A model generated the notes under the pieces. It saw only the letters and a program-made list of their open reading frames with translations. It was not told the origin of the DNA and did no database searches. The translations under genes were made by a program, and so were the position numbers. 64,000 nucleotides of DNA from Cytobacillus pseudoceanisediminis (GTDB lineage: Bacteria > Bacillota > Bacilli > Bacillales > Cytobacillaceae), in assembly GCF_023516215.1 (NCBI RefSeq), contig NZ_CP097350.1, positions 62,001 to 126,000 of the forward strand, in the 5' to 3' direction. This document shows, one piece after another, positions 1 to 64,000 of this stretch; the first letter of the stretch is position 1, and each line of letters opens with the position of its first letter.

Positions 1-2
1 AT

Positions 3-167
3 TTTTCGATAAAAGTCTACTATATCAACGAAGGTGACCACAATGGAAAGTTTCAAGCTCTTGTGAGCCCTCTATCTATCCAAACGACTTTTCAGGATAC
101 AGTAGGAGGAGCTATTGATCGTGCACTCTTAAAGATCCACAAACAGCTTAAAGAGTATGTTCATTAA
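3..167 (+). CDS. C-terminal fragment of an unknown protein (cut by window edge)
   Basis: An open frame enters from the left edge and ends at a TAA at 165-167, giving 54 residues that end in QLKEYVH. The composition is protein-like (mixed, with a charged helical tail). I do not recognise the family. It reads in the same direction as the helicase gene 93 nt downstream and may belong to the same plasmid operon. Confidence 0.5.
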   Translation, partial: FSIKVYYINEGDHNGKFQALVSPLSIQTTFQDTVGGAIDRALLKIHKQLKEYVH

Positions 168-188
168 GAAAACTATATAGGGAGGTGT

Positions 189-225
189 ATCCCTGCCTCA
201 TTTGAGATAGGGATCGCCAGCTGGC
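189..225 (+). other. hairpin and palindrome in the helicase leader
   Basis: ATCCCT at 189-194 can pair with AGGGAT at 209-214, and the 10-bp palindrome GCCAGCTGGC follows at 216-225. Both lie in the short gap before the helicase start. No T-run follows, so this is not a normal terminator. It could be an mRNA structure or a protein-binding site; function unknown. Confidence 0.3.
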
Positions 226-260
226 ATACCTTATTCAATTTGGTGCAGGGAGTCAGCAGC

Positions 261-2817
261 ATGGAATTAAATAAAGTGATTGAGACAGATGAAAACCCAA
301 AGATGATTGAAATTTACCTGGAGCAGGCATGGCAAAGCGCTTTTTGTTACGCATTAGCGGTAGAGGAACCCAAGCATGAATGGCAAGGAGCTAAATTACT
401 CATGACCATTATTGCTGGTAATGATTCTACTTTACAGGCTATGAAAGCTGCAGTCGATACCGGGAGTGGCGGTTTGTCTTTTGGGCAAGGGAAGAAAGAT
501 TTAACTGACTATAAATTTTCCCAAGAATTCCGTATGTACTCTGATAAAGGAAAGTATTCAAAGTTCCCAATTACTATTAATCAAAACCGAAAAGCGGTCG
601 CAATTGTTCATGATGACCTGCTTGGAAACGGAGACTATATTCTTTCGTTCGATGCAGATCCCGGAGAAGGGCTAAGACAAATTTTAGGTGGCGGAAAGTA
701 TGGGCTTAATATTCTACCTGAATGGAAAGATATTATTCTAAATGAGTTCTTAAGAAGAGGGTGTATTGAGGAATTCAAGTTTTATTATGATTCCGCCCTT
801 TTTCCTGATGGATTTTCCATCTATAAACTGAATTTTAGTGAGGAAACTGGAGAGCAGGAAGCGGATGATATTATTTCTGAAATGATTTCAAGTGGGATGC
901 TGAAGTTTCCTAAAACAGGAACTGGTCAAGCAGTGGAATCCATAGAAGATTTGACACAGTATATGACAACCTTCATGGATGATATGGTCACAAAGGTAAG
1001 CAATAAAGTTACTCCAGGCCATGACCCAATGACAGACGCTATACACCCGCAAATCTCAACTTATAAGCGGGAACTTTTTCCTGTCCAATCTCATGTTACT
1101 ACCGCGATCGCTAAAGTTTTGAAAAAGCAGAAGGTAGCTTTAATACAAGGTGAAATGAGCACGGGTAAATCAACCATGATGACAGCAATTCCTGATGTAG
1201 TTGCTGCTATGTCAAATAAAAAAGGGTATTTTGCTTGTCTAATGTGTCCCCCAAGCCTAACAAAAAAATGGCCGGAGGAAATAAAAGAAATTTTACCTCA
1301 TGCTGATGTAAGAGTTATTGAACGGACAGAGCAACTCATTGAGTTTCATCGTAAATGGACCAGTCAAGGAAGGCCTAAGCCATTGAAACCAACATTCTTT
1401 GTCATTTCCTTTACAACAATGAGGGGCGATTGTGCGATGGTTCCTGCAGTTCGTTTTGATTATAAGAAAACGGTACTTCAAAGTGAGTCAAACTCCTTAC
1501 CATATCGTTTTGGATACTATTGTCCAAGCTGCGGTAATGCACACCAGGTTATTGAATCTACTGCAGTGGAAACCAATGAGGATGGAGAGGAAGAAGAGGT
1601 TCAGAATAAACGGACGATGGATGAAGATGAATTTGGAACAAGCAGGCGACTTCATAATTCAAAAAATCCAGCCAATGCTTTTTGTTCTGAATGCGGTGAA
1701 AGTTTATGGACCAAGAAGGTACCTACTAGATACCAATCAATAAAAGACTGGTTTAAGTACGAAAGGCAGATTGAACATGCTTTAAAGGAGAATCAGCCTT
1801 TGGTCCAACAAATTCAGCTCTCTCAACCTGAGATTCCTAAGAAAGTCGGGAATCCAAGGAGAATCGCTTCTATTGAATACATCCGAAGGAAAATGAGATG
1901 GTTTTTTGATATTACTATCTGTGATGAAATCCATATGCTGAAATCTGGCATGTCAGCCCAGGGAAATTCACTAGGGAGCCTTGCAGCTGCTTCAAAGAAG
2001 CTTATAGGTGGTACAGGAACCCTTTTTGGAGGCAAGGCCGAGGATATCTACTATACACTTTGGCGCTTATTCCCACACCTTATGGTTGAGAACGGATACG
2101 CTTTCAATGAAGTTCGGAAGTGGAATGAAGAGTATGGAAACATTGAAACGACTATTTACAATCAGGACGATAAAGGCGAGTACAGCAACAAGCAATCGCG
2201 AGGAGGCACCAGGAGAACAGAAAAGGTTCTTCCCGGTATATCACCATTTGTGTTCTCAAAGTTTCTTGTCCAAAACAGTGTGCTTGTCCGCTTAACAGAT
2301 GTATGGCCAGACCCTGTGGAGTTGATCAATGTTCCTACAATTCTTGTAGATTTAGACGAGGATTTAAAGAAGCATTATAACAACATGGTATCTACATTTG
2401 AATCAGCTATCGATGGACGAGATGACGGGCATAAGCTTTATCTTCCATTGACTCAAACAGGCATCGCATATCCAGATAACCCTTTCACCTATCCCCCATT
2501 CTCTATCAAAACAGAAGATGGGGACCGAGATTTAATTTGGAGCCCAGATGAATTTCCTAAAGAGCGAATACTTAACAAGGAAAAGAAGCTCCAGGAAATC
2601 ATTAAGGGTGAGATAGAGGAAGGCAGGAAAAGTATTGTCTATGTTCGAGATACAGGTTCCAGTGTAGAAGGCAGAGATGTAAGGCCGCGTTTACAACACA
2701 TTCTTGAGCAGGTTGGAGCAAAGGTTTGTATCTTAGACACTTCTACCACGGCCACAAATAAGCGTAGTGAATGGCTAAAAAAGAAGATAGAAAAAGAGGG
2801 ATACGATGTTTGTATTG
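261..2817 (+). CDS. SF2/SNF2-like helicase, exon 1 (gene interrupted by a group II intron)
   Basis: This is the N-terminal part (852 codons plus 1 nt) of a large ATP-dependent helicase or translocase. The Walker A motif GEMSTGKST lies near residue 297, the DEIH Walker B/motif II near 555, and a motif-III-like GGTGTLFGG near 583. Between them two CxxC pairs (CPSC near 421, CSEC near 475) form an inserted zinc ribbon. Motifs V and VI are missing here and lie in exon 2 at 5451-6229. Joining 2817 to 5451 keeps the frame and gives about 1,111 residues. I chose ATG 261, preceded by AGGGA; an in-frame TTG at 240 is an alternative. Large helicases of this type are common on Bacillus plasmids, but the exact role is unknown. 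Confidence 0.8.
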
Positions 2818-5450
2818 GCGCGACTTGTTAAGCGTATAAGCCAAGTATGGTGAAATCGCTGTGCTTACTTAAATGTAGGTTCAACTTCTGATTCGATGGT
2901 TGAAATGAGGAATACATGTCATTCCGAAGCGACCACACTGATACTCCTACATGCGCTATTTAGTGTCAGAAAATTAGTGTATGGGGCTAGGTAAAGTCGG
3001 CTGAAGGATTGTCGTCAAATAACACTAACGTGTTAATCGAAAATCTTCCAGAGGTGGAAGACACAATCTGATAGGCCGGGTGTCTATAAAATATCTACGG
3101 TGAGAATGACCTAATCAGGTCTGACGAAGTTTCCGAATGGAAGGGTCTATAAAACGACTGTATCTAACCGGTACAGGCTGGCATTACGCTAGGTGAATTA
3201 TCGGAGAGTAAAAACCGATGCTATGAAATCCGTACATCAGACCATGTTGATGTAAATTCACAGGCTCAAAGGAACCACCTAAGGATATATGTGAAAGATA
3301 GAATCAGAGGAGCAAGGAAAGCAAAGGACGTCGCTTAGGACTGACATCCTGACGGTTGCTATAAGGCATTTTGCCGAAATGCATTCACCTTTGTGAGAGT
3401 AGGGGCACGACTGATGAAGTTTTTGTAATGAAAACGGAGGAACAGCCCCAAGTCTATCCATAGCTAAAACCGATATTCTAAATAGTTTATTGCGAGGGTC
3501 GAGTAAGAATATGGGAAATCATTCCACGAAAGGAGTGATCCATTTTGCAAACACAGTTACGATACTGGGATTATTACGGATTAATAAATACCTTTGAGGA
3601 ATTGTATGAAAAAAGCAAGCAGGGTAATATCAGCTTCACGAATCTCTATGAATTAATAAAATCTAGAGAAAATATCCTTCTTGCATATCGAACCATTAAG
3701 TCTAACAAGGGTTCCAAAACGGCTGGTGTAGACGGAAGGACAATAGATGACTACAAAAAATTCACTGATGATGATTTAGTATCATTTATTCAAAAACGTC
3801 TATCAAACTATCAGCCAATGAAGGTGAAAAGGGTTTTAATTCCTAAACCAAACGGTGATAAAAGACCTTTAGGTATCCCAAGCATGAGTGACAGGATTAT
3901 CCAACAAGCTTTCAAACAGGTTCTCGAACCGATTTGTGAAGCTAAATTCTATAACCACTCATATGGTTTCAGACCGCTACGAACTACGCACCATGCTATT
4001 GCAAGGGTTAATTACCTGATTAACATTAATAAGCTACATTTTGTTGTTGATGTTGACATAAAAGGGTTCTTTGACAACGTTAACCATACGCTTCTTATCA
4101 AGCAACTATGGAATTTAGGAATACGGGACAGAATCGTGTTACGTCTTATCAGTAAGATGCTCAAGGCAGAAATTGATGGAGAAGGCATTCCAACAAAAGG
4201 TACACCGCAAGGAGGGATTCTTTCCCCTTTGCTATCTAATGTTGTGTTAAATGACCTCGATAATTGGATAGCATCTCAATGGGAAAACTTCCAATCAAAC
4301 CATCAATACAGCTCAACTCATAAATTCAGGGCATTAAAAAAGACCAACTTGAAAGAAGGCTACATTGTCCGCTATGCTGATGATTTCAAAATCCTCTGCA
4401 AAGATTGGAAAACAGCCGAAAGATGGTTTCATGCTGTGAGACTGTACCTAAAAGACCGACTAAAACTCGAAATCTCACCCGAAAAATCCAAAATTGTTAA
4501 CTTAAGAAAGAAAAAGTCAGAGTTTCTAGGTTTCTCTATAAGTGCCGAGTTGAAGAATAAGAAACGTGTGGCTTACACCAGGTTAACCAAGAAAAAGAAG
4601 CAACTATACAAAGAAGAAGGAATTAAACGAATCAAAGCGATTCAAAAAAATTCCACGGCGCAAAACGCTCTTCTGTATAACAGCTGGGTCTTGGGTATCC
4701 ACAACTACAATAAGTACGCAACACACGTTAATAGCGAATTCAACGAAATCGCCTTCCAACTTAGCAGGACATTAAAGGACCGTTTGACCAAATGTAGCAT
4801 TTACGAAAAACCAATCAATCCACCTCTCTCATACAAAAGGTTTTATAAGGGCACTTCTAAAACCTTTAAGGTTTGTGATGTTTACCTCTATCCAATCCAC
4901 GCTGTTAGCCATACGTCAGTGATGAATTATTCACAATGGCTGACCCCGTTTACGAAGGATGGAAGGGAACATATCTACACAAATCTAGATGGGGATGTCT
5001 TACATGAATTAGGGAGACTTATGAAATCCAATATCCCTAATAGGAGTATTGAGTACCTGGATAATCGATTAAGCAGATACAGCATGAAGAAAGGCAAGTG
5101 TGAAATAACCGGTCATTTTCTTACGGCTGATTTAGTTCATTGCCATCATTTCACACCCGCTTACATGGGTGGAAATGACGACTTCAATAATCTGCGAATT
5201 ATCAATAAGCTGGTACACAGGTTAATCCACTCAACTACAGAACAAACGGTTAGAGAATATCTAGAACTTCTAAAACTCAAAGGGACAGAAATCAAGAAAG
5301 TAAACGCATATCGTAAAGTGTGTAACTTAGAACCTATCGGTTATTAAAAGCTACTAAGATAGATGGAACGCCGTATGAGTTGAAAGGCTCACGTACGGTG
5401 TGGAGCGGGGGAAAAGGTGGAGATAACTTCAAAACCTTACCTATCGCTAT
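2818..5450 (+). mobile_element. group II intron with ORF, inserted in the helicase gene
   Basis: The element is about 2,633 nt and lies in the same orientation as its host gene. The 3' part holds a domain-V-like hairpin at about 5362-5400 (GCCGTATGAG, GAAA-type loop, CTCACGTACGG). A domain-VI-like stem follows at about 5411-5445 and the 3' end is CTAT. The 5' boundary is inferred from frame restoration and starts GCGCG rather than the usual GTGYG. A long structured non-coding part at 2832-3544 (domains I-IV) precedes the reverse transcriptase. Splicing would join ...GTATTG to TGTCACAG and restore helicase motif V. Boundaries may be off by a few bases. Confidence 0.8.
3545..5347 (+). CDS. ltrA: group II intron reverse transcriptase/maturase with HNH endonuclease
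   Basis: This 600-residue multifunctional protein supports splicing and retrohoming of its own intron. It has the seven RT blocks, with the active-site YADD near residue 277 and the LSPLLSN block upstream. A maturase/X region follows, then a C-terminal HNH nuclease near residues 515-560 (CHH, GGNDDFNNL, HRLIH). Length and order match full-length LtrA-type proteins. Translation starts at TTG 3545 behind AAAGGAG at 3530-3536. No frameshift is seen, so the intron could be mobile. The CxxC pair often found before the HNH is reduced to one Cys (KCEITG), as in several bacterial classes. Confidence 0.93.
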   Translation: MQTQLRYWDYYGLINTFEELYEKSKQGNISFTNLYELIKSRENILLAYRTIKSNKGSKTAGVDGRTIDDYKKFTDDDLVSFIQKRLSNYQPMKVKRVLIPKPNGDKRPLGIPSMSDRIIQQAFKQVLEPICEAKFYNHSYGFRPLRTTHHAIARVNYLININKLHFVVDVDIKGFFDNVNHTLLIKQLWNLGIRDRIVLRLISKMLKAEIDGEGIPTKGTPQGGILSPLLSNVVLNDLDNWIASQWENFQSNHQYSSTHKFRALKKTNLKEGYIVRYADDFKILCKDWKTAERWFHAVRLYLKDRLKLEISPEKSKIVNLRKKKSEFLGFSISAELKNKKRVAYTRLTKKKKQLYKEEGIKRIKAIQKNSTAQNALLYNSWVLGIHNYNKYATHVNSEFNEIAFQLSRTLKDRLTKCSIYEKPINPPLSYKRFYKGTSKTFKVCDVYLYPIHAVSHTSVMNYSQWLTPFTKDGREHIYTNLDGDVLHELGRLMKSNIPNRSIEYLDNRLSRYSMKKGKCEITGHFLTADLVHCHHFTPAYMGGNDDFNNLRIINKLVHRLIHSTTEQTVREYLELLKLKGTEIKKVNAYRKVCNLEPIGY

Positions 5451-6229
5451 TGTCACAGGAGCTTGTACAGGTAGGTCTTGACCTATTATGTACACCTACC
5501 CTCATTTTCTACCAATTTAGTTGGAGCTTATTCACGATTAATCAAGCTGCTAGAAGAGCATGGCGGATCGGACAAACGGAAGAGTGTCGTCTTTATTACT
5601 TAGCCTATAAAGAAACTTTCCAAGAACAAATGGCTACCTTGATAGCTCAGAAGAATAAAGCTGCCGGTGCCATAAACGGAGAAGTAAGTTCAGATGGGCT
5701 TAATGCAATGTTGGGAGATGAAGGAGACCTGCAGTCCATGCTGATTGAGTCCATTAAAAAAGGAAAAGTGCTTAAGGGATCTACCGAGGAATGGACGGCA
5801 GAAGCTTCTGATCGTGCAAGAAAAATCTTAGCAAGTATCGGAAAGAAAAAGAAAATGGGCAACTCACCAAAAGAACAATTTATTGCCTGGGTTAATCAGC
5901 AAGTTTCCGCGGATTCCTCTAAAAACGTCCTTATCCGGAAAGCGGCAACCATTACAAGCCATATTGCAGATGGAAAGGTCAATGGGTTTATGTTTACCAA
6001 TCAAATCCTGGAAGTAGATTTAGTAAAAGCTTTTGGATTCGATTGTATTCAAGATGGGGAAATCGTGGCTTACTTAACGGAATATGAAAGAGCAAAATTT
6101 GCAGAAACAGCTGAGCAAATATCGATATTCGAAGTTGAAGTTGATACGACTACAAAAACAAAGAAGAAGCGAACAGCAGCGGTAAGCGGGCAACTCGCGT
6201 TAGAACTTTTTAGGAGGAGACAGTTATGA
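5451..6229 (+). CDS. SF2/SNF2-like helicase, exon 2
   Basis: This is the C-terminal part of the helicase split by the intron. It opens with the motif V region (SQELVQVGLDLLCTPTLIF), then motif VI (QAARRAWRIGQTEE, near residue 884 of the spliced protein), the arginine-finger motif of SNF2/SF2 enzymes. A basic, Lys-rich tail ends in RRRQL. If the intron did not splice, the host protein would lack motifs V and VI and should be inactive. The stop TGA overlaps the next gene's ATG (ATGA at 6226-6229), so the two are translationally coupled. Confidence 0.8.
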
Positions 6230-6990
6230 CAATTTTAATAACTTGGGATTGGGCTGTTTATTTTTATTGGTTTCTTGAAAGTTATTTTTATGTACGGGTA
6301 GAGGAAATTAAAGTTTTACATTACCCCGAGGATGATGACTATTCATATTCTGGCGAGGATTGTACAAACTTTGCAGAAGTTATTCCTATAAGTGCTGCGA
6401 AGCATAGAGTGAATGCGGAAGAGGAACCATTAATTTTAAAATCAGCACTAAATGAGGAATCAGAAGAATTATTTATGCAGATTGAAAAAGAGATAACAGC
6501 TGCTGAAGAAGGTGATATTTATCACCACAGTTATAAAACTGGTGAATTACTATTAGATGGTCTCCGCCAAGAATCGGATCAAGAAGAAATTTTCGTTTCT
6601 GAATGGATAGAGGATGATGACCAGGATGAAGATTGTATTCATATGAATGACTTAATGATTGAACAGACAACACCCTCTCAAAATGGTTTTGAATCATTTG
6701 CCTCTGCAAAAATTATGGACTGCTTAGAAGGTGCTCAACAATGGGTAGTTTCTGTAGTTGGTATAGAAGAAAACTATATCCATATTTCAGATGGAAAAAG
6801 GCTATGGGTAAATGTGGGGGAAAAAGCAAAAAAAATAGGCAATGGGGATATTCTCATTCTAGATGTAGTAAGGGCTGGTAAGGAAATCAGTGTACAAAAC
6901 CTAGTAAGAGTTGAAGCATCTGTGTCAGAGGAATACATGATTCCAGATGAAGAGCATCTTATTCAAGACGATAGAGTACTAGCAATGTAA
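6226..6990 (+). CDS. acidic protein of unknown function, coupled to the helicase
   Basis: This 254-residue protein starts in an ATGA overlap with the helicase stop, so the two are very likely made together. The N-terminus is aromatic and hydrophobic (WDWAVYFYWF), the middle is strongly acidic (runs of D and E, residues 30-150), and the last 90 residues look like a small beta-barrel or OB-like fold (WVVSVVGIEENYIHIS, KRLWVNVGEK). I do not recognise the family. Coupling suggests a partner or regulator of the helicase; this is inference only. Confidence 0.65.
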   Translation: MTILITWDWAVYFYWFLESYFYVRVEEIKVLHYPEDDDYSYSGEDCTNFAEVIPISAAKHRVNAEEEPLILKSALNEESEELFMQIEKEITAAEEGDIYHHSYKTGELLLDGLRQESDQEEIFVSEWIEDDDQDEDCIHMNDLMIEQTTPSQNGFESFASAKIMDCLEGAQQWVVSVVGIEENYIHISDGKRLWVNVGEKAKKIGNGDILILDVVRAGKEISVQNLVRVEASVSEEYMIPDEEHLIQDDRVLAM

Positions 6991-7001
6991 AGAATTTCAA
7001 A

Positions 7002-7077
7002 AGAGCGACTTTAGTCGCCTTTTGGTCCAAGCCCGGGTGCAAAACCTTGGTTTGGACCAAAAGAATAATTCTTTTGG
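7002..7077 (+). terminator. terminator plus two overlapping alternative hairpins
   Basis: A small stem GCGAC-TTTA-GTCGC ending in CTTTT at about 7004-7023 can end the helicase operon. It is followed by a second inverted repeat (TTTGGTCCAA 7021-7030 with TTGGACCAAA 7052-7061). A third hairpin (CCAAAAGAA 7057-7065 with TTCTTTTGG 7069-7077) shares bases with it, so only one of the two can form at a time. The rest of the gap to 7308 is AT-rich and holds no further gene. Confidence 0.6.
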
Positions 7078-7308
7078 TAATAAAGACCCTCATATTTTAC
7101 ATTTTTAGATAAGATAATCAGATTTTCGACACTTTTCGACAGAGGGGATGAGTCTATTGTAATATAATAATGGCAGTTTTAGTTTTACTTGGAAATGTTT
7201 TCATTAACAGCTTTTTTTATCCAAAATATAGAGATTGAGAATATATGGAGATTTATAAAGGATTTTAAATTAAGGCTTAGCTACAATAAATGAGAGGAGA
7301 TTTATCCT

Positions 7309-7998
7309 ATGATAATTCAAAGGTTAGGCGAAAAGCAAATTTTAGAAATAAAGCAAGAAATTAAGAAAAAACAAATTGGACTAAATAAACTGCATATCAA
7401 TTTCAGGTTTGTCAAAGGGGAGTTATACATCAATGCGATGGGGGTAGAAGGAATACCTCAAACAGAAGAATATTATGAATCAATTGAAGATAACCTAACC
7501 TATGTAGATTTGGCCTGGTTGACCCCACTAAGTAACCATTTAAATGTAAACCTGGATGCTTCTATAGCAGTTAACCCAGATGGATCCTTTGAACATAATA
7601 GTATTGATTTAGAATTACATACAGCTCTTCCAAGTGAAGTTCAAGATAATCATAGAATACTAAGTTATGTTACGCCACTGTTTAAGAAACTAATTCCATT
7701 TAGAGCGTTTCTTACCCAGATTGAATTTGGATGGCATAATTACCGATTAAGCAATATTCGATTTAAGTTGAACTTGGATGGTAAAAAGGTTAATACCATT
7801 TTAAGCAATGAGCAAACTGTTAACACACAGGTTCTTGGTCAATGGCTATCTTCTCTTTCTCAAGTGCTGGATTACAATCAAGGAAGGTACAAGCACTTAG
7901 TGGACCTTCCAATCATTAATGGCCGAATTAGTACAGCAACTTTTGAAACGGGCCTTTGCTTCCGCTTTGATGCAAAAGGGAAAAGAAGATGGTCTTAA
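7309..7998 (+). CDS. hypothetical plasmid protein
   Basis: This is a 229-residue soluble protein with no signal peptide or membrane segment. It starts at ATG 7309 behind GAGAGGAG. The N-terminal helix is Lys/Glu-rich and the rest looks mainly beta. I see no known motif. Its end overlaps the start of the next gene, a membrane protein, by 10 nt. The pair is probably one unit, perhaps part of a conjugation or envelope function, but that is only from position. Confidence 0.7.
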   Translation: MIIQRLGEKQILEIKQEIKKKQIGLNKLHINFRFVKGELYINAMGVEGIPQTEEYYESIEDNLTYVDLAWLTPLSNHLNVNLDASIAVNPDGSFEHNSIDLELHTALPSEVQDNHRILSYVTPLFKKLIPFRAFLTQIEFGWHNYRLSNIRFKLNLDGKKVNTILSNEQTVNTQVLGQWLSSLSQVLDYNQGRYKHLVDLPIINGRISTATFETGLCFRFDAKGKRRWS

Positions 7999-8546
7999 AA
8001 TTTCGTTACCTATTACTACTCTTAGCTTTAGTGATTTTGATACCCTCTGCTGCAAGCGCAAGTCCGTTGCAGCAGGGTAACGGTATCACATTAAATGAAC
8101 AGCTCAATGTTTGGTCTACAAATCTAAATAATACTGCACCAAAAATATCCTTTTTGTTCTCTGCCATATTTACAATAATGTTTCTATTTGGAGTGGTTAG
8201 GCTAGGTTACTCAATTGTTACTAAGACTGGCCAGGTGATGAAAGGATCCACCGGACTTTTAATCTGGGTTCCAATCACTTTCTTTTTCATCAGAATTTTA
8301 ATACTATTATTATTTACAACAAATAGTGAAAATGTTACACTACTCGCAAGTGATTTTATTCAGTTAATCTCTGCTGCCAGTCACTCTACTGTTGATTGGA
8401 TGATATCAATTGGATTAGTATTTTATCTATTTTATCACTTGATAAAACATCCTGAATTCGGCAGGTGGAGCAAAAGAATGTGGGTCTTTGCTGGCGGATT
8501 AACCTTATTGACGTTTATTTCTCCAATTGTATTAGGTGCTGTATAA
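7989..8546 (+). CDS. small secreted/multispan membrane protein, possibly conjugation-related
   Basis: This 185-residue protein has an N-terminal signal sequence (LLLLLALVILIPSAASAS) with a likely cleavage site near residue 24, then about four hydrophobic helices (residues 50-70, 85-105, 130-150, 160-180). The layout (signal peptide, short extracellular stretch, paired helices) resembles small membrane subunits of Gram-positive conjugation systems, but no diagnostic motif is visible. It overlaps the gene before by 10 nt. Confidence 0.65.
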   Translation: MVLKFRYLLLLLALVILIPSAASASPLQQGNGITLNEQLNVWSTNLNNTAPKISFLFSAIFTIMFLFGVVRLGYSIVTKTGQVMKGSTGLLIWVPITFFFIRILILLLFTTNSENVTLLASDFIQLISAASHSTVDWMISIGLVFYLFYHLIKHPEFGRWSKRMWVFAGGLTLLTFISPIVLGAV

Positions 8547-8573
8547 CAAGCTATTAGGAAAAGGGTGAATGCC

Positions 8574-9208
8574 ATGTTAAAACTTGTAATAGATAATAGT
8601 AAAAAGCAAGTAAATCCTGCAGAGGTAACATGCCGGACATCGTGTGACCTATTTGATGAACTTACAGAAACTTGTTCGATCAGTCAAAACGTAAATGTCG
8701 ATAGTTCTTACGAGGCAGCCAGGTGCGGCTTTTTCTTATCTAGAGATATAATGGCCTCTCCCCGCTAAACAATAATCATATTGGCTTTAAATTCTCACTA
8801 ATAGAAGAAGAAGCTGATTATTTATTGGACGATCCGAATGTGTTTCATGAATTAATCGGAAAGCCGGTACAAAAGGAAAAGTACACATATCCAAATGAGC
8901 CTGACTTTCCAGCTCAAAGAGAAGACGCCAGATGGTATGTATCTTCTTGTGGTACTTACGGTTGCTGGATAGTCAATTTGTGCAAAAAACCATTGCTACA
9001 TCCAAAAAGCCTTGAAAATGCAGTAAAAGGCTGGACTTCCAAAGTATATAAGTCCCCAATTCCACTGCACGATCACAAATCTTCTCTCACTTTGGCCTCC
9101 AAAGTCGCGTGGATAATAGACGCAGAAGGATACGGGCAGTATGGATTACTAATTAACGGCCAAATTTCTTCAATTTCCTCTCCTAAACCGGTAAATTGGA
9201 CGAAGTGA
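8574..9208 (+). pseudogene. frameshifted Cys-rich hypothetical protein
   Basis: Two frames join into one plausible protein. The first (from ATG 8574, or GTG 8565; RBS AGGAAAAGGG) gives a Cys-rich start (CRTSCDLF, ETCSIS, ARCGFFLSRD), possibly a metal-binding module. It stops at 8768. The second frame is open from 8744 and continues to 9208 with a folded-looking domain (WYVSSCGTYGCWIVN). The switch must lie near 8741-8768. The second part has no good start of its own, which supports a single gene with a one-base indel. Family unknown. Confidence 0.5.
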
Positions 9209-9210
9209 TA

Positions 9211-9240
9211 TTGATAATTATGCAAAAGTATTGATATAAT
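9211..9240 (+). promoter_or_regulatory. sigma-A-like promoter
   Basis: TTGATA at 9211-9216 and TATAAT at 9235-9240 are separated by 18 bp. The expected start of transcription lies just before the leader hairpin at 9269, so the hairpin would be transcribed first. Confidence 0.6.
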
Positions 9241-9268
9241 TAAATCAAACAAAATATATAAAGGGACC

Positions 9269-9323
9269 ACCCTGTTGTAAATGCATACATCTACTTGTAT
9301 GCACTTTTACAGCAGGGTTTTTT
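9269..9323 (+). terminator. leader terminator-like hairpin
   Basis: ACCCTG at 9269-9274 pairs with CAGGGT at 9313-9318. The inner TGCATAC/GTATGCA arms and a TTTTTT tail make a Rho-independent terminator shape. It sits between a promoter and the GTG start of the next gene (9341), so it could attenuate that gene. Confidence 0.65.
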
Positions 9324-9340
9324 ATGTAGGAGGGGAGATA

Positions 9341-9757
9341 GTGAACAGAGATACCATTATGGTGATACATGAAAAGTCACCGTTTCAGGATGGGTTGGTT
9401 AAGCTAATTGATCTGAAATTTGGACATTTGTTCAAAGTTATTAAAACGGAGACTAGTAAATTACAACTTTATGAAAATGGTTGTGTTCCTAAACTAATTA
9501 TTCTCGAGAAAGTAATTAATCCAAAGACAGTTGAGTTTCTTATCAAAATGAGGAATATGGGTTCCAAATTAATTTTAGTTACCTTAGATGCTTCAGAAAT
9601 AACTGAATTAGAGTTAAACCTTTTTAACGCGTTTCTTGTTAAGAATATGCGTACTTCAGAAATGCTGAAAGTCATGGAAGATTTACTGGATTATAAAGAA
9701 AGCTATGTGCATCCAGACTTTGGTGATATATTTTTGAAGAAGTTAATAAACGCCTAA
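9341..9757 (+). CDS. stand-alone degenerate response-regulator receiver-like protein
   Basis: This 138-residue protein starts at GTG 9341 behind AGGAGGGG. Its overall pattern follows a DegU/NarL-type receiver domain: a first beta strand and PFQDGLVKLI helix, KLIILEK where the phospho-accepting strand should be, ILVTLDASE, FLVKNM for the conserved Lys strand, and a final YVHPDFGDIFLKKL like the linker helix of DegU-type proteins. The acidic pair and phospho-Asp are absent, and there is no HTH. It may be a phosphorylation-independent interaction module. The family link is by pattern only. Confidence 0.55.
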   Translation: MNRDTIMVIHEKSPFQDGLVKLIDLKFGHLFKVIKTETSKLQLYENGCVPKLIILEKVINPKTVEFLIKMRNMGSKLILVTLDASEITELELNLFNAFLVKNMRTSEMLKVMEDLLDYKESYVHPDFGDIFLKKLINA

Positions 9758-9851
9758 TTAAATTGGAAAAATATATGAGAAAACACTTGTTTTTAGTGTA
9801 ATATATGTTATATTTATTTGTAATTCAAACACTAGAGATGAGGGGTTTTTT

Positions 9852-10160
9852 ATGAAAAAAACTGTCGCAATTTTCGGAGGATCTCAAGAGGCTACGTACA
9901 AGCGAATAGGACAAAAAAATAACGTAAACATTATGTTCCATAGTGGTAAAACAAGAAACGGAGGTAACAAAAAGGAGTTCAAAACGCTAGTAAAGAAGGC
10001 AGATTGTGTAGTCGTATTACTAGGTGCTGTTGGACACGTAAGTATGGATATTGTAAAAGAAGTTTGTAAAGATCTTGGTAAAGATGTGCTTTATCATAAT
10101 GGGTTTGGTGCTTCTGGCGCTATTCAAAGGTGTGTAGAACACTTAAACACCGCAGCTTAA
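9852..10160 (+). CDS. DUF2325 family protein
   Basis: This 102-residue protein starts at ATG 9852 behind GATGAGGGG. It has the Rossmann-like start VAIFGGSQEAT and the conserved core HSGKTR, ADCVVVLLGAVGH and the GFGASGAIQRC end of DUF2325, a small Bacillus family of unknown biochemical role often found on plasmids. The upstream region has a -10-like TATATT. It is followed 18 nt later by the start of another small gene, with a GAGGAG RBS. Confidence 0.85.
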   Translation: MKKTVAIFGGSQEATYKRIGQKNNVNIMFHSGKTRNGGNKKEFKTLVKKADCVVVLLGAVGHVSMDIVKEVCKDLGKDVLYHNGFGASGAIQRCVEHLNTAA

Positions 10161-10177
10161 GAGGAGACATGACTAGT

Positions 10178-10351
10178 ATGATTTTAGTAAATGTTAAAGA
10201 GCTAACTCAAGGAGAATTATTGTTGATTGAAACTTTGCGGAATCTTGAAGATCCTGATGAGCTGGTTCGCGCCTGTTGTGATGTTCAATCAATCAATATC
10301 AAGAATTGCTTGTTAAATATAGCTGCAGAAAAACTTAAAGGCATTTGTTGA
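10178..10351 (+). CDS. small hypothetical protein
   Basis: The start is ATG 10178, 11 nt after GAGGAG; ATG 10169 is possible but too close to the RBS. The protein has 57 residues and is helical and acidic (LTQGELLLIETLRNLEDPDELV). I do not recognise it. It lies in a run of small genes between DUF2325 and topoisomerase III. Confidence 0.55.
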   Translation: MILVNVKELTQGELLLIETLRNLEDPDELVRACCDVQSINIKNCLLNIAAEKLKGIC

Positions 10352-10378
10352 ATAAATGATTAACCGGAGGATTTGCTA

Positions 10379-10522
10379 ATGTCTGATAAAGGTGGGAAAA
10401 AGGCTTACATAGTTTTAGGGGTTTTATTAGGAGCTTTAATCATAAGCGGATGTGGCATTCAAGACATTATGCCTGGAACAGAATTTAATGATAACCATGA
10501 ATCATTTTCAAAGATAGCTTAA
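10379..10522 (+). CDS. small lipoprotein
   Basis: This 47-residue ORF has a clear lipoprotein signal: MSDKGGKK, a hydrophobic segment and the lipobox LIISGC with Cys near residue 25. Only about 22 residues remain after lipidation. The RBS CCGGAGG precedes ATG 10379. Such short lipoproteins occur in Gram-positive conjugation regions, but the role here is unknown. Confidence 0.65.
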   Translation: MSDKGGKKAYIVLGVLLGALIISGCGIQDIMPGTEFNDNHESFSKIA

Positions 10523-10562
10523 TAAAATACAGCTTATTCTTCATATATTAGGGGAGAGAAAA

Positions 10563-10718
10563 TTGGATCAGCTTCAGTATCAAAAGAAAATTATAAGAGA
10601 GGAATATGGAGACCTAAAAAAACCGGCTGAAGAAGAAACAGATAACAAAGAATCTCTTATTTCCAGGCCAAAAAGGAGTAATAATCAATTTCTTTTTAGG
10701 AAGGGAGGAAGGGTCTGA
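10563..10718 (+). CDS. small charged protein upstream of topB
   Basis: This 51-residue ORF starts at TTG 10563 behind GGGGAGAG. It is very hydrophilic (QYQKKIIREEYGD, then KKPAEEETD) with a basic C-terminus. Its TGA overlaps the topB ATG (10716-10720), suggesting coupled translation. No family recognised. Confidence 0.5.
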   Translation: MDQLQYQKKIIREEYGDLKKPAEEETDNKESLISRPKRSNNQFLFRKGGRV

Positions 10719-12866
10719 TGGGGAAAGCACTCATTTGCGCTGAAAAGCCCAGTCAAGCAAAAGCGCTTGCTGCTCCATTTCCTAATAAAAATATGAAAAC
10801 ACATATAGCCATTGCACCTTGTGTCATGTTCCCCGAAGGTGCAGTGGTTATTTGGGCTGTTGGACATATTCTAGAACTTTATCGCCCTGAAGACTACTCA
10901 AAAGAGTACCAGGAATGGAGTTTAGATAACTTGCCTATTATTCCAAAAGAGTACAAGTTAAAGGTAATTGAAAGTAAAAGAAGCATTTTCAATAATTTTA
11001 AGAAGTTTTTAAAGGACTCCGACATTTCAGTTATCATACATGCTGCTGATCCTGGAATTGAGGGATGTTTATTATTAGATGAGATTTTCTACTATTTGAA
11101 TAATAGAAAGCCAGTAAAAAGATTGTGGACTAGTAGCCTGACCAAAGATAGTGTGGTTGAAGCATTTCGTAGCATGAAGGACAATAGGCATTATCAGCAT
11201 TATTATTATGCGGGATTAGCCCGACAAAGAGCCGATTGGTTAGTGGGCATGTCTTCTAGCCGAGCCTTAACTTGTCTGCTTAATCAAAAAGGAATTGAAA
11301 AAACATTTAGTGCGGGACGAGTACAGACCGCCTTAATGAGTATTATTTATCAGCGTGAAAAGGAAATTGAGAACTTTATTAGTAAACCATATTTCGACCT
11401 AATCGGTGAATTTCAATTTGGAGAGGCCAAATTAAATGCCAAATGGTTTAGTAATGAATCAGAGCACATCTTTGACATGGATGAAGATATGCTTGAAGCC
11501 TTTTCTAAGTATTGTCAAAGTCAACCAGCTATTGTAAATACCATTAAAAAAGAAGAAAAAAGAATCGACCTCCTATGTTCTACAACTTATCTTCCCTTCA
11601 AATGCATGCTAATCGTTTATATGGAATGACTCCCGCTAATGTTTTAGGTTTTGCTCAAGCATTATATGATAAATCCCTGATTACATATCCACGTTCCGAC
11701 AGTCAGCACTTAACTCCTGGGGAAGCATCTTGGATGCCAGTCATAATAAAAAATTTGGGAGAGCTGGAGTCCTACCAAGATTTAATAAAGGGGGCAACTC
11801 GAGATATTTCTCAAGATAAAAGATATGTGTATTCTGATAAAGTAAGTGATCATTATGCAATCATATTGACGGAAGAAAAGGTAAACCCGCTTACTTTGCC
11901 AAAAGGGGAACAACAAATATATGACCTAATTGCTAAATCCATTATTGCCGCACACTATCAAGACTACATATACGATACTACTGGAATCATTATTACGGTT
12001 GCAGAAAAGTTTGGTTTTAGAAGCAGTGATACTCTAGTTAAAGAAGAGGGGTGGAAAAAGATATATAAGGGGCTTTCCACAAATTCGGCGGAGGAAGAGA
12101 TTCAATTGCCAGATATAAAAGAAGGGGAAGTCGGAACAATGCTTTCAGGTCAAATTAAAGCTGGATCAACAAATCCCCCTTCTCGTTTTTCACTAGGAGA
12201 CTTGATCAAAATTATGTGTAACCCTGCCCCATATTGCGCTGATAAAGAAGATTTTAAGAACTCTGAGTTGCAGCTGGGAACGGAAGCAACCAGGAGCGGC
12301 ATCGTATCTATTATCACCAAGCGGTATGTAAATGCAAGCAAAAACCTAGTTTATATGCTGCCCGAGGGCCGTGTCTTAATTGAAGCATTAGGGGAAACAA
12401 CTATCTAACTTCTGTATTAACCAGCGGTAGGATGGAACGTTATCTAAAACAAATCCAAAAAGGAGAAGGTTCTGTTTCCTCCTTCGTTAAGAGAACGGAA
12501 GACATAACGAAAGAAATAGTTGAAAAACTTATTAAGGATGCCGCTTCTTGGAATTTTGTTGAATATGCCAAAGTTATTCGAAAAGCTGAAGAAGTAGGTC
12601 TATGTAAAAAGTGCGGTGCACCAGTTTTAGAGCGTGAAACGTTTTACAGTTGTAGCAACTTTAAAAAGACAAACTGTGATTTCAGAATAAGCAAGGTTGT
12701 CGCGGGAAAACAGATCAGTAAGGAGAACATAAAGAAATTGTTTACTACTGGTCAAACCTCTTTAATAAAGGGATTTAAAAGTCAGAAGAAACCAGATAAA
12801 ATGTTCGAAGCCTTTTTAGCTTGGGATGAGGATAAAAACAAACTTATATTTAAATTTCCGCAATAA
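10718..12866 (+). pseudogene. topB: DNA topoisomerase III, frameshifted twice
   Basis: Three frames add up to one type IA topoisomerase of about 715 residues. Frame 1 (10718 on) has the TOPRIM domain (ICAEKPSQAKALA, HAADPGIEG) and the start of the cleavage domain (SAGRVQTALM). Frame 2 (to 12408) carries LQMHANRLYGM and the active-site Tyr in LITYPRSDSQHL. Frame 3 (to 12866) holds MERYLKQIQKGEGS and a C-terminal zinc-ribbon-like CKKCGAPV region. The first shift is in an A6 run at 11556-11561, where one extra A restores IKKEEKKNRPPMFYN. The second is near 12399-12408, where one extra base restores TTILTSVLTSGRM. The enzyme would decatenate DNA single strands; plasmid TopB is common in conjugative Bacillus plasmids. 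It is either a sequencing artefact or a dead gene. Confidence 0.85.
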
Positions 12867-12886
12867 AGAGAATAGGAGGAATAAAA

Positions 12887-13737
12887 ATGAATTCAGCCCT
12901 GCTTCACAATGGCCAAATTATTACCGCAGCTGAGTACAATCCAGATAAGAATGGCCAACGAATTAGATGCATTGATAAAAGTTGTCATACCGACCTAATT
13001 TTTGTTCCTGGAACAGATTCATCTGTGCCTTACTTTAAAACAACCGGCAAGAATGATCATTCAAAACACAATGAAAAATGCGGATTTTATAGAATATTAA
13101 CTTTTGAGGAAAGTATAAAAAAGGTAGAAGAATATCAATCTGACTTAATGGAGAAAGGCATAAAAGAAACCCTAATTCGGCAAAATTTAAAAAAATTAGA
13201 TCCTGATTATGTTGCAAGAACAGTTGAAAAAGAGGAGAGTGAAAAAAGGCGAAAGATCCAAATGAGGTAAAAGTGAAGCAGGAAAGCAAGACGCCTAACA
13301 GTATTGGTACTTTAAAGGCTATAGTTAAACTCATTACTTCATATGAACCAGATACTCTGGCAACAATATTGGTTAGCATTAATGGGCGAAAAATTCCTCT
13401 TTCCCAGATTGTAATAAGCCATGATAAAGCACATGAATTAGCATGGTCCGACCGAGCAGACCCTAACCTTAGTTATTTTGTATACGGGGTTATCCAGAAT
13501 GTTGTAAGAAGAGAGTCAGTGTATTATATTAACTTCGAGCCAATTAATGGGGTGGTTTTTAGTTTGGTGATATTCTCAAAATACTTTAAACACTTCACTT
13601 ATAAAGATGAACAACTTATAGGAAGAAAAGTTTTAGCTTACGGTTCCCGATTAAAAAAGAATGAGTATAAGAGGAAAAATACGTCAGAACTTGTAATAAA
13701 ATCAAATCAATACATAGAATTCTTAGGAAAGAACTAA
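12887..13737 (+). pseudogene. CoiA-like zinc-domain protein, frameshifted
   Basis: Frame 1 (from ATG 12887, RBS ATAGGAGG) gives a Cys/His module (RIRCIDKSCHTDL, PYFKTTGKNDHSKHNEKC) like the N-terminal zinc domain of CoiA-type proteins. Frame 2 runs to 13737 (SYFVYGVIQNVVRRES, YGSRLKKNEYK). A run of six A at 13242-13247 separates them; seven A would give one protein of about 283 residues. The second half is not recognised. CoiA links to DNA processing during transformation; the function here is inferred only from the N-terminal pattern. Confidence 0.55.
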
Positions 13738-13762
13738 ATAGCTTATAGAGGTAGATGAAATT

Positions 13763-14289
13763 ATGAATTATCCAATGGTAATAAGAAGAGAGCCTTTGTT
13801 TACAAGCTGGTTAATCGTTGTTTTCGCCTTATTATTTTATAAATTACTTACACTACACCTTATTATAGGGCTGACTATGGGAGCAATTTTTGCTGGTATA
13901 TTATATTTGATGCTACAACACAAAATCATTGTTAAAGATGAACATTTTATTTACAAAGATTTTTCGCGAAGACGTGTTCAGTACCAGGAAATAAATAAAA
14001 TATTCTTAAGGGTAGACAAGCACTATGGTAACAATAATTTAAGAAAATTTTGGATTGATGTAATCTTGACTAATGGTAATCAATTCTGTATTCCTTCCTA
14101 CCTCTTTACAACGAAGAATCTAAGGATTTTTTCAAAGTGGCTCTAAGTAAAAACACTGATATTATTATCAATTCGAGTCTAATCGACTATATTTCCTCTA
14201 AGCAAACAAGTATAGAAAAGATAGGAAACATACTAATAATGACCTTGTTTACATTAATGGTGATATTTTATTTGGTTAATGCTAATTAG
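13763..14289 (+). pseudogene. membrane protein with PH-like domain, frameshifted
   Basis: Two N-terminal membrane helices (residues 15-50) are followed by a bacterial PH-like pattern (IIVKDEHFIYKDFSRRRVQYQEINKI, shortened here to its core) and DVILTNGNQFCIPSYLF. The first frame stops at 14146. A T6 run at 14127-14132 precedes the stop. One added T continues the protein through a final membrane helix to a TAG at 14287-14289, for about 175 residues. Function unknown. Confidence 0.55.
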
Positions 14290-14429
14290 TGTTCTAACAT
14301 TCACATTTGGTTCAAAACATCTATTGACTCCCCAATAATAAAAGTGAAGAAATTCTTCAAATTTTTAAGTATAATTGGAGTTATTGTCTAATGGCATTAA
14401 ATCTAGAGGCATATATACAGGGGGCAACC

Positions 14430-14612
14430 ATGGAAAAAACATCTGATGTTTTTATAGACTTTGATTTCGACAAGATTTATGACTATAAAGAAATGCCAGA
14501 TAAGAATAGCGGTCGATGCGACAACTGCAATAGTGCTCACTTCAAGAGTTCAGTGGGTGAAGGTAAATTTATTAGAGAATGTTCAAATTGCGGGTTAAAG
14601 AAGTCAATATAA
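14430..14612 (+). CDS. small zinc-ribbon protein
   Basis: This 60-residue protein has two CxxC pairs (RCDNCNSAHF and RECSNCGLKK), typical of a zinc ribbon. I chose ATG 14430 because AGGGGGC lies 5 nt upstream. ATG 14391 (73 residues) is also possible, with GGAG 10 nt upstream. A strong terminator follows at 14661. Confidence 0.6.
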   Translation: MEKTSDVFIDFDFDKIYDYKEMPDKNSGRCDNCNSAHFKSSVGEGKFIRECSNCGLKKSI

Positions 14613-14659
14613 TAAATGCTTAGATACTGACCCTAATTCCAAATATATTTTATGTTTTA

Positions 14660-14685
14660 ACCCTGACATGTGGTCAGGGTTTTTA
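14660..14685 (+). terminator. Rho-independent terminator
   Basis: CCCTGAC at 14661-14667 pairs with GTCAGGG at 14673-14679, followed by TTTTTATT. It ends the zinc-ribbon transcript. Confidence 0.85.
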
Positions 14686-14871
14686 TTATACCGACACTGT
14701 AATTAAGAAAAAAGATGAACTGCATGCGGTTTTTTCCATAAATATTTATTCAAAATCACGAAAGTAGTTCAAGAAGTAGAAAATCAGATAATTTCCATTT
14801 TTTAAATTATATTCCCATGTATACTAAAGATGGTAATTTTAGTAATTATTCTATCAAATGGAGGTTGGCAA

Positions 14872-15675
14872 ATGAAGAAATTGTTTAGTAGTATTCTGTT
14901 CTTATTGTTAATTGGTATAGGAGGGGTAGCTTTTGCTGAAGAAGGTAATTCAACTTCTTTAACGGAAGAGGAGAAAAGTTATTTACTTGATGCTGGACAT
15001 ACTGCAGAAGAAATTGAAAGTTTGCCAGTAGAAGTAGCAAAACAGCTAGTGAAAGAGAAAGCAGTAATAACTGATAAGGGTTCAGAAATAGTAGAGTTTA
15101 TAGAAGGTGTCAATACTAAGCCTGGCCAAATTTCAACAATGGGTTCTATCTCTTCCTCAACAATGAAATTAGCAGGTACTGTATATAAAGTTACTAGTGA
15201 TAAAGCAAATAACGATAAGTTTTATATCTATGGTAATTTCAACTGGCTAAAAACCCCATCTTTTAATTTAGTAGATAAGATGACTTTTGGATTCCCATCA
15301 AGCTCAGGATTATACTTACCTACTAGCAGCGGTAAGGTAACACAACATCAACACAGATATTCGCAAGATCAACAAGGGAATGGGAATTGGATCGACTATG
15401 CTATCGATTATTCTCCAAGCGATTGGGAACCAAGTGCAGGTGTAGCTGGCGATTTCGATTTGAGGGCTTCTACTAGTAATACAAAGCATAAAGGCTATAT
15501 GGGCCAGTATGTTTATGTACCAACATCTAAAAACGCAACAATTAACATAAAAATTGAATATGGACATAAAAGAATTTCTGGAAGTCCAACAGTTTCTGTG
15601 TATCCTGCAGGTTTAGCTATTACTCCTACAAGCACTGTTGATACAGCTTCTTATGCGTTAACTTTGAGCTATTAA
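14872..15675 (+). CDS. secreted protein of unknown function
   Basis: The start is ATG 14872 behind GGAGG. The protein has 267 residues with a signal peptide (MKKLFSSILFLLLIGIGGVA, cleavage near FAEEG). A helical pro-like segment (LTEEEKSYLLDAGHTAEEIE) resembles that of other Bacillus extracellular proteins. A beta-rich C-terminal domain of about 170 residues (FYIYGNFNWLKTPSF, IEYGHKRISGSPTVSV) follows. It probably acts outside the cell. The family is not recognised. Terminators flank it on both sides, so it is a single-gene unit. Confidence 0.75.
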   Translation: MKKLFSSILFLLLIGIGGVAFAEEGNSTSLTEEEKSYLLDAGHTAEEIESLPVEVAKQLVKEKAVITDKGSEIVEFIEGVNTKPGQISTMGSISSSTMKLAGTVYKVTSDKANNDKFYIYGNFNWLKTPSFNLVDKMTFGFPSSSGLYLPTSSGKVTQHQHRYSQDQQGNGNWIDYAIDYSPSDWEPSAGVAGDFDLRASTSNTKHKGYMGQYVYVPTSKNATINIKIEYGHKRISGSPTVSVYPAGLAITPTSTVDTASYALTLSY

Positions 15676-15678
15676 TTT

Positions 15679-15714
15679 AAAAGGAGGTCCGAGTATCTTG
15701 TCGGATCTCCTTTT
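15679..15714 (+). terminator. Rho-independent terminator
   Basis: AAAAGGAG-TCCGA pairs with TCGGA-CTCCTTTT around a GTATCTTG loop, ending in TTTTAT. Confidence 0.8.
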
Positions 15715-15810
15715 ATATCTAAGTATATATACTCATTGAATTAAATTGAATTCTTTGATATTAATGGGAAATAAAACCTGATGTTGTAAAAGAAGGGAGT
15801 GGATAAAGAC

Positions 15811-15984
15811 ATGAAACAAATTGTCATTAACTTTATTATAGTATTAGTAATATCTGCAATTTTATTTTTCTTATTTACTTTTGACGCTTCACTTGATAGC
15901 GCATATATATTAGGACTAATGGTAATCTTGATTATGCAATCGTCTTTAATAATCGCTATTCTCCTAAAAAAGGAAAAGGACTAA
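15811..15984 (+). CDS. small two-helix membrane protein
   Basis: This 57-residue protein is almost entirely two transmembrane helices (IVINFIIVLVISAILFFL and YILGLMVILIMQSSLIIAIL) with a short KKEKD cytoplasmic tail. GTG 15799 sits closer to the GGGAG and is an alternative start. Function unknown; the next gene is also a small membrane protein. Confidence 0.55.
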   Translation: MKQIVINFIIVLVISAILFFLFTFDASLDSAYILGLMVILIMQSSLIIAILLKKEKD

Positions 15985-16062
15985 AGTTTCAACAAATTTC
16001 AGATACCAATGAACAGCATTTTTATTGAAACAGGCAGAAATACAGTTGGGGGAGATTTTAAC

Positions 16063-16413
16063 ATGTATGTTTACACAGTGTTAGTATTTCTAGCCTACTT
16101 AATTATGTACTTTATTTTAAAAAACAAGCTTCATATTAAAAGTAACGAAGGAAAATTACACATTAATACAACTCATAAAATAACTGAAATAACAATTGCT
16201 GCAATTGCATTAATAATTTTATTTTTAATTGGCTTTGTATTTGATTATGGTTTAAAACCACACTATCCTGTCGTCATTTTATCAGCAATTTTACTTGTTC
16301 GTGCATTGTTTGAAAGAAAGTATATGAAGGATTCTAAACGGCATGTCTTAAGTATATTAACTAGTTCAGCTTTATTTATTATGTTTATTGGGATTGAAAT
16401 ATTTTTTATTTAA
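16063..16413 (+). CDS. DUF4181 membrane protein
   Basis: The start is ATG 16063 behind GGGGGAG. The 116-residue protein has about four membrane helices and the motif NKLHIKSNEGKLHINTTHK between helices 1 and 2, as in DUF4181 proteins of Bacilli. Role unknown. The C-terminus is hydrophobic to the last residue. Confidence 0.7.
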   Translation: MYVYTVLVFLAYLIMYFILKNKLHIKSNEGKLHINTTHKITEITIAAIALIILFLIGFVFDYGLKPHYPVVILSAILLVRALFERKYMKDSKRHVLSILTSSALFIMFIGIEIFFI

Positions 16414-16439
16414 AACTGATTTTGATAGTCGCTACCTAT

Positions 16440-16467
16440 AAAGATCAAAGGGAGACCTTTGATCTTT
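16440..16467. terminator. bidirectional terminator between convergent genes
   Basis: AAAGATCAAAGG at 16440-16451 is the exact reverse complement of CCTTTGATCTTT at 16456-16467. It separates the DUF4181 gene (+) from the wHTH gene (-). Confidence 0.75.
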
Positions 16468-16471
16468 AAAC

Positions 16472-16708
16472 TTATTCTTTTTCCGCCGGTCTATACTTAC
16501 CCTCCGGAAGTTTCTCAACTAAATTAAACTCAATCAACTTCTTCAAGGATAAATTACAGTAAGCAGCTGCATCGTATTTATCTCTTCCGACTTTTTGTCC
16601 AATCTCGGATGGCCCTACACCTGACTGCTTTTCTTTGTATAACTCACATAACGCTTTAAGGATATTCTTATCTTTTTCAGTAATTTGTTTTTTGGACTGT
16701 TGTGACAA
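16472..16708 (-). CDS. winged-helix DNA-binding protein
   Basis: This 78-residue protein has a helix-turn-helix/winged-helix pattern (DKNILKALCELYKEK, VGPSEIGQKVGRD, CNLSLKKLIEFNLVEKLPEG). It resembles stand-alone wHTH transcription regulators. The reverse-strand RBS GGGAGG precedes the ATG. The target is unknown. Confidence 0.7.
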   Translation of the reverse strand: MSQQSKKQITEKDKNILKALCELYKEKQSGVGPSEIGQKVGRDKYDAAAYCNLSLKKLIEFNLVEKLPEGKYRPAEKE

Positions 16709-16890
16709 AATATACCTCCCTAGATATGGTTATAAAGGAAAAGTAAAACAATAAAGGCTTATAAATCAAGTCATTTAGCAGATCTACATCAAATTGGGGA
16801 GGTTCGACTTACAACCTTTCCAATATATTCAAAAGGAGATATAATGATATCTAGCTAAAAGTTATAAAGCTTTCCTAAGGAGTGATAAGA

Positions 16891-17145
16891 ATGAGTAACA
16901 GAAATAGCAAATACGAACCGCTACAAAATTTTTTAAAGTTCCAAAAGACTAAGAGTATCAAAATGACTTTTTTAGAGGTAGAAGACATTCTAGGGTTCAC
17001 ACTCCCAAAATCAGCCTATGAACATGAAGCGTGGTGGGATAAATCGGATTCTCATACACAGTCCTTCGCTTGGAAAAATGCTCATTTTATTGCAAAACCA
17101 AACTTGAAAAAAAAGGTAGAGTTTGTTAAGCACATAGAAGATTAG
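16891..17145 (+). CDS. DUF7662-like protein
   Basis: This 84-residue protein starts at ATG 16891 behind AAGGAG. It has the conserved layout YEPLQNFL, MTFLEVEDILGFTLPKSA, HEAWWDK, SFAWKNAHF and VEFVK, which matches the DUF7662 pattern found in bacteria and phages (sometimes as a tail on nucleases). Biochemical role unknown. Confidence 0.7.
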   Translation: MSNRNSKYEPLQNFLKFQKTKSIKMTFLEVEDILGFTLPKSAYEHEAWWDKSDSHTQSFAWKNAHFIAKPNLKKKVEFVKHIED

Positions 17146-17201
17146 TTTTATAAAAGCAGCGTTGTTAATATAGTAATCACAAATAACAGTAGGGGCGAAC
17201 A

Positions 17202-17453
17202 ATGATTAAAATTAACAGTATAAATGAATTTAATGAATATAGAAATAATAAAATTGGTTATTTCCTTATAGATGATAAACCAACTAAAATTAAGACATTA
17301 CATATGGCAAGTTGTCCTCATATTAATATTAGATTTTTTGAACAAAAGGTTATTAATAATCAAGAAAAGAATGGAAGTTACTACTGGTGCGGTGATTTAA
17401 AGGAAATCTTAAATGAAGAGAGCATACGGGAGTGCCTAGTTTGTAAGAAGTAA
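17202..17453 (+). CDS. small Cys-containing hypothetical protein
   Basis: This 83-residue protein starts at ATG 17202 after AGGGGCG. It has one SCPHI and a terminal CLVCKK, plus YYWCGDLKEI, which may form a metal site. It lies 57 nt after the DUF7662 gene and may share its transcript. Not recognised. Confidence 0.55.
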   Translation: MIKINSINEFNEYRNNKIGYFLIDDKPTKIKTLHMASCPHINIRFFEQKVINNQEKNGSYYWCGDLKEILNEESIRECLVCKK

Positions 17454-17636
17454 TTAAGCGCCTAGATACATTTTCAATAAGTTATTTGTCGTTGCTTGCA
17501 AAAGAGAACAATACATAAGAAATTTTCACATCAAAATCCCTATTCAACTAGTTCAATGAGTAAATTAATATAAAAATAGAAAAATGTGGAATATGTGATT
17601 GTCAGGTGAACAGTTTAAGTATGGAGATGATTAAAG

Positions 17637-19349
17637 TTGAAAGTATTAGATGTGAAAGATTTACTTTTAGGTATCCAACAGACAAGTAATCAACTGAATA
17701 TACTTAAGAATCAAGTTAAACATGTTCAAATGGCCATCAAGGAGTTTATCTCTCATGAAGATTCTTTCAAAGGAGATGGCGGCAGGTCGATTATAAACTT
17801 CTACCAGGAAAGCCACCTGCCTTTTCTACTATTCTTTGAATCCTGGATTGAAGATTACCAATCCTATTTAAACAGTCTAGAAAACACAATCCACGACTTT
17901 GAATCTTCTCCTGCAGGATTCATCCGCCAGGAATTCCTTGAGAATGAGCTACAATTGGGCCTAAGAAACACTCTTCAGATCGCCTCTGAACTAACTAAAG
18001 AAGCAAATGAAGTAATAAAAACCGTAAGCGATATTGTCCCGCTGCCGCTGCTGGAGGATAACAGCTTTATCCAAGCATCAATACATGCCCAGGACTCAAG
18101 CCGGGGAACAGTTGAAAAATTAGAATCCTTTGACCATCGACAAACTGCAGCGCTTGACCCCCTCTTAAAAAATTTAGACCACATGGAAGACTACATAAAA
18201 AAATGGCTGGCATGCTCCAAAGCGGCAACTTATCTTTGGCCGATTATCAGCCAAGAGCTCTTAACTGGGAGGATTTCCATGATGAAATATCGAATCCTAG
18301 TCCACAAAGGGAGCAAAGTCACCTTCAAGATTTGGCTGAAGGAGCCATTGAGGGGGCTTCTAAAGCTGTAGGAGATTCTTTGGAAGGCCTTAAGTCTACC
18401 TATGAGCTGGGACGAAAGATCATGGGACCGTTCAGTCCGCTGTTTTTAGGTAGTGAATTGCTTTTTAACCGTGACCAGCTGCTAGAAAATCAAAGGAAGT
18501 ACGAAGAGTTTTATTTACGCATTTTAAATGACCCCATAGGAAAAGTACGTCAGGTTCTGGATATGCCGAAATACATATGGTCTGCTATCACCAGTGCCTG
18601 GGATCGGGATGTTGTAAATGGGGATGCCAAAAGCCGGACAGCCTTCTTTACCTATGGCCTGACTTCCCTTGGAATTGGTATTCGGGGATAAAGGAATTGG
18701 TAAAGCCGGTACAATAGCCAAGACGGTAGGCCAAGGGAAGGGACTTTCTTTTCAGACGCATGGACCAACTCCTGCAATGGTGAAAGGTGTGGCTCAGGGC
18801 CCAGTTCCTTACAATGTACTTCATAACCCCTTGACACAGATTAAGAAGATGATAGATGAGGGGTATGTAGCCAAGCCTACAGATAAAATTGAAGAAGATA
18901 ATTACTTTATTGGTACATTAAAGGGAAACAAGGTCCACTTAAAAGGCGTAAAAGTAGAAGAAATAATATATACAAAAAGAAATCCAGAAGAAACTGCGCA
19001 ATTAAGAAGGACATTTAATAATTCTGTTAAGAAAAGTTTCCTTAAAACATTTGCTAACGATCCGATAAGAGTACAATATCTTCGGAAAGCTGGGTTAGAT
19101 GAAAATGATATTGCCAGAATGAAAGATGGCCTTAATCCAAAGGGATGGCAAGTCCATCACAATTTACCTTTAGATGATGGTGGAACAAATGATTTCACTA
19201 ACCTGGTATTGATTAAAAATGATCCATATCATAAGGCAGTTACCAATGAACAAAACTCTCTAACAAGAGAATTAACTCCTACACAAAGTAAGAGGATTAA
19301 TTGGCCAATGTTTGAAGATGAGGTTTACCCACCGGAACCTTTTAAATAA
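17637..19349 (+). pseudogene. LXG polymorphic toxin with HNH nuclease tip (YobL-like), frameshifted twice
   Basis: Three frames combine into one toxin of about 570 residues. The N-terminal 230 residues are an LXG domain (MKVLDVKDLL start, long helices, FKGDGGRSI), the delivery module recognised by type VII (ESX) secretion. The middle includes FTYGLTSLGIG, then GDKGIGKAGT. The C-terminus is an HNH-type nuclease (WQVHHNLPLDDGGTNDF, NLVLIKNDPYHK). Start TTG 17637 follows GGAGA. Shift 1 lies in an A7 run at 18197-18203 (eight A gives YIKKMAGMLQSGN). Shift 2 is near 18677-18682. The immunity gene follows 17 nt later. The layout matches B. subtilis YobL-YobK. Confidence 0.8.
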
Positions 19350-19366
19350 AGAAGGGATGAGCTGAT

Positions 19367-19828
19367 ATGGCCCAGTGGAAAGAATTGTTGTTTGAAATAA
19401 AGAAAATAGAAGAGAAATATGGAAGTTCACTAAGGAATCCGGTGACGGATGTAGAAATAAGAAATTTGCAGCTGGAGATTCAGGAGAAATTAGGTTATAT
19501 AGAATTACCAAAGTCTTTTGAAGACTTTTTGAAAACTGTAAATGGATTGGACTTTAATGGATTGGTCATTTATGGTGTTGATAAACATCTACTTGATGAC
19601 CAAGAAGGTGAAGATCTTCAGGGGTTTGTTGAAACTAATGAGATTTGGTATGAAAATGATTGGCAAAAGCAATACATGTTTTTTGGGGACTCTGATACTG
19701 CCTGGTACTGTTTAGAACTTCAAAAAGCAAGGTTCCTTGAACTTGATAAACCGTCCGGATCCATAATTCAATCTTTTGATAGTTTTGATTCAATGATAAG
19801 TGAAGCTTTACAAACAGCTCTAACCTAA
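19367..19828 (+). CDS. SMI1/KNR4-family immunity protein (YobK-like)
   Basis: This 153-residue protein starts at ATG 19367. It has the SMI1/KNR4 signature: LPKSFEDFLKTVNGLDFNG, VIYGVDKH, then FFGDSDTAWYCLEL, and a C-terminal FDSFDSMISEAL. Proteins of this family bind and block nuclease toxins. Its place directly after the LXG-HNH toxin makes it the cognate immunity factor. It is intact although the toxin frame is not. Confidence 0.88.
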   Translation: MAQWKELLFEIKKIEEKYGSSLRNPVTDVEIRNLQLEIQEKLGYIELPKSFEDFLKTVNGLDFNGLVIYGVDKHLLDDQEGEDLQGFVETNEIWYENDWQKQYMFFGDSDTAWYCLELQKARFLELDKPSGSIIQSFDSFDSMISEALQTALT

Positions 19829-19877
19829 TATCCTTAACTGAGGATTAGGGTAAACTGAATCTCGTTTCTTCAATACT

Positions 19878-19906
19878 AGCTGCCAAAAACCAGGCAGCTT
19901 TTTCTT
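19878..19906 (+). terminator. Rho-independent terminator of the toxin/immunity operon
   Basis: AGCTGCC at 19878-19884 pairs with GGCAGCT at 19893-19899 and is followed by TTTTTCTT. Confidence 0.85.
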
Positions 19907-20049
19907 ATTAAACAAAACCAGCTAATAGTTTGTCAATATTTTTCAATAAAAACTTAAAATATCTCATGCTATACTAAAAATGCGCATGCCAAATAACCTT
20001 CCATTATTCTGTTGTTGGAAGGTTTTGTGATATTTAGTTTAATTTGGTT

Positions 20050-21285
20050 TTAAGCTATATCTTGGAAAGTTGTTTTGCTTTTTAAAAGGGCAAATATCCA
20101 GTGTAAGAGCTTATTTACACAAGCAATTACAGCTACCTTAAAAGGTTTTCCTTCTTCACGTTTTTTATCATAGAACTCTCGTAATTTCTTATTTCGAGGA
20201 ATAATTTCATCGCTTGTTTTACTCTTGCGACAGTCACGAATCGCACAACGAACAGCCATATATAAGGCGTGACGAAGCCTACTGGATCCTCTTTTCGTGA
20301 TTCGGTTTCTGGTGGCTGTAAACTTACCAGATTCGAATACACTAGGATCAACTCCAGCGAAAGCTACGAGCTTTTTAGGATCATTAAATCGATCTATCTC
20401 CCCAATTTCTGAAATGATCGTTGCAGCGATCTTTTCACCGATACCAGGGATAGATTTGATAATATTATATTCTTCAACTTCTTTAGCGAGGGCATCTATC
20501 TCTGACTCTAACTTGGATAGGTGCTCTTTGTATTGAAGAATAATGTTTATATACATACCAAGACTCAAAATATGACTCTGATACAAAGTCTTTTCAAACG
20601 GATTTCGGTCTGCGGCAGCTTTGAGTTGAATAGCTTTTTCATTAGCCCATCTGTATGAACGGCTTTTACATAATTGAGCGATTTTGTCAGCTATGGTTTC
20701 AACGCTTGCCTCTAATATATCTTCAGATGAGGGAAACTCTGAAAGAGTTAACAGTGATACTACCGAATATAAGTCACCAAAAACCCCTCTATATTCAGGA
20801 AAGACCTGGTCCAGAATGGCTTGAAATTGTAGCTTTGTTTGGATTAATACCCCCGTTATATTCTCGTGCTGTCTGGTAAGATTTCGAAGGTTTAAAAGTT
20901 GAACTCCACGCTTTTTATATGGCTCAAGATCCTCTTTATAAAACAGCTCGCAGAGATGGTAAGCATCGACCGCATCTGTCTTTACTTTCCGAAGACTTGA
21001 ACTTTTCGCCTTATAAGAAATCAGTGGATTAATGATGATCAATAAATATCCACGGTCCTCCAAGTATTGAACAACAGAGGAATGATAATGTCCTGTTGCT
21101 TCTAGGACGATAGGTGGTTTCTTACCTGTTTCTCTCTTTACGACCTCCAGAAACTCTACAAGTAAATCAAGACCTTCAATAGTATGAGAAACTTTAAAGC
21201 TCTTACGATATGGTTTGCCTTTATCCAAAAATGCCTGAACCTGACTTTCCCCTTTTGAAACATCCAGACCAATGACTGGATTCAT
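20050..21285 (-). CDS. IS110-family transposase
   Basis: This 411-residue protein is full length for the family. The N-terminal RuvC-like DEDD domain shows D8 (IGLDVSKG), E62 (LEATGHY), D104 and D107 (KTDAVDAYH). The C-terminal domain has SIPGIGEKIAATIISEIG and FAGVDPSVFESG, which carries the nucleophilic Ser of Tnp_20. Such recombinases cut and join DNA guided by a bridge RNA encoded in the element. The reverse-strand RBS GGAGGAGG precedes the ATG. No frameshift. Confidence 0.95.
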   Translation of the reverse strand: MNPVIGLDVSKGESQVQAFLDKGKPYRKSFKVSHTIEGLDLLVEFLEVVKRETGKKPPIVLEATGHYHSSVVQYLEDRGYLLIIINPLISYKAKSSSLRKVKTDAVDAYHLCELFYKEDLEPYKKRGVQLLNLRNLTRQHENITGVLIQTKLQFQAILDQVFPEYRGVFGDLYSVVSLLTLSEFPSSEDILEASVETIADKIAQLCKSRSYRWANEKAIQLKAAADRNPFEKTLYQSHILSLGMYINIILQYKEHLSKLESEIDALAKEVEEYNIIKSIPGIGEKIAATIISEIGEIDRFNDPKKLVAFAGVDPSVFESGKFTATRNRITKRGSSRLRHALYMAVRCAIRDCRKSKTSDEIIPRNKKLREFYDKKREEGKPFKVAVIACVNKLLHWIFALLKSKTTFQDIA

Positions 21286-21480
21286 TTAAAATCCTCCTCC
21301 TAAACTAGTAATTTGCCAGTACCCCTAATTCCTCCATGCAGTGTCACAGCTTCGCTTGTTATACGAGATCTATGTCCCAACCAGCCTCAATCATGTTTCT
21401 ACAAGCAGGGGGCGAACCGTTTAGTTGACGGGGTCGAAGGCCCCACGGGCAGTTACGTTCTACCCTGGCTACTGATATAA
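21286..21480 (-). ncRNA. putative IS110 bridge RNA region
   Basis: The stretch before the transposase start is GC-rich compared with its surroundings and can fold, for example through a GGGGCCTTCGACCCC hairpin near 21432-21450. In IS110-type elements the bridge RNA lies upstream of the transposase, as here, with loops that pair to target and donor DNA. The exact ends and loops are not resolved. Confidence 0.5.
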
Positions 21481-21802
21481 TAAGACCAAATAAAAAATGG
21501 TCAACCAGAAATATCTGGTGACCTTATAATACGAAAGGGGCAGGTTTGTCGAATAAGAATTTATAAAAGTAATTTTTGAACCTATTTGATGATAAGTGAT
21601 ACTTAGGGAGGAAACAAGCTTTAAAAATAATAAACATAATAATGTAAAAAATTGAAACAACTTAGTGTTTTATTCGTATAGTTAGTAAAAGGGAGATTTG
21701 GGTTTTGAAGTATCTGACTATTGGAATTGTTTTATCAATAACTTGTTATAATTTAAATTTGTATCTTTTGTTTTATTTTAGCTGTAATCGGAGGCCATTC
21801 GT
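21481..21802. other. non-coding gap after the IS element
   Basis: This 322-nt stretch is AT-rich and has no ORF with an RBS. It contains a short hairpin CACCAGATATTTCTGGTG-like near 21503-21522 and, just before the next gene, TTGTTATAATTT as a likely -10 region, then GGAGG. Confidence 0.4.
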
Positions 21803-22423
21803 ATGATAAGAAGGTATAAAGCATATTTTTTTGTAATTTTATTAATAATTGCAGCTTTAGCTATCTTTGATAGTATAAACAGTTCAAATGTTGCGGAAGA
21901 TGTCCGAAAGGAAAAGGATAAGTTAGCTTCTAAAGTTACAAGGTTAGAAAAAGAAAATGAAAATAGGTCTAATCTATTCGTTGAGGTAAGAGAGGAAAAG
22001 GAAGACTTAGAAGAAAACCTTTCTCAAATGGAAGAAGAAGTTGAATCTTTAAGATCTGCCTTTGAATATCAAGAATTTACTGCGGCAATAGATACTATTG
22101 AGTCTTACAAAGCTTCACAATCATTTCAGGAAGCAACTAAATTTATGGCCTTTAAGGCTGGACAGGGTTACTTTACAACAGACAAAGCAGGGAACTGCCC
22201 TTGTGGTTTTGGCTTTAATGGCAAAGGATTTGAATGGATACCAAATGCTGTTCTGGATCTTAAGGAATTCAGAATTGAAAAAGATAAAGTATACCTTACC
22301 TATAATACTGTTGAAGATATCAAAAACAATTATCAATTTGTTATGACTAAGGCGATAGGAAGGTATGATAGTGTGAAAAAGTGGAGAATAGAAGACATTA
22401 AACTTGTAACAAAGGAAAAATAA
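21803..22423 (+). CDS. membrane-anchored coiled-coil protein
   Basis: This 206-residue protein starts at ATG 21803 behind CGGAGG. An N-terminal membrane helix (YFFVILLIIAALAIF) is followed by a coiled coil (residues 30-85, rich in K, E and L heptads). The extracellular domain of about 120 residues has GNCPCGFGFNGKGFEW and IKNNYQFVMTKAIGRYDSVKKWRI. Its layout resembles small Bacillus surface proteins of unknown role. Confidence 0.65.
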   Translation: MIRRYKAYFFVILLIIAALAIFDSINSSNVAEDVRKEKDKLASKVTRLEKENENRSNLFVEVREEKEDLEENLSQMEEEVESLRSAFEYQEFTAAIDTIESYKASQSFQEATKFMAFKAGQGYFTTDKAGNCPCGFGFNGKGFEWIPNAVLDLKEFRIEKDKVYLTYNTVEDIKNNYQFVMTKAIGRYDSVKKWRIEDIKLVTKEK

Positions 22424-22465
22424 AAAATACAAACTATATTGTGAAGAACTGTACTTAAACAAACG

Positions 22466-22498
22466 GGTGCATTACCGCAACAAGGTAATACTTTTTTT
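22466..22498 (+). terminator. Rho-independent terminator or leader hairpin
   Basis: ATTACC at 22471-22476 pairs with GGTAAT at 22484-22489, then C and seven T. It lies 40 nt after one gene and 55 nt before the next. It may end the first or attenuate the second. Confidence 0.7.
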
Positions 22499-22552
22499 AT
22501 AAGTAGTTTTTATGGCAAATTTAAAATGAATATATAACTAATAAGGGTGGTG

Positions 22553-23422
22553 ATGGAAATAGAAAAATTAATATTACAAAAGTGTATTGATTATTCATCA
22601 AATTTGAATTTTATAAGTGGTCAAATAACAAAAGATGGTACATTACTTCTAATTGAGAGTAATTTACAGGAATTAGATTTTTTTCAACGTCCTGTACCAA
22701 AAAATAATTGGACAATCCAAGTTATTAAAGGTAACAGTGTAGAAACAGTAGAACTAAAGAATGTTCCTCTTATACCGACGGAAGTGGATTTGTTTTCAGA
22801 TGGTACTTTACTTATCGTACAAGGTCGTTGTTTAAAAGATGGTACATATATCGAACGAAATGCCAGAAGTTACAACAAAAATGGGCAATTAATTGAAGCC
22901 TATACACTTGGGGATGGCATTGAACATGTACAAATTGATGAAACCGATACAATTTGGGTGAGTTATTTTGATGAAGGAGTATTTGGTAATTTTGGATGGG
23001 AACAGCCTATGGGTAGTGAAGGTCTTATTGCTTATAGGAGAAATGGTCATAGGTTGTGGGGTGCAGGTAGCTACGGAATTATTGATTGTTATGCTTTGAA
23101 TGTTGTGAGTTCAAAGGAAGTATATTTCTATTACTATGATGATTTTTTTCTTGTTCAACTTAATGAGATGAAGGAGACTACTCGCTTTCGTATAGAAGGT
23201 GACGATACAATACAACAATTTATGTTTGACCAAACGGGCTTAATTGGTCAAGTAGATATGAATACAATAATGCGTTTTCGAATAAAAAATAGGACAATTA
23301 CTCCAAAGGAAAAACTACAATTAACTGATGAAAACGGCAAACCCATTATTGGACCAGTGTTTATGCGAGGGACGTTTCTATATGCATATGGTAAAGACGG
23401 AATATATATAAAGAGATTGTGA
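22553..23422 (+). CDS. hypothetical protein, possible beta-propeller
   Basis: This 289-residue protein starts at ATG 22553 after AAGGGTGGTG. It shows repeated beta-strand units of about 45-50 residues with patterns like DGTLLLIESN, SDGTLLIVQGR, DTIWVSYFDEGV and KEVYFYYYDDF, suggesting a six- or seven-bladed propeller. There is no signal peptide. I do not recognise a named family. Confidence 0.6.
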   Translation: MEIEKLILQKCIDYSSNLNFISGQITKDGTLLLIESNLQELDFFQRPVPKNNWTIQVIKGNSVETVELKNVPLIPTEVDLFSDGTLLIVQGRCLKDGTYIERNARSYNKNGQLIEAYTLGDGIEHVQIDETDTIWVSYFDEGVFGNFGWEQPMGSEGLIAYRRNGHRLWGAGSYGIIDCYALNVVSSKEVYFYYYDDFFLVQLNEMKETTRFRIEGDDTIQQFMFDQTGLIGQVDMNTIMRFRIKNRTITPKEKLQLTDENGKPIIGPVFMRGTFLYAYGKDGIYIKRL

Positions 23423-23474
23423 AGTAATGTACTTAAAGTAACGGGTGCTTTTGTTTAATAAGCCCTATATTAAT

Positions 23475-23507
23475 AAAGACCACATAACATTGTTTATGTG
23501 GTCTTTT
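23475..23507. terminator. bidirectional terminator
   Basis: AAAGACCACATAA pairs with TTATGTGGTCTTT, with T-rich ends on both strands. It separates the preceding + gene from the recombinase on the minus strand. Confidence 0.85.
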
Positions 23508-23509
23508 AT

Positions 23510-24676
23510 TTAAATCTTATTAATGATATCAGAGTCCTTCCAAGAATGAGCAGCATTATTCTTCCGTTGCATTTTTCTTTGTAAGTAAATCTGGGTCGTC
23601 TTGATGTCGGAATGGCCAAGACTTTCCTTTATGGTCAACAAATCCGCCCCCTGGTCAGCACTAATAAGAGCAAAACCATGTCTGAAGCTATGAGGCGTTA
23701 TAGGATTCTTCCGCATTTTAATAAAGTCCAAATCAGCTTTGTTTATTTTTGTGATTAAATAATTCGACAGATATTTATATCCATAGGCCTTTCCCTTAGA
23801 AGTAGTAAACAAAGGGGAGCTATCGGAAGGATCGAGTTTAAAATCTAGCCTTCTTCTTTTACGAAACCCCTCTATGGCCTTTAAAACGTTTGGATGAATT
23901 AATACCTGCCGCTCCTTTTGACCCTTTCCCATAACTGTAAGCCAGCATTCTCCATCTAAATAAACAAGATCGCAAACTTTTGCATTACAGAGCTCCTGTA
24001 TACGTAGCCCAGTTGTGGCCAATACTGATATCAATCCGTAAAGGATGGGATGAGTTCTGAAGTAATTGACTATGCTAATTACCTCCACAGAACTCATTTC
24101 TTTATTTGGACGTTCATATGAACGAACATTGCTGCTTAACATTTTTTGATGAAGCGGGACCGTAATGTATTGATTTTCGTACAGGTACTTTAAGAAACCT
24201 CTAATTACAACTGTTTTTCGACTTAAGGTTGCTACAGAATATTGCTTCCCACCCTTCCCAAGGGGAGCTTCCTTCAACCACTCCTGGAATTTCCTCATAT
24301 TCCGTGGTGTTAATTTTTTCAGTAACCGATACTCCTGCACATTTCTAATTTCAATCTCCAGTAATTCTGCTTGTTCCAGCAGCTGCTGATAGAACAAAAG
24401 AAGATCCCTTAGATATTCCCGCTTTGTATTTTCTGTTCGGTTTTTCTTCTCATTTAAATCCTTTTTTTGGTGCGCGTAATAATAAATCATTTCGATATCG
24501 TTAAAGAGTGAAAAGTTTGCTTCACCGTCTTTATCTATAATATCGCTCATTTTTTTATGTAAGGAATCATCTAGAAGGTATGTTACCAAAGAAGAAATTG
24601 TTTGAGCTTTATTTATTAAATCAGGAGTTAATAATTTATTAATTTGTTCAGTATAAACTAATTCACTAGATTTCAT
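23510..24676 (-). CDS. tyrosine recombinase/phage-type integrase
   Basis: This 388-residue protein has an N-terminal SAM-like core-binding domain (residues 70-180) and a C-terminal catalytic domain. Catalytic residues are visible as Arg in TTGLRIQELCNA, His-x-x-Arg in TPHSFRHGFAL, His in LGHSDIKTTQIYL and the Tyr after it. It is full length for XerC/D-like integrases. The long AT-rich region upstream could hold its target site, but I could not identify one. Confidence 0.9.
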   Translation of the reverse strand: MKSSELVYTEQINKLLTPDLINKAQTISSLVTYLLDDSLHKKMSDIIDKDGEANFSLFNDIEMIYYYAHQKKDLNEKKNRTENTKREYLRDLLLFYQQLLEQAELLEIEIRNVQEYRLLKKLTPRNMRKFQEWLKEAPLGKGGKQYSVATLSRKTVVIRGFLKYLYENQYITVPLHQKMLSSNVRSYERPNKEMSSVEVISIVNYFRTHPILYGLISVLATTGLRIQELCNAKVCDLVYLDGECWLTVMGKGQKERQVLIHPNVLKAIEGFRKRRRLDFKLDPSDSSPLFTTSKGKAYGYKYLSNYLITKINKADLDFIKMRKNPITPHSFRHGFALISADQGADLLTIKESLGHSDIKTTQIYLQRKMQRKNNAAHSWKDSDIINKI

Positions 24677-25026
24677 ATTTTATTTTACCTCCTTCTAGAT
24701 GAAATAGATTTATTAACAATTTTATTTAAACCTATTAATTTTATTTAGATTTTATTATAAAAAACTTCTTATATAAAGAATTATTAAGTTATTATCGTAC
24801 ATTTATTATAATACAGATTACGAGAAAAATGGGTTATTTGTCTACTTTATATCATTTTAAATATGTAGATTTTATTTATATTTTTAATATTTATTTAATA
24901 AGTAACTAGACTATATTTATTAAGTTTGGTATATTCGTCTCAAGGAAATGTTTTCCACCAACCAAGGCTAAGGTTTTTATTGGAGCTTTTCCAAACACTA
25001 AAAAATTTTAAGAAGGGATGATTAGA
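24677..25026. other. AT-rich intergenic region
   Basis: This 350-nt region between divergent genes is more than 75% A+T. It has many TTTATTTA-like words but no regular iteron or clear inverted repeat. It probably contains promoters for both sides; TTATAATAC near 24806 is one -10 candidate. No gene is seen. Confidence 0.45.
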
Positions 25027-25176
25027 ATGAAAAAAACATTAACATTCCATCTTCCTGCAATTTCGGTTGAAATTAATGGAAGTGAAGGACAAACTCAGGA
25101 CGAACTTAGAAAGTTAGGCGAAGAAGCGGTTATTAAACAACTAAAAAAGATTTCCCTCGATACCAATGGGCAATGA
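25027..25176 (+). CDS. small hypothetical protein
   Basis: This 49-residue protein starts at ATG 25027 after GAAGGGATG. It is beta then helical (LTFHLPAISVEINGS, DELRKLGEEAVIKQLKK). Its TGA overlaps the next ATG (ATGA at 25173), so it begins a chain of coupled small genes that runs to about 26.76 kb. Not recognised. Confidence 0.55.
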   Translation: MKKTLTFHLPAISVEINGSEGQTQDELRKLGEEAVIKQLKKISLDTNGQ

Positions 25177-25486
25177 CAGAAGGAACTGTGATTAAGGATG
25201 AAGATGTGGTTTGTGGACGTCCCGTAAAATTGAAATCTTCTGCGGAAGTAGGCATTATCTATGAAGTAAAACCAGGAACTAAATATCCTGTCAGGATCCT
25301 AGTAAATGGGGAGAAAAAATCCAGTGCACCCAAGCGGCGATTGATAAAGTGTCAAAGAAAGCAAGCATCGACAAATTAATTAAAGGGCGTCAAGAATGGG
25401 AGAAATCAACAGGGGAATGGCTTGGTGTTCGAACAGGTTATTTTGTTAATGGGCAAGATATTATCCCAGTGGTACTAAATGCGTGA
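25173..25486 (+). pseudogene. small hypothetical protein, frameshifted
   Basis: The first frame (25173-25379) gives a KOW-like beta unit (DEDVVCGRPVKLKSS, VGIIYEVKPGTKYPVRI). Six A at 25314-25319 precede a switch. With seven A the frame continues as AAIDKVSKKASIDKLIKGRQ to a TGA at 25484-25486, about 104 residues. The second part has no RBS of its own, which supports one gene. Family unknown. Confidence 0.5.
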
Positions 25487-25627
25487 GGTAGAGGCAAAAT
25501 AAAAGCTTATAAAGTCGATCACGAATCCAAAGGAAGTTACTATCATCTTACGGCTTCAAATATTCTGAGACTATTTGACACAAAATTAGAAGCGGAAAAT
25601 TACGCCTCTATGTTACAAAAACGATAG
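25479..25627 (+). pseudogene. small hypothetical protein, frameshifted
   Basis: ATG 25479 overlaps the preceding stop. The frame breaks after MREVEAK in an A4 run (25496-25499). One more A continues it as IKAYKVDHESKGSYYHLT and SMLQKR to a TAG at 25625-25627, about 49 residues. Unknown function. The 143 nt after it hold no convincing gene. Confidence 0.4.
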
Positions 25628-25770
25628 TTATAACGTTTAAAGCAGTTTACATCATAGTTCATAATAACTGTGGTGTAAATTGCCTATGGAACTCAAATCT
25701 CTAAAACCCGATAATAAGAACGCCTTGTTAATTCATCAGAGGACTTTCGGTTGTTAAAGGAAGGACGCTT

Positions 25771-26073
25771 ATGAAAGAAGAATTTGAATTCATTGATAAA
25801 CAGGTGCGAGAGGGGAAAGTTAATATAAAAATAACATCATATTACCTTTCTGATATCAAAGCAGGTCTCAGAATAGAAGTACGGAAACTATCCACAAAAA
25901 GGAAATCAACCGCAGAGATTGAATTAGTTTGGGGAGACGATAACATAATTTTAAAAAAGTCCCTAAAAAAAGTGGTTCTTGAAAATCCAAAAACCAAAGA
26001 AGTAAACGCATACATTGACAATTTTATTGAATATAGCAAGAAGAAAGGCTTGCTAAAAAACGGGGATACATAA
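25771..26073 (+). CDS. hypothetical protein
   Basis: This 100-residue basic protein (pI clearly high) starts at ATG 25771 after AAAGGAAGGA. Its core looks mixed alpha/beta (IKITSYYLSDIKAGLRIEVR, AEIELVWGDDNIILKK). The stop TAA overlaps the next ATG. Not recognised. Confidence 0.6.
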   Translation: MKEEFEFIDKQVREGKVNIKITSYYLSDIKAGLRIEVRKLSTKRKSTAEIELVWGDDNIILKKSLKKVVLENPKTKEVNAYIDNFIEYSKKKGLLKNGDT

Positions 26074-26275
26074 TGCTTAAAGGCAAGTATATTGGCAGTG
26101 ATAAGTTGTGTTCCTTAAATAAAGAATATACATATTTTTTATTTCCTAATGGACCAATCATTATTATGTATCTAGATTTAATAACCCCAATGCACATTTT
26201 GGATTTTTCGACTGTGACTGGTTCCATATCCTTGAAGAAGAGGATTACGCTTCTGAGCCCCACGCACGAATATAG
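26073..26275 (+). pseudogene. small hypothetical protein, frameshifted
   Basis: The frame from ATG 26073 (LKGKYIGSDKLCSLNKEYTY) loses its natural continuation near AA 26156-26157. Adding one A gives GPNHYYVSRFNNPNAHFGFF and DCDWFHILEEED, ending at a TAG at 26273-26275. The restored 67-residue protein is more natural than the hydrophobic read-on in the uncorrected frame. Function unknown. Confidence 0.45.
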
Positions 26276-26278
26276 ATC

Positions 26279-26566
26279 TTGAACAGGGAAAGATTTAAAA
26301 AGCTAAATTGTTTTGGAGAAGAGCAGGGTATTGTAATATCCTGCTCTTCTCACTATTGTCTATTGCCTCAGAATACTCATGCTCATTTCTATGAAGATAT
26401 TGAACTAACTGAATGTAAGGGATACTTTCCGCTGCATTGGTTCAAGGAGTTCAAAGAAGTTACTAATATAATAGAAGAAACAAGTTCAAATCATTCTCTT
26501 TTTACCTTTTCAATAACTTCCGAGGAAAGTTCGGAATTTACATTTGAGCAACTCACACTTTTCTAA
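26279..26566 (+). CDS. hypothetical protein
   Basis: This 95-residue ORF starts at TTG 26279 with a weak RBS, directly after the preceding stop. It contains GIVISCSSHYCLLPQNT and a Ser/Glu-rich C-terminus. It is placed in the chain of small genes; no known family. Confidence 0.45.
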   Translation: MNRERFKKLNCFGEEQGIVISCSSHYCLLPQNTHAHFYEDIELTECKGYFPLHWFKEFKEVTNIIEETSSNHSLFTFSITSEESSEFTFEQLTLF

Positions 26567-26583
26567 AGGCGGGTGAGAAACCT

Positions 26584-26760
26584 TTGAATATCGTATTTAC
26601 TTGTCAATTTTGTAATTCTATTGTGGATGATGGAGGGTATATTACAGTTAACGGATCTCGATATTGGATTGGCATCGTATGTGGATGTGATAATAAAGAT
26701 ATTATAGAGTTAGAAAAATCTATAAGAAAAAAATCATCTTTAAAAGTGATTAGGAAATAA
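26584..26760 (+). CDS. small zinc-ribbon-like protein
   Basis: This 58-residue ORF starts at TTG 26584 after GGCGGGTGAG. It has FTCQFCNSIVDDGG and IVCGCDN, i.e. CxxC plus CxC, typical of a small metal-binding fold, then a basic tail. It ends the run of small genes before a new promoter. Confidence 0.5.
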   Translation: MNIVFTCQFCNSIVDDGGYITVNGSRYWIGIVCGCDNKDIIELEKSIRKKSSLKVIRK

Positions 26761-26830
26761 TCTCCACTAAAACTTATATTAAAAATTGTATTGTAGTATG
26801 ATTATCTTAGATAGACGAATTAAAATTGAT

Positions 26831-26856
26831 AACCAGCAACATTGCTGGTTTTTTTA
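26831..26856 (+). terminator. leader terminator-like hairpin
   Basis: AACCAGCAA and TTGCTGGTT form an almost perfect palindrome followed by TTTTT. TATGAT at 26797-26802 is a likely -10 upstream. The hairpin is 28 nt before the ATG of the HTH gene, so it could attenuate that gene. Confidence 0.7.
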
Positions 26857-26883
26857 GACACATTAAAAAGTAAGGTGAAACTC

Positions 26884-27840
26884 ATGGATAAAGAAAGAGA
26901 AATGATAACAACAAATGAAGCTGCAGAGATTCTTAAGGTTAAGCCATCAACTATTCATAAATATGTAAAGCAAGGGGAATTAAAGCCGGTTTATGAAGAC
27001 AACTGGCACATTGATAACACTAAATTATTCTATAATGAAGATGTTGAGGAATTAAAAAAGAAAAAGGGAAAGCCGGGAATTACTACTGGAGAAGCCAGCA
27101 AATTACTTGGCCTTCATACAGCAACAATTTTTCAATACATACAACAAGGATTACTTGCTGCCGAGAAAAAGTTATATAAGGGAAGAGAATTTTATTTCAT
27201 TACCCCAGAGGAACTTGAGCGTTTTAAATCTTTCTACGAAGAACAGAAAAGAAATGAAGGGAAAGATTTCTACGACAAAGATACAAATTATGCCTGGTAC
27301 CAGGAGTTTCTTTCTCCGGAAGGAAAAGACAGTAATTTTCTATTACTAAATGAAGAGTTGCAGCCCTATCTTCATAGCCAAAATGGAGAACAAATCCCGT
27401 ATGAGGAAATTGAAAAAGCAGGCTATAAACCAGTAAAAAAGATTCCTGATATAGGATATAAAACGCAGAAAGGCTTTGCTAAGTTCCAATTTACAGAATC
27501 ACCAGAATTCTATAGAACTATGGGAATCTTTTACTCTATATTAGGGCCAAAAAACATTAAGGTTTTTATAGATAAAGAAAACAAGATCACCGTTGAAGTA
27601 AAACCCATCTTAATTAAAGAAGATATACCTGGTTACATTTTTTCTTTACTAGAAGAATCTATAATTGAGGGAGATATTACAAAGAGATTAGAAGGATTGT
27701 TTATTGACAGTGACTTGGAAGTCCTTGCAATCGCTATCCCTTCTAAACTAAAGAGAAAAATTAAAGAAGAAGCTGCTATATCAAAATATACAATTGAAGA
27801 ATTGGTGATCTCAATTTTAAATGAAAAGTATGATAATTGA
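26884..27840 (+). CDS. helix-turn-helix protein with two excisionase/MerR-like domains
   Basis: This 318-residue protein starts at ATG 26884 behind AAGGTG. It has two tandem helix-turn-helix units: ITTNEAAEILKVKPSTIHKY (residues 8-30) and ITTGEASKLLGLHTATIFQY (about 66-88), each followed by a wing (KQGELKPVYED; QQGLLAAEKKLYKG). The C-terminal 190 residues are of unknown fold and may sense a signal or dimerise. It is likely a transcription regulator of the replicon, and it is controlled by a leader hairpin itself. Confidence 0.75.
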   Translation: MDKEREMITTNEAAEILKVKPSTIHKYVKQGELKPVYEDNWHIDNTKLFYNEDVEELKKKKGKPGITTGEASKLLGLHTATIFQYIQQGLLAAEKKLYKGREFYFITPEELERFKSFYEEQKRNEGKDFYDKDTNYAWYQEFLSPEGKDSNFLLLNEELQPYLHSQNGEQIPYEEIEKAGYKPVKKIPDIGYKTQKGFAKFQFTESPEFYRTMGIFYSILGPKNIKVFIDKENKITVEVKPILIKEDIPGYIFSLLEESIIEGDITKRLEGLFIDSDLEVLAIAIPSKLKRKIKEEAAISKYTIEELVISILNEKYDN

Positions 27841-27910
27841 GTTGTTATATATCGGGATTTCCCCATAAATATATTATTAATAACATTCATGGAATTCAAT
27901 TTGGGGGTAC

Positions 27911-28185
27911 TTGAAATTGTTATATGAAGATAAATACCATATGCACTTAGGGTATTATGAAAAAGGGTTTGATCTAGAAGCTGTTGCTCTTAAAAGACAT
28001 TCACAAGCAACTTGGGACGTCTTTTTTGATTTCCGTTTTTATGGATTTAATAAACCTATTCAAGAAAACAATGTATATCTAAAAGGCTTTGGCACAAAAA
28101 TTTTTCAGTTGAAATTGAAGAACTTGATTTTAATGAAGGTTCTAAGAAATTTAAACAATGGTTAACAATTCAAGGAATATTATAA
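27911..28185 (+). pseudogene. hypothetical protein, frameshifted
   Basis: From TTG 27911 (RBS GGGGG) the frame gives YHMHLGYYEKGFDLEAVAL and TWDVFFDFRFYGFN. Near AAAAATTTTT at 28096-28105 a missing base changes the frame. The restored end is IFSVEIEELDFNEGSKKF and KQWLTIQGIL, with a TAA at 28183-28185. About 91 residues; function unknown. A strong hairpin follows. Confidence 0.5.
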
Positions 28186-28211
28186 GACTTTTTTAGAGAT
28201 AGAATAAGTTA

Positions 28212-28258
28212 AGAATAATAAGGGAAGCCTTTCTAAAAAAGGCTTCCCTTATTATTCT
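28212..28258. terminator. bidirectional terminator
   Basis: AATAATAAGGGAAGCCTT pairs with AAGGCTTCCCTTATTATT around TCTAAAA. It is a long perfect stem with A/T-rich ends on both sides, placed between convergent genes. Confidence 0.85.
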
Positions 28259-28267
28259 AAAATTTGA

Positions 28268-28554
28268 CTAAAATACGGTAGTAATCCGAATTTTATTTTG
28301 TTTAAATAAATCGGCCAGAGGAGTACCTTCTATTTTCGTTAATTCTAATAGGGAGATATGATCTTCACTAAAACCTTCGCTTACCATTGTTTGACCACTC
28401 CATATAGCTCTTCCTTCTAGCGATTTAGATATAAAAATTCTTTATCCATATAATTAAATTCTATTTCTCTTCCCTGTTCCAAATAGAGTAACAGTTGTTG
28501 ATAGCTAATACTCCCACCCGCAGGAACGTCTTCAAAATTCTTTTGTCCATTCAT
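28268..28554 (-). pseudogene. probable immunity protein of the adjacent secreted toxin, frameshifted
   Basis: On the minus strand an ATG at 28554 follows GGAAGGTG. The frame (MNGQKNFEDVPAGGSISY, QQLLLYLEQGREIEFNY) breaks at a run of five A/T (28433-28437). One more base continues it as FISKSLEGRAIW and EDHISLLELTKIEG, ending at 28268. The total is about 95 residues, acidic and cytoplasmic. It lies 13 nt after the toxin gene, which is the usual place for an immunity gene. Confidence 0.5.
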
Positions 28555-28567
28555 TTGTATCACCTTC

Positions 28568-29272
28568 CTAATGCCCACTTCTCACTCCGTTTTTCCAAGT
28601 GTGTCTATGTGGGAATTTAAAATTTCCAGCATGACGATAATCAATATCTAAGTCCGCCTTTCCATTTTTATCATAATATCTTCTTTGCTTTACACCTTTA
28701 CTATCTTTTAAATCTTTTGAAGATAAAGCCTTCCCTGTTGTAGGTAAGGATGATTTTGTTGATGTCGACTGCGTTGAGTGATTTGATGTCTTAGAACCAT
28801 CTTTCTTTGCCTTTTCATATGCTTTTTCTGCAAAATACGAAGAAACTTTATTATATAGCCATGAACCTGCTGCAATTGTAGCACCACCTATTACAAGAGC
28901 TCCAGTTACAGTTATAGCTACTTGTCCTATTCCAGGAATAACATAAATACCTGCTGCTGCACCAATTGCGAATGATTGAAATTCTCTCTCTTGTGGATTA
29001 CCATATGGATTATAAGTAGTACCAATTGTATCAGGATGATATGGATTTTGATATTCAGCAGGAATATAAATTATTTCATCTTCAGAATAGTATCCTGGCT
29101 CTAACAATTCTGCAGGTATTTCTTCAAAACTATCAAATTCAAATTCCCCTTCTAATACTTCTTCGGAAGAATAAGAACCATCATAACTTTCATTAGCTAA
29201 AGCCGGATTAATAATAGAAAAACATAATAAAACAACCATTAGCAAAGAAATACTACGTTTCAACTTTTTCAT
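28568..29272 (-). CDS. secreted polymorphic-type toxin
   Basis: This 234-residue protein starts at ATG 29272, 6 nt after AAGGAG; the longer ATG 29293 is less likely. It has a signal peptide (SISLLMVVLLCFSIINPALA), an acidic linker, a glycine-rich hydrophobic segment (GAAAGIYVIPGIGQVAIT, residues 105-140) and a compact C-terminal tip (QRRYYDKNGKADLDIDYRH, KFPHRHTWKNGVR). The His/Asp-rich tip resembles the end of nuclease-type toxins in Firmicutes. Exact activity not identified. Confidence 0.6.
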   Translation of the reverse strand: MKKLKRSISLLMVVLLCFSIINPALANESYDGSYSSEEVLEGEFEFDSFEEIPAELLEPGYYSEDEIIYIPAEYQNPYHPDTIGTTYNPYGNPQEREFQSFAIGAAAGIYVIPGIGQVAITVTGALVIGGATIAAGSWLYNKVSSYFAEKAYEKAKKDGSKTSNHSTQSTSTKSSLPTTGKALSSKDLKDSKGVKQRRYYDKNGKADLDIDYRHAGNFKFPHRHTWKNGVRSGH

Positions 29273-29357
29273 AAATTTCTCCTTTTTTACCATAATATAG
29301 GATAATATTACTTTATTAGGAAAACAAAATAAAGAATTGAAAAAAATAATAATCTGC

Positions 29358-29363
29358 TATAAT
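29358..29363 (+). promoter_or_regulatory. -10 element of a + strand promoter
   Basis: TATAAT is preceded by TTGAAA about 15 bp upstream. Transcription would start before the leader hairpin at 29431. Confidence 0.4.
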
Positions 29364-29430
29364 ATACAAAAATTCATGTGCAAATATGAATGTTATGGTA
29401 AAACAAGGTAAATTAAAGATGATAATGGGA

Positions 29431-29473
29431 GGGCCCCAATCAGCACATTATATGGCTGCATTTGGGTCTTTTT
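29431..29473 (+). terminator. leader terminator-like hairpin
   Basis: CCCCAA and TTGGG, with the inner arms CAGC and GCTG, form a stem ending in TCTTTTT. It lies just before GGGGGG and the ATG of the next gene at 29492. Confidence 0.55.
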
Positions 29474-29491
29474 GTTTGGGGGGATATTTAA

Positions 29492-29777
29492 ATGTTAGCT
29501 TTAAAGCGTGAGGAGGAACAAAGAAAAAGTTGGTTGAGAAAGTTCTATCAAATCAATATCAAGGGGAGGTTTATATATTAACCCCTGGACGAATATGGAA
29601 GTCACTGGTTTTAAAATATTATAAAAAAGAAATGATATGGGACAAATATCAATTGAACAACTAGTACATTTACTAGAAGAAAAAGGAGGGGTAAAGTATG
29701 GCCAAAGCTATAAGTTAGTGAGATACCCGATAGAAGAATGCTTGAACTACATAGCTAAATTAGCAAAGAAAAAATAG
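29492..29777 (+). pseudogene. small hypothetical protein, frameshifted twice
   Basis: From ATG 29492 (MLALKREEEQRK) a missing A in an A5 run (29524-29528) and a second indel near 29632-29640 split the gene. The restored protein of about 95 residues reads LVEKVLSNQYQGEVYILTPG, then MGQISIEQLVHLLEEK and YIAKLAKKK. It is helical and basic, with an HTH-like part. Function unknown. Confidence 0.4.
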
Positions 29778-29815
29778 TAAAAATAGAAATTTAGGCTTGT
29801 TAGGAGGGAAAGGGT

Positions 29816-30565
29816 ATAAATAAAATACGGATAACCAAAATTTTGTTAATCGTTTCAACTGCTTTAATGTTAATCTCCTGTTCTGCCCCAGGTCTTACCT
29901 ATGAAGATGCACCAAAGTATGAAATAAAACACTCAAATTTTGATATACATGACCATTTCTTTGGAAATATAATATACCAAAGAATGAAGAAAATGGAAAC
30001 TATGAGATAAAAACCATTCTAAAACCAATTAATAAAAAGGAAAAAACTGAATCCGAAACTAGAAGGAAGGTGACAGTAACTTCCGTGATTGATGCTGATA
30101 GTATCTGATATTTCGATCCTCTGCTAAATAAAGAGGTAACTGGAAGATTATTGGGGATAAATGCGCCCGAGGCAACCAAAACTGTTGAAAAATTCGGACC
30201 TCTGAAGGCACAGCATTTTTAACCAATCTAATAATGGGTAAAGAAATTGAGATTGAAAGTGATCCCAATGCTGATATTACAGATAAATACGGGAGGTACT
30301 TAATTCACGCATTTATTAGTGGAAAAAGTATTCAACAAATTCTCATCTTAGAAGGATTAGTAAGAGTCGCTTATCTATATGATGAATACAACTATACCGA
30401 TCTATATCTTGCGGCGGAAAAAAGCAAAAATAGTCGGCCAAAATATTTGGAGTATCCCCGGGTATGTAGATAAAAAGAATGGTTTTGACATGGATGTTGT
30501 AATCAGAAGATTTGAAGGGAAGTATTGTAGAAAAAGCAGGAGAATTCATGAATATATTAAAGTAG
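29816..30565 (+). pseudogene. decayed staphylococcal-nuclease-like lipoprotein
   Basis: The start looks like ATA 29816 after AGGAGGG, where an ATG would be expected. A lipoprotein signal (LLIVSTALMLISC) is clear. The body matches thermonuclease (SNase): VTVTSVIDADS, RLLGINAPEATKTVEKFG, EGTAFLTNLIMGKEIEIE, DKYGRYLIHAFI and EGLVRVAYLY. There is a TGA at the Trp-like position after VIDADSI and at least four frameshifts (about 29965, 30200, 30415, 30510). SNases degrade DNA/RNA; surface-anchored ones occur on conjugative plasmids. More lesions here than elsewhere suggest real decay. Confidence 0.65.
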
Positions 30566-30580
30566 AAAAGAGGGCGTGAT

Positions 30581-30808
30581 ATGAAAGAACTCAAGATAAA
30601 TCTTATAAATTTAGATGAGTCAAATAGTCAGGAAATTATAATTGAGATAAAAGGAAAGTCCAAAAGTGAACTTGAGCTGACTTTGCAAGCCATTGAAGTT
30701 CTATTTCATTCCGTTGAGGATACTTGTAGGGAAGATCCAGAATGTTTCAAAGAAACTTCTACAATAATAAAAAATGCTTTAAAAAGTACCGTTGAATGGG
30801 TGAGTTAA
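30581..30808 (+). CDS. small acidic hypothetical protein
   Basis: This 75-residue protein starts at ATG 30581 after GAGGGCGTG. It looks beta then helix (KELKINLINLDESNSQEIII, LTLQAIEVLFHSVED). No family recognised. It overlaps the tail region of the decayed nuclease and may have been its operon partner. Confidence 0.55.
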   Translation: MKELKINLINLDESNSQEIIIEIKGKSKSELELTLQAIEVLFHSVEDTCREDPECFKETSTIIKNALKSTVEWVS

Positions 30809-30927
30809 AAGAATAAATAAGGAAAATATTGAAACTGCTAGAAATTTATAGTAGAATTTTGCTGTAAGTATTTTTTTATATTAATTTTTTTGCAGTCTAT
30901 TGAAGACTAGCGGGAACGCTTAAAGTT

Positions 30928-30997
30928 ACGGCCTTTGTGGTCGATGGAACATTACTTTATTTGTAATGTCTTTCTATCGCCCAAAGGTCGTTTTTTT
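30928..30997 (+). terminator. leader terminator-like long hairpin
   Basis: A multi-step stem (ACG/CGT, CCTTTG/CAAAGG, CGAT/ATCG, ACATTAC/GTAATGT) ends in TTTTTTT at 30991-30997. It lies 43 nt before the DUF4257 gene, so it should be read through or melted for that gene to be expressed. Confidence 0.7.
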
Positions 30998-31039
30998 GTG
31001 CAAATTTTCAAGACAAAAAACGAAAGGGTGAGGTAAAAT

Positions 31040-31420
31040 ATGTTAACAAAGATATTAATAGCAGCAGGGATAGGTTCAGTGATGGGCGTATTATCTCATG
31101 CTAAGAGGAATAACACCATTAAAAAACCAAGAAACACAAAAAGAACATTCTATCCTGGTTTTTTAACTGATATGGCTTATGGGGCATTGGCTGCCGTCGC
31201 AGTTGTTATTGTGGCAGACCCTAATGGTATGGAAAGAGTGATATTGACTTCTATCTTAGGCGGCTATGCTGGAGAGGGTGCAATTGCCAAATTGGAAGCT
31301 TCAAATCAGCAAGCTAATATTGATTCGGTTAAGAGCAATTTGGAAAAATTAAACGAATCTTTGCCCGCTCCAGAACCGAAAGACAATGAGTCCTCAGCAA
31401 AACAAGAGAAAGAACAATAA
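31040..31420 (+). CDS. DUF4257 family membrane-associated protein
   Basis: This 126-residue protein starts at ATG 31040 after AAAGGGTGAGG. It has an N-terminal helix (LIAAGIGSVMGVLSH), the motif KRTFYPGFLTDMAYG, a second hydrophobic stretch (ALAAVAVVIVADP) and SILGGYAGEGAIAKLE before an acidic tail. This matches DUF4257, a small Bacillus family common on plasmids. Role unknown. Confidence 0.75.
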   Translation: MLTKILIAAGIGSVMGVLSHAKRNNTIKKPRNTKRTFYPGFLTDMAYGALAAVAVVIVADPNGMERVILTSILGGYAGEGAIAKLEASNQQANIDSVKSNLEKLNESLPAPEPKDNESSAKQEKEQ

Positions 31421-31541
31421 ACAAGCATTGTTCTTTCTTACATATTTTGCAAGAAAAATATGATATAATTACCGTAACAATTAAACGATATCTAAATGGA
31501 GACTGAATCTTAGCAAATAAATCCTGAAAGGAGATGCCAAG

Positions 31542-31796
31542 ATGCAACTTAAGGACTTTCTAAATGCTAATGAGCTTGAGAAGTTTAATGAACTTCAACT
31601 TGAACTACTTGATGCCCATAACAAGAAGGAGAGGACCTTAATTCAGGCTGAGATTGACGAAATCTTAAATACAGCGAGAAGTCGGTACGAATCTTTAATG
31701 AGCGGAAATAAAGAACAGGCTTCAACCTATGAACTTATTAGAGCAACGTCACCTTTTGTCCGGATTAAAGGAAAGAAAGAACATGTATTACAATGA
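31542..31796 (+). CDS. small helical hypothetical protein
   Basis: This 84-residue protein starts at ATG 31542 behind AAAGGAG. The first 55 residues are strongly helical (LKDFLNANELEKFNELQLEL). It has its own promoter (TATAAT near 31463) and a terminator at its end. Unknown. Confidence 0.6.
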   Translation: MQLKDFLNANELEKFNELQLELLDAHNKKERTLIQAEIDEILNTARSRYESLMSGNKEQASTYELIRATSPFVRIKGKKEHVLQ

Positions 31797-31798
31797 AA

Positions 31799-31838
31799 AA
31801 GGCTGTATTCCATCATATTGTGGGATACAGCTTTTTTT
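31799..31838 (+). terminator. Rho-independent terminator
   Basis: AAGGCTGTATTCC pairs with GGGATACAGCTT around ATCATATTGT, ending in TTTTTTT. Confidence 0.88.
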
Positions 31839-31853
31839 AATTTGGTGACAGCT

Positions 31854-32476
31854 CTATTGAATCGAGTTTAGGCCATCCAGCGTCTTTCCATAATAGTCTG
31901 ACATTACACTAATATTCTCTTGTGAAAGAGCTGAAGGATCACCATTGGATATACCTTGAAGGACTTCTAAGTAAACATTCGTCTCCTCTAAACTGGTCAT
32001 CCAGTTGTTCATAATTTCTTGGTATTCTGGTTAAGGAACAGGTACACTTACAGATTCTCTATAAATATTCCCTAAATCCATTTGCAATTGGGTTATAGAG
32101 GTCATTCCACTTGATACACCTTGAACTTGGTTCATAACATTGCTCCAATAATCATCCAGTAGGCTATTCATAATATTGACAAATTCTAATTTTGCAGGGT
32201 CTTCCACTGGAATGTTTTGAAAATCCTGATCTTCATTTACTGAGACATCTGTCTCTTCATAGTCAACCTCATTGGTTTCCGCTTCTTCATTTACAGAACC
32301 CGTCATATTAGCTGCAATATCTAAATTTTTTTGCTATCTAATGCTTCTTTTTTCATTGTTATTGCTTTTTCATGATCCGGATAGGTGTTAAGGGCAACAG
32401 TGAATAGAGAGATTGCTTCATCCCATTCTTGGTTATTATACGCTTTGGTTCCGTTAATCATATTTTCACAGAACAT
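31854..32476 (-). pseudogene. TPR-like protein gene, disrupted
   Basis: The minus-strand frame starts near ATG 32476 (MFCENMINGTKAYNNQ) with a TPR-like repeat (EWDEAISLFTVALNTYPDH). It has a frameshift in a T7 run at 32326-32332, an acidic middle (NEVDYEETDVSVNEDQD), an in-frame TAA after VSVPVP (32031-32033), and continues as EYQEIMNNWMTSLEETN to 31854. There is no RBS before the ATG, so the 5' end is probably lost. Original role unknown. Confidence 0.45.
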
Positions 32477-32499
32477 AAGGAGCTAACTTAACCTAGGGA

Positions 32500-32762
32500 T
32501 ATACACGATCAAGTCACAAAAAGACACCCTAATGTTTGTTTTCATGGATTAGGCTTAGCAGATGAAATGCTCCTGGAGTTTAATCTATTCTCTGCAGACT
32601 CCACAAGCTTCCTTAATGCAAGAAAGTGGGAGGGGGAGACAAGATATATCTTTCAAATCAATGTCCACACTAGATATAATCAAACAAAATATTCATTTCT
32701 TATTAGGACTTGAAGAAATAAAAAACAGGCAGCTATCTTTTACAGAACTGATAGTAGCATAA
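32500..32762 (+). pseudogene. remnant of an unidentified gene
   Basis: The frame from about 32503 gives HDQVTKRHPNVCFHGLGLAD and SADSTSFLNARKWEG. After a shift near 32625-32640 it goes on with DISFKSMSTLDIIKQN and KNRQLSFTELIVA. The HGLGLAD...SADSTSFLNARKWGR pattern resembles tRNA-guanine-transglycosylase-like (DpdA-type) enzymes, but only about 85 residues remain and there is no start. It abuts the truncated TPR gene, so a deletion or recombination joined them. Confidence 0.3.
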
Positions 32763-33089
32763 ATACCATTTAAGCGAACTTTTGAACATCTGTTGATTTT
32801 AAATAAAGTATGATAATTTGTAGTAAAATTCGAAAATTATATTAAAGATTAATTAAAATCCCTGTATCAATACAGGAATTTTCTTTCGCAATCGGGCCAT
32901 TTTCTTGAATAACTCTCCACAAGTAAATTATATAAAACCTGCAATGAAAATTAGCATCTAATTTGGGATGATCAAAGTCGCAAATGATTTATGGTAGATT
33001 GAATATAATATTGGAGAAATCATAATAATCCTATGTTTTTGAGGAATAATAAATTGAAATGTAATAACAAGAATAAAGCGAGGAGTTTT
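32763..33089. other. non-coding gap
   Basis: This 327-nt AT-rich stretch has no ORF with an RBS. A hairpin-like AATCCCTGTATCAATACAGGAATTTTC at 32856-32882 resembles a weak terminator. A -10-like TATAAT at about 33003 probably drives the deacetylase gene. Confidence 0.4.
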
Positions 33090-33824
33090 ATGAAAAAGGT
33101 TGCAATGTTTTTCCTATGTCTTCTTTTATTAATTCTTCCATCACAAGTTTTTGCCCAACGTAAAGTACCTATTTTAATATATCATTCAATTGACGAATAT
33201 AAAGGGCAGGGTTCAAAGGAGTTATATGTAACACCGAAGAATTTCGAGAAACAAATGATTTATCTAAGAGACCATGGCTACACATTATTAACTTTTGATC
33301 GATGGCTAGAAATTTATAAAGTAAACAAACCCATTTTCATTACCTTTGATGATGGGTACAAAAACAATCTGAATGCATTTGGTATCTTTCAAAAACTGAA
33401 AAACGAACGTTTTAAACCAACTGGTACCATTTTTGTTATATCTGACTTTATCGGTCGCTCCAACCGATTATCGGAATCGGATTTAAAAATGATGGCTGAT
33501 TCGGGAATCATATCAATTCAGTCTCATACTGCTACACATCCTGATTTGACCAAAATGAAAAATTTGGAATATGAACTGAAAGGGTCAAAAGATAAAATTC
33601 AAAAAGTTACAGGCAAACCAGTTAATGTTCTTGCGTATCCATACGGAAATTTCAGTAACAAGATCGTAGCAGAAACGAAGAAACACTATTTGTTTGGACT
33701 TACGACAACTCCTGAACTATTTTCTGAGAAGGGTATAAAAGACGAATACTATCTCTTACCACGGATCTATATCAAGTATTCAACTACTCTAGATGACTTT
33801 ACAAAGATCGTTGACGGAGAATGA
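33090..33824 (+). CDS. polysaccharide deacetylase (NodB domain), secreted
   Basis: This 244-residue protein starts at ATG 33090 behind GCGAGGAG. A signal peptide (MFFLCLLLLILPSQVFA) is followed by a carbohydrate esterase 4 fold. PILIYHSID is the N-terminal motif, ITFDDGY is motif 1 with the metal Asp, and SIQSHTATHPDL is motif 2 with the two metal His. It would remove acetyl groups from peptidoglycan or another glycan outside the cell. The gene has terminators on its 3' side and looks autonomous. Confidence 0.9.
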   Translation: MKKVAMFFLCLLLLILPSQVFAQRKVPILIYHSIDEYKGQGSKELYVTPKNFEKQMIYLRDHGYTLLTFDRWLEIYKVNKPIFITFDDGYKNNLNAFGIFQKLKNERFKPTGTIFVISDFIGRSNRLSESDLKMMADSGIISIQSHTATHPDLTKMKNLEYELKGSKDKIQKVTGKPVNVLAYPYGNFSNKIVAETKKHYLFGLTTTPELFSEKGIKDEYYLLPRIYIKYSTTLDDFTKIVDGE

Positions 33825-33827
33825 AGG

Positions 33828-33856
33828 CGGTTACTATACCAGGTAATCGTTTTTTC
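33828..33856 (+). terminator. Rho-independent terminator
   Basis: CGGTTAC and GTAATCG form a stem around TATACCAG, followed by TTTTTTC. Confidence 0.65.
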
Positions 33857-34105
33857 TTTTGGAACTAATCAAGTAACGAAACTGGTTAGTTGATGAGTGT
33901 TATTTATTTCGTGTCCAACTTTCGAATAACGTACTAAGATTGTTAATGGGTGAACTTAAATGAATTTATATTTCAAAACAACATCAGCTTTTTTTATCCC
34001 ACAAAAATATTATTGTGAAATTCTACAATGAAAACTTTTGGGTGTTCTTATGATGAAGATACGTGTTAAAACTCTACACTTAACCTTATGGGAGGAAATA
34101 AGAAC

Positions 34106-35004
34106 ATGAAGAAAAAATATTGAGCATTACTCTGGCTTCCGCAATAACTCTAAGTGGAGCCGCAGCATTACCAACAGGAGCTTCTGCTGCCTCTAATTTA
34201 TCGAGTAACTTAGGAGTAGTTGAAATTAGTACCAGCCTAATAAAAACCGAGGTAGCAGCCTTTGATGAGTTTCAAAAAGCAACCTGGGAAAATATTAATA
34301 TTGGTACTAAAAAAGCGGGTGAAATGAACAAATTCCAAATCGAACTTGCAGAGATTCGAAAACTTGCGAAAGTAAAAGACGCTGAAGTAAATCTTGAAAG
34401 AGCAAAAGCGGAGTTCAATCAATTAAGAACTAAAAATCCTCAATTGGCGAAACAAAAACTTGACGAAGCTCATAGGAAGTTTGAGCAAGCAAGAGTAAGA
34501 GCCGGAGAAGAGTTTAAGCTTCAAGCACAGAAAATACAGACTGATTTCGCAAGAGAGAGAAGCAAAATTAAATCAATGACTTCACAAAACGATAAAGTGA
34601 TAAAAGATAAGGGCACTAAGGTTCGTAAGACTACTGGCGTTGAAGAGGTACAAAATGCTATTGTACTAGTCAATGAGTATAAAAATAATAATGTGGATAA
34701 TATCCAGGATTATGCTGTAGCCGAAAGAGAAACAAATAAAATTTCGACACAAATTTTAGAGCGCGAATATTTTATCAACAAATTAGATACAGAAATCATG
34801 AAAATAAAAAATACCTTAAGTGAAAAAGGGTACCGCGCTAAAATGGATGCTTTGAATAAAGAGTACCAGCTGCAAAGCAAGAAATTGCAAGACCAATATG
34901 CAAAAATTAGAGTTAATGAGAATCAGCGTTACCAAGTGGTCAATAAACGGGCCCAAGATTCAATCTCCTTATTAAAACTAAGGCTGAAGTCAGTTAGTAA
35001 GTAA
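34106..35004 (+). pseudogene. secreted coiled-coil protein with frameshift in the signal peptide
   Basis: A good RBS (GGGAGGAA) precedes ATG 34106, but MKKKY is followed by TGA. One extra A in the A6 run (34112-34117) gives MKKKILSITLASAITLSG with cleavage near ASAAS, joined to the long frame ending at 35004. The mature protein of about 270 residues is almost wholly helical and coiled-coil (AKAEFNQLRTKNPQLAKQKL, QKIQTDFARERSKIKSM). It is a surface or secreted protein of unknown role. A single-base error explains the break. Confidence 0.6.
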
Positions 35005-35065
35005 TTATTGTTTTATCCTTTCTTAGATTTATGTTAATCTAGTTTTAATTAAACTTATCTAATGG

Positions 35066-35120
35066 GAGAACCCACATTACAGAATATAAACCTCATTCTG
35101 TAATTGTGGGTTCTCTTTTT
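35066..35120 (+). terminator. leader terminator-like hairpin
   Basis: GAGAACCCACATTACAGAAT pairs almost perfectly with ATTCTGTAATTGTGGGTTCTC, ending in TTTTT. It lies 100 nt after the previous stop and 36 nt before the DUF2187 start, so it may end the former or attenuate the latter. Confidence 0.75.
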
Positions 35121-35156
35121 GTATTTAAAATAAGGATAAATTATAGGAGGATAAGG

Positions 35157-35382
35157 ATGATAAAAAAATTAGATAAAAAATCAAAAGCACAAGTCGGTGA
35201 AGAAATCTTATTCACAAGACAAGGAAAGGAGCATGAAGGAATAGTTTATAAAGTACAGGACAACAGTGTCCTTGGTAATTTCAAATGATTCCAAGGAGTG
35301 CTTAGGTTACGAAAATAACAACACTGTCGTTGCTCATAAAAACTACTGTGTGTTGAAACCAGCTAAAAGATTTCATAATTAA
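35157..35382 (+). pseudogene. DUF2187 family protein, frameshifted
   Basis: The start is ATG 35157 after AGGAGG. The first part (QVGEEILFTRQGKEHEGIVY) and the continuation in another frame (NDSKECLGYENNNTVVAHKN) together match DUF2187, a small Bacillus family with an SH3-like fold. An extra G at 35274-35275 breaks the frame; without it the protein is about 74 residues. Function of the family is not established. Confidence 0.65.
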
Positions 35383-35395
35383 AAAACATCAAATT

Positions 35396-35839
35396 ATGAT
35401 AATTAAGAGTATGTATGAATTTATTGTTTTGGAGGCAAGTGTGGAACTGATAAAACAGATTGATGATATAGAACATATAAGAACTAAAGAGAATACTGAT
35501 ATCGTAAACGTAAAAGAAATTCACAGGAGAAATTGGCTAAGGCTACAGCTCGATTTGAATAATTCTACTATACCCCGAACTATGTATGATTCCTTAGAGA
35601 GAATATATTTTTTCCTTACGCAACACTCAAATATTAAAAGCATTGATTTTATAGATACTGATTGTCTTATCAAATATATATTGCAAAATACAAAGAAAGA
35701 TTTCAAAGACATTACACTTAAACAAACCATTAAAGATATAAAGCATCTACTACATTTCCTTATTAATATTAGAGGGATCAAACACCCACCCAAAATTGAT
35801 CTCTCTCTCCAAAATATAGACTTATGGACAAGACTATAA
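35396..35839 (+). CDS. hypothetical protein
   Basis: This 147-residue basic helical protein starts at ATG 35396 (or the in-frame ATG 35411). Features include RRNWLRLQLDLNNSTIPRTM and FIDTDCLIKYILQNTKKDFK, then a helical C-terminus. It could be DNA-binding, but no motif is diagnostic. It follows DUF2187 by 14 nt. Confidence 0.5.
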   Translation: MIIKSMYEFIVLEASVELIKQIDDIEHIRTKENTDIVNVKEIHRRNWLRLQLDLNNSTIPRTMYDSLERIYFFLTQHSNIKSIDFIDTDCLIKYILQNTKKDFKDITLKQTIKDIKHLLHFLINIRGIKHPPKIDLSLQNIDLWTRL

Positions 35840-35939
35840 TACTCTCAATCTTAACAATAATTCCAAAAGGACCAATCTTGTAGGTGGATGTAATTTACGC
35901 TATGATATATTTAATTAAATAAACTATAAAATGGGAATT

Positions 35940-35988
35940 CCCCAAGAGTACACAGTGATCACCTTACTGTGTCTCTTGGGGTTTTTTT
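35940..35988 (+). terminator. leader terminator-like hairpin
   Basis: CCCCAAGAG at 35940-35948 pairs with CTCTTGGGG at 35973-35981, with an inner ACAGTG/CACCTTACTGT part, then TTTTTTT. TATGAT at 35901-35906 is a likely -10. The hairpin is 15 nt before the cell-wall hydrolase start. Confidence 0.75.
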
Positions 35989-36003
35989 GTTTGGAGGGAA
36001 GTC

Positions 36004-37656
36004 ATGAAAAGGTTAGCAACATTATCAGCTGCCCTTGTTATAGGTGTAGGTAGTCTCCCGGGTCCTGTCCTTGCAGAAACAAACAGTACTGTTTCTAGGA
36101 TTGAGGAACAAATTGAAGGTATACAGCAGCAAGTAGTTAAAATGGATAGCACCATTAATCAATTTCAGAATGAGAAGGCCATTTTAAAGAATCATATCGA
36201 AAGATTAAAAACGGCTATATTAGATAACCGCGAGAAGATAAAAGAAGCTAAAGAGGAGAGCTTTCGTCTAGAAACTGAGATTCAAGAGCTGAAACTAAAT
36301 ATTAAGCCCCTGCAAGAAAGAATTTCTGTAATTCCAACTTATGATTCAACACTTTTGCCTATTCACCAAAGGAACCTATCGATTCCTTCAGCATTGGAGA
36401 CGACAAAACAGATTATAACTGAAACTGAAACACTTAATATGTTAATAGAGAAAGAAGAAGAAATTACATCTAAATTAAAAAAGCAGCAAAGCCTGGAACT
36501 CGAACTAAAGGGTATGGCTGAACTTTTAAGCGAGCAAATAGCTGAAAAAGATAAGCTTCTTTCGGAGTTAGAAATTAAGGAAAAACAAAATCACGAGGCT
36601 ATGGAATCCTTGGAAAAAGAAAGCCAAATGCTCTCGAAACAAAAAACAGTTATCGAAAGTGCGATTGAAAATGAAAAGGCTCGGAAGGAAGGGACTTTAG
36701 GAGATCTACAAGTAGATAAACCAAAGACATCAATTGTTGTTTCAACGTTTTCTACAGACCAGGTTCCTCCTGAGTATATGAAGTATTATCTTCATGCAGA
36801 AAAAGAATACGGAATCCCGTGGTACTACTTGGCCTCTATACATGGAATAGAAACTGAATTTTCTAAGCACCCAACAATGATTTCATCAGTAGGAGCAGTA
36901 GGGCACCTCCAGTTTATGCCTGCAACTTGGGTTGGTCATAAATATGAAACAAGCGGCGGGTTAGTAGCCCCTGACATTGATATAACTGATTTAAACCATA
37001 TTAAAGCGGGGTCTGGATTCGGAGTAGATGCAGATAATGACGGTATAGCTAGCCCGTGGAGCATCGTAGATAGCGTGGCTTCTGCCGCTAAATATCTTTC
37101 TAGTCATGGCTTTAAAAAAGATGTGAGAAAGGCGATATGGCACTATAACCACGCTGATTGGTATGTAGATAAAGTCATTGCACAAGCAGAATTATACAAA
37201 AATAGCATGAAGGTTAATGAAGATGGTGAAATCAATATAATTCCTGGTGCAGACAATGAGGTAACCACTATAGGTAACCGGTGGATAAATAATTCTGTAT
37301 ATGTTTTTGGAGGAGGAAGAAGCCTAAACGATATTAAAATGGGAATGTTCGATTGTTCCAGCTTTGTGCATTGGGCCTTTTCTAAGGTCGGGGTTAACTT
37401 GGGGGAATTAACTTCGGTCAGTACTGAGACACTTAAAAATTTGGGCACTCCTATTAATGTAGAAGATATGCAGCCGGGTGATCTCGTATTCTTTGACACA
37501 TACAAAAAGGATGGCCACGTGGGTATATATTTAGGCGATGGGAACTTTATAGGGGCTCAAAGTTCTACTGGAGTAGCGATTGCAAATATGAATGATGGCT
37601 TCTGGAAAGAAAAGTTTAATCAAAGGGTAAAACGCATTGATTACGTCAAAAAATAA
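36004..37656 (+). CDS. CwlT-like bifunctional cell-wall hydrolase (conjugation-type)
   Basis: This 550-residue exported protein starts at ATG 36004 after GGAGGG. It has a signal peptide (LATLSAALVIGVGSLPGPVLA) and a long coiled coil (residues 30-235). The lytic-transglycosylase domain has catalytic Glu near 283 (HGIETEFSK) and SVGAVGHLQFMPATW. The C-terminal NlpC/P60 peptidase has Cys near 451 (FDCSSFVHWAF) and His near 505 (DGHVGIYLG). The pairing of muramidase-type and NlpC/P60 domains is that of CwlT/VirB1-like enzymes that open peptidoglycan for Gram-positive conjugation machines. The extra coiled coil is unusual compared with CwlT. A leader hairpin may control it. Confidence 0.88.
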   Translation: MKRLATLSAALVIGVGSLPGPVLAETNSTVSRIEEQIEGIQQQVVKMDSTINQFQNEKAILKNHIERLKTAILDNREKIKEAKEESFRLETEIQELKLNIKPLQERISVIPTYDSTLLPIHQRNLSIPSALETTKQIITETETLNMLIEKEEEITSKLKKQQSLELELKGMAELLSEQIAEKDKLLSELEIKEKQNHEAMESLEKESQMLSKQKTVIESAIENEKARKEGTLGDLQVDKPKTSIVVSTFSTDQVPPEYMKYYLHAEKEYGIPWYYLASIHGIETEFSKHPTMISSVGAVGHLQFMPATWVGHKYETSGGLVAPDIDITDLNHIKAGSGFGVDADNDGIASPWSIVDSVASAAKYLSSHGFKKDVRKAIWHYNHADWYVDKVIAQAELYKNSMKVNEDGEINIIPGADNEVTTIGNRWINNSVYVFGGGRSLNDIKMGMFDCSSFVHWAFSKVGVNLGELTSVSTETLKNLGTPINVEDMQPGDLVFFDTYKKDGHVGIYLGDGNFIGAQSSTGVAIANMNDGFWKEKFNQRVKRIDYVKK

Positions 37657-37679
37657 TTTTGTTTAAATAGTTGTTAGAA

Positions 37680-37716
37680 AGCAGGAGTAGCATTTAAAAG
37701 CTCCTCCTGTTTTTAG
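37680..37716 (+). terminator. Rho-independent terminator
   Basis: GCAGGAGTAGC pairs with GCTCCTCCTG around ATTTAAAA, then TTTTTAG. It ends the hydrolase transcript; the reverse side may also end the tRNA-like RNA. Confidence 0.75.
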
Positions 37717-37732
37717 TTGATAAATGAAGAGA

Positions 37733-37930
37733 TGCCTCTGACGGGATTCGAACCCGCACTCCTTTCGTAAGCATAGGCTAGGGGAGAACACGCTTCCCTA
37801 CGGACTTTCACCGGCTAGGAATTTCACCTGCCTCAGCTAATTTGCTTTTCGGTGCTTCTGAAACCCTTGCCTTGCGACCCGGTTTCTACAATGTTTTCCG
37901 GCGCTCTTCCCTTCTAGAGCTACAGAGGCA
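37733..37930 (-). ncRNA. tRNA-like RNA of about 198 nt with a large central insert
   Basis: On the minus strand the ends form a perfect 7-bp acceptor-like stem (TGCCTCT 37930-37924 with AGAGGCA 37739-37733). Next to it is a D-arm-like GCTC-TAGAAGGGAA-GAGC. At the 3' side is a canonical T-arm, GCGGG-TTCGAAT-CCCGT, matching the tRNA B-box. The anticodon arm is replaced by CCGG with a 15-nt loop, followed by about 100 nt that can form more hairpins (GGCAGG-TGAAATT-CCTAGCC; TAGGG-CCCTA). No CCA is encoded. A good promoter lies just upstream. It is not a normal tRNA; it could be a tRNA-mimic regulator or processed RNA. Annotators may also call it a tRNA with an insertion. Confidence 0.6.
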
Positions 37931-37934
37931 TTTT

Positions 37935-37970
37935 TGTATTATATTCTTTTACTTTATGGAGTATCAATAA
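37935..37970 (-). promoter_or_regulatory. promoter of the tRNA-like RNA
   Basis: Read on the minus strand, TTGATA is followed after 18 bp by TATAAT, and the RNA start lies about 7-9 nt further. This near-consensus sigma-A promoter points to strong independent expression. Confidence 0.7.
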
Positions 37971-37988
37971 ATTTTTCTTTAATTAAAT

Positions 37989-38225
37989 TTAGTTTCCTAG
38001 GAATAAAAAAATTACAGTTATCAAGCCTAATAGCGGAGTACCATATCTTTTCTTGATTTTACGATTAGTTCCAGGAATCAATGTAATTAAGTAGTAAAGG
38101 GGCATTATCATTAACAGAGGAAGCAGGGACTTTGCAAAGAATGGGAGACTTTCAATGCTTAAAAAGAACCTACCAATAATTAAAAGAGGGATTAGAGCTA
38201 TTAAATAGGCAAGTGACACCATCAT
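37989..38225 (-). CDS. small membrane protein
   Basis: The start is ATG 38225 (or 38222) after AAAGGTG. The protein has about 78 residues and two to three membrane helices (LAYLIALIPLLIIGRFFL, SLLPLLMIMPLYYLITLI, LLGLITVIFLFLG) separated by a basic NRKIKKRYGT loop. Not recognised. Confidence 0.6.
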   Translation of the reverse strand: MMVSLAYLIALIPLLIIGRFFLSIESLPFFAKSLLPLLMIMPLYYLITLIPGTNRKIKKRYGTPLLGLITVIFLFLGN

Positions 38226-38245
38226 CACACCTTTATTTTTCTAAA

Positions 38246-38386
38246 TTGTACCATCCCCGTTTGGAAACACAAGATATTTTTAGTAACTTGGCAGTATTGA
38301 CCAGTACTTCAGAAGAAATTAAAATCTTGCAAGGATTTCCTTCTATAAGGGCATCTGTTCTTGGTGCGACAATAGAAAAATATTAA
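38246..38386 (+). pseudogene. C-terminal fragment of an unknown gene
   Basis: This open frame of 46 residues (ETQDIFSNLAVLTSTSEEIK, GFPSIRASVLGATIEKY) ends at TAA 38384-38386 but has no RBS. It looks like the tail of a larger protein. The 258 nt after it carry no gene but end in the nested hairpin described separately. Confidence 0.3.
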
Positions 38387-38569
38387 TTTAATAAATTTTT
38401 TATAAGAAGTAAACTAATAAATAGCAGAAAATATATTTAGTGAAATCACTTGGGAAAAAGCGTTTTTTGCATTAATCGGATATGTACTTTAAGCAAAAAC
38501 TAAAGCTTTACTATTATCATCCTGCGCTGTGTGGTAAAATTTACATATCACGAACAACTTAAATGATTG

Positions 38570-38637
38570 AAATGACCATGCCAAGAACCAATAATTATGG
38601 TTCTACTAATAACACCAAATTGTACAACATGGTCGAC
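38570..38637 (+). repeat. nested inverted repeats upstream of a membrane gene
   Basis: Outer arms GACCATG and CATGGTC enclose a region with an inner hairpin AGAACCA-ATAATTA-TGGTTCT. There is no T-run, so this is not a terminator. It lies directly before the AAGG and ATG 38645 of the next ORF and could be an operator, cruciform or regulatory leader. Confidence 0.5.
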
Positions 38638-38644
38638 TTTAAGG

Positions 38645-39070
38645 ATGGTTATAAATGCTATATATTATGGACGTTTCTCAGGTAAAGGGTATTTAACAAT
38701 ATTTTTTACATTACTATTAAAACTAGCCCTTTTAACCTTATTAGGAGTATACTAGTATACTTTTGGAGTATTGGGTATTATTGGAATAATAACTTATCTA
38801 GGTTTATTTGCGTATATTTTAATTAATAAATATGTGCATAAAAGTATATTTTTTGCTTTAATCCTTGCTACTCATGCATATTGGGTTGGTGTATTATTCG
38901 TTCAACCCTTTTTATATTACGATTACCCTGAAATATATTACGAATCCGGAGAGGGTTATAATCCTCCTATCCTGACTCAAACATTTGTAAATCTTGGTCT
39001 TCTACAAAACTGTAGTCGACCTTTACATTTTGATCCTCAACTATACGAGAAATTACAGTTGACCCTATGA
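38645..39070 (+). pseudogene. membrane protein gene with in-frame amber stop
   Basis: ATG 38645 opens a frame (VINAIYYGRFSGKGYLTIFF) that reaches a TAG and then continues in the same frame (YTFGVLGIIGIITYLGLFAY) to 39070, about 140 residues with three membrane helices and a soluble C-terminus (YYESGEGYNPPILTQTF). The TAG falls in a tandem repeat AGTATACTAGTATACT, so an 8-bp duplication may have created it. Alternatively two separate ORFs exist (TTG 38771 for the second). Unknown function. Confidence 0.45.
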
Positions 39071-39196
39071 TAACTTTTATTTAATGTATTTCTAATACAA
39101 AACCAGAACAATTTTTATAATTTGATATGACAAAAAGAAGATTAGGCTGGTGCCTGTATATATATATCGTTGTAAATAAAAGGAGGATTCAATTAT

Positions 39197-40032
39197 ATGC
39201 TCATTAAAGAATTAAATTATTCAACTGTAAGGATTATATCGAAGTTAAGTAATGGTAATAGCAGTACTGGGACTGGGTTTATTATAAGATTTGCTGAACA
39301 GTACAGAGCAGAGCAATATTTAAACGTGCCATCAATTGTTACTAATAAACATGTAATAGATGGAGCCATTGAGGTAACCGTAAGATTTCACGCTGCTAAC
39401 GCAAATGGAAAAAAATAGACGACCAATGTGAGTTTACAGTGCCCCCAAGTCTCTTTTTCAAACATCCTGATCCCAATGTTGATTTATGCGCAATGCCGAT
39501 TGCAGCTCTGTACAAAATGGCAGAGAAAGATCAAATTAAACCTTATTATTATGGACTACGGCTTCAACAGATACCAAAAGGGGATGAATTGAATAAGTAT
39601 CACCCAGCTACAGATATAGTTGTTGTTGGTTATCCTAATGGACTCTGGGATGATGTAAATAATTTACCTATATTCAGGAAAGGTATATTGGCAACATCTC
39701 CATCTGTTATGTATAAAAATACTCAGGAATTTCTAATTGATTGTGCAATCTATCCAGGTTCAAGTGGATCACCAGTCCTTTCGGTTGAAACTCTTTTCAA
39801 TAAGGACACCTTTGAACCTTTTTTATCTGTAAAACTACTAGGAATAGTATACGCAACATATCAACATAACGCACAAGGTGACTTAAGTATAATAAATATT
39901 CCAACAAGTATTAATACACCTGTTCCAAATCATTTAGGTTTGGTTATAAACTCTATTAGAATACATGAATTAAACAATATTATTAGTGACTATTATTCAG
40001 AGGGGACTCTTCAGAAATACATTATGCGTTAG
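39197..40032 (+). pseudogene. trypsin-like serine protease, frameshifted
   Basis: The start is ATG 39197 behind AAAAGGAGG. The S1 triad is visible: His in IVTNKHVIDGA, Asp in HPDPNVDLCAMP and Ser in IYPGSSGSPVLSV. There is no signal peptide, so it may act in the cytoplasm. The frame breaks at an A7 run (39409-39415); eight A would give one protein of about 279 residues. Similar proteases appear in bacterial defence and signalling modules, but there is no partner gene here, so the role is open. Confidence 0.75.
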
Positions 40033-40077
40033 GTTTTAAGCCAAAGCCTGATCAATAATGAATTTAGGTATAGAATT

Positions 40078-40125
40078 TAAAAAAACAAGGCCTATTATTT
40101 ATTATAAAAGGGCACTTGTTTTTTT
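40078..40125 (+). terminator. terminator after the protease gene
   Basis: ACAAGGCC pairs imperfectly with GGGCACTTGT around an AT-rich loop, then TTTTTTT. Confidence 0.6.
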
Positions 40126-40151
40126 AAACTCATATGGTTCTTTTACATACA

Positions 40152-40156
40152 AAATA
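40152..40156. repeat. Tn3 target site duplication, left copy
   Basis: AAATA here is repeated exactly at 54569-54573, directly outside the right terminal repeat. Five-bp duplications are the rule for Tn3-family transposition. Confidence 0.85.
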
Positions 40157-40194
40157 GGGGTATAGTCAGGAAAATGCGGATTTACAACGTTAAG
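40157..40194 (+). repeat. Tn3 left terminal inverted repeat
   Basis: 38 bp starting GGGGTATAGTCAGGAAAA. It matches the reverse complement of 54531-54568 except at positions 7, 8 and 34. Confidence 0.9.
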
Positions 40195-40207
40195 GAAGTT
40201 CCAATAT

Positions 40208-40252
40208 AAAAAGCCCAATTTCTCGGTATAACGCAAAAGAAATTGGGCTTTT
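40208..40252. terminator. bidirectional terminator inside the left transposon end
   Basis: AAAAGCCCAATTTCT pairs with AGAAATTGGGCTTTT. It isolates the cargo from outside transcription. Confidence 0.8.
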
Positions 40253-40283
40253 GGGTATTCCTAAAATGAGAACTCAATCTTTA

Positions 40284-40478
40284 TTAAACTCCACTAATAT
40301 CAGTTTCAATATGTTGATTTCCTAAAAGTAATACCATAATTCGATCAAATAGTTCTCTGGAGGAGACAGCTCTCAATTTGCTTTTTCGACGAAAAGGCAG
40401 AACCCTTTAAAGAATTCTGTTGCCAGGAACTAATACTACTATAGAGCTAGCAATAAAATTGACTAATGTTTTATTCAT
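40284..40478 (-). pseudogene. small ORF with in-frame stop
   Basis: On the minus strand ATG 40478 follows GGAAGGAG. The peptide MNKTLVNFIASSIVVLVPG has a membrane helix but meets TAA, then continues in frame (LPFRRKSKLRAVSS, FDRIMVLLLGNQHIET) to 40284. It may be a small transposon gene or a decayed one. It lies downstream of the DUF3109-like gene on the same strand. Confidence 0.35.
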
Positions 40479-40542
40479 GTTCTCCTTCCAATCAACAGTT
40501 CTATGAAATAGGAAATGTCAAACTTTTAATACATTTCCTATT

Positions 40543-41454
40543 CTAAAATGAGAGCATTCCCTTTTCAGTTAGTAGTTCACTTTTTGATCTAATAAACTCA
40601 TATGTCTCATTACCATATAATTCTTTTATAAATCGTTTTTCTTGTTCGTAAGCAGGAACGTATTCATCTAAAACAAACACACCATCAGGAAGTGATGCTT
40701 TACTATATTCGCTCTGTGGTTTCCTAGTATCCATGATGAGTTTACGATGATTTTTGTTCAAACAGATATAGTTCAAATCAAACTTATTCCATCTGCTGAA
40801 ACCTTTATTATCATTAACTGTTGATAAAATAACTTCATCATTTTCAGTTAGTTTTACGACATCAAGTACTGTATTATCATCAGCACCAAAAACAAAATCA
40901 CTATTATCTGATAACTTTACTATATCTAAAGGATACATCATACAACCCTTGGGTTTTAGTTTTGTGTAGTTTATATTGTTCTTTATTGCATAACCATGAA
41001 TTGCACAACCATGTGAGCCTTTTTCACCTATTTTAATTGAAAATATACACTTCCCACAATGCTCTATAAAGCTTCCGTTTTTATCTAATATCCCGTTTTC
41101 ACTATAATATTTTTTTGATTTAAAATAGTCGGAATTTGATTGAGTTTCTTTAAAAATATTATCTACGTGGTTGTATACCTTATTAATATCTTCCTTAGTT
41201 GGGGGATAGGGAGAGCCATCACAACAAAGTGAGAAATGCGCTAAGTGACAATTCATACAATCTAGATTAACGGGTCTGCTTAGAGATTTAATATCAAAAA
41301 GATTCCCCATAAATTCAAATACACTAATATTGTAATTTTGTGAGATGTATTTATCTAAGTTCTCTTTTAAAACAGTTGCCATTGGAAAGTTAATGTAAGC
41401 ATACTCCCTCGCTTTTTTATTTGATAATATACTAAACCCTCCTCTCTTTTTCAA
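40543..41454 (-). CDS. Cys-rich DUF3109-like (YkgJ-type) protein of the RiPP-like locus
   Basis: This protein has about 300 residues. It has CMNC (66, 69), CC (77, 78), HCGKC (133, 136), GCAIHGYAI (150) and KPKGCMMYPLDIV (171), the metal or Fe-S cluster pattern of DUF3109/YkgJ proteins. The C-terminal half has no known motif. The start is uncertain: TTG 41454 opens the frame, but GAGGAGGG lies just inside it, so a later start (possibly at the ATA 12 codons in, or ATG near residue 25) is likely. It is transcribed away from the precursor gene, from a shared 130-bp intergenic region. A role in metal-dependent peptide modification is inferred from position. Confidence 0.65.
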   Translation of the reverse strand: MKKRGGFSILSNKKAREYAYINFPMATVLKENLDKYISQNYNISVFEFMGNLFDIKSLSRPVNLDCMNCHLAHFSLCCDGSPYPPTKEDINKVYNHVDNIFKETQSNSDYFKSKKYYSENGILDKNGSFIEHCGKCIFSIKIGEKGSHGCAIHGYAIKNNINYTKLKPKGCMMYPLDIVKLSDNSDFVFGADDNTVLDVVKLTENDEVILSTVNDNKGFSRWNKFDLNYICLNKNHRKLIMDTRKPQSEYSKASLPDGVFVLDEYVPAYEQEKRFIKELYGNETYEFIRSKSELLTEKGMLSF

Positions 41455-41524
41455 ATAGATTTAATAAAATAATTATAAAACAACAAAATAAATAATTACA
41501 ATATTTTAAATTAATAGAAAATAT

Positions 41525-41556
41525 TTGAAATTTAAAACAGAATATTGTATTATAAT
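41525..41556 (+). promoter_or_regulatory. promoter of the precursor gene
   Basis: TATAAT at 41551-41556 with a preceding TGTAT (extended -10 type). TTGAAA at 41525-41530 is spaced 20 bp, which is long. It is the only strong candidate before the peptide gene. Confidence 0.45.
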
Positions 41557-41584
41557 TCTGAATTTGGAAAAAGGAGGTGGGCTG

Positions 41585-41710
41585 ATGTCTAAAATCAATG
41601 AAAACATAAAGCTATTCTCAAAGAACCATTTTAATGAAAAAGGAAGACGTGTTGTTGTCGTCCTAGTAATGCAATTACATGATGAAGGTAATAAAACAAG
41701 CGAGGAGTAA
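41585..41710 (+). CDS. candidate RiPP precursor peptide (41 residues)
   Basis: ATG 41585 sits 5 nt after a near-perfect AAAGGAGGTGG, so expression should be high. The peptide has a leader-like charged N-terminus (MSKINENIKLFSKNHFNEKG) and a distinctive valine-rich stretch (RRVVVVLVMQLHDEG), then a polar tail NKTSEE. There is no Cys, and only Ser, Thr, His, Met, Asn and Asp as reactive side chains, so lanthionine chemistry is excluded. The genes after it encode a HExxH peptide-modification-type protein, a flavin oxidoreductase and an exporter. That the product is a modified peptide is inference. Confidence 0.6.
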   Translation: MSKINENIKLFSKNHFNEKGRRVVVVLVMQLHDEGNKTSEE

Positions 41711-41724
41711 GCAGTGATTTGATT

Positions 41725-41762
41725 GGGGCAAGCCCCCTATTAAGTCATAAGGGGCTTGCCCC
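41725..41762 (+). terminator. perfect 12-bp stem-loop between precursor and modification genes
   Basis: GGGGCAAGCCCC at 41725-41736 is the exact reverse complement of GGGGCTTGCCCC at 41751-41762, with a 14-nt loop. There is no T-run, so it is more likely a partial stop or a 3' stabiliser that keeps precursor mRNA above enzyme mRNA. Confidence 0.7.
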
Positions 41763-41796
41763 TAACCAGTAATTATCGAAAGGGGTTGTAAAAATA

Positions 41797-42672
41797 TTGA
41801 GTAGCGTTGTCTCAAAGAAAACAAACCTAACTTTTTTAAACAAAAGGGAAATTAACAGAAACATTGATGCTGTTATTGATTATCATTTTGGGGAAGGTAC
41901 TAGTAGCGGAATTCCTGATAATGAAAAAAAGGATACTTTATTCAAACATTAAACGCCCTTCAACAATCACAGATTCCTTTTGAATTGGATAATATTAAGA
42001 TAATTTTTGATAGCGATATTCTGTGTGAACATTTAATCAATAATTACTTAATAGAAAAAAAGGATACCTTAGATGATAAACATTTATTCAACGAAGAGGA
42101 ACGCAGAGAAATTGTTTATAATGTTGAAAAAGCGTTAGATTTAATAAAATTACTCCATCCTGATCTCCACTACCTAATTAATAAACACATTGGAACCCTC
42201 TACTTTATTAAGAAAGAAGGATTTGGTGGGGGTTCTGTCTCTGGTTTATTAGGCTTAATATGGCTTAACCCCTAAGAGATGGACCGTGATCGACTATGCT
42301 GAAGCACTTTACCATGAATTTATTCATAATAGTTTATTCTTGGATGACATGGTCAATTGTATTTTCCCAGATCCCCTTTCTTGTGAGAATGAAGAAGCTC
42401 TTACTACGTCGACGATTTTAAAAAAGAAGCGGCCATTAGACAAATCTTTCCACGCTGCTAATGTATCTATTGGAATAATGCATATGTACCATTTGTTAAG
42501 CGATAAAAAGAAATCTAGAATGTACGAAGAAGATCTGAAACGTACTATCGTAGAAATGAATGATAAAACTCAATTCTTAGGAGAACGTGGACTAGAAATA
42601 CTTAAAGAAATGAATCACTTTATCAATACTTATGATTTCGATAGTATTACACTATCTCTAAGCGGTAAATGA
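41797..42672 (+). pseudogene. HExxH motif peptide-modification protein, frameshifted twice
   Basis: From TTG 41797 (RBS AAAGGGG) three frames join into about 291 residues. The key part is the HExxH motif in EALYHEFIHNSLFLDD, followed by RPLDKSFHAANVSIGIMHMY, which matches the HEXXH motif-containing putative peptide modification family (TIGR04267-like). Some members are thought to be 2-oxoglutarate/iron-dependent hydroxylases acting on RiPP precursors. Break 1 is an A7 run at 41924-41930 (eight A gives KKGYFIQTLNALQQ). Break 2 is a C4 run at 42269-42272 (three C gives IWLNPKRWTVIDY). Both are single-base changes. It follows the precursor after a stem-loop. Confidence 0.7.
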
Positions 42673-42785
42673 TTACTTGAAAACTATGCTTGCAGAGAAC
42701 TTTTTCTGCAAGCATATATTCCGTGCTGTCAATCTATTACAGAAAAAAATTTAAAAGGATCAATGGAAAGAAAGGTGTTTATTGA

Positions 42786-43785
42786 ATGGAATTAAGCATT
42801 CTTGATTTGGCTACTCTCGCTGTAGGGAAAACAGCAAAGGATGTTTTAGAGGATTCCACCAGATTGGCAAAGGCCGGAGAAGAATTTGGTTATACAAGAT
42901 TTTGGATCGCTGAACATCATAATATATCTGCGCTCTGTTGCCCATCACCTGAAGTTATGCTCGGATACATTGGTGCTAATACTGAAACTATCCGTCTTGG
43001 TTCTGGAGCTACACTTCTCCCCTACTATAAACCTTATAAAATAGCTGAAACATTTAATTTGCTTTCATCTCTATTTCCTAACCGAATAGATTTAGGAGTA
43101 GGAAGAGGTCCTGGAGGCTCTCCAGAAGCGAAGTTAGCTCTTTCGGATAATTTTTCGGAGCAAGCAAAAAAATTTCCCGATACTGTGAAAGAGCTTAAAG
43201 ACTTTCTTGATAATAGTTTCCCACATAAACACCCGTATTCGACTATAAATGCTTATCCAATCCCATCAGTTCCTCCACAATTATGGATTCTAGGAACTTC
43301 TTTAGAAAGCGCGAGGCTTGCAGCATTATACGGGGTCCCTTATGCATTTGGTCACTTTTTAAGTGCAAACAAAAGCTCAGAAATCATGAATTATTATCAT
43401 AATAATTTAAAAGGTAAAGAAAGCGGCATTAAACCGAAAACAATTTTTGCTGTTTTTGTGATTTGTGCAGAGACAAATGAACGCGCCCAGGAGCTTGCAA
43501 GAAGTGCTTTATTATGGGAGGTACAATTATCAACAGGCATTGGCGATAAAGGACTTCCGTCTTTTATAGAGTCAAACGGCTATACTTTTAGTCGACAAGA
43601 GATGGAATTAATAAGAAACTTTAAGAATAAAATGATAATAGGATCACCAACAGAAGTGAAAAAAACTAATAGATATACAAAATACATATAAAGTAGATGA
43701 AATTATGATCTTAACTAATACTTTCTGTTTTGAAGATAGGATAAAATCATATAAGTTAATTGCAAAAGAAGTGTTTTCCGTGTAA
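42786..43785 (+). pseudogene. LLM-class flavin-dependent oxidoreductase, frameshifted near the C-terminus
   Basis: The start is ATG 42786 after GAAAGGTG. The bacterial-luciferase-like TIM barrel is clear: MELSILDLATLAVG, FWIAEHHNISALCCPSPEVM, IRLGSGATLLPYYKPYKIAE, FPNRIDLGVGRGPGG and LWILGTSLESARLAALYG. The ORF stops at 43691 after an A7 run (43659-43665). With six A it continues KKLIDIQNTYKVDEIMILTN to a TAA at 43783-43785, giving about 333 residues, the usual length. These enzymes use reduced flavin and O2. In this operon it could oxidise the peptide, but it has many relatives in small-molecule metabolism. Confidence 0.78.
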
Positions 43786-43897
43786 TTATTACATAGCCGA
43801 ATTTAATTTTTTTCAAAGGAGAAGAATAGAGTAGAGGTGATTAAAATATGTAATCCTAATAAATAGTACTCAAATTATATGTAAAGGAGTATATTTT

Positions 43898-45144
43898 TTG
43901 CAAATAAAAACATCTTTCCGTTTTTTATGGATAGGCCAGTCAATTGCAAATTTAGGAGACATATTATATATAGTAAGCATAATTTCAATAGTGTACGAAA
44001 TCACTGGGTCTGCATTTTATATGGCTCTATTTCCTTTTGTTAATACAGTTTCAAGGTTTATTAGTGGTTTTATTGCTCCTATTCTTTTAGAAAGATATAG
44101 AACGAAGCCACTTTTGGCATTTTCACAGTTTGGTAAAACAATCATTGTATTAATGCTCACAGTAAATTCAATCTATCTTTTTTCAATAGATAATATAATT
44201 TTCACCTTTGTATTTGTAATGTTTATTTCATTTCTAGATGGGTGGGCTAGCCCTGCTAGAGATTCATTGATTCCCAGGTATTTCGATTCAGAGGAGAAAT
44301 TGGTTAAAGTAAATAGTTTTCTTTCTATAGTCGATCAGACAATCACTTTAGGAGGATGGCCAGCAGCTGGTATTTTAATCACTCTATTAGGATCAGGTAA
44401 TCTACTAATTATAACAACTATATTATTCGTTATTTCAACCATTTTTATGTTTTTAATTAAGGATTTAGATAGAATTGAGGATGAACTCAATAAAGACGAA
44501 CAAGAATCAGAAAAAATGACAAAGAAGGTTTTGCTGGAAGGATGGAATACAATATGGAAGACACCTTCTTTAAGAACAATTACGATTGTAGAATTTACGG
44601 AATCCATAGCAAATGTGGTATGGGTTGCAGCTATTCTGTATATCTATGTTGAAGAAGTTCTACAGGTTAGTGAAAATTGGTGGGGATATATCAATTCAAG
44701 CTTTTTTGCTGGTTTAATGATCGCTGGTTTTATTAGTTTAAAGTGGTCACAAACAATAACTAATAATTTGAGATTTGTAATCATTAGTGGAGCATTTCTT
44801 ACCAGTATTACTACACTTATTTTTGGATTAATTTCAACTCCTTGGCTCGCACTTGTCATTTCCCTTTTTTCGGTTTTGGTAGTCAAATTAAGGGAGTTGC
44901 TCAACAAACTATAGTCCAAACGAGTGTTAATTCAAAATTATTATCAAAGGTATACTCTGCACAGGATAGTATCGTCTTTGGAACATTTGGTGTTTCAACT
45001 ATTTTATTTGGGATATTTGCTGATCAATTTGGTGTGAGATTTACATTTTTATTAGCTGCATTTCTACTTTTCGCTTCAGCCTTTTTTGTCTCAATAAATC
45101 AAAAAACACTAAAACATATTAAAAGTGGGGAAATAAATAAGTGA
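43898..45144 (+). pseudogene. MFS transporter, frameshifted
   Basis: The start is TTG 43898 behind AAAGGAG. It reads as a 12-helix major facilitator protein of about 415 residues (FLWIGQSIANLGDILYIVSI, FVMFISFLDGWASPARDSLI with the MFS-type motif, later FGIFADQFGVRFTFLLAAFL). The frame changes at a T6 run (44865-44870); seven T gives LVISLFFGFGSQIKGVAQQ. It is the last gene of the precursor operon and ends at a strong terminator, so it is the likely exporter of the product. Confidence 0.78.
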
Positions 45145-45163
45145 TTTGATAATTGAAATAAAG

Positions 45164-45206
45164 AGCCTATGTCAAAGATTTTAATATTCAATTTGACATA
45201 GGCTTT
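45164..45206 (+). terminator. terminator of the RiPP-like operon
   Basis: AGCCTATGTCAAA pairs with TTTGACATAGGCT and ends in TTTT. Confidence 0.88.
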
Positions 45207-45286
45207 TATATTTTATTATTTTATCAAAATGCACACTTCCTCTTACAAGCTAATATTACCTTGCCCATTATTGGACTAAAGATCAA

Positions 45287-45862
45287 CTAATTGTCCGGAT
45301 CTGATAGCTTTCTGTATAATGAAGCTCTTGATACATTTGTGATTTCACAAATTTGATTTACAGTCATATTCCCTTCCTTATACAGCTTTACTGCATAATT
45401 CATTCCTGCGTGATTTTTATGATACTTCTTTAACCGACCTTTAAATTTTCCTTCTTTCTTAGCCAACTCAATCCCTTCACGTTGTCGCATACGAATAAGA
45501 TCTCGCTCTAATTGGTTAACACCAGCCATTACCGTAATTAAGAATTGGCTGTATGGATTATCTTCTGATAAATCTAGCCATGTATCTTTTAGTGATTTTA
45601 AGCTTCCCTTTTTACCTCGTATGTTATCGATTAATTCAAATAGATCTTGTGTACTACGAGTGATTCGAGTTAAGTCTGTAACATAAATGATGTCATCTTT
45701 CTGTAAATTCCCTAACATTCTTTGAAGTTGCTCGCGATCCTTTGTTGCTCCTGAAACTTTCTCTTCATAAATAATATCCATTCCGATCTCGTTCAGCTGC
45801 TGAAATTGCCTTGAAGTATTTTGGCTAGTCGAACTGACACGTATATAACCGATCTTTCGCAA
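45287..45862 (-). CDS. tnpR: serine resolvase of the Tn3-family transposon
   Basis: This 191-residue protein starts at TTG 45862 behind GAGGTGG; the longer frame from 45901 lacks an RBS. The catalytic Ser10 lies in IGYIRVSS, with VSGATKDREQL, VTDLTRITRS and AGVNQLERDLIRMRQREG. A C-terminal HTH (MTVNQICEITNVSRASLYR) binds res. It resolves cointegrates formed during transposition and is transcribed away from tnpA. Confidence 0.93.
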   Translation of the reverse strand: MRKIGYIRVSSTSQNTSRQFQQLNEIGMDIIYEEKVSGATKDREQLQRMLGNLQKDDIIYVTDLTRITRSTQDLFELIDNIRGKKGSLKSLKDTWLDLSEDNPYSQFLITVMAGVNQLERDLIRMRQREGIELAKKEGKFKGRLKKYHKNHAGMNYAVKLYKEGNMTVNQICEITNVSRASLYRKLSDPDN

Positions 45863-45935
45863 AAATACCACCTCACTTTTGAGACAAGTCTTGTGAGACA
45901 CTCTTAACTATGATTCTATCAGTCTACTTCACTTG

Positions 45936-45961
45936 TATCAATAGAGTACACTCTATTGATA
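45936..45961. promoter_or_regulatory. res subsite palindrome
   Basis: TATCAATAGAGT-AC-ACTCTATTGATA is a perfect 12-bp inverted repeat in the gap between the resolvase and tnpA starts. It fits a resolvase crossover/binding site that also overlaps the promoters of both genes. Confidence 0.7.
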
Positions 45962-46010
45962 TATAATTAAACTACTTAACTGAATAATTGCAGAAATGAG
46001 ATGATACTGT

Positions 46011-48293
46011 ATGAAAGTTGCAAGGGGTAGAGAATTACTTACACCAGATCAGAGACTGGCTCTAATGCAAATTCCTGAAGATGAATGGATATTGGGAACC
46101 TACTACACTTTTTCCAAACGAGATTTAGAAATTATAAATAAGCGAAGGAGGGAAGAAAACCGTTTAGGGTTCGCCGTTCAATTAGCCGTTCTTCGATATC
46201 CCGGTTGGCCATACACTCATATCAAAAGCATCTCAGATTCGTTCATACATTATATATCAAAACAAATTGGTGCCAGTCCATTTTCACTTAGTCTTTATCC
46301 TCAAAGAGAAAATACACTTTGGGATCATTTGAAAGAAATTCGAAGTGAATATGATTTTGTAACTTTTACCCTAAAAGAATACAGAATGACATTTAAGCAT
46401 CTTCATCAATTAGCTTTGGAAAATGGCGATGCCATTCATCTACTACATGAATGTATCGACTTTCTAAGAAAAAACAAAATCATACTGCCTGCTATCACTA
46501 CACTTGAGCGAATGGTGTGGGAGGCAAGAACAATGGCTGAAAAGAAGCTATTTAATACGGTTAGTCAGTCCCTAACAAATGAGCAAAAAGTAAAACTTGA
46601 AGAGATCATTACATCACAGCATCCATCCGAATCCAATAAAACGATTTTGGGTTGGTTAAAGGAACCACCGGGTCATCCTTCACCCGAAACATTTCTAAAA
46701 ATAATAGAACGACTCGAATACCTACGGAGAATGGAATTAGAAACGGTACAAATTAGTCATTTGCACCGCAATCGCCTTTTACAATTATCTCGCTTAGGTT
46801 CAAGATATGAGCCTTATGCATTCCGTGACTTTCAGGAACATAAACGATATTCGATATTAACCGTCTATTTATTACATCTTACTCAGGAATTAACGGATAA
46901 AGCTTTTGAAATTCATGATAGACAAATACTCAGTCTGTTATCAAAAGGCCGTAAGGCTCAAGAAGAAATTCAGAAACAAAACGGTAAAAAGCTAAATGAG
47001 AAGGTTATACACTTTACGAATATCGGACAAGCCTTAATTAAAGCAAAGAAGGAAAAATTAGACGTATTTGAGGTTTTAGAATCCGTTATTGAATGGACTT
47101 CTTTTGTCTCCTCGGTGGAAGAAGCACAAGAACTTGCACGTCCAGCCGACTATGATTATTTAGACTTACTGCAAAAACGATTTTATTCACTTAGAAAATA
47201 TACGCCAACGCTATTAAGGGTATTGGAATTTCATTCAACAAAGGCAAATGAGCCACTTTTACAAGCTGTTGAGATTATCCGAGGAATGAACGAATCGGGA
47301 AAGCGAAAAGTGCCTGATGACTCGCCTGTGGATTTTATTTCAAAACGTTGGAAAAAGCATTTATACGAGGATGATGGTACAACAATCAATCGTCATTACT
47401 ATGAAATGGCTGTTTTAACAGAACTTCGGGAGCATGTTCGGGCAGGAGATGTTTCCATTGTTGGCAGCAGACAGTATAGAGATTTTGAGGAATATTTGTT
47501 TTCAGAAGATACATGGAGCCAAACGAAGGAGAATACGAGATTATCAGTTAGTTTATCATTCGAAGATTATATGACGGAGAGAACCAGCAGTCTTAATGAA
47601 AGGTTAAAGTGGTTAGCTTCTAATTCCAACAAGTTAGATGGAGTTTCTCTTGAAAAAGGAAAGTTGTCGATTGCACGCTTAGAAAAAGATTTTCCAGAAG
47701 AAGCAAAGAAATTTAGTGCAAGCCTGTATCAGATGCTACCAAGAACAAAATTAACTGATCTACTTATGGATGTTGCTCATATTACAGGATTCCATGAGCA
47801 ATTCACCCATGCTTCTAACAATCGAAAACCGGATAAAGAAGAAACGACTATTATTATGGCTGCCCTTTTAGGAATGGGAATGAATATTGGTTTAAGCAAA
47901 ATGGCTGAAGCAACACCCGGCCTTACGTATAAACAATTAGCCAATGTATCTCAATGGCGCATGCATGAAGATGCCATGAATAAAGCCCAAGCTGTATTAG
48001 TAAATTTTCATCACAAATTACAATTGTCCTCCTATTGGGGCGACGGTACAACATCCTCGTCAGATGGTATGAGAATGCAGCTAGGTGTTTCATCACTTCA
48101 TGCAGATGCAAACCCACATTACGGGACTGGAAAAGGAGCCACCATCTACCGTTTTACTAGTGATCAATTCTCTTCTTACTACACAAAGATTATTCATACA
48201 AATTCAAGGGATGCAATTCATGTTTTGGATGGTTTGTTGCACCATGAAACGGATCTAAACATAGAGGAGCATTATACAGACACAGCCGGTTAT
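46011..48293 (+). pseudogene. tnpA: Tn3-family transposase TnpA, N-terminal part (interrupted)
   Basis: The frame from ATG 46011 runs to a stop at 48308, but the true tnpA sequence ends at about 48293, inside the codons for DTAGYT. It has the Tn3 N-terminal DUF4158 domain and the first part of the DDE domain (YWGDGTTSSSDGMRMQ with the first Asp, EEHYTDTAGY with the second). The catalytic Glu and the rest lie at 53807-54494, beyond the inserted Tn554-type element. Joined, the length is about 990 residues, normal for the family. As it stands the protein is dead. Confidence 0.9.
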
Positions 48294-48308
48294 CAATACC
48301 TTTTATAA

Positions 48309-48568
48309 AAAAGTTAGAATTTAAGTGTGTTCTTTCATTATAGACATGTATTTAAAGAATGATTTAAAAATGACTAACGATTCAAAGTCGTTAGCCATCT
48401 ATTCAATAATCGCGCCTGATTGCTTAATATCAGAAAATTGAGAAGGTATTGCGAAAGGCCCCTAAGTTATTTTACTAATACACACTTTTGCACAATTAGG
48501 GGTAGCAATAACATTTTATCCTAAGAGAAAAGAGATATGTCGGAACAACATAAGAATTAACCTTTACA
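48309..48568. other. left end of the Tn554-type element, non-coding
   Basis: This region holds a hairpin ACTAACGA-TTCAAAG-TCGTTAG near 48372-48396 and a possible second one (CCCCTAA/TTAGGGG, 48460-48506). No gene is seen. It probably contains the element's left recombination end and terminators for the Nudix gene. Confidence 0.4.
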
Positions 48569-49027
48569 TTATATTTTTTCAAGTTTTCCTTTTAATTCAA
48601 CCAACTTATTCTTAATAAAAGGGTCTGTTTCTTCAGGTAACTGTTCTAATTTAAAAAATTCAGCTTCAATTGCTTGATTTGCATCAGGCGTTACTTCACC
48701 TTCATAGTCCGTACATAAATATCCTATTGCGACGATGTGGTACTCATCTTCACCACCCTCTAGCTTCGTATAGAGATCCAGACCAGAATAAACACCAAAT
48801 AATTGTAATGAATTTATCGTTAGCCCTAAATCATCTTGTACATTTCTTTTAATACATTCCTCAACTGACTCATTTAACTGCAATATTCCACCGGGAACAC
48901 TCCATGTTCCACCTTTGTATCTATTCAGTAAAATTTCTCCTTGATTATTCATGATAGCTACACTTGGTCGTACTATTATCAAAGGCGAATTTCCAATCAT
49001 TTCCCTCATATTTTCACAATAATCCAT
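48569..49027 (-). CDS. Nudix hydrolase with degenerate Nudix box
   Basis: This 152-residue protein has the Nudix fold (GGTWSVPGGILQLNE, EECIKRNVQDDLGL). The usual REUxEE catalytic core reads RNVQDD, so two or three metal-binding Glu are changed to Asp or lost, and activity is uncertain. The reverse-strand RBS GGAGG precedes the ATG. It is cargo of the Tn554-type element; a nucleotide or cofactor pyrophosphatase role would be the family default. Confidence 0.8.
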   Translation of the reverse strand: MDYCENMREMIGNSPLIIVRPSVAIMNNQGEILLNRYKGGTWSVPGGILQLNESVEECIKRNVQDDLGLTINSLQLFGVYSGLDLYTKLEGGEDEYHIVAIGYLCTDYEGEVTPDANQAIEAEFFKLEQLPEETDPFIKNKLVELKGKLEKI

Positions 49028-49036
49028 AAAATCCTC

Positions 49037-49494
49037 CTACGAAAATTGATTAATGAACTTTGTAACATTTCCTAAACAACAACTACCTTGAGGATTATTT
49101 ATCTCGCACCCACACCGATTTTCTTTTATATTTTCACGAATATGTTCTACTGGATTAGGGGGAATTCCTTCTTCAGAATATTGTTTAATTTTTTTGTCCA
49201 ATCAAAACAATAACAAATTGGTGTAGTTACTGAGCCATCTTTTTGATGAACGGCTACCTTTATGTCAGATACAAGGTACTTTTTATTATTCGTATCAAAA
49301 TAGACTACATCACAGTCTTCAGTTGAACAAAAATAGTGATTTTCTTTAGCGTTTAATGTTTCTAATGCAGATGGTTTAAGTAATGATTTTAGTGTAATCA
49401 ATTTTACATTTTTAGCTTTATTTTTACATGATGGACAATTACCATTACTATCAATTTTTATTTCATTAACGTTACTACAACAATCTTCCATCAT
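49037..49494 (-). pseudogene. iron-sulfur metallochaperone (CopZ-N type), frameshifted
   Basis: The start is ATG 49494 after GGTGG. The Cys pattern DCCSN, CPSCKNKAKNV, FCSTEDCDVVYF, CYCFDW and, after a frameshift, [15 protein letters not shown] matches the putative iron-sulfur cluster-binding metallochaperone family seen next to mer genes in Gram-positives. The break is a run of seven T on the + strand (49189-49195); one more base gives [20 protein letters not shown]. The restored protein is about 152 residues. It likely carries a soft metal or protects the cell from it. Confidence 0.75.
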
Positions 49495-49547
49495 TCTTCC
49501 ACCTTTACAATTTATTATTTCTATAAAAATTCTTTTGCTTTCTTTTC

Positions 49548-49943
49548 TTAATCCATTAAAGTTTCGATAATAGGACATTCATAAATATTTTTGTTTTCAG
49601 GACATCTTTCTTTAAGGTCTATCAACATTTGTTCAATTTTTTTAAGATCTTCAATTTTACGCTCGATGTCCTCTAATTTAAGAACAGTGAAATCATATAT
49701 GTCACGGCACTTTGCTTCGTTGTGATCGACAACCCCTAGCAATTTATCAATTTCATTTAAGGTAAATCCCAATTCCTGCATCCGTTTTATGAAATTCAAT
49801 CGATCAACCGTTTGTAGGGAAAACATTCGGTATCCTTTTTTGGTACGATTAGGTTCTGGAATTAAACCTAAACGCTCATAATACCGAATGGTCTCCTTGT
49901 TAACACCACACCTCTCAGCCAGTTCCCCAATACGATATTGCAT
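49548..49943 (-). CDS. merR: MerR mercury(II)-type regulator
   Basis: This 131-residue protein has an N-terminal MerR HTH (YRIGELAERCGVNKETIRYY, GLIPEPNRTKKGYRMF), a dimer helix and Cys 79, 114 and 123. The spacing 35 and 9 equals that of the Hg(II)-binding Cys 82/117/126 in Tn501 MerR. It should bend the promoter of its target genes when mercury binds. The metallochaperone gene lies immediately downstream on the same strand; merA and merT are absent from this window. The 50-bp stretch past 49943 includes an ACCCTGTACCATAGTACAGGGT palindrome (49970-49991) that fits its operator. Confidence 0.88.
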   Translation of the reverse strand: MQYRIGELAERCGVNKETIRYYERLGLIPEPNRTKKGYRMFSLQTVDRLNFIKRMQELGFTLNEIDKLLGVVDHNEAKCRDIYDFTVLKLEDIERKIEDLKKIEQMLIDLKERCPENKNIYECPIIETLMD

Positions 49944-49969
49944 CTATCTCACCTCATATATAGTATAAA

Positions 49970-49991
49970 CCCTGTACCATAGTACAGGGTC
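49970..49991. promoter_or_regulatory. MerR operator palindrome
   Basis: ACCCTGTAC-CATA-GTACAGGGT is a perfect dyad 27 bp upstream of the merR start and spans the expected promoter spacer, as in MerR-controlled promoters. Confidence 0.75.
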
Positions 49992-50150
49992 AAGAAAAGT
50001 ATTATTTACTAATCGATCTTACTATCTTAAAAAAACTGCCATTTTTCAATAATCCTTATTCGGCAATTTGGCGTGATTGCGGAATACAACTTATCTTTTA
50101 ATGGCATTTTACACAAAAATATCAAACTGGGAAGGGAAAATTTTTGGAAC

Positions 50151-50534
50151 TTAAATTCCCTCATAAATCTTCCCAAATTGAATTTTTAGTTGTTCTTTAA
50201 TTTCTTTATTTTCCTTTTCTAAATGCTTGACTCGCTTTCGTAAGGAAGCGATAATTACATCTTTTGATGTGTCACTCATATTCCTTTTAACTTGTTTTAT
50301 TGAGGGGAGACCTTCTTGTTGTTTACGAAGTGTTTCGATTCGATCTCGGAGTTCTGTATTTCTGTATAGAAATGCCTTTGAAACCCCTGATTCTGCAGAT
50401 ACAGAGTTAAAATTGATTTTCAGTTGTTTTTTTATCATCCTTTTGATCGCTTCTTCAACTTTTTGAATGGTCTTTTCCGTTTTCAACTTTGCGTGTTTTA
50501 TAATACCTTCGGTATTTGGGTTTTCATTAGACAT
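50151..50534 (-). CDS. tnpC: Tn554-type TnpC
   Basis: This 127-residue protein is helical and basic, with an HTH-like N-terminal half (INFNSVSAESGVSKAFLYRN) and a C-terminal coiled coil (IIASLRKRVKHLEKENKEIK). TnpC of Tn554 is about 125 residues and affects orientation and frequency of transposition. Its start overlaps the end of tnpB by 8 nt. Confidence 0.88.
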   Translation of the reverse strand: MSNENPNTEGIIKHAKLKTEKTIQKVEEAIKRMIKKQLKINFNSVSAESGVSKAFLYRNTELRDRIETLRKQQEGLPSIKQVKRNMSDTSKDVIIASLRKRVKHLEKENKEIKEQLKIQFGKIYEGI

Positions 50535-52563
50535 TTTGCATCACCTTCTCACGTTCATCTCCAACATACTCACGTCTAGGTTTTTCTAAACCAAAGATAC
50601 CACCAGTATGTAGTAAACCACTTGCTAATTCTTTATATCTTTTTAATTTGGGTTCAATTAACTCAATGGAACGTAACCTTCCGGATTTTTTGTATACTTC
50701 AATATCAGCTTCCATTTTAAATATCTGTTCTTGATAATAGTCGAGAAAAGTCTTGTCAACGTGAAAACTTCGGCAATTGTTTTTAATACACGGTGGTTCC
50801 AAGGTCTGTTCAAGAAAATCACAATGAAGTTTTGGGCTTTTTACACAAAACCCATGATCTAAACGAATAGAGTCCATATTGTGACGTATCCACTCCAGTT
50901 CAACTCCATTTTCTTCAGCCTGTTGAGCTAAATCAGCGACAATAACTTCTCCATGAGTATCTAGTCTTACTGCGCCATTATCTCGAGCCTTTTCCCATTC
51001 ATCACGGAGTGTCTGGTCATGAATTTGGGCATAGACTAATGTCATTTCAGGACTGGCATGTGCCATCAGTTTTTGAACATGAAGGATATTCATTCCGTTA
51101 TTAATCAAATTAACACCGTAACGGTGTCGAAATGCATGATTTTTAAACCAATAAATTTCTCCATCCTTGTCCTTAATATTACATCTGTTTGCTAGTTTAT
51201 TAAGGTTCAGCTTAATGGAATCCTGCGATATGGGATTACCCATCCTTTTCCCTTTTAGTACTGGAAACAAATATTTCTTAGGGTTCGTGTCCAAAGAGTA
51301 TCTCTTTTTTGTAAGTTCTTGCTGCGCTAAGACAACATTAGCAATTTCTTCTGAAATAGGAACTTTATGATTTTTATAACTTACTTTCCTTTGATCTCCG
51401 ATAATCCACCAGCCATCTTCTTGATTTACTAAGCAGTCAATTTTAAGTGATAAAACGTCACTAATACGAAAACCTGTAGCTTCCATTAGAAGAATTATAG
51501 GTATATGTTCTGAGGAAAGTTCGTTAATATGGAAAACTAACTGTTCCCATACTTCATCCGGAATATATTTAATTTCATCAGCTTTTGCTCTTTTCTTTTT
51601 AGGGATATCCTCAATTGACAATAGTGAAATAACTGACTTTGTCGGGGCTTCTTCCCATTCGAATTTCTGTATATATGAGATAAACGTTTTAAGATCTATT
51701 AAAAAACGATTTACATAATTGTGATCTGGATTAATTAAATATTTTCCCTTTTTAATAGTGGAATGTCGTAAGTATTCAATATACTCTTCAATATCCATTC
51801 TAGATAGGTCGTTTAATTCTTTCCATTCAGGATGTTTATCCTTCAAAAAGGTGAAGAAAAACGAAAGTCTATTTAAATAACATATTGCTGTAGAAAAGCT
51901 GATGGATTGCTGCACAACTAGGCGAGTCTTTATATATTTTTTAAATAATTGTCTATAAGGTTGCGGAACCTTCGAAAAGTCTATTGAATACCTACTGATT
52001 GTATTGTTATAATTAATCTTCAATTTTCGTACATCCCAACAATCTTTATCTGTTTCTTCTCGTTCATCATAAAAGTGATAATAAAAATCATAAACTTGAA
52101 GAAATAGTCTAATATACAATGATGGTTGAACTGTTGGTGACATCCATGGTGATGACTTTTTCCGGTGTACAATCTCAACTGATTTTCCTTTCTCTACAAG
52201 AAATGTTCGATATTCTATTAGAAACTTTTCTTTCGGAATATCAATAATAGAATCTAAATTAGCATAATATCGAGAGATGAATTCTGTAAAAACTTTAAGA
52301 CATGGAGAATAATGCATAAAAGCATAGATAATCGAAATCCTTGTCTCCTGTAACCCCTTATAAAAATAATATTTTAGTTCATTTTTTAATCTAAGATTGT
52401 GTACCTTATCAAAAATCAATTTTCTATTCCAATCATAATGTTTATCCAAGAAGGGGCATTCTTGTACATTCCACACATCATTTGCCCAATATCCAAGTAA
52501 TGGTTCATTTATCTGTTCCAGATGGTGGGGAAGGGGTTTTACTTTGAATGTGCCATGTATCAT
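50527..52563 (-). CDS. tnpB: Tn554-type TnpB tyrosine recombinase
   Basis: This 678-residue protein is close to the length of Tn554 TnpB (about 630). The C-terminal catalytic domain has Arg in LMEATGFRISDVLSLKIDCL, His-x-x-Arg in NHAFRHRYGVNL, the His in LMAHASPEMTLVY and a nearby Tyr. A Cys cluster near the C-terminus (FCVKSPKLHCDFLEQ, PPCIKNNCRSFH) resembles a metal-binding end common to TnpB. Its start overlaps the tnpA stop by 1 nt. Confidence 0.9.
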   Translation of the reverse strand: MIHGTFKVKPLPHHLEQINEPLLGYWANDVWNVQECPFLDKHYDWNRKLIFDKVHNLRLKNELKYYFYKGLQETRISIIYAFMHYSPCLKVFTEFISRYYANLDSIIDIPKEKFLIEYRTFLVEKGKSVEIVHRKKSSPWMSPTVQPSLYIRLFLQVYDFYYHFYDEREETDKDCWDVRKLKINYNNTISRYSIDFSKVPQPYRQLFKKYIKTRLVVQQSISFSTAICYLNRLSFFFTFLKDKHPEWKELNDLSRMDIEEYIEYLRHSTIKKGKYLINPDHNYVNRFLIDLKTFISYIQKFEWEEAPTKSVISLLSIEDIPKKKRAKADEIKYIPDEVWEQLVFHINELSSEHIPIILLMEATGFRISDVLSLKIDCLVNQEDGWWIIGDQRKVSYKNHKVPISEEIANVVLAQQELTKKRYSLDTNPKKYLFPVLKGKRMGNPISQDSIKLNLNKLANRCNIKDKDGEIYWFKNHAFRHRYGVNLINNGMNILHVQKLMAHASPEMTLVYAQIHDQTLRDEWEKARDNGAVRLDTHGEVIVADLAQQAEENGVELEWIRHNMDSIRLDHGFCVKSPKLHCDFLEQTLEPPCIKNNCRSFHVDKTFLDYYQEQIFKMEADIEVYKKSGRLRSIELIEPKLKRYKELASGLLHTGGIFGLEKPRREYVGDEREKVMQNV

Positions 52564-53650
52564 TATTTATCTCTTCTTCCCATTTTTTTATTTGATTGAG
52601 CTTGTTTCCAGCTTTCACGTATGGTTTCATCGGATGAATGGATATAAGTCTGTATGGTTGTTTGAACGTGTGCATGCCCTAATAACCTCTGTATGATGGC
52701 AATATCTACTCCTGCTGCATGTAACTCTGTGGCATATGTATGCCGGAGCATATGAGGGGTAAAATCTATTTCTGTTTTTTTCTTCATCCTTTTAATTAAG
52801 GAACGAACAGAACCATCAGTCATTGGTTTACCACGATTAGGTCCAGTTAAGGAGATAAAAACATAATTGCTATCAATTTCGTAAGAATGAAAGTCTATTA
52901 GATAATCTTGAAAGAGATTCATAGTCTCAATAGATACATAAACTTTTCGTTTTTCTCCATCGGATGTTTTGGATTTCCTAACCGTAATAGCATTTTTACC
53001 TATATCAAAATCCTCTACCCACAGAGAAAGGGCCTCTCCAATCCGTAATCCCCCTTCATATAAAATACGGAATAATAATTCATCTCGTATATTACTGCAC
53101 GCATCATGGATCACTTGGATTTGATTTTTACTCAATGTTTTGATTAAACGCTTTGGTTCCTTAATCTTTAAAATGTTTTTATCATAAGAATTCCCTTTTG
53201 TAATGTGATGAAGGAAAGGTTTAAAAGGCTTAAAACGACCGGGGACTTGCTTTTTTAATTGATCATTTACATTTCCCCCATAATCCTCGCTACGAGACAA
53301 ATAGTCATAGAACCCTATTACACACGTTATGATGGTATTAACCGTTTTTTCTGATCGTTTCGCCAAGGTTTCTTCAAAATAAGTGACTTTTGTTGATTGA
53401 TCAGGAATTCTCAGCCAACCGATGAATTGAGCCAAAATATCAAGGTTTACTTCTTGATATTCTAATCCACACTCCTCTAGGAATTGAAAGTAAAGCTTTA
53501 GATGATAACAGTATGACTTTAGTGTGCTTTCAGCTTTTCCAATGTTATCTAAATACTTTATATACTTTGCAACTGAAGTAACTGGATACCCCCATTGTCA
53601 ATTAACAGAAATCTTTTCTTCTCATGAATGAGAACTTCTTGTACTTTCAA
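52563..53650 (-). pseudogene. tnpA: Tn554-type TnpA tyrosine recombinase, frameshifted near the N-terminus
   Basis: The open frame from 53435 holds the catalytic domain (Arg in LYEGGLRIGEALSLW, His-x-x-Arg in TPHMLRHTYATEL, LLGHAHVQTTIQTY). The natural N-terminus continues upstream in frame (YLDNIGKAESTLKSYCYHLK) and, after a missing base near 53584, reaches TTG 53650 behind GGGGGGAT. The total is about 362 residues, equal to Tn554 TnpA (361). Without repair the core-binding domain is lost. It works with TnpB in excision and insertion. Confidence 0.8.
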
Positions 53651-53806
53651 AATTATCCCCCCATGGTCTAAAATCATTTCGTTAGATACTATGTATCCAT
53701 AAAATTCATAGTATACATAATGAATCTATAAAGAAATGAAAAAGAAGTAGTTGATAACATAAGATACGTTAATAACTACTTCTAATACTAGTTCAATTAA
53801 GGCCGG

Positions 53807-54494
53807 CTACACGGACCAAATATTCGGACTGACCCATTTATTAGGATTTAAATTTGCTCCAAGAATAAGAGATTTATCAGACTCGAAATTATTTACAATA
53901 GATAAAGCAAGTGAATATCCAAAGTTAGAAGCCATTTTACGTGGACAAATAAATACAAAAATCATTAAAGAAAATTATGAGGATGTTTTGCGATTAGCCC
54001 ATTCTATAAGGGAAGGAACAGTTTCAGCATCCCTTATTATGGGGAAATTAGGGTCTTATTCAAGACAAAACAGCCTAGCTACAGCTTTACGTGAGATGGG
54101 CCGAATAGAAAAAACGATCTTTATTCTTAATTATATTTCGGATGAATCTTTAAGAAGAAAAATACAAAGAGGATTGAATAAAGGAGAAGCTATGAATGGT
54201 CTGGCAAGGGCTATTTTCTTTGGAAAACAAGGGGAACTGCGGGAACGGACGATACAGCATCAACTACAAAGGGCCAGTGCCTTAAACATCATTATCAATG
54301 CCATCAGTATCTGGAATACTTTACATCTAACAAAAGCAGTTGAATACCAAAAACGGACAGGTAGTTTTAATGAAGATTTATTGCACCATATGTCACCTTT
54401 AGGCTGGGAACATATAAATTTATTGGGAGAATACCATTTTAATTCGGAGAAAATGGTCTCATTAGATTCTTTAAGACCACTGAAATTTTCTTAA
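53807..54494 (+). pseudogene. tnpA: Tn3-family transposase TnpA, C-terminal part
   Basis: In phase with the missing end of tnpA this encodes TDQIFGLTHLLGFKFAPRIR, the catalytic-Glu region, KLGSYSRQNSLATALREMGR, RTIQHQLQRASALNIII and HMSPLGWEHINLLGEY, all typical of the Tn3 transposase C-terminus. It has no start of its own; an ATG-less frame begins at the junction. Its stop lies 37 nt before the right terminal repeat. Confidence 0.88.
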
Positions 54495-54530
54495 CGTTGT
54501 TAAAAATGGGGGAAACGCCTCGAAAATGTG

Positions 54531-54568
54531 CTTAGCGTTGTAAATCCGCATTTTCCTGACGGTACCCC
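54531..54568 (-). repeat. Tn3 right terminal inverted repeat
   Basis: 38 bp ending GACGGTACCCC, the reverse complement of the left end with three differences. AAATA follows at 54569-54573. Confidence 0.9.
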
Positions 54569-54573
54569 AAATA
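54569..54573. repeat. Tn3 target site duplication, right copy
   Basis: AAATA, identical to 40152-40156. Confidence 0.85.
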
Positions 54574-54650
54574 GACATATATCCAACCGATCAAATGATA
54601 TAAAGAAGAATAAACAAATTTAAAAGATTTTAAAACAATATGTGGGTTGC

Positions 54651-55094
54651 ATGAATACAAATGTTAGTAAAGAAATAAAATATTATATCCTATTTTCTGT
54701 TTCACTATTTATTATGATATTATTTCTGACCCGGAACAATATATCAGTTATTTTCAAAGTAATGAGTTTTATTATATTAGTGGCCCTTATAGTAAATATA
54801 ATTGCTCTTTTTATAGTGAATACGTATCATCGTGAAAACGCAATATTACGTAACCATTTAAAGAATAAACATGGTGAGGATCCAAATTCTATTATTAGTC
54901 AGATTATAGATAAGAAAGATAAAAAATCGATAAGTAGGTTTACCTACTATTTGATGGTTGGGCTTACTGTATCTTATATTATTTATGCCGTTTTATTTAC
55001 AGATGATTTTAATATTGGAGACATTTTTACTGTTATGGTCAATGTATCAACACTCCTAGGTATATTAGTAATTCTAGAAGATAGAAGTAAATAA
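54651..55094 (+). CDS. four-helix membrane protein next to the HEPN gene
   Basis: This 147-residue protein starts at ATG 54651; GTG 54642 is an alternative, and neither has a strong RBS. Two N-terminal membrane helices (YYILFSVSLFIMILFL, VMSFIILVALIVNIIALFIV), a charged cytoplasmic loop (YHRENAILRNHLKNKHGED) and two more helices (FTYYLMVGLTVSYIIYAVLF, IFTVMVNVSTLLGILVIL) are seen. It reads into the HEPN gene with a 63-nt gap, so the two may form one unit. Confidence 0.65.
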   Translation: MNTNVSKEIKYYILFSVSLFIMILFLTRNNISVIFKVMSFIILVALIVNIIALFIVNTYHRENAILRNHLKNKHGEDPNSIISQIIDKKDKKSISRFTYYLMVGLTVSYIIYAVLFTDDFNIGDIFTVMVNVSTLLGILVILEDRSK

Positions 55095-55157
55095 TTATTC
55101 TACAGGTACGCCTTACGAAAAGTGATGGTTAAATCTATCTGTAATTAGGAGGTTATT

Positions 55158-56438
55158 ATGCGTTTACATATTGAATCCTGGGTTGAGGAAAGACAATTCT
55201 CAATCGAAGTTAATAATCTATTTGAGGAATCTGCAAAATGCTACAAAGCAGCTGCATATAGAGCTGCCCTTCTTTTTTCATTCCTTGCTTTTCAAACAAT
55301 CATCAAAGAAAGAATATTAAAAGCTACAAAACCAGAACATATAAATGAACATTATTGGCTTAGTATCCATACTAGACTAAGAGATGATGATAATTGGGAT
55401 TCTGAAGTAATAGACTGCATTAAGAGAAGTGATCCGGGGAAAAAACTTTTTAACATTAGTGAAGATTTGCGTCAACAGGCAATTTACTGGAAAAACAGAA
55501 GGAATGATTGTGCACATTCAAAACGAAATATTATTACAGACGTCCATGTAGAATCATTCTGGTACTTCCTTAAGGCCAATTTAAATCAATTTGTATTGCC
55601 TGGTAGTCAAAGCTCATTAATAAATGAAATTAAGAATCACTTTGACACAAACTATACTGCTGAAGATAAACCTTTTAATAATTTAATAAGTGAAGCTATA
55701 TTAATTATAGACCAATCAAATGTGGTTAGTTTCGTAAGTAGGTTATTTGAAATGTTCGAAGAAGAAAGGCCTATTGGTCTATTTACAAATGAAAGGGAAC
55801 TGGAATTCATCGAATCACTTATACTTGCAGATCAAACTATCTCTAGGGAATTAACGGAAAAGATTACCCAAAGTGAAGTGATCTACTTAGCTTTTATTGA
55901 AGGCCGTCCGAGTAGGCTTCAACATTTTCTCCAATATGAAGAAATAATACGAAAAACATGGAGAGTTCATTTATTTAAAGGTTCCAAGGTGTCCCTTCCA
56001 TTACTTGCATCTTTACTTCGTTTTAACGTAATACCAGCTGATAGTCGGATTAGATTATATTTGAAAATCATCACCAAAGGGTTTGATATAAATATAAGAG
56101 AAAGTGATTTTGAAGTTCTACTTGAGAAGGGTTTTATGCAGCAACTTAGACAATCGCTATTTTTTGAACATCATGAAATGGGAATGCTTCTTAATGATTT
56201 TGAATGGGCTAATAAGAATGTAAGAATTGCTTTATACTATCTAAAAAAATTTGAATTAGATAGAGACATTGTTAAAAACGTTGCTAATACCTTTAATGCT
56301 TTCCCTTATCCTTTTAAAGCCCGTGATGCATTAAGGAATTTTTTCAGGGAAAACCCAGAAATTAATGATTTGTTTATAAAAATTGCTGATGAAAATTACA
56401 TAAGTTTACCTGAATCTTTAGGATTTGAAGAAAAGTAA
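55158..56438 (+). CDS. HEPN-domain protein (putative RNase/defence effector)
   Basis: This 426-residue protein starts at ATG 55158 behind TTAGGAGG. Residues 15-130 form a HEPN-like helical bundle (YKAAAYRAALLFSFLAFQTI) with the signature R-x4-H at R115-H120 (WKNRRNDCAHSKRN), the catalytic pair of HEPN RNases. The remaining 300 residues are helical with no known motif and may sense a trigger. HEPN proteins are common in abortive-infection and toxin systems. With the membrane protein upstream it could be a two-gene defence module; this is inference. Confidence 0.65.
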   Translation: MRLHIESWVEERQFSIEVNNLFEESAKCYKAAAYRAALLFSFLAFQTIIKERILKATKPEHINEHYWLSIHTRLRDDDNWDSEVIDCIKRSDPGKKLFNISEDLRQQAIYWKNRRNDCAHSKRNIITDVHVESFWYFLKANLNQFVLPGSQSSLINEIKNHFDTNYTAEDKPFNNLISEAILIIDQSNVVSFVSRLFEMFEEERPIGLFTNERELEFIESLILADQTISRELTEKITQSEVIYLAFIEGRPSRLQHFLQYEEIIRKTWRVHLFKGSKVSLPLLASLLRFNVIPADSRIRLYLKIITKGFDINIRESDFEVLLEKGFMQQLRQSLFFEHHEMGMLLNDFEWANKNVRIALYYLKKFELDRDIVKNVANTFNAFPYPFKARDALRNFFRENPEINDLFIKIADENYISLPESLGFEEK

Positions 56439-56746
56439 AGCATTCACTGTAAAGAAAACTCTGGTAGGGGATAGATGATAGTAACGAAGAAAAGATTACA
56501 GTAATTAATTCTTATATAGAAGACAATTATTAAATTCCTTGTAAGAATTTTAATCAGTAAGCAAGAATGGATGTTTGAGGGAAAGGATCACCTAACCCTA
56601 ATGAACCTTATAATTTTACTACTAACTACTTTTTTACCTTCATATTGCAAATTAGTAAAACAGAAACCTAAAATTAAAATCACTTTCATAATTTCTGCAT
56701 ATAATTCGTTTATTATATAGTTCTAGGACAAAGTTTCACCCCTGAA
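56439..56746. other. non-coding gap
   Basis: This 308-nt AT-rich stretch has no supported gene. TTTATTATATAG near 56709 is a -10 candidate for the transcript that starts with the hairpin at 56747. Confidence 0.4.
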
Positions 56747-56790
56747 TTGAAGAAGGAAGCACTCTTAATGGGTGCTTCCTTCTTCAATTT
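56747..56790 (+). terminator. leader terminator-like perfect hairpin
   Basis: TTGAAGAAGGAAGCAC pairs perfectly (16 bp) with GTGCTTCCTTCTTCAA and is followed by TTTAA. It lies 72 nt before the YwmB-like start and 309 nt after the HEPN stop, so it belongs to the leader of the next gene. Confidence 0.65.
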
Positions 56791-56861
56791 AACCTGCTAC
56801 AAAATTATTAAGAATAAAATCAGAAAACTTGTACCATACTATCTGATAGGGAGGGATGGAC

Positions 56862-57568
56862 ATGAAGCAAGCACTATTAAGTTTATCAGTAATAGTATTA
56901 ATTTTTTCATATGTTCAAATTGGAAAAGGTAAAGAGGATAACCTTATATATATAGTAAATAGTTTAGAAAAATTGAACGCAGACATTAATGAATGGTCTA
57001 TCTATTATAAGTATGACGATAGGTATGTAGATTCATTAGGTACTTTTAGAAAACAAGAAGCAAAATTGAAAAATAAATATCCCAACTTTAAATGGGAGGA
57101 AGAAAAAGTTAAAGATCATCATATCTTAATAACCGGAAATGCCACTGGAAATAAATTTAGCGAGCAAATCTTACTGACAGCATTGAAAGAAGGAAACAGG
57201 TATAAAGTTTTACATACATATAGTTATACCGGAGAGAATTGGTCAAAAGATAAGTACTTAAAACTAACTAAAACTCTGGATAACAGAAATAATCTTTATT
57301 TTACAGTAAAGTCTAAAATGCTACCTTCTGAGCATCAGAACTTAGGTAAAACGGCTAATATTCTTTTGGATAAACTATTAGCTAAACCAGTTGAACAACT
57401 TACAGAGGAAGATTTTGTTGCTGTTTCAGCTTATAAAAATTCATGGGAAAACTCTTTACAAACAAAAAATAACGAAAAAATGAATTTACAAGTAGGTTTG
57501 AGAAAAAAACAGACGAAAAATTGATAAGTCTTACAATAGGAAATCCTATTATCACAGTTGAATATTAG
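56862..57568 (+). pseudogene. YwmB family exported protein, frameshifted at the C-terminus
   Basis: The start is ATG 56862 after GGGAGGG. It has an N-terminal membrane/signal helix (LLSLSVIVLIFSYVQIG). The body matches YwmB (DUF1779, named TATA-box-binding-like): LNEWSIYYK-like INEWSIYYKY, ILITGNATGNKFSEQILLTA and KMNLQVG. The frame ends early at 57524. One more T at 57497-57499 gives FEKKTDEKLISLTIG and NPIITVEY, ending at 57568, which is the family's normal end (about 236 residues). YwmB is of unknown function. Confidence 0.75.
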
Positions 57569-58023
57569 AAAAAAGATATTAAAAATAGAGAGTTTTAAGT
57601 TTATTTCATATCCTAGTTGCTGTTTGGTAATAAGAAATGTCATCTGTGTGTAAAGAATAACTTGGTTGATTTAAACTTTTCATATATCTCTAGTTAACTA
57701 CTGAAAATTTTATCTTTCCCGTTCTTAAAAACATAAAGTGTTTTTAAAAATTTAGAGTTTAAAACTTAGAATATCGTAGCCTTCTATTTATCTGAATAGA
57801 GGTTTTTTTTGCATGGTAATTAATTTAGTTATTCCTCCTCCATATTTTCTTCAAAGTTATTTTCTATAATACATTTTTGATAATAAAAAATATTGAACGC
57901 AATGAAAGAAAACTGCTTTTCGTAAATGGTAGTTACTTAAAAATATAAATATTGAGAAATTATTTCTTGAGAATATACCACTTAATGTTTAATTCATTGC
58001 TTCATGTATTGGAGGAGGAAAAA
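57569..58023. other. non-coding region upstream of the carboxypeptidase gene
   Basis: No gene with an RBS is seen. CCTTCTATT-TATCT-GAATAGAGG followed by eight T at 57779-57813 is a good terminator, either for an unseen transcript or as a leader hairpin. The remainder is AT-rich. Confidence 0.5.
57779..57813 (+). terminator. Rho-independent terminator (orphan or leader)
   Basis: CCTTCTATT pairs with AATAGAGG (one bulge), then TTTTTTTT. It lies 211 nt after the restored YwmB stop and 210 nt before the next start. Confidence 0.7.
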
Positions 58024-59193
58024 ATGAAACAAGTGATAGTACTTATTTTTATTGCATCGCTATTTAGTGGGTTTCAAAAGACAATTCATGCTTCTGACTC
58101 CCCGGTGGTGTCAAGCGGATCTGCTATTTTGATAGACGCAAATACAGGAGAAATATTATTTGAAAAGAAAGCTACTGAGGAGATGTATCCAGCAAGCCTG
58201 ACAAAAATAGCTACAGCCATTTATGCTATTGAAAAAGGAAATCTAAATGATATTGTATCCATAGGTAGTAACCCAAGGAAAATAGAAGGTACAAGGGTTT
58301 ATTTAGAAGAAGGGGAAAGAGTCTCCCTTAGAAAGCTGATCCAAGGTTTGCTTATTAATTCCGGCAATGACGCTGGCGTTGCTATAGCTGAGCATATGGA
58401 TGGATCTATAGAGACATTTTCAAAAAACTTAAATAGCTATTTAGCTGGATTAGGTTTAAAGAATACAGTCTTTATGAACCCACATGGCTTATTTAACCCT
58501 GAACACGTAACTACTGCTGAAGATTTAGCTACGTTAACTCAATATGCAATGGAGAACCAGGAATTCAGTGAAATTTTCGGAACCAAAGAGCTTGAGTGGA
58601 AAGGGGCAACATGGAAAACGACACTATATACTCATCATAAGCTTATGAGGGAGTTACCATATGAAGGGGTCATAGGTGGGAAAACTGGATATGTAGATCA
58701 GTCTGGCCACACATTGGTGACAGCTGCTAAAAGAAAAGAGCTTAGCTTGATTGTGGTTACGCTCAATGCATCATCTCAAGAGCTTGCGTATGATGACACT
58801 AAGAAATTACTAGATTATGGATTTAATCATTATAAGACATCAAGTATAGCTAAAGGAACCTCTTTTAAAGTAAATGATGGTTCATATACAGCCAAAAAGG
58901 TGATTTATTTTACTCAAAATACCAAAGAAAATATGAATAATTCAATAATAGTTGGGGAAAGAATGGCAGTTTTGAATCCAAGTGAAAAATTCCTTTCGGC
59001 TGTGCAAAATGGAACTATTACTGAAAAAACTAAGGAAGAAAAGGAAAAAGAGAAAAATAAGGAGACAAAAAATGAATCAAAAGAACAATACATTGGACTT
59101 TATTTTGGACTCGGTCTTATTTTAGCAATCGCATTTTTTATAGTAGTAAAAATCAGGATTAATAAAAAACACTTACAAAAAAGATTTCATTGA
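58024..59193 (+). CDS. D-alanyl-D-alanine carboxypeptidase (peptidase S11, DacF-like)
   Basis: This 389-residue protein starts at ATG 58024 behind GGAGGAGG. It has a signal peptide (VIVLIFIASLFSGFQKTIHA) and the S11 catalytic set: SxxK with S58 and K61 (PASLTKIAT), SxN in INSGNDAG near 112, and KTG near 220 (GGKTGYVDQSGH). A C-terminal membrane anchor (IGLYFGLGLILAIAFFIVV) with a basic tail follows a Lys/Glu-rich linker. It trims the terminal D-Ala of peptidoglycan stem peptides. The fold and C-terminal anchor fit the DacF/DacB-type enzymes of Bacilli. Its own promoter is likely. Confidence 0.92.
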   Translation: MKQVIVLIFIASLFSGFQKTIHASDSPVVSSGSAILIDANTGEILFEKKATEEMYPASLTKIATAIYAIEKGNLNDIVSIGSNPRKIEGTRVYLEEGERVSLRKLIQGLLINSGNDAGVAIAEHMDGSIETFSKNLNSYLAGLGLKNTVFMNPHGLFNPEHVTTAEDLATLTQYAMENQEFSEIFGTKELEWKGATWKTTLYTHHKLMRELPYEGVIGGKTGYVDQSGHTLVTAAKRKELSLIVVTLNASSQELAYDDTKKLLDYGFNHYKTSSIAKGTSFKVNDGSYTAKKVIYFTQNTKENMNNSIIVGERMAVLNPSEKFLSAVQNGTITEKTKEEKEKEKNKETKNESKEQYIGLYFGLGLILAIAFFIVVKIRINKKHLQKRFH

Positions 59194-59351
59194 ATGAATA
59201 GCTAATTTTGTACTTTGATGTACTCGTACTGGTGGGTTATCTCCCGGCTAAAATCATGGAGGATACAAGGTTTAAACGATACAGCCAGGCTTCTAGCCCC
59301 AAGTGATAATTTGAAAACTCAATAGAGAATCCAAGATAGGGGGAAATATTA

Positions 59352-59930
59352 ATGATGAGATTTTATAACCTGCTGGAAAAGAGGTGGGTTTTATGGATTT
59401 TACTTATATCAAATTTCATAGGGACGATCTATGGCTACATCTGGTATGGGGATCAACTGGAGAATACTCCTCCTGAATTTCTAATATTCGTACCTGATAG
59501 CCCAACAGCAAGTTTATTTTTTGTTTTAGTTCTAGGGGCTTTTCTCTTTGGGAAGAATATTCCACTAATTGAGGCTTTAGCTGCGGTAACCTTGTTTAAA
59601 TACGGGGTTTGGGCTGTGTTCATGAATATTTTTACATACTATGCTACTGGGTTCCTTCATTGGACAGGTTACATGCTAATTGCGTCTCATGCTGCTATGG
59701 CGATTCAAGGGTTGCTGTATGCTCCATATTATCGTATAAGAATATGGCATTTGGCGGTTGCTGCCGTCTGGATTTTACACAACGATGTTATCGATTATGT
59801 GTTTTTCATGATGCCTTGGTATGGTCCATTAAGTAAGTACATTCCACAAATAGGATATTTTTCTTTTTGGTTAAGCATCACTTCATTATTTATAGTATAT
59901 TTTATTGCCATAAAAAGAAAAGGGAGCTGA
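59352..59930 (+). CDS. DUF1405 membrane protein (YpjA-like)
   Basis: This 192-residue protein starts at ATG 59352 (or 59355) after GGGGGAAA. About five membrane helices and motifs NFIGTIYGYIWYGDQL, IFVPDSPTASLFFVL, IEALAAVTLFKYGVWAV and LHNDVIDYVF match DUF1405/YpjA of Bacillus. Function unknown. Confidence 0.88.
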   Translation: MMRFYNLLEKRWVLWILLISNFIGTIYGYIWYGDQLENTPPEFLIFVPDSPTASLFFVLVLGAFLFGKNIPLIEALAAVTLFKYGVWAVFMNIFTYYATGFLHWTGYMLIASHAAMAIQGLLYAPYYRIRIWHLAVAAVWILHNDVIDYVFFMMPWYGPLSKYIPQIGYFSFWLSITSLFIVYFIAIKRKGS

Positions 59931-59962
59931 GTGGCTCCCTTGATGCAGTTTATCAAACTGCA
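59919..59962. terminator. two hairpins between convergent genes
   Basis: AAGGGAGC-TGAGTG-GCTCCCTT (59919-59941) and GCAGTTT-ATC-AAACTGC (59945-59961) lie between the DUF1405 gene (+) and the AbrB-like gene (-). Neither has a strong T-run. Confidence 0.5.
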
Positions 59963-59980
59963 TAGAAAGTTTAATAGTGT

Positions 59981-60304
59981 TTACGGATAAATCCTAAATT
60001 GGTTTTGATCTTCAGTATTATCTAAATTTGTAATTGAGATAGAACCCTTTTCTGAAAGAGCTTCTAACCTTAATATAGAGCTTGTGCAGATCTTTAACAT
60101 TTTTCTTAGTTCCATAGGGATAGAAAACCTCCCATTTCTAAAAATCACTTTATTTAAATGATCATCTTCATGGTGCCTGCTTATCACAAGCTTGCGAGCT
60201 TCCTGATATATATATATAAATTCCCCATCCATTACACCCAAATTTTTCTTAAGGGCTGCAGGTAATAAGATTTGGCCATTTTTAGATAATTTTTTAATAT
60301 ACAA
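59981..60304 (-). CDS. AbrB-like protein with two swapped-hairpin domains
   Basis: This 107-residue protein starts at TTG 60304 behind AGGGGG. It holds two AbrB-type units: YIKKLSKNGQILLPAALKKN (residues 2-21) and KVIFRNGRFSIPMELRKM (about 52-70). Two SpoVT/AbrB domains in one chain act as a DNA-binding or toxin-neutralising module. It is 19 nt downstream of the response regulator, so both are made together. Confidence 0.78.
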   Translation of the reverse strand: MYIKKLSKNGQILLPAALKKNLGVMDGEFIYIYQEARKLVISRHHEDDHLNKVIFRNGRFSIPMELRKMLKICTSSILRLEALSEKGSISITNLDNTEDQNQFRIYP

Positions 60305-60323
60305 GGAATTTCCCCCTTAAAAC

Positions 60324-61010
60324 TTAGGATTTTCCGTTTGAGTTCCATTGATATCCTGTTCCCCAAACTGTATTTAAATATAGATCTACGGGATAACCTG
60401 ACTGTCTTAACTTTTCTCGAATATTTCTGATATGTGAATCGATCGTCCTGTTTTCTGTCTGGCCATTGTTTTCCCAGATGATTTTCAGCAGCACTTCACG
60501 GGAAAACACATGGTTAGGATTTTTTATCAATGTTCCTAAAAGGGCAAATTCCTTCGGTGTTAAGGGAATTGACTTCTCATTATAAGTGAGATCAAACCCT
60601 CTTTCATCCCATATTAATCCCTGAATAGAAAGCCCGATCTGTTTATGAGCCGAAGTTCTTCTTAACAGAGCCTCTACTCTTGCCAAAAGCTCCCCATCAT
60701 TAAATGGTTTGGTTATATAATCATCTGCTCCATGCTTAAATCCATTTAGTATATCTTTTCTTTCTTTTTTTGAACTTAAAATCAAGATTGGGATGTTAGA
60801 GGTGTTCCTTAGTTCTCTACATGCAGTCCAACCTTCCTTTTCAGATAATGATGTAGGCTCCAGAATTACGAGCGATATATCTTCCGAATTTAGAAAAGTT
60901 AATGCCGCCTTGAAAGATTGAGGATTCACACATTGATAGTACGGCAAAAATAGGTTCTTTAAAGAGTTAACCAATCCTTGATCTTCATCTATAATCATGA
61001 TCTTTTTCAT
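60324..61010 (-). CDS. OmpR/PhoB-family response regulator with Glu at the phospho site
   Basis: This 228-residue protein has a receiver domain (IMIIDEDQGLVNSLKNL; ILILSSKKERKDILNGFKHG; DDYITKPFNDGELLARVEAL with the conserved Lys) and a C-terminal winged helix (LTPKEFALLGTLIKNPNHVF, RTIDSHIRNIREKLRQSG, VWGTGYQW). The residue at the phospho-accepting position is Glu51 (LVILEPTS) instead of Asp, so it may be active without phosphorylation. No histidine kinase is adjacent. It is coupled to the AbrB-like gene and near copper-type genes, which may be its targets. Confidence 0.88.
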   Translation of the reverse strand: MKKIMIIDEDQGLVNSLKNLFLPYYQCVNPQSFKAALTFLNSEDISLVILEPTSLSEKEGWTACRELRNTSNIPILILSSKKERKDILNGFKHGADDYITKPFNDGELLARVEALLRRTSAHKQIGLSIQGLIWDERGFDLTYNEKSIPLTPKEFALLGTLIKNPNHVFSREVLLKIIWENNGQTENRTIDSHIRNIREKLRQSGYPVDLYLNTVWGTGYQWNSNGKS

Positions 61011-61298
61011 TGCAGTTGCTCCTCATCTGGTAATATCCTTAAACTTACTTTACATAAAAAATATGAAGAAATTTTGCATTATTAATAACTACCAACAAAA
61101 ACTTAGTTGTATTTTTAAGGAAGAATAACCTATTTAATATGAATTTCTTTCTGCCTGTTTTTTCTGCACAATATATGCATATTTTTGTTATAGTCTTTAT
61201 GTAACCTTGAAGGAGAGAGATGAACAACTTTTTACTTTTTGCATTTTAGGTTGTATTCTTCTAAAAGGATCCTATAATTGGTAGCAGGAGTGGTATAT
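61011..61298. other. promoter region between divergent genes
   Basis: The 288-nt AT-rich gap carries the response-regulator promoter on one side. On the other side are TTGTTATAG near 61185 and CCTATAATTGG near 61271 (TATAAT as -10), just before AGGAG and the lipoprotein start. No ORF with an RBS is seen. Confidence 0.4.
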
Positions 61299-62285
61299 AT
61301 GAAAAAGTTAAGTTTATTTGCTGTAATTGGATTAACGTTTAGTCTTGCAGCCTGCGGACAGGCTGAAGAAAAAGATACAAAGGATACAGGACAATCAGAA
61401 GTCCAAACTGGTGAACAGGAAAATGGGGGAGGAGAAACCTCTATTTCTTCAAATAGCTTTTTTGAAAGCTTCGATGGGAAAATAGACCATATTCACGGAG
61501 CGGGTTATCCTGGAAATCAAGGTAAGATCTATTTTGCAGCTCATGACGGGCTAAAAGTTTATGATAACGGAAAATGGTTTAAAACTAAGGAAGAAAATAA
61601 TGATTATATGGGCTTCAACGCAACAAAAGACGGGTTTTATTCCAGTGGACATCCCGGAAATGATTCATCACTTCCCAACCCTCTAGGAATACAGTATAGT
61701 TCGGATAATGGACAAACGCTGGAAAAGAAAGCCCTTGAAGGGGAAACGGATTTCCATTTGATGGGAGTAGGATATGAAAATTCGGTCATTTTCCTTATGA
61801 ACCCGCAGGAAAATTCTATTATGGATACTGGAAGGTTTTATCTCAGCGAAGATAAGGCAAAGACATGGAAGGAAGTTGCTGCAAATGGTCTGGACGATAC
61901 ATTGCTAAGTTTATCTGTTCATCCTAATAATGCAGATTATTTAGCAGCATCTGGACAGCAAGGAATTTACCTGTCAAAGGACAAAGGGGAAAACTTTGAA
62001 CTTATCTCGAAAAGCGGACAGGGCACATCTGTCTTTTTTACAAACGAGGATTTAATATATGGCACATACGATGGTACAGCTAAATTGACAAAACTATCTC
62101 TTTCTGATGAAACAGAAAAAGAGATAGCTTTGCCTAAAATGAAAGATGATGCAGTAATGTATTTTGCTCAAAACCCAAAAAATGAACAGGAACTGACGTT
62201 TGTTACTTTTAATGGGGACATATATCATACTGCCGATGGTGGGAATAACTGGGATCCTATTGTTGAAGCTGGAAGTATTAAATAA
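61299..62285 (+). CDS. F510_1955-type sialidase-fold lipoprotein
   Basis: This 328-residue protein starts at ATG 61299 after AGGAG. A lipobox (LTFSLAACGQ) with Cys near residue 19 anchors it to the membrane. The rest is a beta-propeller with BNR/Asp-box-like units (YSSDNGQTLEKK, LSEDKAKTWKEVA, LSKDKGENFELIS, TADGGNNWDPI) and the HIHGAGYPGNQGKIYFAAHD start of F510_1955 proteins. These occur next to copper genes in Bacilli. A role in copper hand-over or sensing is plausible but not proven. Confidence 0.75.
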   Translation: MKKLSLFAVIGLTFSLAACGQAEEKDTKDTGQSEVQTGEQENGGGETSISSNSFFESFDGKIDHIHGAGYPGNQGKIYFAAHDGLKVYDNGKWFKTKEENNDYMGFNATKDGFYSSGHPGNDSSLPNPLGIQYSSDNGQTLEKKALEGETDFHLMGVGYENSVIFLMNPQENSIMDTGRFYLSEDKAKTWKEVAANGLDDTLLSLSVHPNNADYLAASGQQGIYLSKDKGENFELISKSGQGTSVFFTNEDLIYGTYDGTAKLTKLSLSDETEKEIALPKMKDDAVMYFAQNPKNEQELTFVTFNGDIYHTADGGNNWDPIVEAGSIK

Positions 62286-62290
62286 TTAAG

Positions 62291-62322
62291 AAAAAGGATC
62301 GAAGGCTTGCTTCGATCCTTTT
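62291..62322. terminator. bidirectional terminator
   Basis: AAAAGGATCGAAG pairs with CTTCGATCCTTTT around GCTTG, between the convergent lipoprotein and multicopper oxidase genes. Confidence 0.88.
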
Positions 62323-62336
62323 AGTTTGTTCTTTAC

Positions 62337-63833
62337 TTACAATCTATCTTTAACCTCAAACTGTCCCATCATCCCCGCATCTTCATGCTCTAAAATATGG
62401 CAATGATACATAAAAATCCCCTCATGATCAAAGGTTGCAATTGCTCTAACTTTTTCTCCTGGGTAGACGAGTATGGTATCCTTCCACCCTCTCTCATTTG
62501 GTGGAGGCGGGTTTCCGTCTCTGTCAATGATTTGGAATTGCACACCATGAGCATGGAAAGGATGGGCAATACCCCCATTGCCTCCCATCATTCCACCCAT
62601 ACTGGAACCATCATTAGAAATCTCCCATATTTCAGTGTCTCCAAGGTTCACTTCTTCATCAATTTGATTCATATCCATTTGTTTGCCATTAATGTTTACA
62701 TTTCTACCCATTCCCTGCATGACAAATTCTCTAGTGCGAATGGCATTTCCCGGATTAATCTCAGGGATATCTGTTATTTGATCAGGAACAGCATAACCTT
62801 TTCCTTCGTTTGCATTAACAACGAACTTCATAAACTCGCTTCCTTGGTCAGTTAAATGGACGACATCCCCTTCATTATAATTGGAAAAATCAACAATAAT
62901 CTCAGCCCTTTCAGCGGAGCTCAAAATTAAGCTATTCATTTCAGCAGGCTGTTCTAAAAACCCGCCATCACTTGCAATCTGTTGGAATGATTGGGCACTG
63001 CTAAACTTAAATTCGTAAATTCTTGCATTTGAGCCGTTTAACAGGCGAAGACGTACCTTTCCTCTAGGCACTTCCAAGTAAGGGTTGATAGCACCATTCA
63101 CAAGTATCCTCTCACCCTGAAGTCCCATCATCACATCGTGCATCCCCAGATTATATTCATATTTTCCACCTGAATTAAATTGCTTATCTTGGATTACCAG
63201 CGGTATATCATCCACACCATATTCTTTGGGGATATTGAGATTTTCCGAGACTTCATCATCTATATAAAACAATCCCGCAAGTCCCATATATACCTGTTCT
63301 CCTGTTGTGTGCAAAAGGTGAGGGTGATACCATAATGTCGCAGCAGGCTGACTTATAGTAAAATTCGGATTCCAGGTTTCACCCGGCAGGATTCCCGAAT
63401 GAGGCCCGCCATCCTGGTCACCATCTACTTCAAGCCCATGCCAGTGGACAGTAGTTCCGACACTCATATCGTTTTCTACTTTTACGGAAACTTCTTCACC
63501 ATTTTTTACTCTAATGACTGGTCCGAGGTAATCACCGTTATAGCCTAATGTTTTTGTCTTCTTGTCTTTAATAAATTCTTTTTCTGATTCCTGTGCAGTC
63601 AAATAAAATTCTGCCTTTTTAGGATCTGGGTTTGTATCCTCTAACAAAGGAGGGATTGGTAAAGGGGTATTAAATAAGGATTCCTCATTTTCCATGTTTT
63701 CTGGTCCATTTCCTATACCGCCCATGGCACCATTGGGAGTATTGCCGCCCATGCCTGAAAATCTCATGAATAGAAACAGGGCTCCAAAAGATAAAACAAA
63801 AATGCTGAGAACAACCATAATACCCTTTTTCAA
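62337..63833 (-). CDS. multicopper oxidase (laccase/CueO-like), exported
   Basis: This 498-residue protein has an N-terminal signal or anchor helix (IMVVLSIFVLSFGALFLFM), a Met/Gly-rich segment, then three cupredoxin domains. Copper ligands are visible: HWHG (H130, H132), WYHPHLLH, HPFHAHGVQF and MYHCHILEHEDAGMM with the type 1 Cys. It would oxidise Cu(I) or organic substrates at the cell surface and reduce O2. The Met-rich C-terminal parts (GSSMGGMMGGNGG) suggest copper tolerance. It converges on the F510_1955 gene and may be regulated by the response regulator nearby. Confidence 0.92.
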   Translation of the reverse strand: MKKGIMVVLSIFVLSFGALFLFMRFSGMGGNTPNGAMGGIGNGPENMENEESLFNTPLPIPPLLEDTNPDPKKAEFYLTAQESEKEFIKDKKTKTLGYNGDYLGPVIRVKNGEEVSVKVENDMSVGTTVHWHGLEVDGDQDGGPHSGILPGETWNPNFTISQPAATLWYHPHLLHTTGEQVYMGLAGLFYIDDEVSENLNIPKEYGVDDIPLVIQDKQFNSGGKYEYNLGMHDVMMGLQGERILVNGAINPYLEVPRGKVRLRLLNGSNARIYEFKFSSAQSFQQIASDGGFLEQPAEMNSLILSSAERAEIIVDFSNYNEGDVVHLTDQGSEFMKFVVNANEGKGYAVPDQITDIPEINPGNAIRTREFVMQGMGRNVNINGKQMDMNQIDEEVNLGDTEIWEISNDGSSMGGMMGGNGGIAHPFHAHGVQFQIIDRDGNPPPPNERGWKDTILVYPGEKVRAIATFDHEGIFMYHCHILEHEDAGMMGQFEVKDRL

Positions 63834-64000
63834 ATTCTTCTACCTCTTTCATATTTTTTCTTAGTCTTTTAAAAGACTGTATAGAGTAAACAGTCAAAAA
63901 ACTCTTATACCTACCTATGTATTAATAAATGATATCCTGCTTATATTTTTAATAGCAACCGAAAAGCACTTCTTTAGGTAAATATGCATTTTTTGTGTAG

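What the first reader, a model, noticed from the sequence alone, without database searches (positions are those of the whole stretch)
40543..45144. Transposon-borne RiPP-like locus with HExxH and LLM enzymes
A 41-residue peptide gene with an excellent RBS and no Cys is followed by a HExxH peptide-modification-type protein, a flavin-dependent LLM oxidoreductase and an MFS exporter, with a divergent Cys-rich DUF3109-like protein. No radical SAM, LanB/C/M or YcaO gene is present, so it does not fit the usual classes. The valine-rich core RRVVVVLVMQLHDEG is an unusual substrate; hydroxylation or oxidation of Val, Asp, Asn or His is conceivable. The HExxH family is known to co-occur with RiPP precursors; its use with an LLM enzyme and a DUF3109-like protein on one mobile element may be new.
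Basis: partly seen in the sequence, partly recalled or inferred. Interest (0 to 1): 0.85.

Follow-up and report, generated by a model that had tools for sequence, protein, structure and literature searches.

The report
Transposon-borne HExxH-modified peptide gene cluster
A jumping gene in a Bacillus-like bacterium carries a small peptide gene together with genes for an iron-type oxygenase, two further enzyme-like proteins and an exporter; related peptide-oxygenase pairs occur in many Bacillales, so this looks like a new, still uncharacterised family of enzyme-modified natural peptides.

The parts
40152..40156 (.). target-site duplication AAATA, left
   Evidence: the same 5 bases follow the right end
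40157..40194 (+). Tn3-family terminal inverted repeat, left (38 bp, GGGG...TAAG)
   Evidence: 35 of 38 identical to the right end; identical in the C. firmus DS1 and NTK034 copies
40543..41454 (-). DUF3109-branch Cys-rich protein, 303 aa
41585..41710 (+). precursor peptide, 41 aa, core M-Q-L-H-D at residues 29-33
41725..41762 (+). hairpin (12-pair G+C-rich stem) between precursor and HExxH gene
   Evidence: z -3.2 and -2.9; a stem lies here in 8 of 8 loci folded
41797..42672 (+). alphaKG-HExxH peptide hydroxylase gene (about 290 aa in relatives), three frame pieces in this window
42786..43691 (+). luciferase-like monooxygenase, MsnO8 subfamily (TIGR03558), cut short by a frame break
   Evidence: 333 aa open in L012/L017/L028
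43898..45144 (+). MFS transporter, nearest model 'ryptide export MFS transporter' (below its cut-off), two frames in this window
   Evidence: 415 aa open in L012/L017/L028
45287..45901 (-). serine resolvase of the Tn3 element
46011..48308 (+). Tn3-family transposase, 5' part
48293..53801 (.). insertion inside tnpA: two integrases and DUF6262 (Tn554-like by recalled knowledge) with NUDIX, zf_CopZ and MerR genes
53808..54494 (+). Tn3 transposase, 3' part
   Evidence: 91% DNA identity to L012 over 53808-54568
54531..54568 (-). Tn3-family terminal inverted repeat, right
54569..54573 (.). target-site duplication AAATA, right

Best explanation
The stretch is a ribosomal-peptide (RiPP) biosynthesis operon carried as passenger of a Tn3-family transposon. 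The 41-aa precursor has an N-terminal recognition segment (N-I-x-x-F/Y...H-F/Y) and a C-terminal core around M-Q-L-H-D. The stand-alone alphaKG-HExxH iron enzyme binds the leader and oxidises the core, most likely by beta-hydroxylation of the strongly conserved His (and the adjacent Asp in this clade). A hairpin behind the precursor lets the precursor be made in excess of the enzymes. The MFS protein exports the product. In the window's subclade an LLM flavoprotein and a Cys-rich DUF3109 protein add or support a further redox step. Shown: peptide family, gene linkage, enzyme family and predicted fold, transposon. Inferred: enzyme-substrate pairing, site and type of modification, roles of LLM, DUF3109, hairpin and exporter. 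Leader removal is unassigned.
Against: No product or activity was seen. HExxH, LLM and MFS frames are broken in the window. LLM is in 2 and DUF3109 in 3 of 18 loci. His is missing in the cores of SPbetaL1, Neolewinella and P0133, and the WMMC1349 peptide lacks the M-x-I-H string altogether, so His may not be the only or the true site. Three distant HExxH loci (L056-L058) lack the peptide by profile. The SPbetaL1 and Neolewinella loci have no MFS in the stretch. No leader peptidase was recognised among the 16 proteins of the element scanned with Pfam.
Confidence: 0.62

Rival explanations
1. Same RiPP operon, but the HExxH enzyme mainly cuts the peptide backbone oxidatively, as PflC/PosC do at ARMD, leaving a C-terminal amide; the x-R-M string would be the cutting signal, and the eight-core precursor would be diced.
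For: PflC/PosC of the same family cut before A-R-M-D (PMC12636437). Many cores here read P-L-R-M or V-R-M; eight tandem cores in B. composti suggest processing at each repeat.
Against: In PosC the residue at the cut must be small: Ala or Gly are cut, Val is hydroxylated without cleavage, and R, M and D are each dispensable. Here the residue before R-M is Leu or Val, and the window's own core has Val, not Arg, before the Met.
Confidence: 0.17
2. The HExxH protein is a zinc metalloprotease that removes the leader or degrades the peptide; the other genes are unrelated passengers.
Confidence: 0.08
3. The peptide is an unmodified signalling peptide; the locus is a quorum-sensing or regulatory cassette with an exporter.
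For: HTH+TPR (RRNPP-like) regulators lie divergent beside the precursor, or separated from it only by a small LuxR-type gene, in L021, L022 and L024, and in L056 some kilobases off; the exporter resembles a streptococcal RiPP exporter, and ryptide operons of streptococci go with Rgg/SHP pairs (PMC13361665 passages).
Against: The constant neighbour is an oxygenase of a peptide-modifying family, not a receptor; only 5 of 18 loci have a TPR protein of this group in the stretch, one of them Rap-like; tandem cores fit a substrate.
Confidence: 0.06
4. In this particular strain the operon is a decaying remnant: the frame breaks are real mutations. (Independent of the other readings.)
For: Four frame breaks in three genes. 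The HExxH gene is also interrupted in related copies: in C. firmus DS1 next to transposase-like ORFs, in NTK034 split over two contigs; G758 keeps a peptide beside a remnant of an HExxH gene. The Peribacillus copies too are in pieces.
Against: In the passenger part all gaps are shortenings of the window at homopolymer runs of 6 or more, with 0-3 substitutions per compared stretch, the usual error of long-read assemblies (recalled; the sequencing method of this genome is not known to me).
Confidence: 0.2

Closest known systems
ChlB (fused radical SAM / alphaKG-HExxH enzyme; PDB 8s5f)
   Same: same HExxH-domain fold, metal-binding motif and family; His and Asp substrates known
   Different: ChlB's hydroxylation depends on a cyclophane made beforehand; here no radical SAM protein among those scanned and a different, 34-45-aa precursor family
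PflC/PosC (Pseudomonas pfl and pos clusters)
   Same: alphaKG-HExxH protein not fused to another domain; core with an R-M pair near the C-terminus
   Different: pfl/pos carry an MNIO-nitroreductase fusion, a GNAT and an NHLP leader; none found here, and the residue before R-M is not Ala
PesO of the nitrilobacillin cluster (Peribacillus simplex)
   Same: Bacillales alphaKG-HExxH peptide hydroxylase with small precursors
   Different: pes has an MNIO, an asparagine-synthetase-like nitrile synthetase and M16 peptidases; precursor motif R(V/T)DN
Ryptides of streptococci
   Same: the exporter is closest to the ryptide MFS model
   Different: exporter far below the model cut-off; no radical SAM protein among those scanned; no RRR core
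LLM enzymes in lanthipeptide-type clusters (SprOR, TfDapJ)
   Same: luciferase-like flavoprotein in a RiPP cluster (passages)
   Different: those act with a dehydratase on Ser/Thr-derived dehydro residues; no dehydratase among the scanned proteins here, and this LLM is of the MsnO8 subfamily

Membership tests
alphaKG-HExxH-type peptide beta-hydroxylase (TIGR04267) | profile match over the curated cut-off (40 bits) | tested here: met
   met by the near-identical open copies G008 (C. firmus DS1) and G023, 50.3 bits each; the window's broken pieces reach only 30.4-32.4
alphaKG-HExxH-type peptide beta-hydroxylase (TIGR04267) | HExxH plus further conserved Arg/His as in ChlB | tested here: met
   H174, E175, H178, R213, H220 invariant in 52 rows; these regions align with 8s5f
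alphaKG-HExxH-type peptide beta-hydroxylase (TIGR04267) | ChlB HExxH-domain fold | tested here: met
alphaKG-HExxH-type peptide beta-hydroxylase (TIGR04267) | Fe(II)/alphaKG-dependent hydroxylation of a peptide | not testable with these tools
   needs enzymology
RiPP biosynthetic locus | conserved short precursor next to a peptide-modifying enzyme, with conserved leader and core parts | tested here: met
   17 of 20 loci, all 17 close ones
RiPP biosynthetic locus | exporter-type gene in the locus | tested here: met
   MFS in 16 of 18 loci; best NCBIfam model is a RiPP exporter in 4 of the 4 scanned, below its cut-off
RiPP biosynthetic locus | modified product made from the precursor | not testable with these tools
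   needs mass spectrometry
MNIO-coupled HExxH RiPPs (pfl/pos, pes type) | MNIO gene in the cluster | tested here: not met
   no MNIO family among the 16 proteins of the element scanned with Pfam
Ryptide system | exporter over the NF041056 cut-off (575 bits) and a radical SAM enzyme | tested here: not met
   205.8 bits for the intact relative; no radical SAM family match
DUF3109 (PF11307) | match over the gathering score | tested here: inconclusive
   20.5 bits against 33.5, but the precomputed annotation lists PF11307 for P0102-P0108, and 49 class genomes hold proteins matching this branch's profile more weakly
Tn3-family transposon | 38-bp terminal inverted repeats, 5-bp target duplication, TnpA, resolvase | tested here: met
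   TnpA is split by a later insertion

The most novel reading that the evidence does not exclude
A new RiPP class, found in many Bacillales, in staphylococci and in one SPbeta-like phage, whose only constant modifying enzyme is a stand-alone alphaKG-HExxH oxygenase acting on a sometimes tandem L/V-x-M-x-I/L-H(-D) core; in one branch it has recruited a dedicated Cys-rich DUF3109 protein (possibly an Fe-S redox partner or a second modifying enzyme) and an LLM flavoenzyme, giving a three-enzyme oxidative pathway for which the papers searched show no parallel. A product with neighbouring oxidised His and Asp might bind metal, but no Fur site supports that.
Probability: 0.3. Interest if true: 0.8.

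Novelty: new variant of a known kind. Interest (0 to 1): 0.64.

Why it matters
AlphaKG-HExxH enzymes are a young family whose transformations, with those of MNIOs, 'at present cannot be predicted' (PMC13060819 passage). In the systems read about here (ChlB, BpmH, PflC/PosC, PesO) they work beside an MNIO or a fused radical SAM domain. Here is a near two-gene unit, small precursor plus HExxH enzyme, simple enough to test in E. coli, with many natural variants and an eight-core precursor. It also gives a functional lead for one branch of DUF3109, a name that no paper of the searched library holds.

Tried and rejected
Metal-regulated (siderophore-like) reading: best Fur-box matches upstream of 14 precursors were no better than in 200 shuffles each (0 of 14 below P 0.05). 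Known structured RNA: no Rfam match at E up to 1 in 40100-46000. Terminator scan: 2 found in 40100-45300 against 2.6 expected, so the hairpin behind the peptide is not a standard terminator. Valine run as the conserved core: not conserved. Viral spread: 169 stretches of viral contigs matched a pattern, none encodes a relative; one of the phage records, SPbetaL1, does. DUF3109 branch on plasmids: no match. DUF3109 structure: AlphaFold2 pLDDT 60.7 with 8 sequences, no PDB match at E 0.001, by sequence only a chance-level PDB hit (E 0.16); its fold and cofactor stay open; VIA-align was not run on it. DUF3109 loci as one clade of the HExxH tree: no, 4 changes, at least 3 forced, and 114 of 500 shuffles as low; the neighbours of several rows (P0019, P0029, P0045, P0046 among them) are unknown. 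Co-location of P0022/P0103 (B. salipaludis) and P0020/P0104 (Priestia aryabhattai) rests only on equal organism and contig length. Distribution is patchy: TIGR04267 in 6 of 61 relatives, the A1 profile in 9 of 397 order and 9 of 398 class genomes, own genome counted, some hits partial or distant; 1 of 10 genomes of G080's genus and 2 of 26 of G602's. A first thought that 29423-30062 is a second Tn3 relic was wrong: it matches the DNA outside the element's right end in C. firmus AMY 5.1.1. Literature: all ten searches showed no description of this precursor family ('RMQIH' 0 papers); the library lacks most subscription papers. Papers: PMC12636437, abstract, sections 4, 6, 11, 13 and passages; PMC13060819, abstract, first of seven parts and passages; PMC12452194, PMC13252029, PMC12338566, PMC7794033, PMC13361665, passages only; others, search listing only.
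Full report
What is there. The window lies on a 342,541-base second contig of a 5.69-Mb genome. Between 40157 and 54568 lies a Tn3-family transposon: 38-bp ends, 35 of 38 identical, flanked by AAATA on both sides, with resolvase (45287-45901) and transposase (46011-48308 and from 53808), the latter split by a 5.5-kb insertion with two integrases and DUF6262 ('Tn554-like' is recalled). The left end is the same in DS1 and NTK034, the right end in AMY 5.1.1 and NTK034. Passenger genes are a DUF3109-like protein (divergent), the 41-aa peptide, the HExxH gene, an LLM gene and an MFS gene.

Frame state. In the window the HExxH gene is in three pieces, the LLM is 301 aa against 333, and the MFS is in two frames. 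Against the relatives the window is shorter at five sites of the passenger part, four of them the frame breaks and one between genes, each in or beside a run of 6 or more equal bases, with 0-3 substitutions per compared stretch; one further gap, an extra base in the window against L028 only, lies at 45990 outside these genes. The relatives are open at the break sites, though no single Cytobacillus copy spans the whole HExxH gene: DS1 has residues 1-276 and then transposase-like ORFs, AMY 5.1.1 residues 91 to the stop, NTK034 two halves on two contigs. An assembly error in the window is the likelier cause; only resequencing can tell.

The peptide family. Homologous HExxH loci came from plasmid, phage and genome searches. 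Beside each close relative is a short ORF of the pattern N-I-x-x-Y/F...H-Y/F... followed by L/V-x-M-Q-I/L-H. In a leave-one-out test over 20 loci (near-identical partners also left out of the training), the 17 close loci had their best hit beside the HExxH gene, 8-339 bases off (E 0.0038 to 2e-23; 16 in the same direction, B. composti divergent); the 3 distant loci L056-L058 did not, although L056 and L057 carry other short ORFs there, one with G-P-L-R-M-F-A-T-D. A global search gave 30 proteins, all at E 1.3e-5 or better; they include query members, the window's own and some longer-start versions; two stand for 148 and 221 contigs. Of 38 peptides or cores examined, 37 fit a pattern that requires the Met (not WMMC1349); of the 22 distinct strings, 19 have His three residues on and 14 Gln one residue on. 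B. composti has 8 cores at exact 15-residue spacing, 7 of them LRMAIHD; Cohnella has 2. Tandem cores are a known mark of RiPP precursors (general knowledge).

Partners. Of 18 distinct loci compared, MFS homologues are in 16 (not in SPbetaL1 or Neolewinella), DUF3109 in 3 (window, Peribacillus, Brevibacillus antibioticus = G602), LLM in 2 (window, Peribacillus) (single linkage by blastp E 1e-5). Peribacillus frigoritolerans has MFS, peptide, HExxH, DUF3109 and LLM all on one strand, unlike the window's order, at 37-67% protein identity: the set is kept while the order is not. In that assembly, too, the four genes are in pieces or shortened frames. The DUF3109 branch is specific: in 398 genomes of the class, 51 have a match, but only G000 (470.7 bits) and G602 (417.9) are of this branch, both beside the HExxH gene; the other 49 reach 112 bits at most, and G602 has a generic copy too (97 bits). 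Only 7 proteins turned up among 655 candidates of the large database, the window's own and one distant (29%) included. Eight Cys are invariant in the 8 aligned proteins (66, 69, 77, 78, 136, 150, 171, 231), which suggests a metal or Fe-S site; this is inference.

Expression. A stem of 10-16 pairs lies between peptide and HExxH gene in 8 of 8 loci folded (of 17), with unlike sequences; z-scores -1.3 to -6.8. This fits making more precursor than enzyme. In three loci (L021, L022, L024) an HTH+TPR regulator lies beside the precursor or next but one to it, with a small LuxR-type gene between in L022 and L024, like the peptide-controlled RiPP operons of streptococci (PMC13361665 passages); none was seen among the scanned proteins of the window's element.

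HExxH tree and cores. The P-L-R/K-M-Q-I-H precursors of Staphylococcus warneri, Exiguobacterium, Priestia, Geobacillus, CH30_1T and Anoxybacillus go with one well-supported HExxH branch (support 100/100); the M-Q/A-I/L-H-D precursors without Pro of the window, Peribacillus and B. antibioticus go with two other branches (cores). The fit is not perfect: B. composti (P-L-R-M-A-I-H-D) sits outside the first branch. By and large enzyme and core type go together, as expected of enzyme and substrate.

Verdict. A genuine RiPP-type operon on a transposon, with a stand-alone alphaKG-HExxH oxygenase as the central enzyme. It is a new variant of a known kind: the enzyme family is known; the precursor family and the DUF3109 and LLM partnership are not described in the papers searched. 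The modification is predicted, not shown.

Noticed in passing
48293-53801: Insertion with two integrases, DUF6262, NUDIX, zf_CopZ and MerR genes inside the Tn3 transposase gene.
   Followed up: partly
29423-30062: Stretch 84% identical to the DNA just outside the element's right end in C. firmus AMY 5.1.1; the match stops exactly at that end, so it may be an unoccupied form of that insertion site.
   Followed up: no
L055 7852-8229: 125-aa precursor with eight 15-residue tandem cores beside an HExxH gene and MFS in Brevibacillus composti.
   Followed up: yes
L010 3847-7203: Staphylococcus plasmid locus with one peptide, two HExxH genes and an MFS gene.
   Followed up: partly
L009 5309-6393: SPbeta-like phage carries a peptide-HExxH pair without MFS nearby; its core lacks the His.
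   Followed up: partly
L056 6669-8844, L057 6435-7609: More distant HExxH loci with MFS and other short peptides (in L056 a duplicate pair; in L057 one with GPLRMFATD): perhaps a sister peptide family.
   Followed up: no
L021 614-1927, L022 800-2050, L024 5222-6475: HTH+TPR (RRNPP-like) regulators divergent from the precursor; small LuxR-type HTH genes in L022 and L024.
   Followed up: partly
L031 6439-7543: Neolewinella (not a Bacillales genus) HExxH gene with an 80-aa ORF holding K-P-L-V-M-K-I upstream, E 0.0038 in the leave-one-out test.
   Followed up: partly
36004-37656 and 39439-40032: NlpC/P60 plus lytic-transglycosylase protein and a weak (below cut-off) trypsin-like match just left of the transposon.
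   Followed up: no
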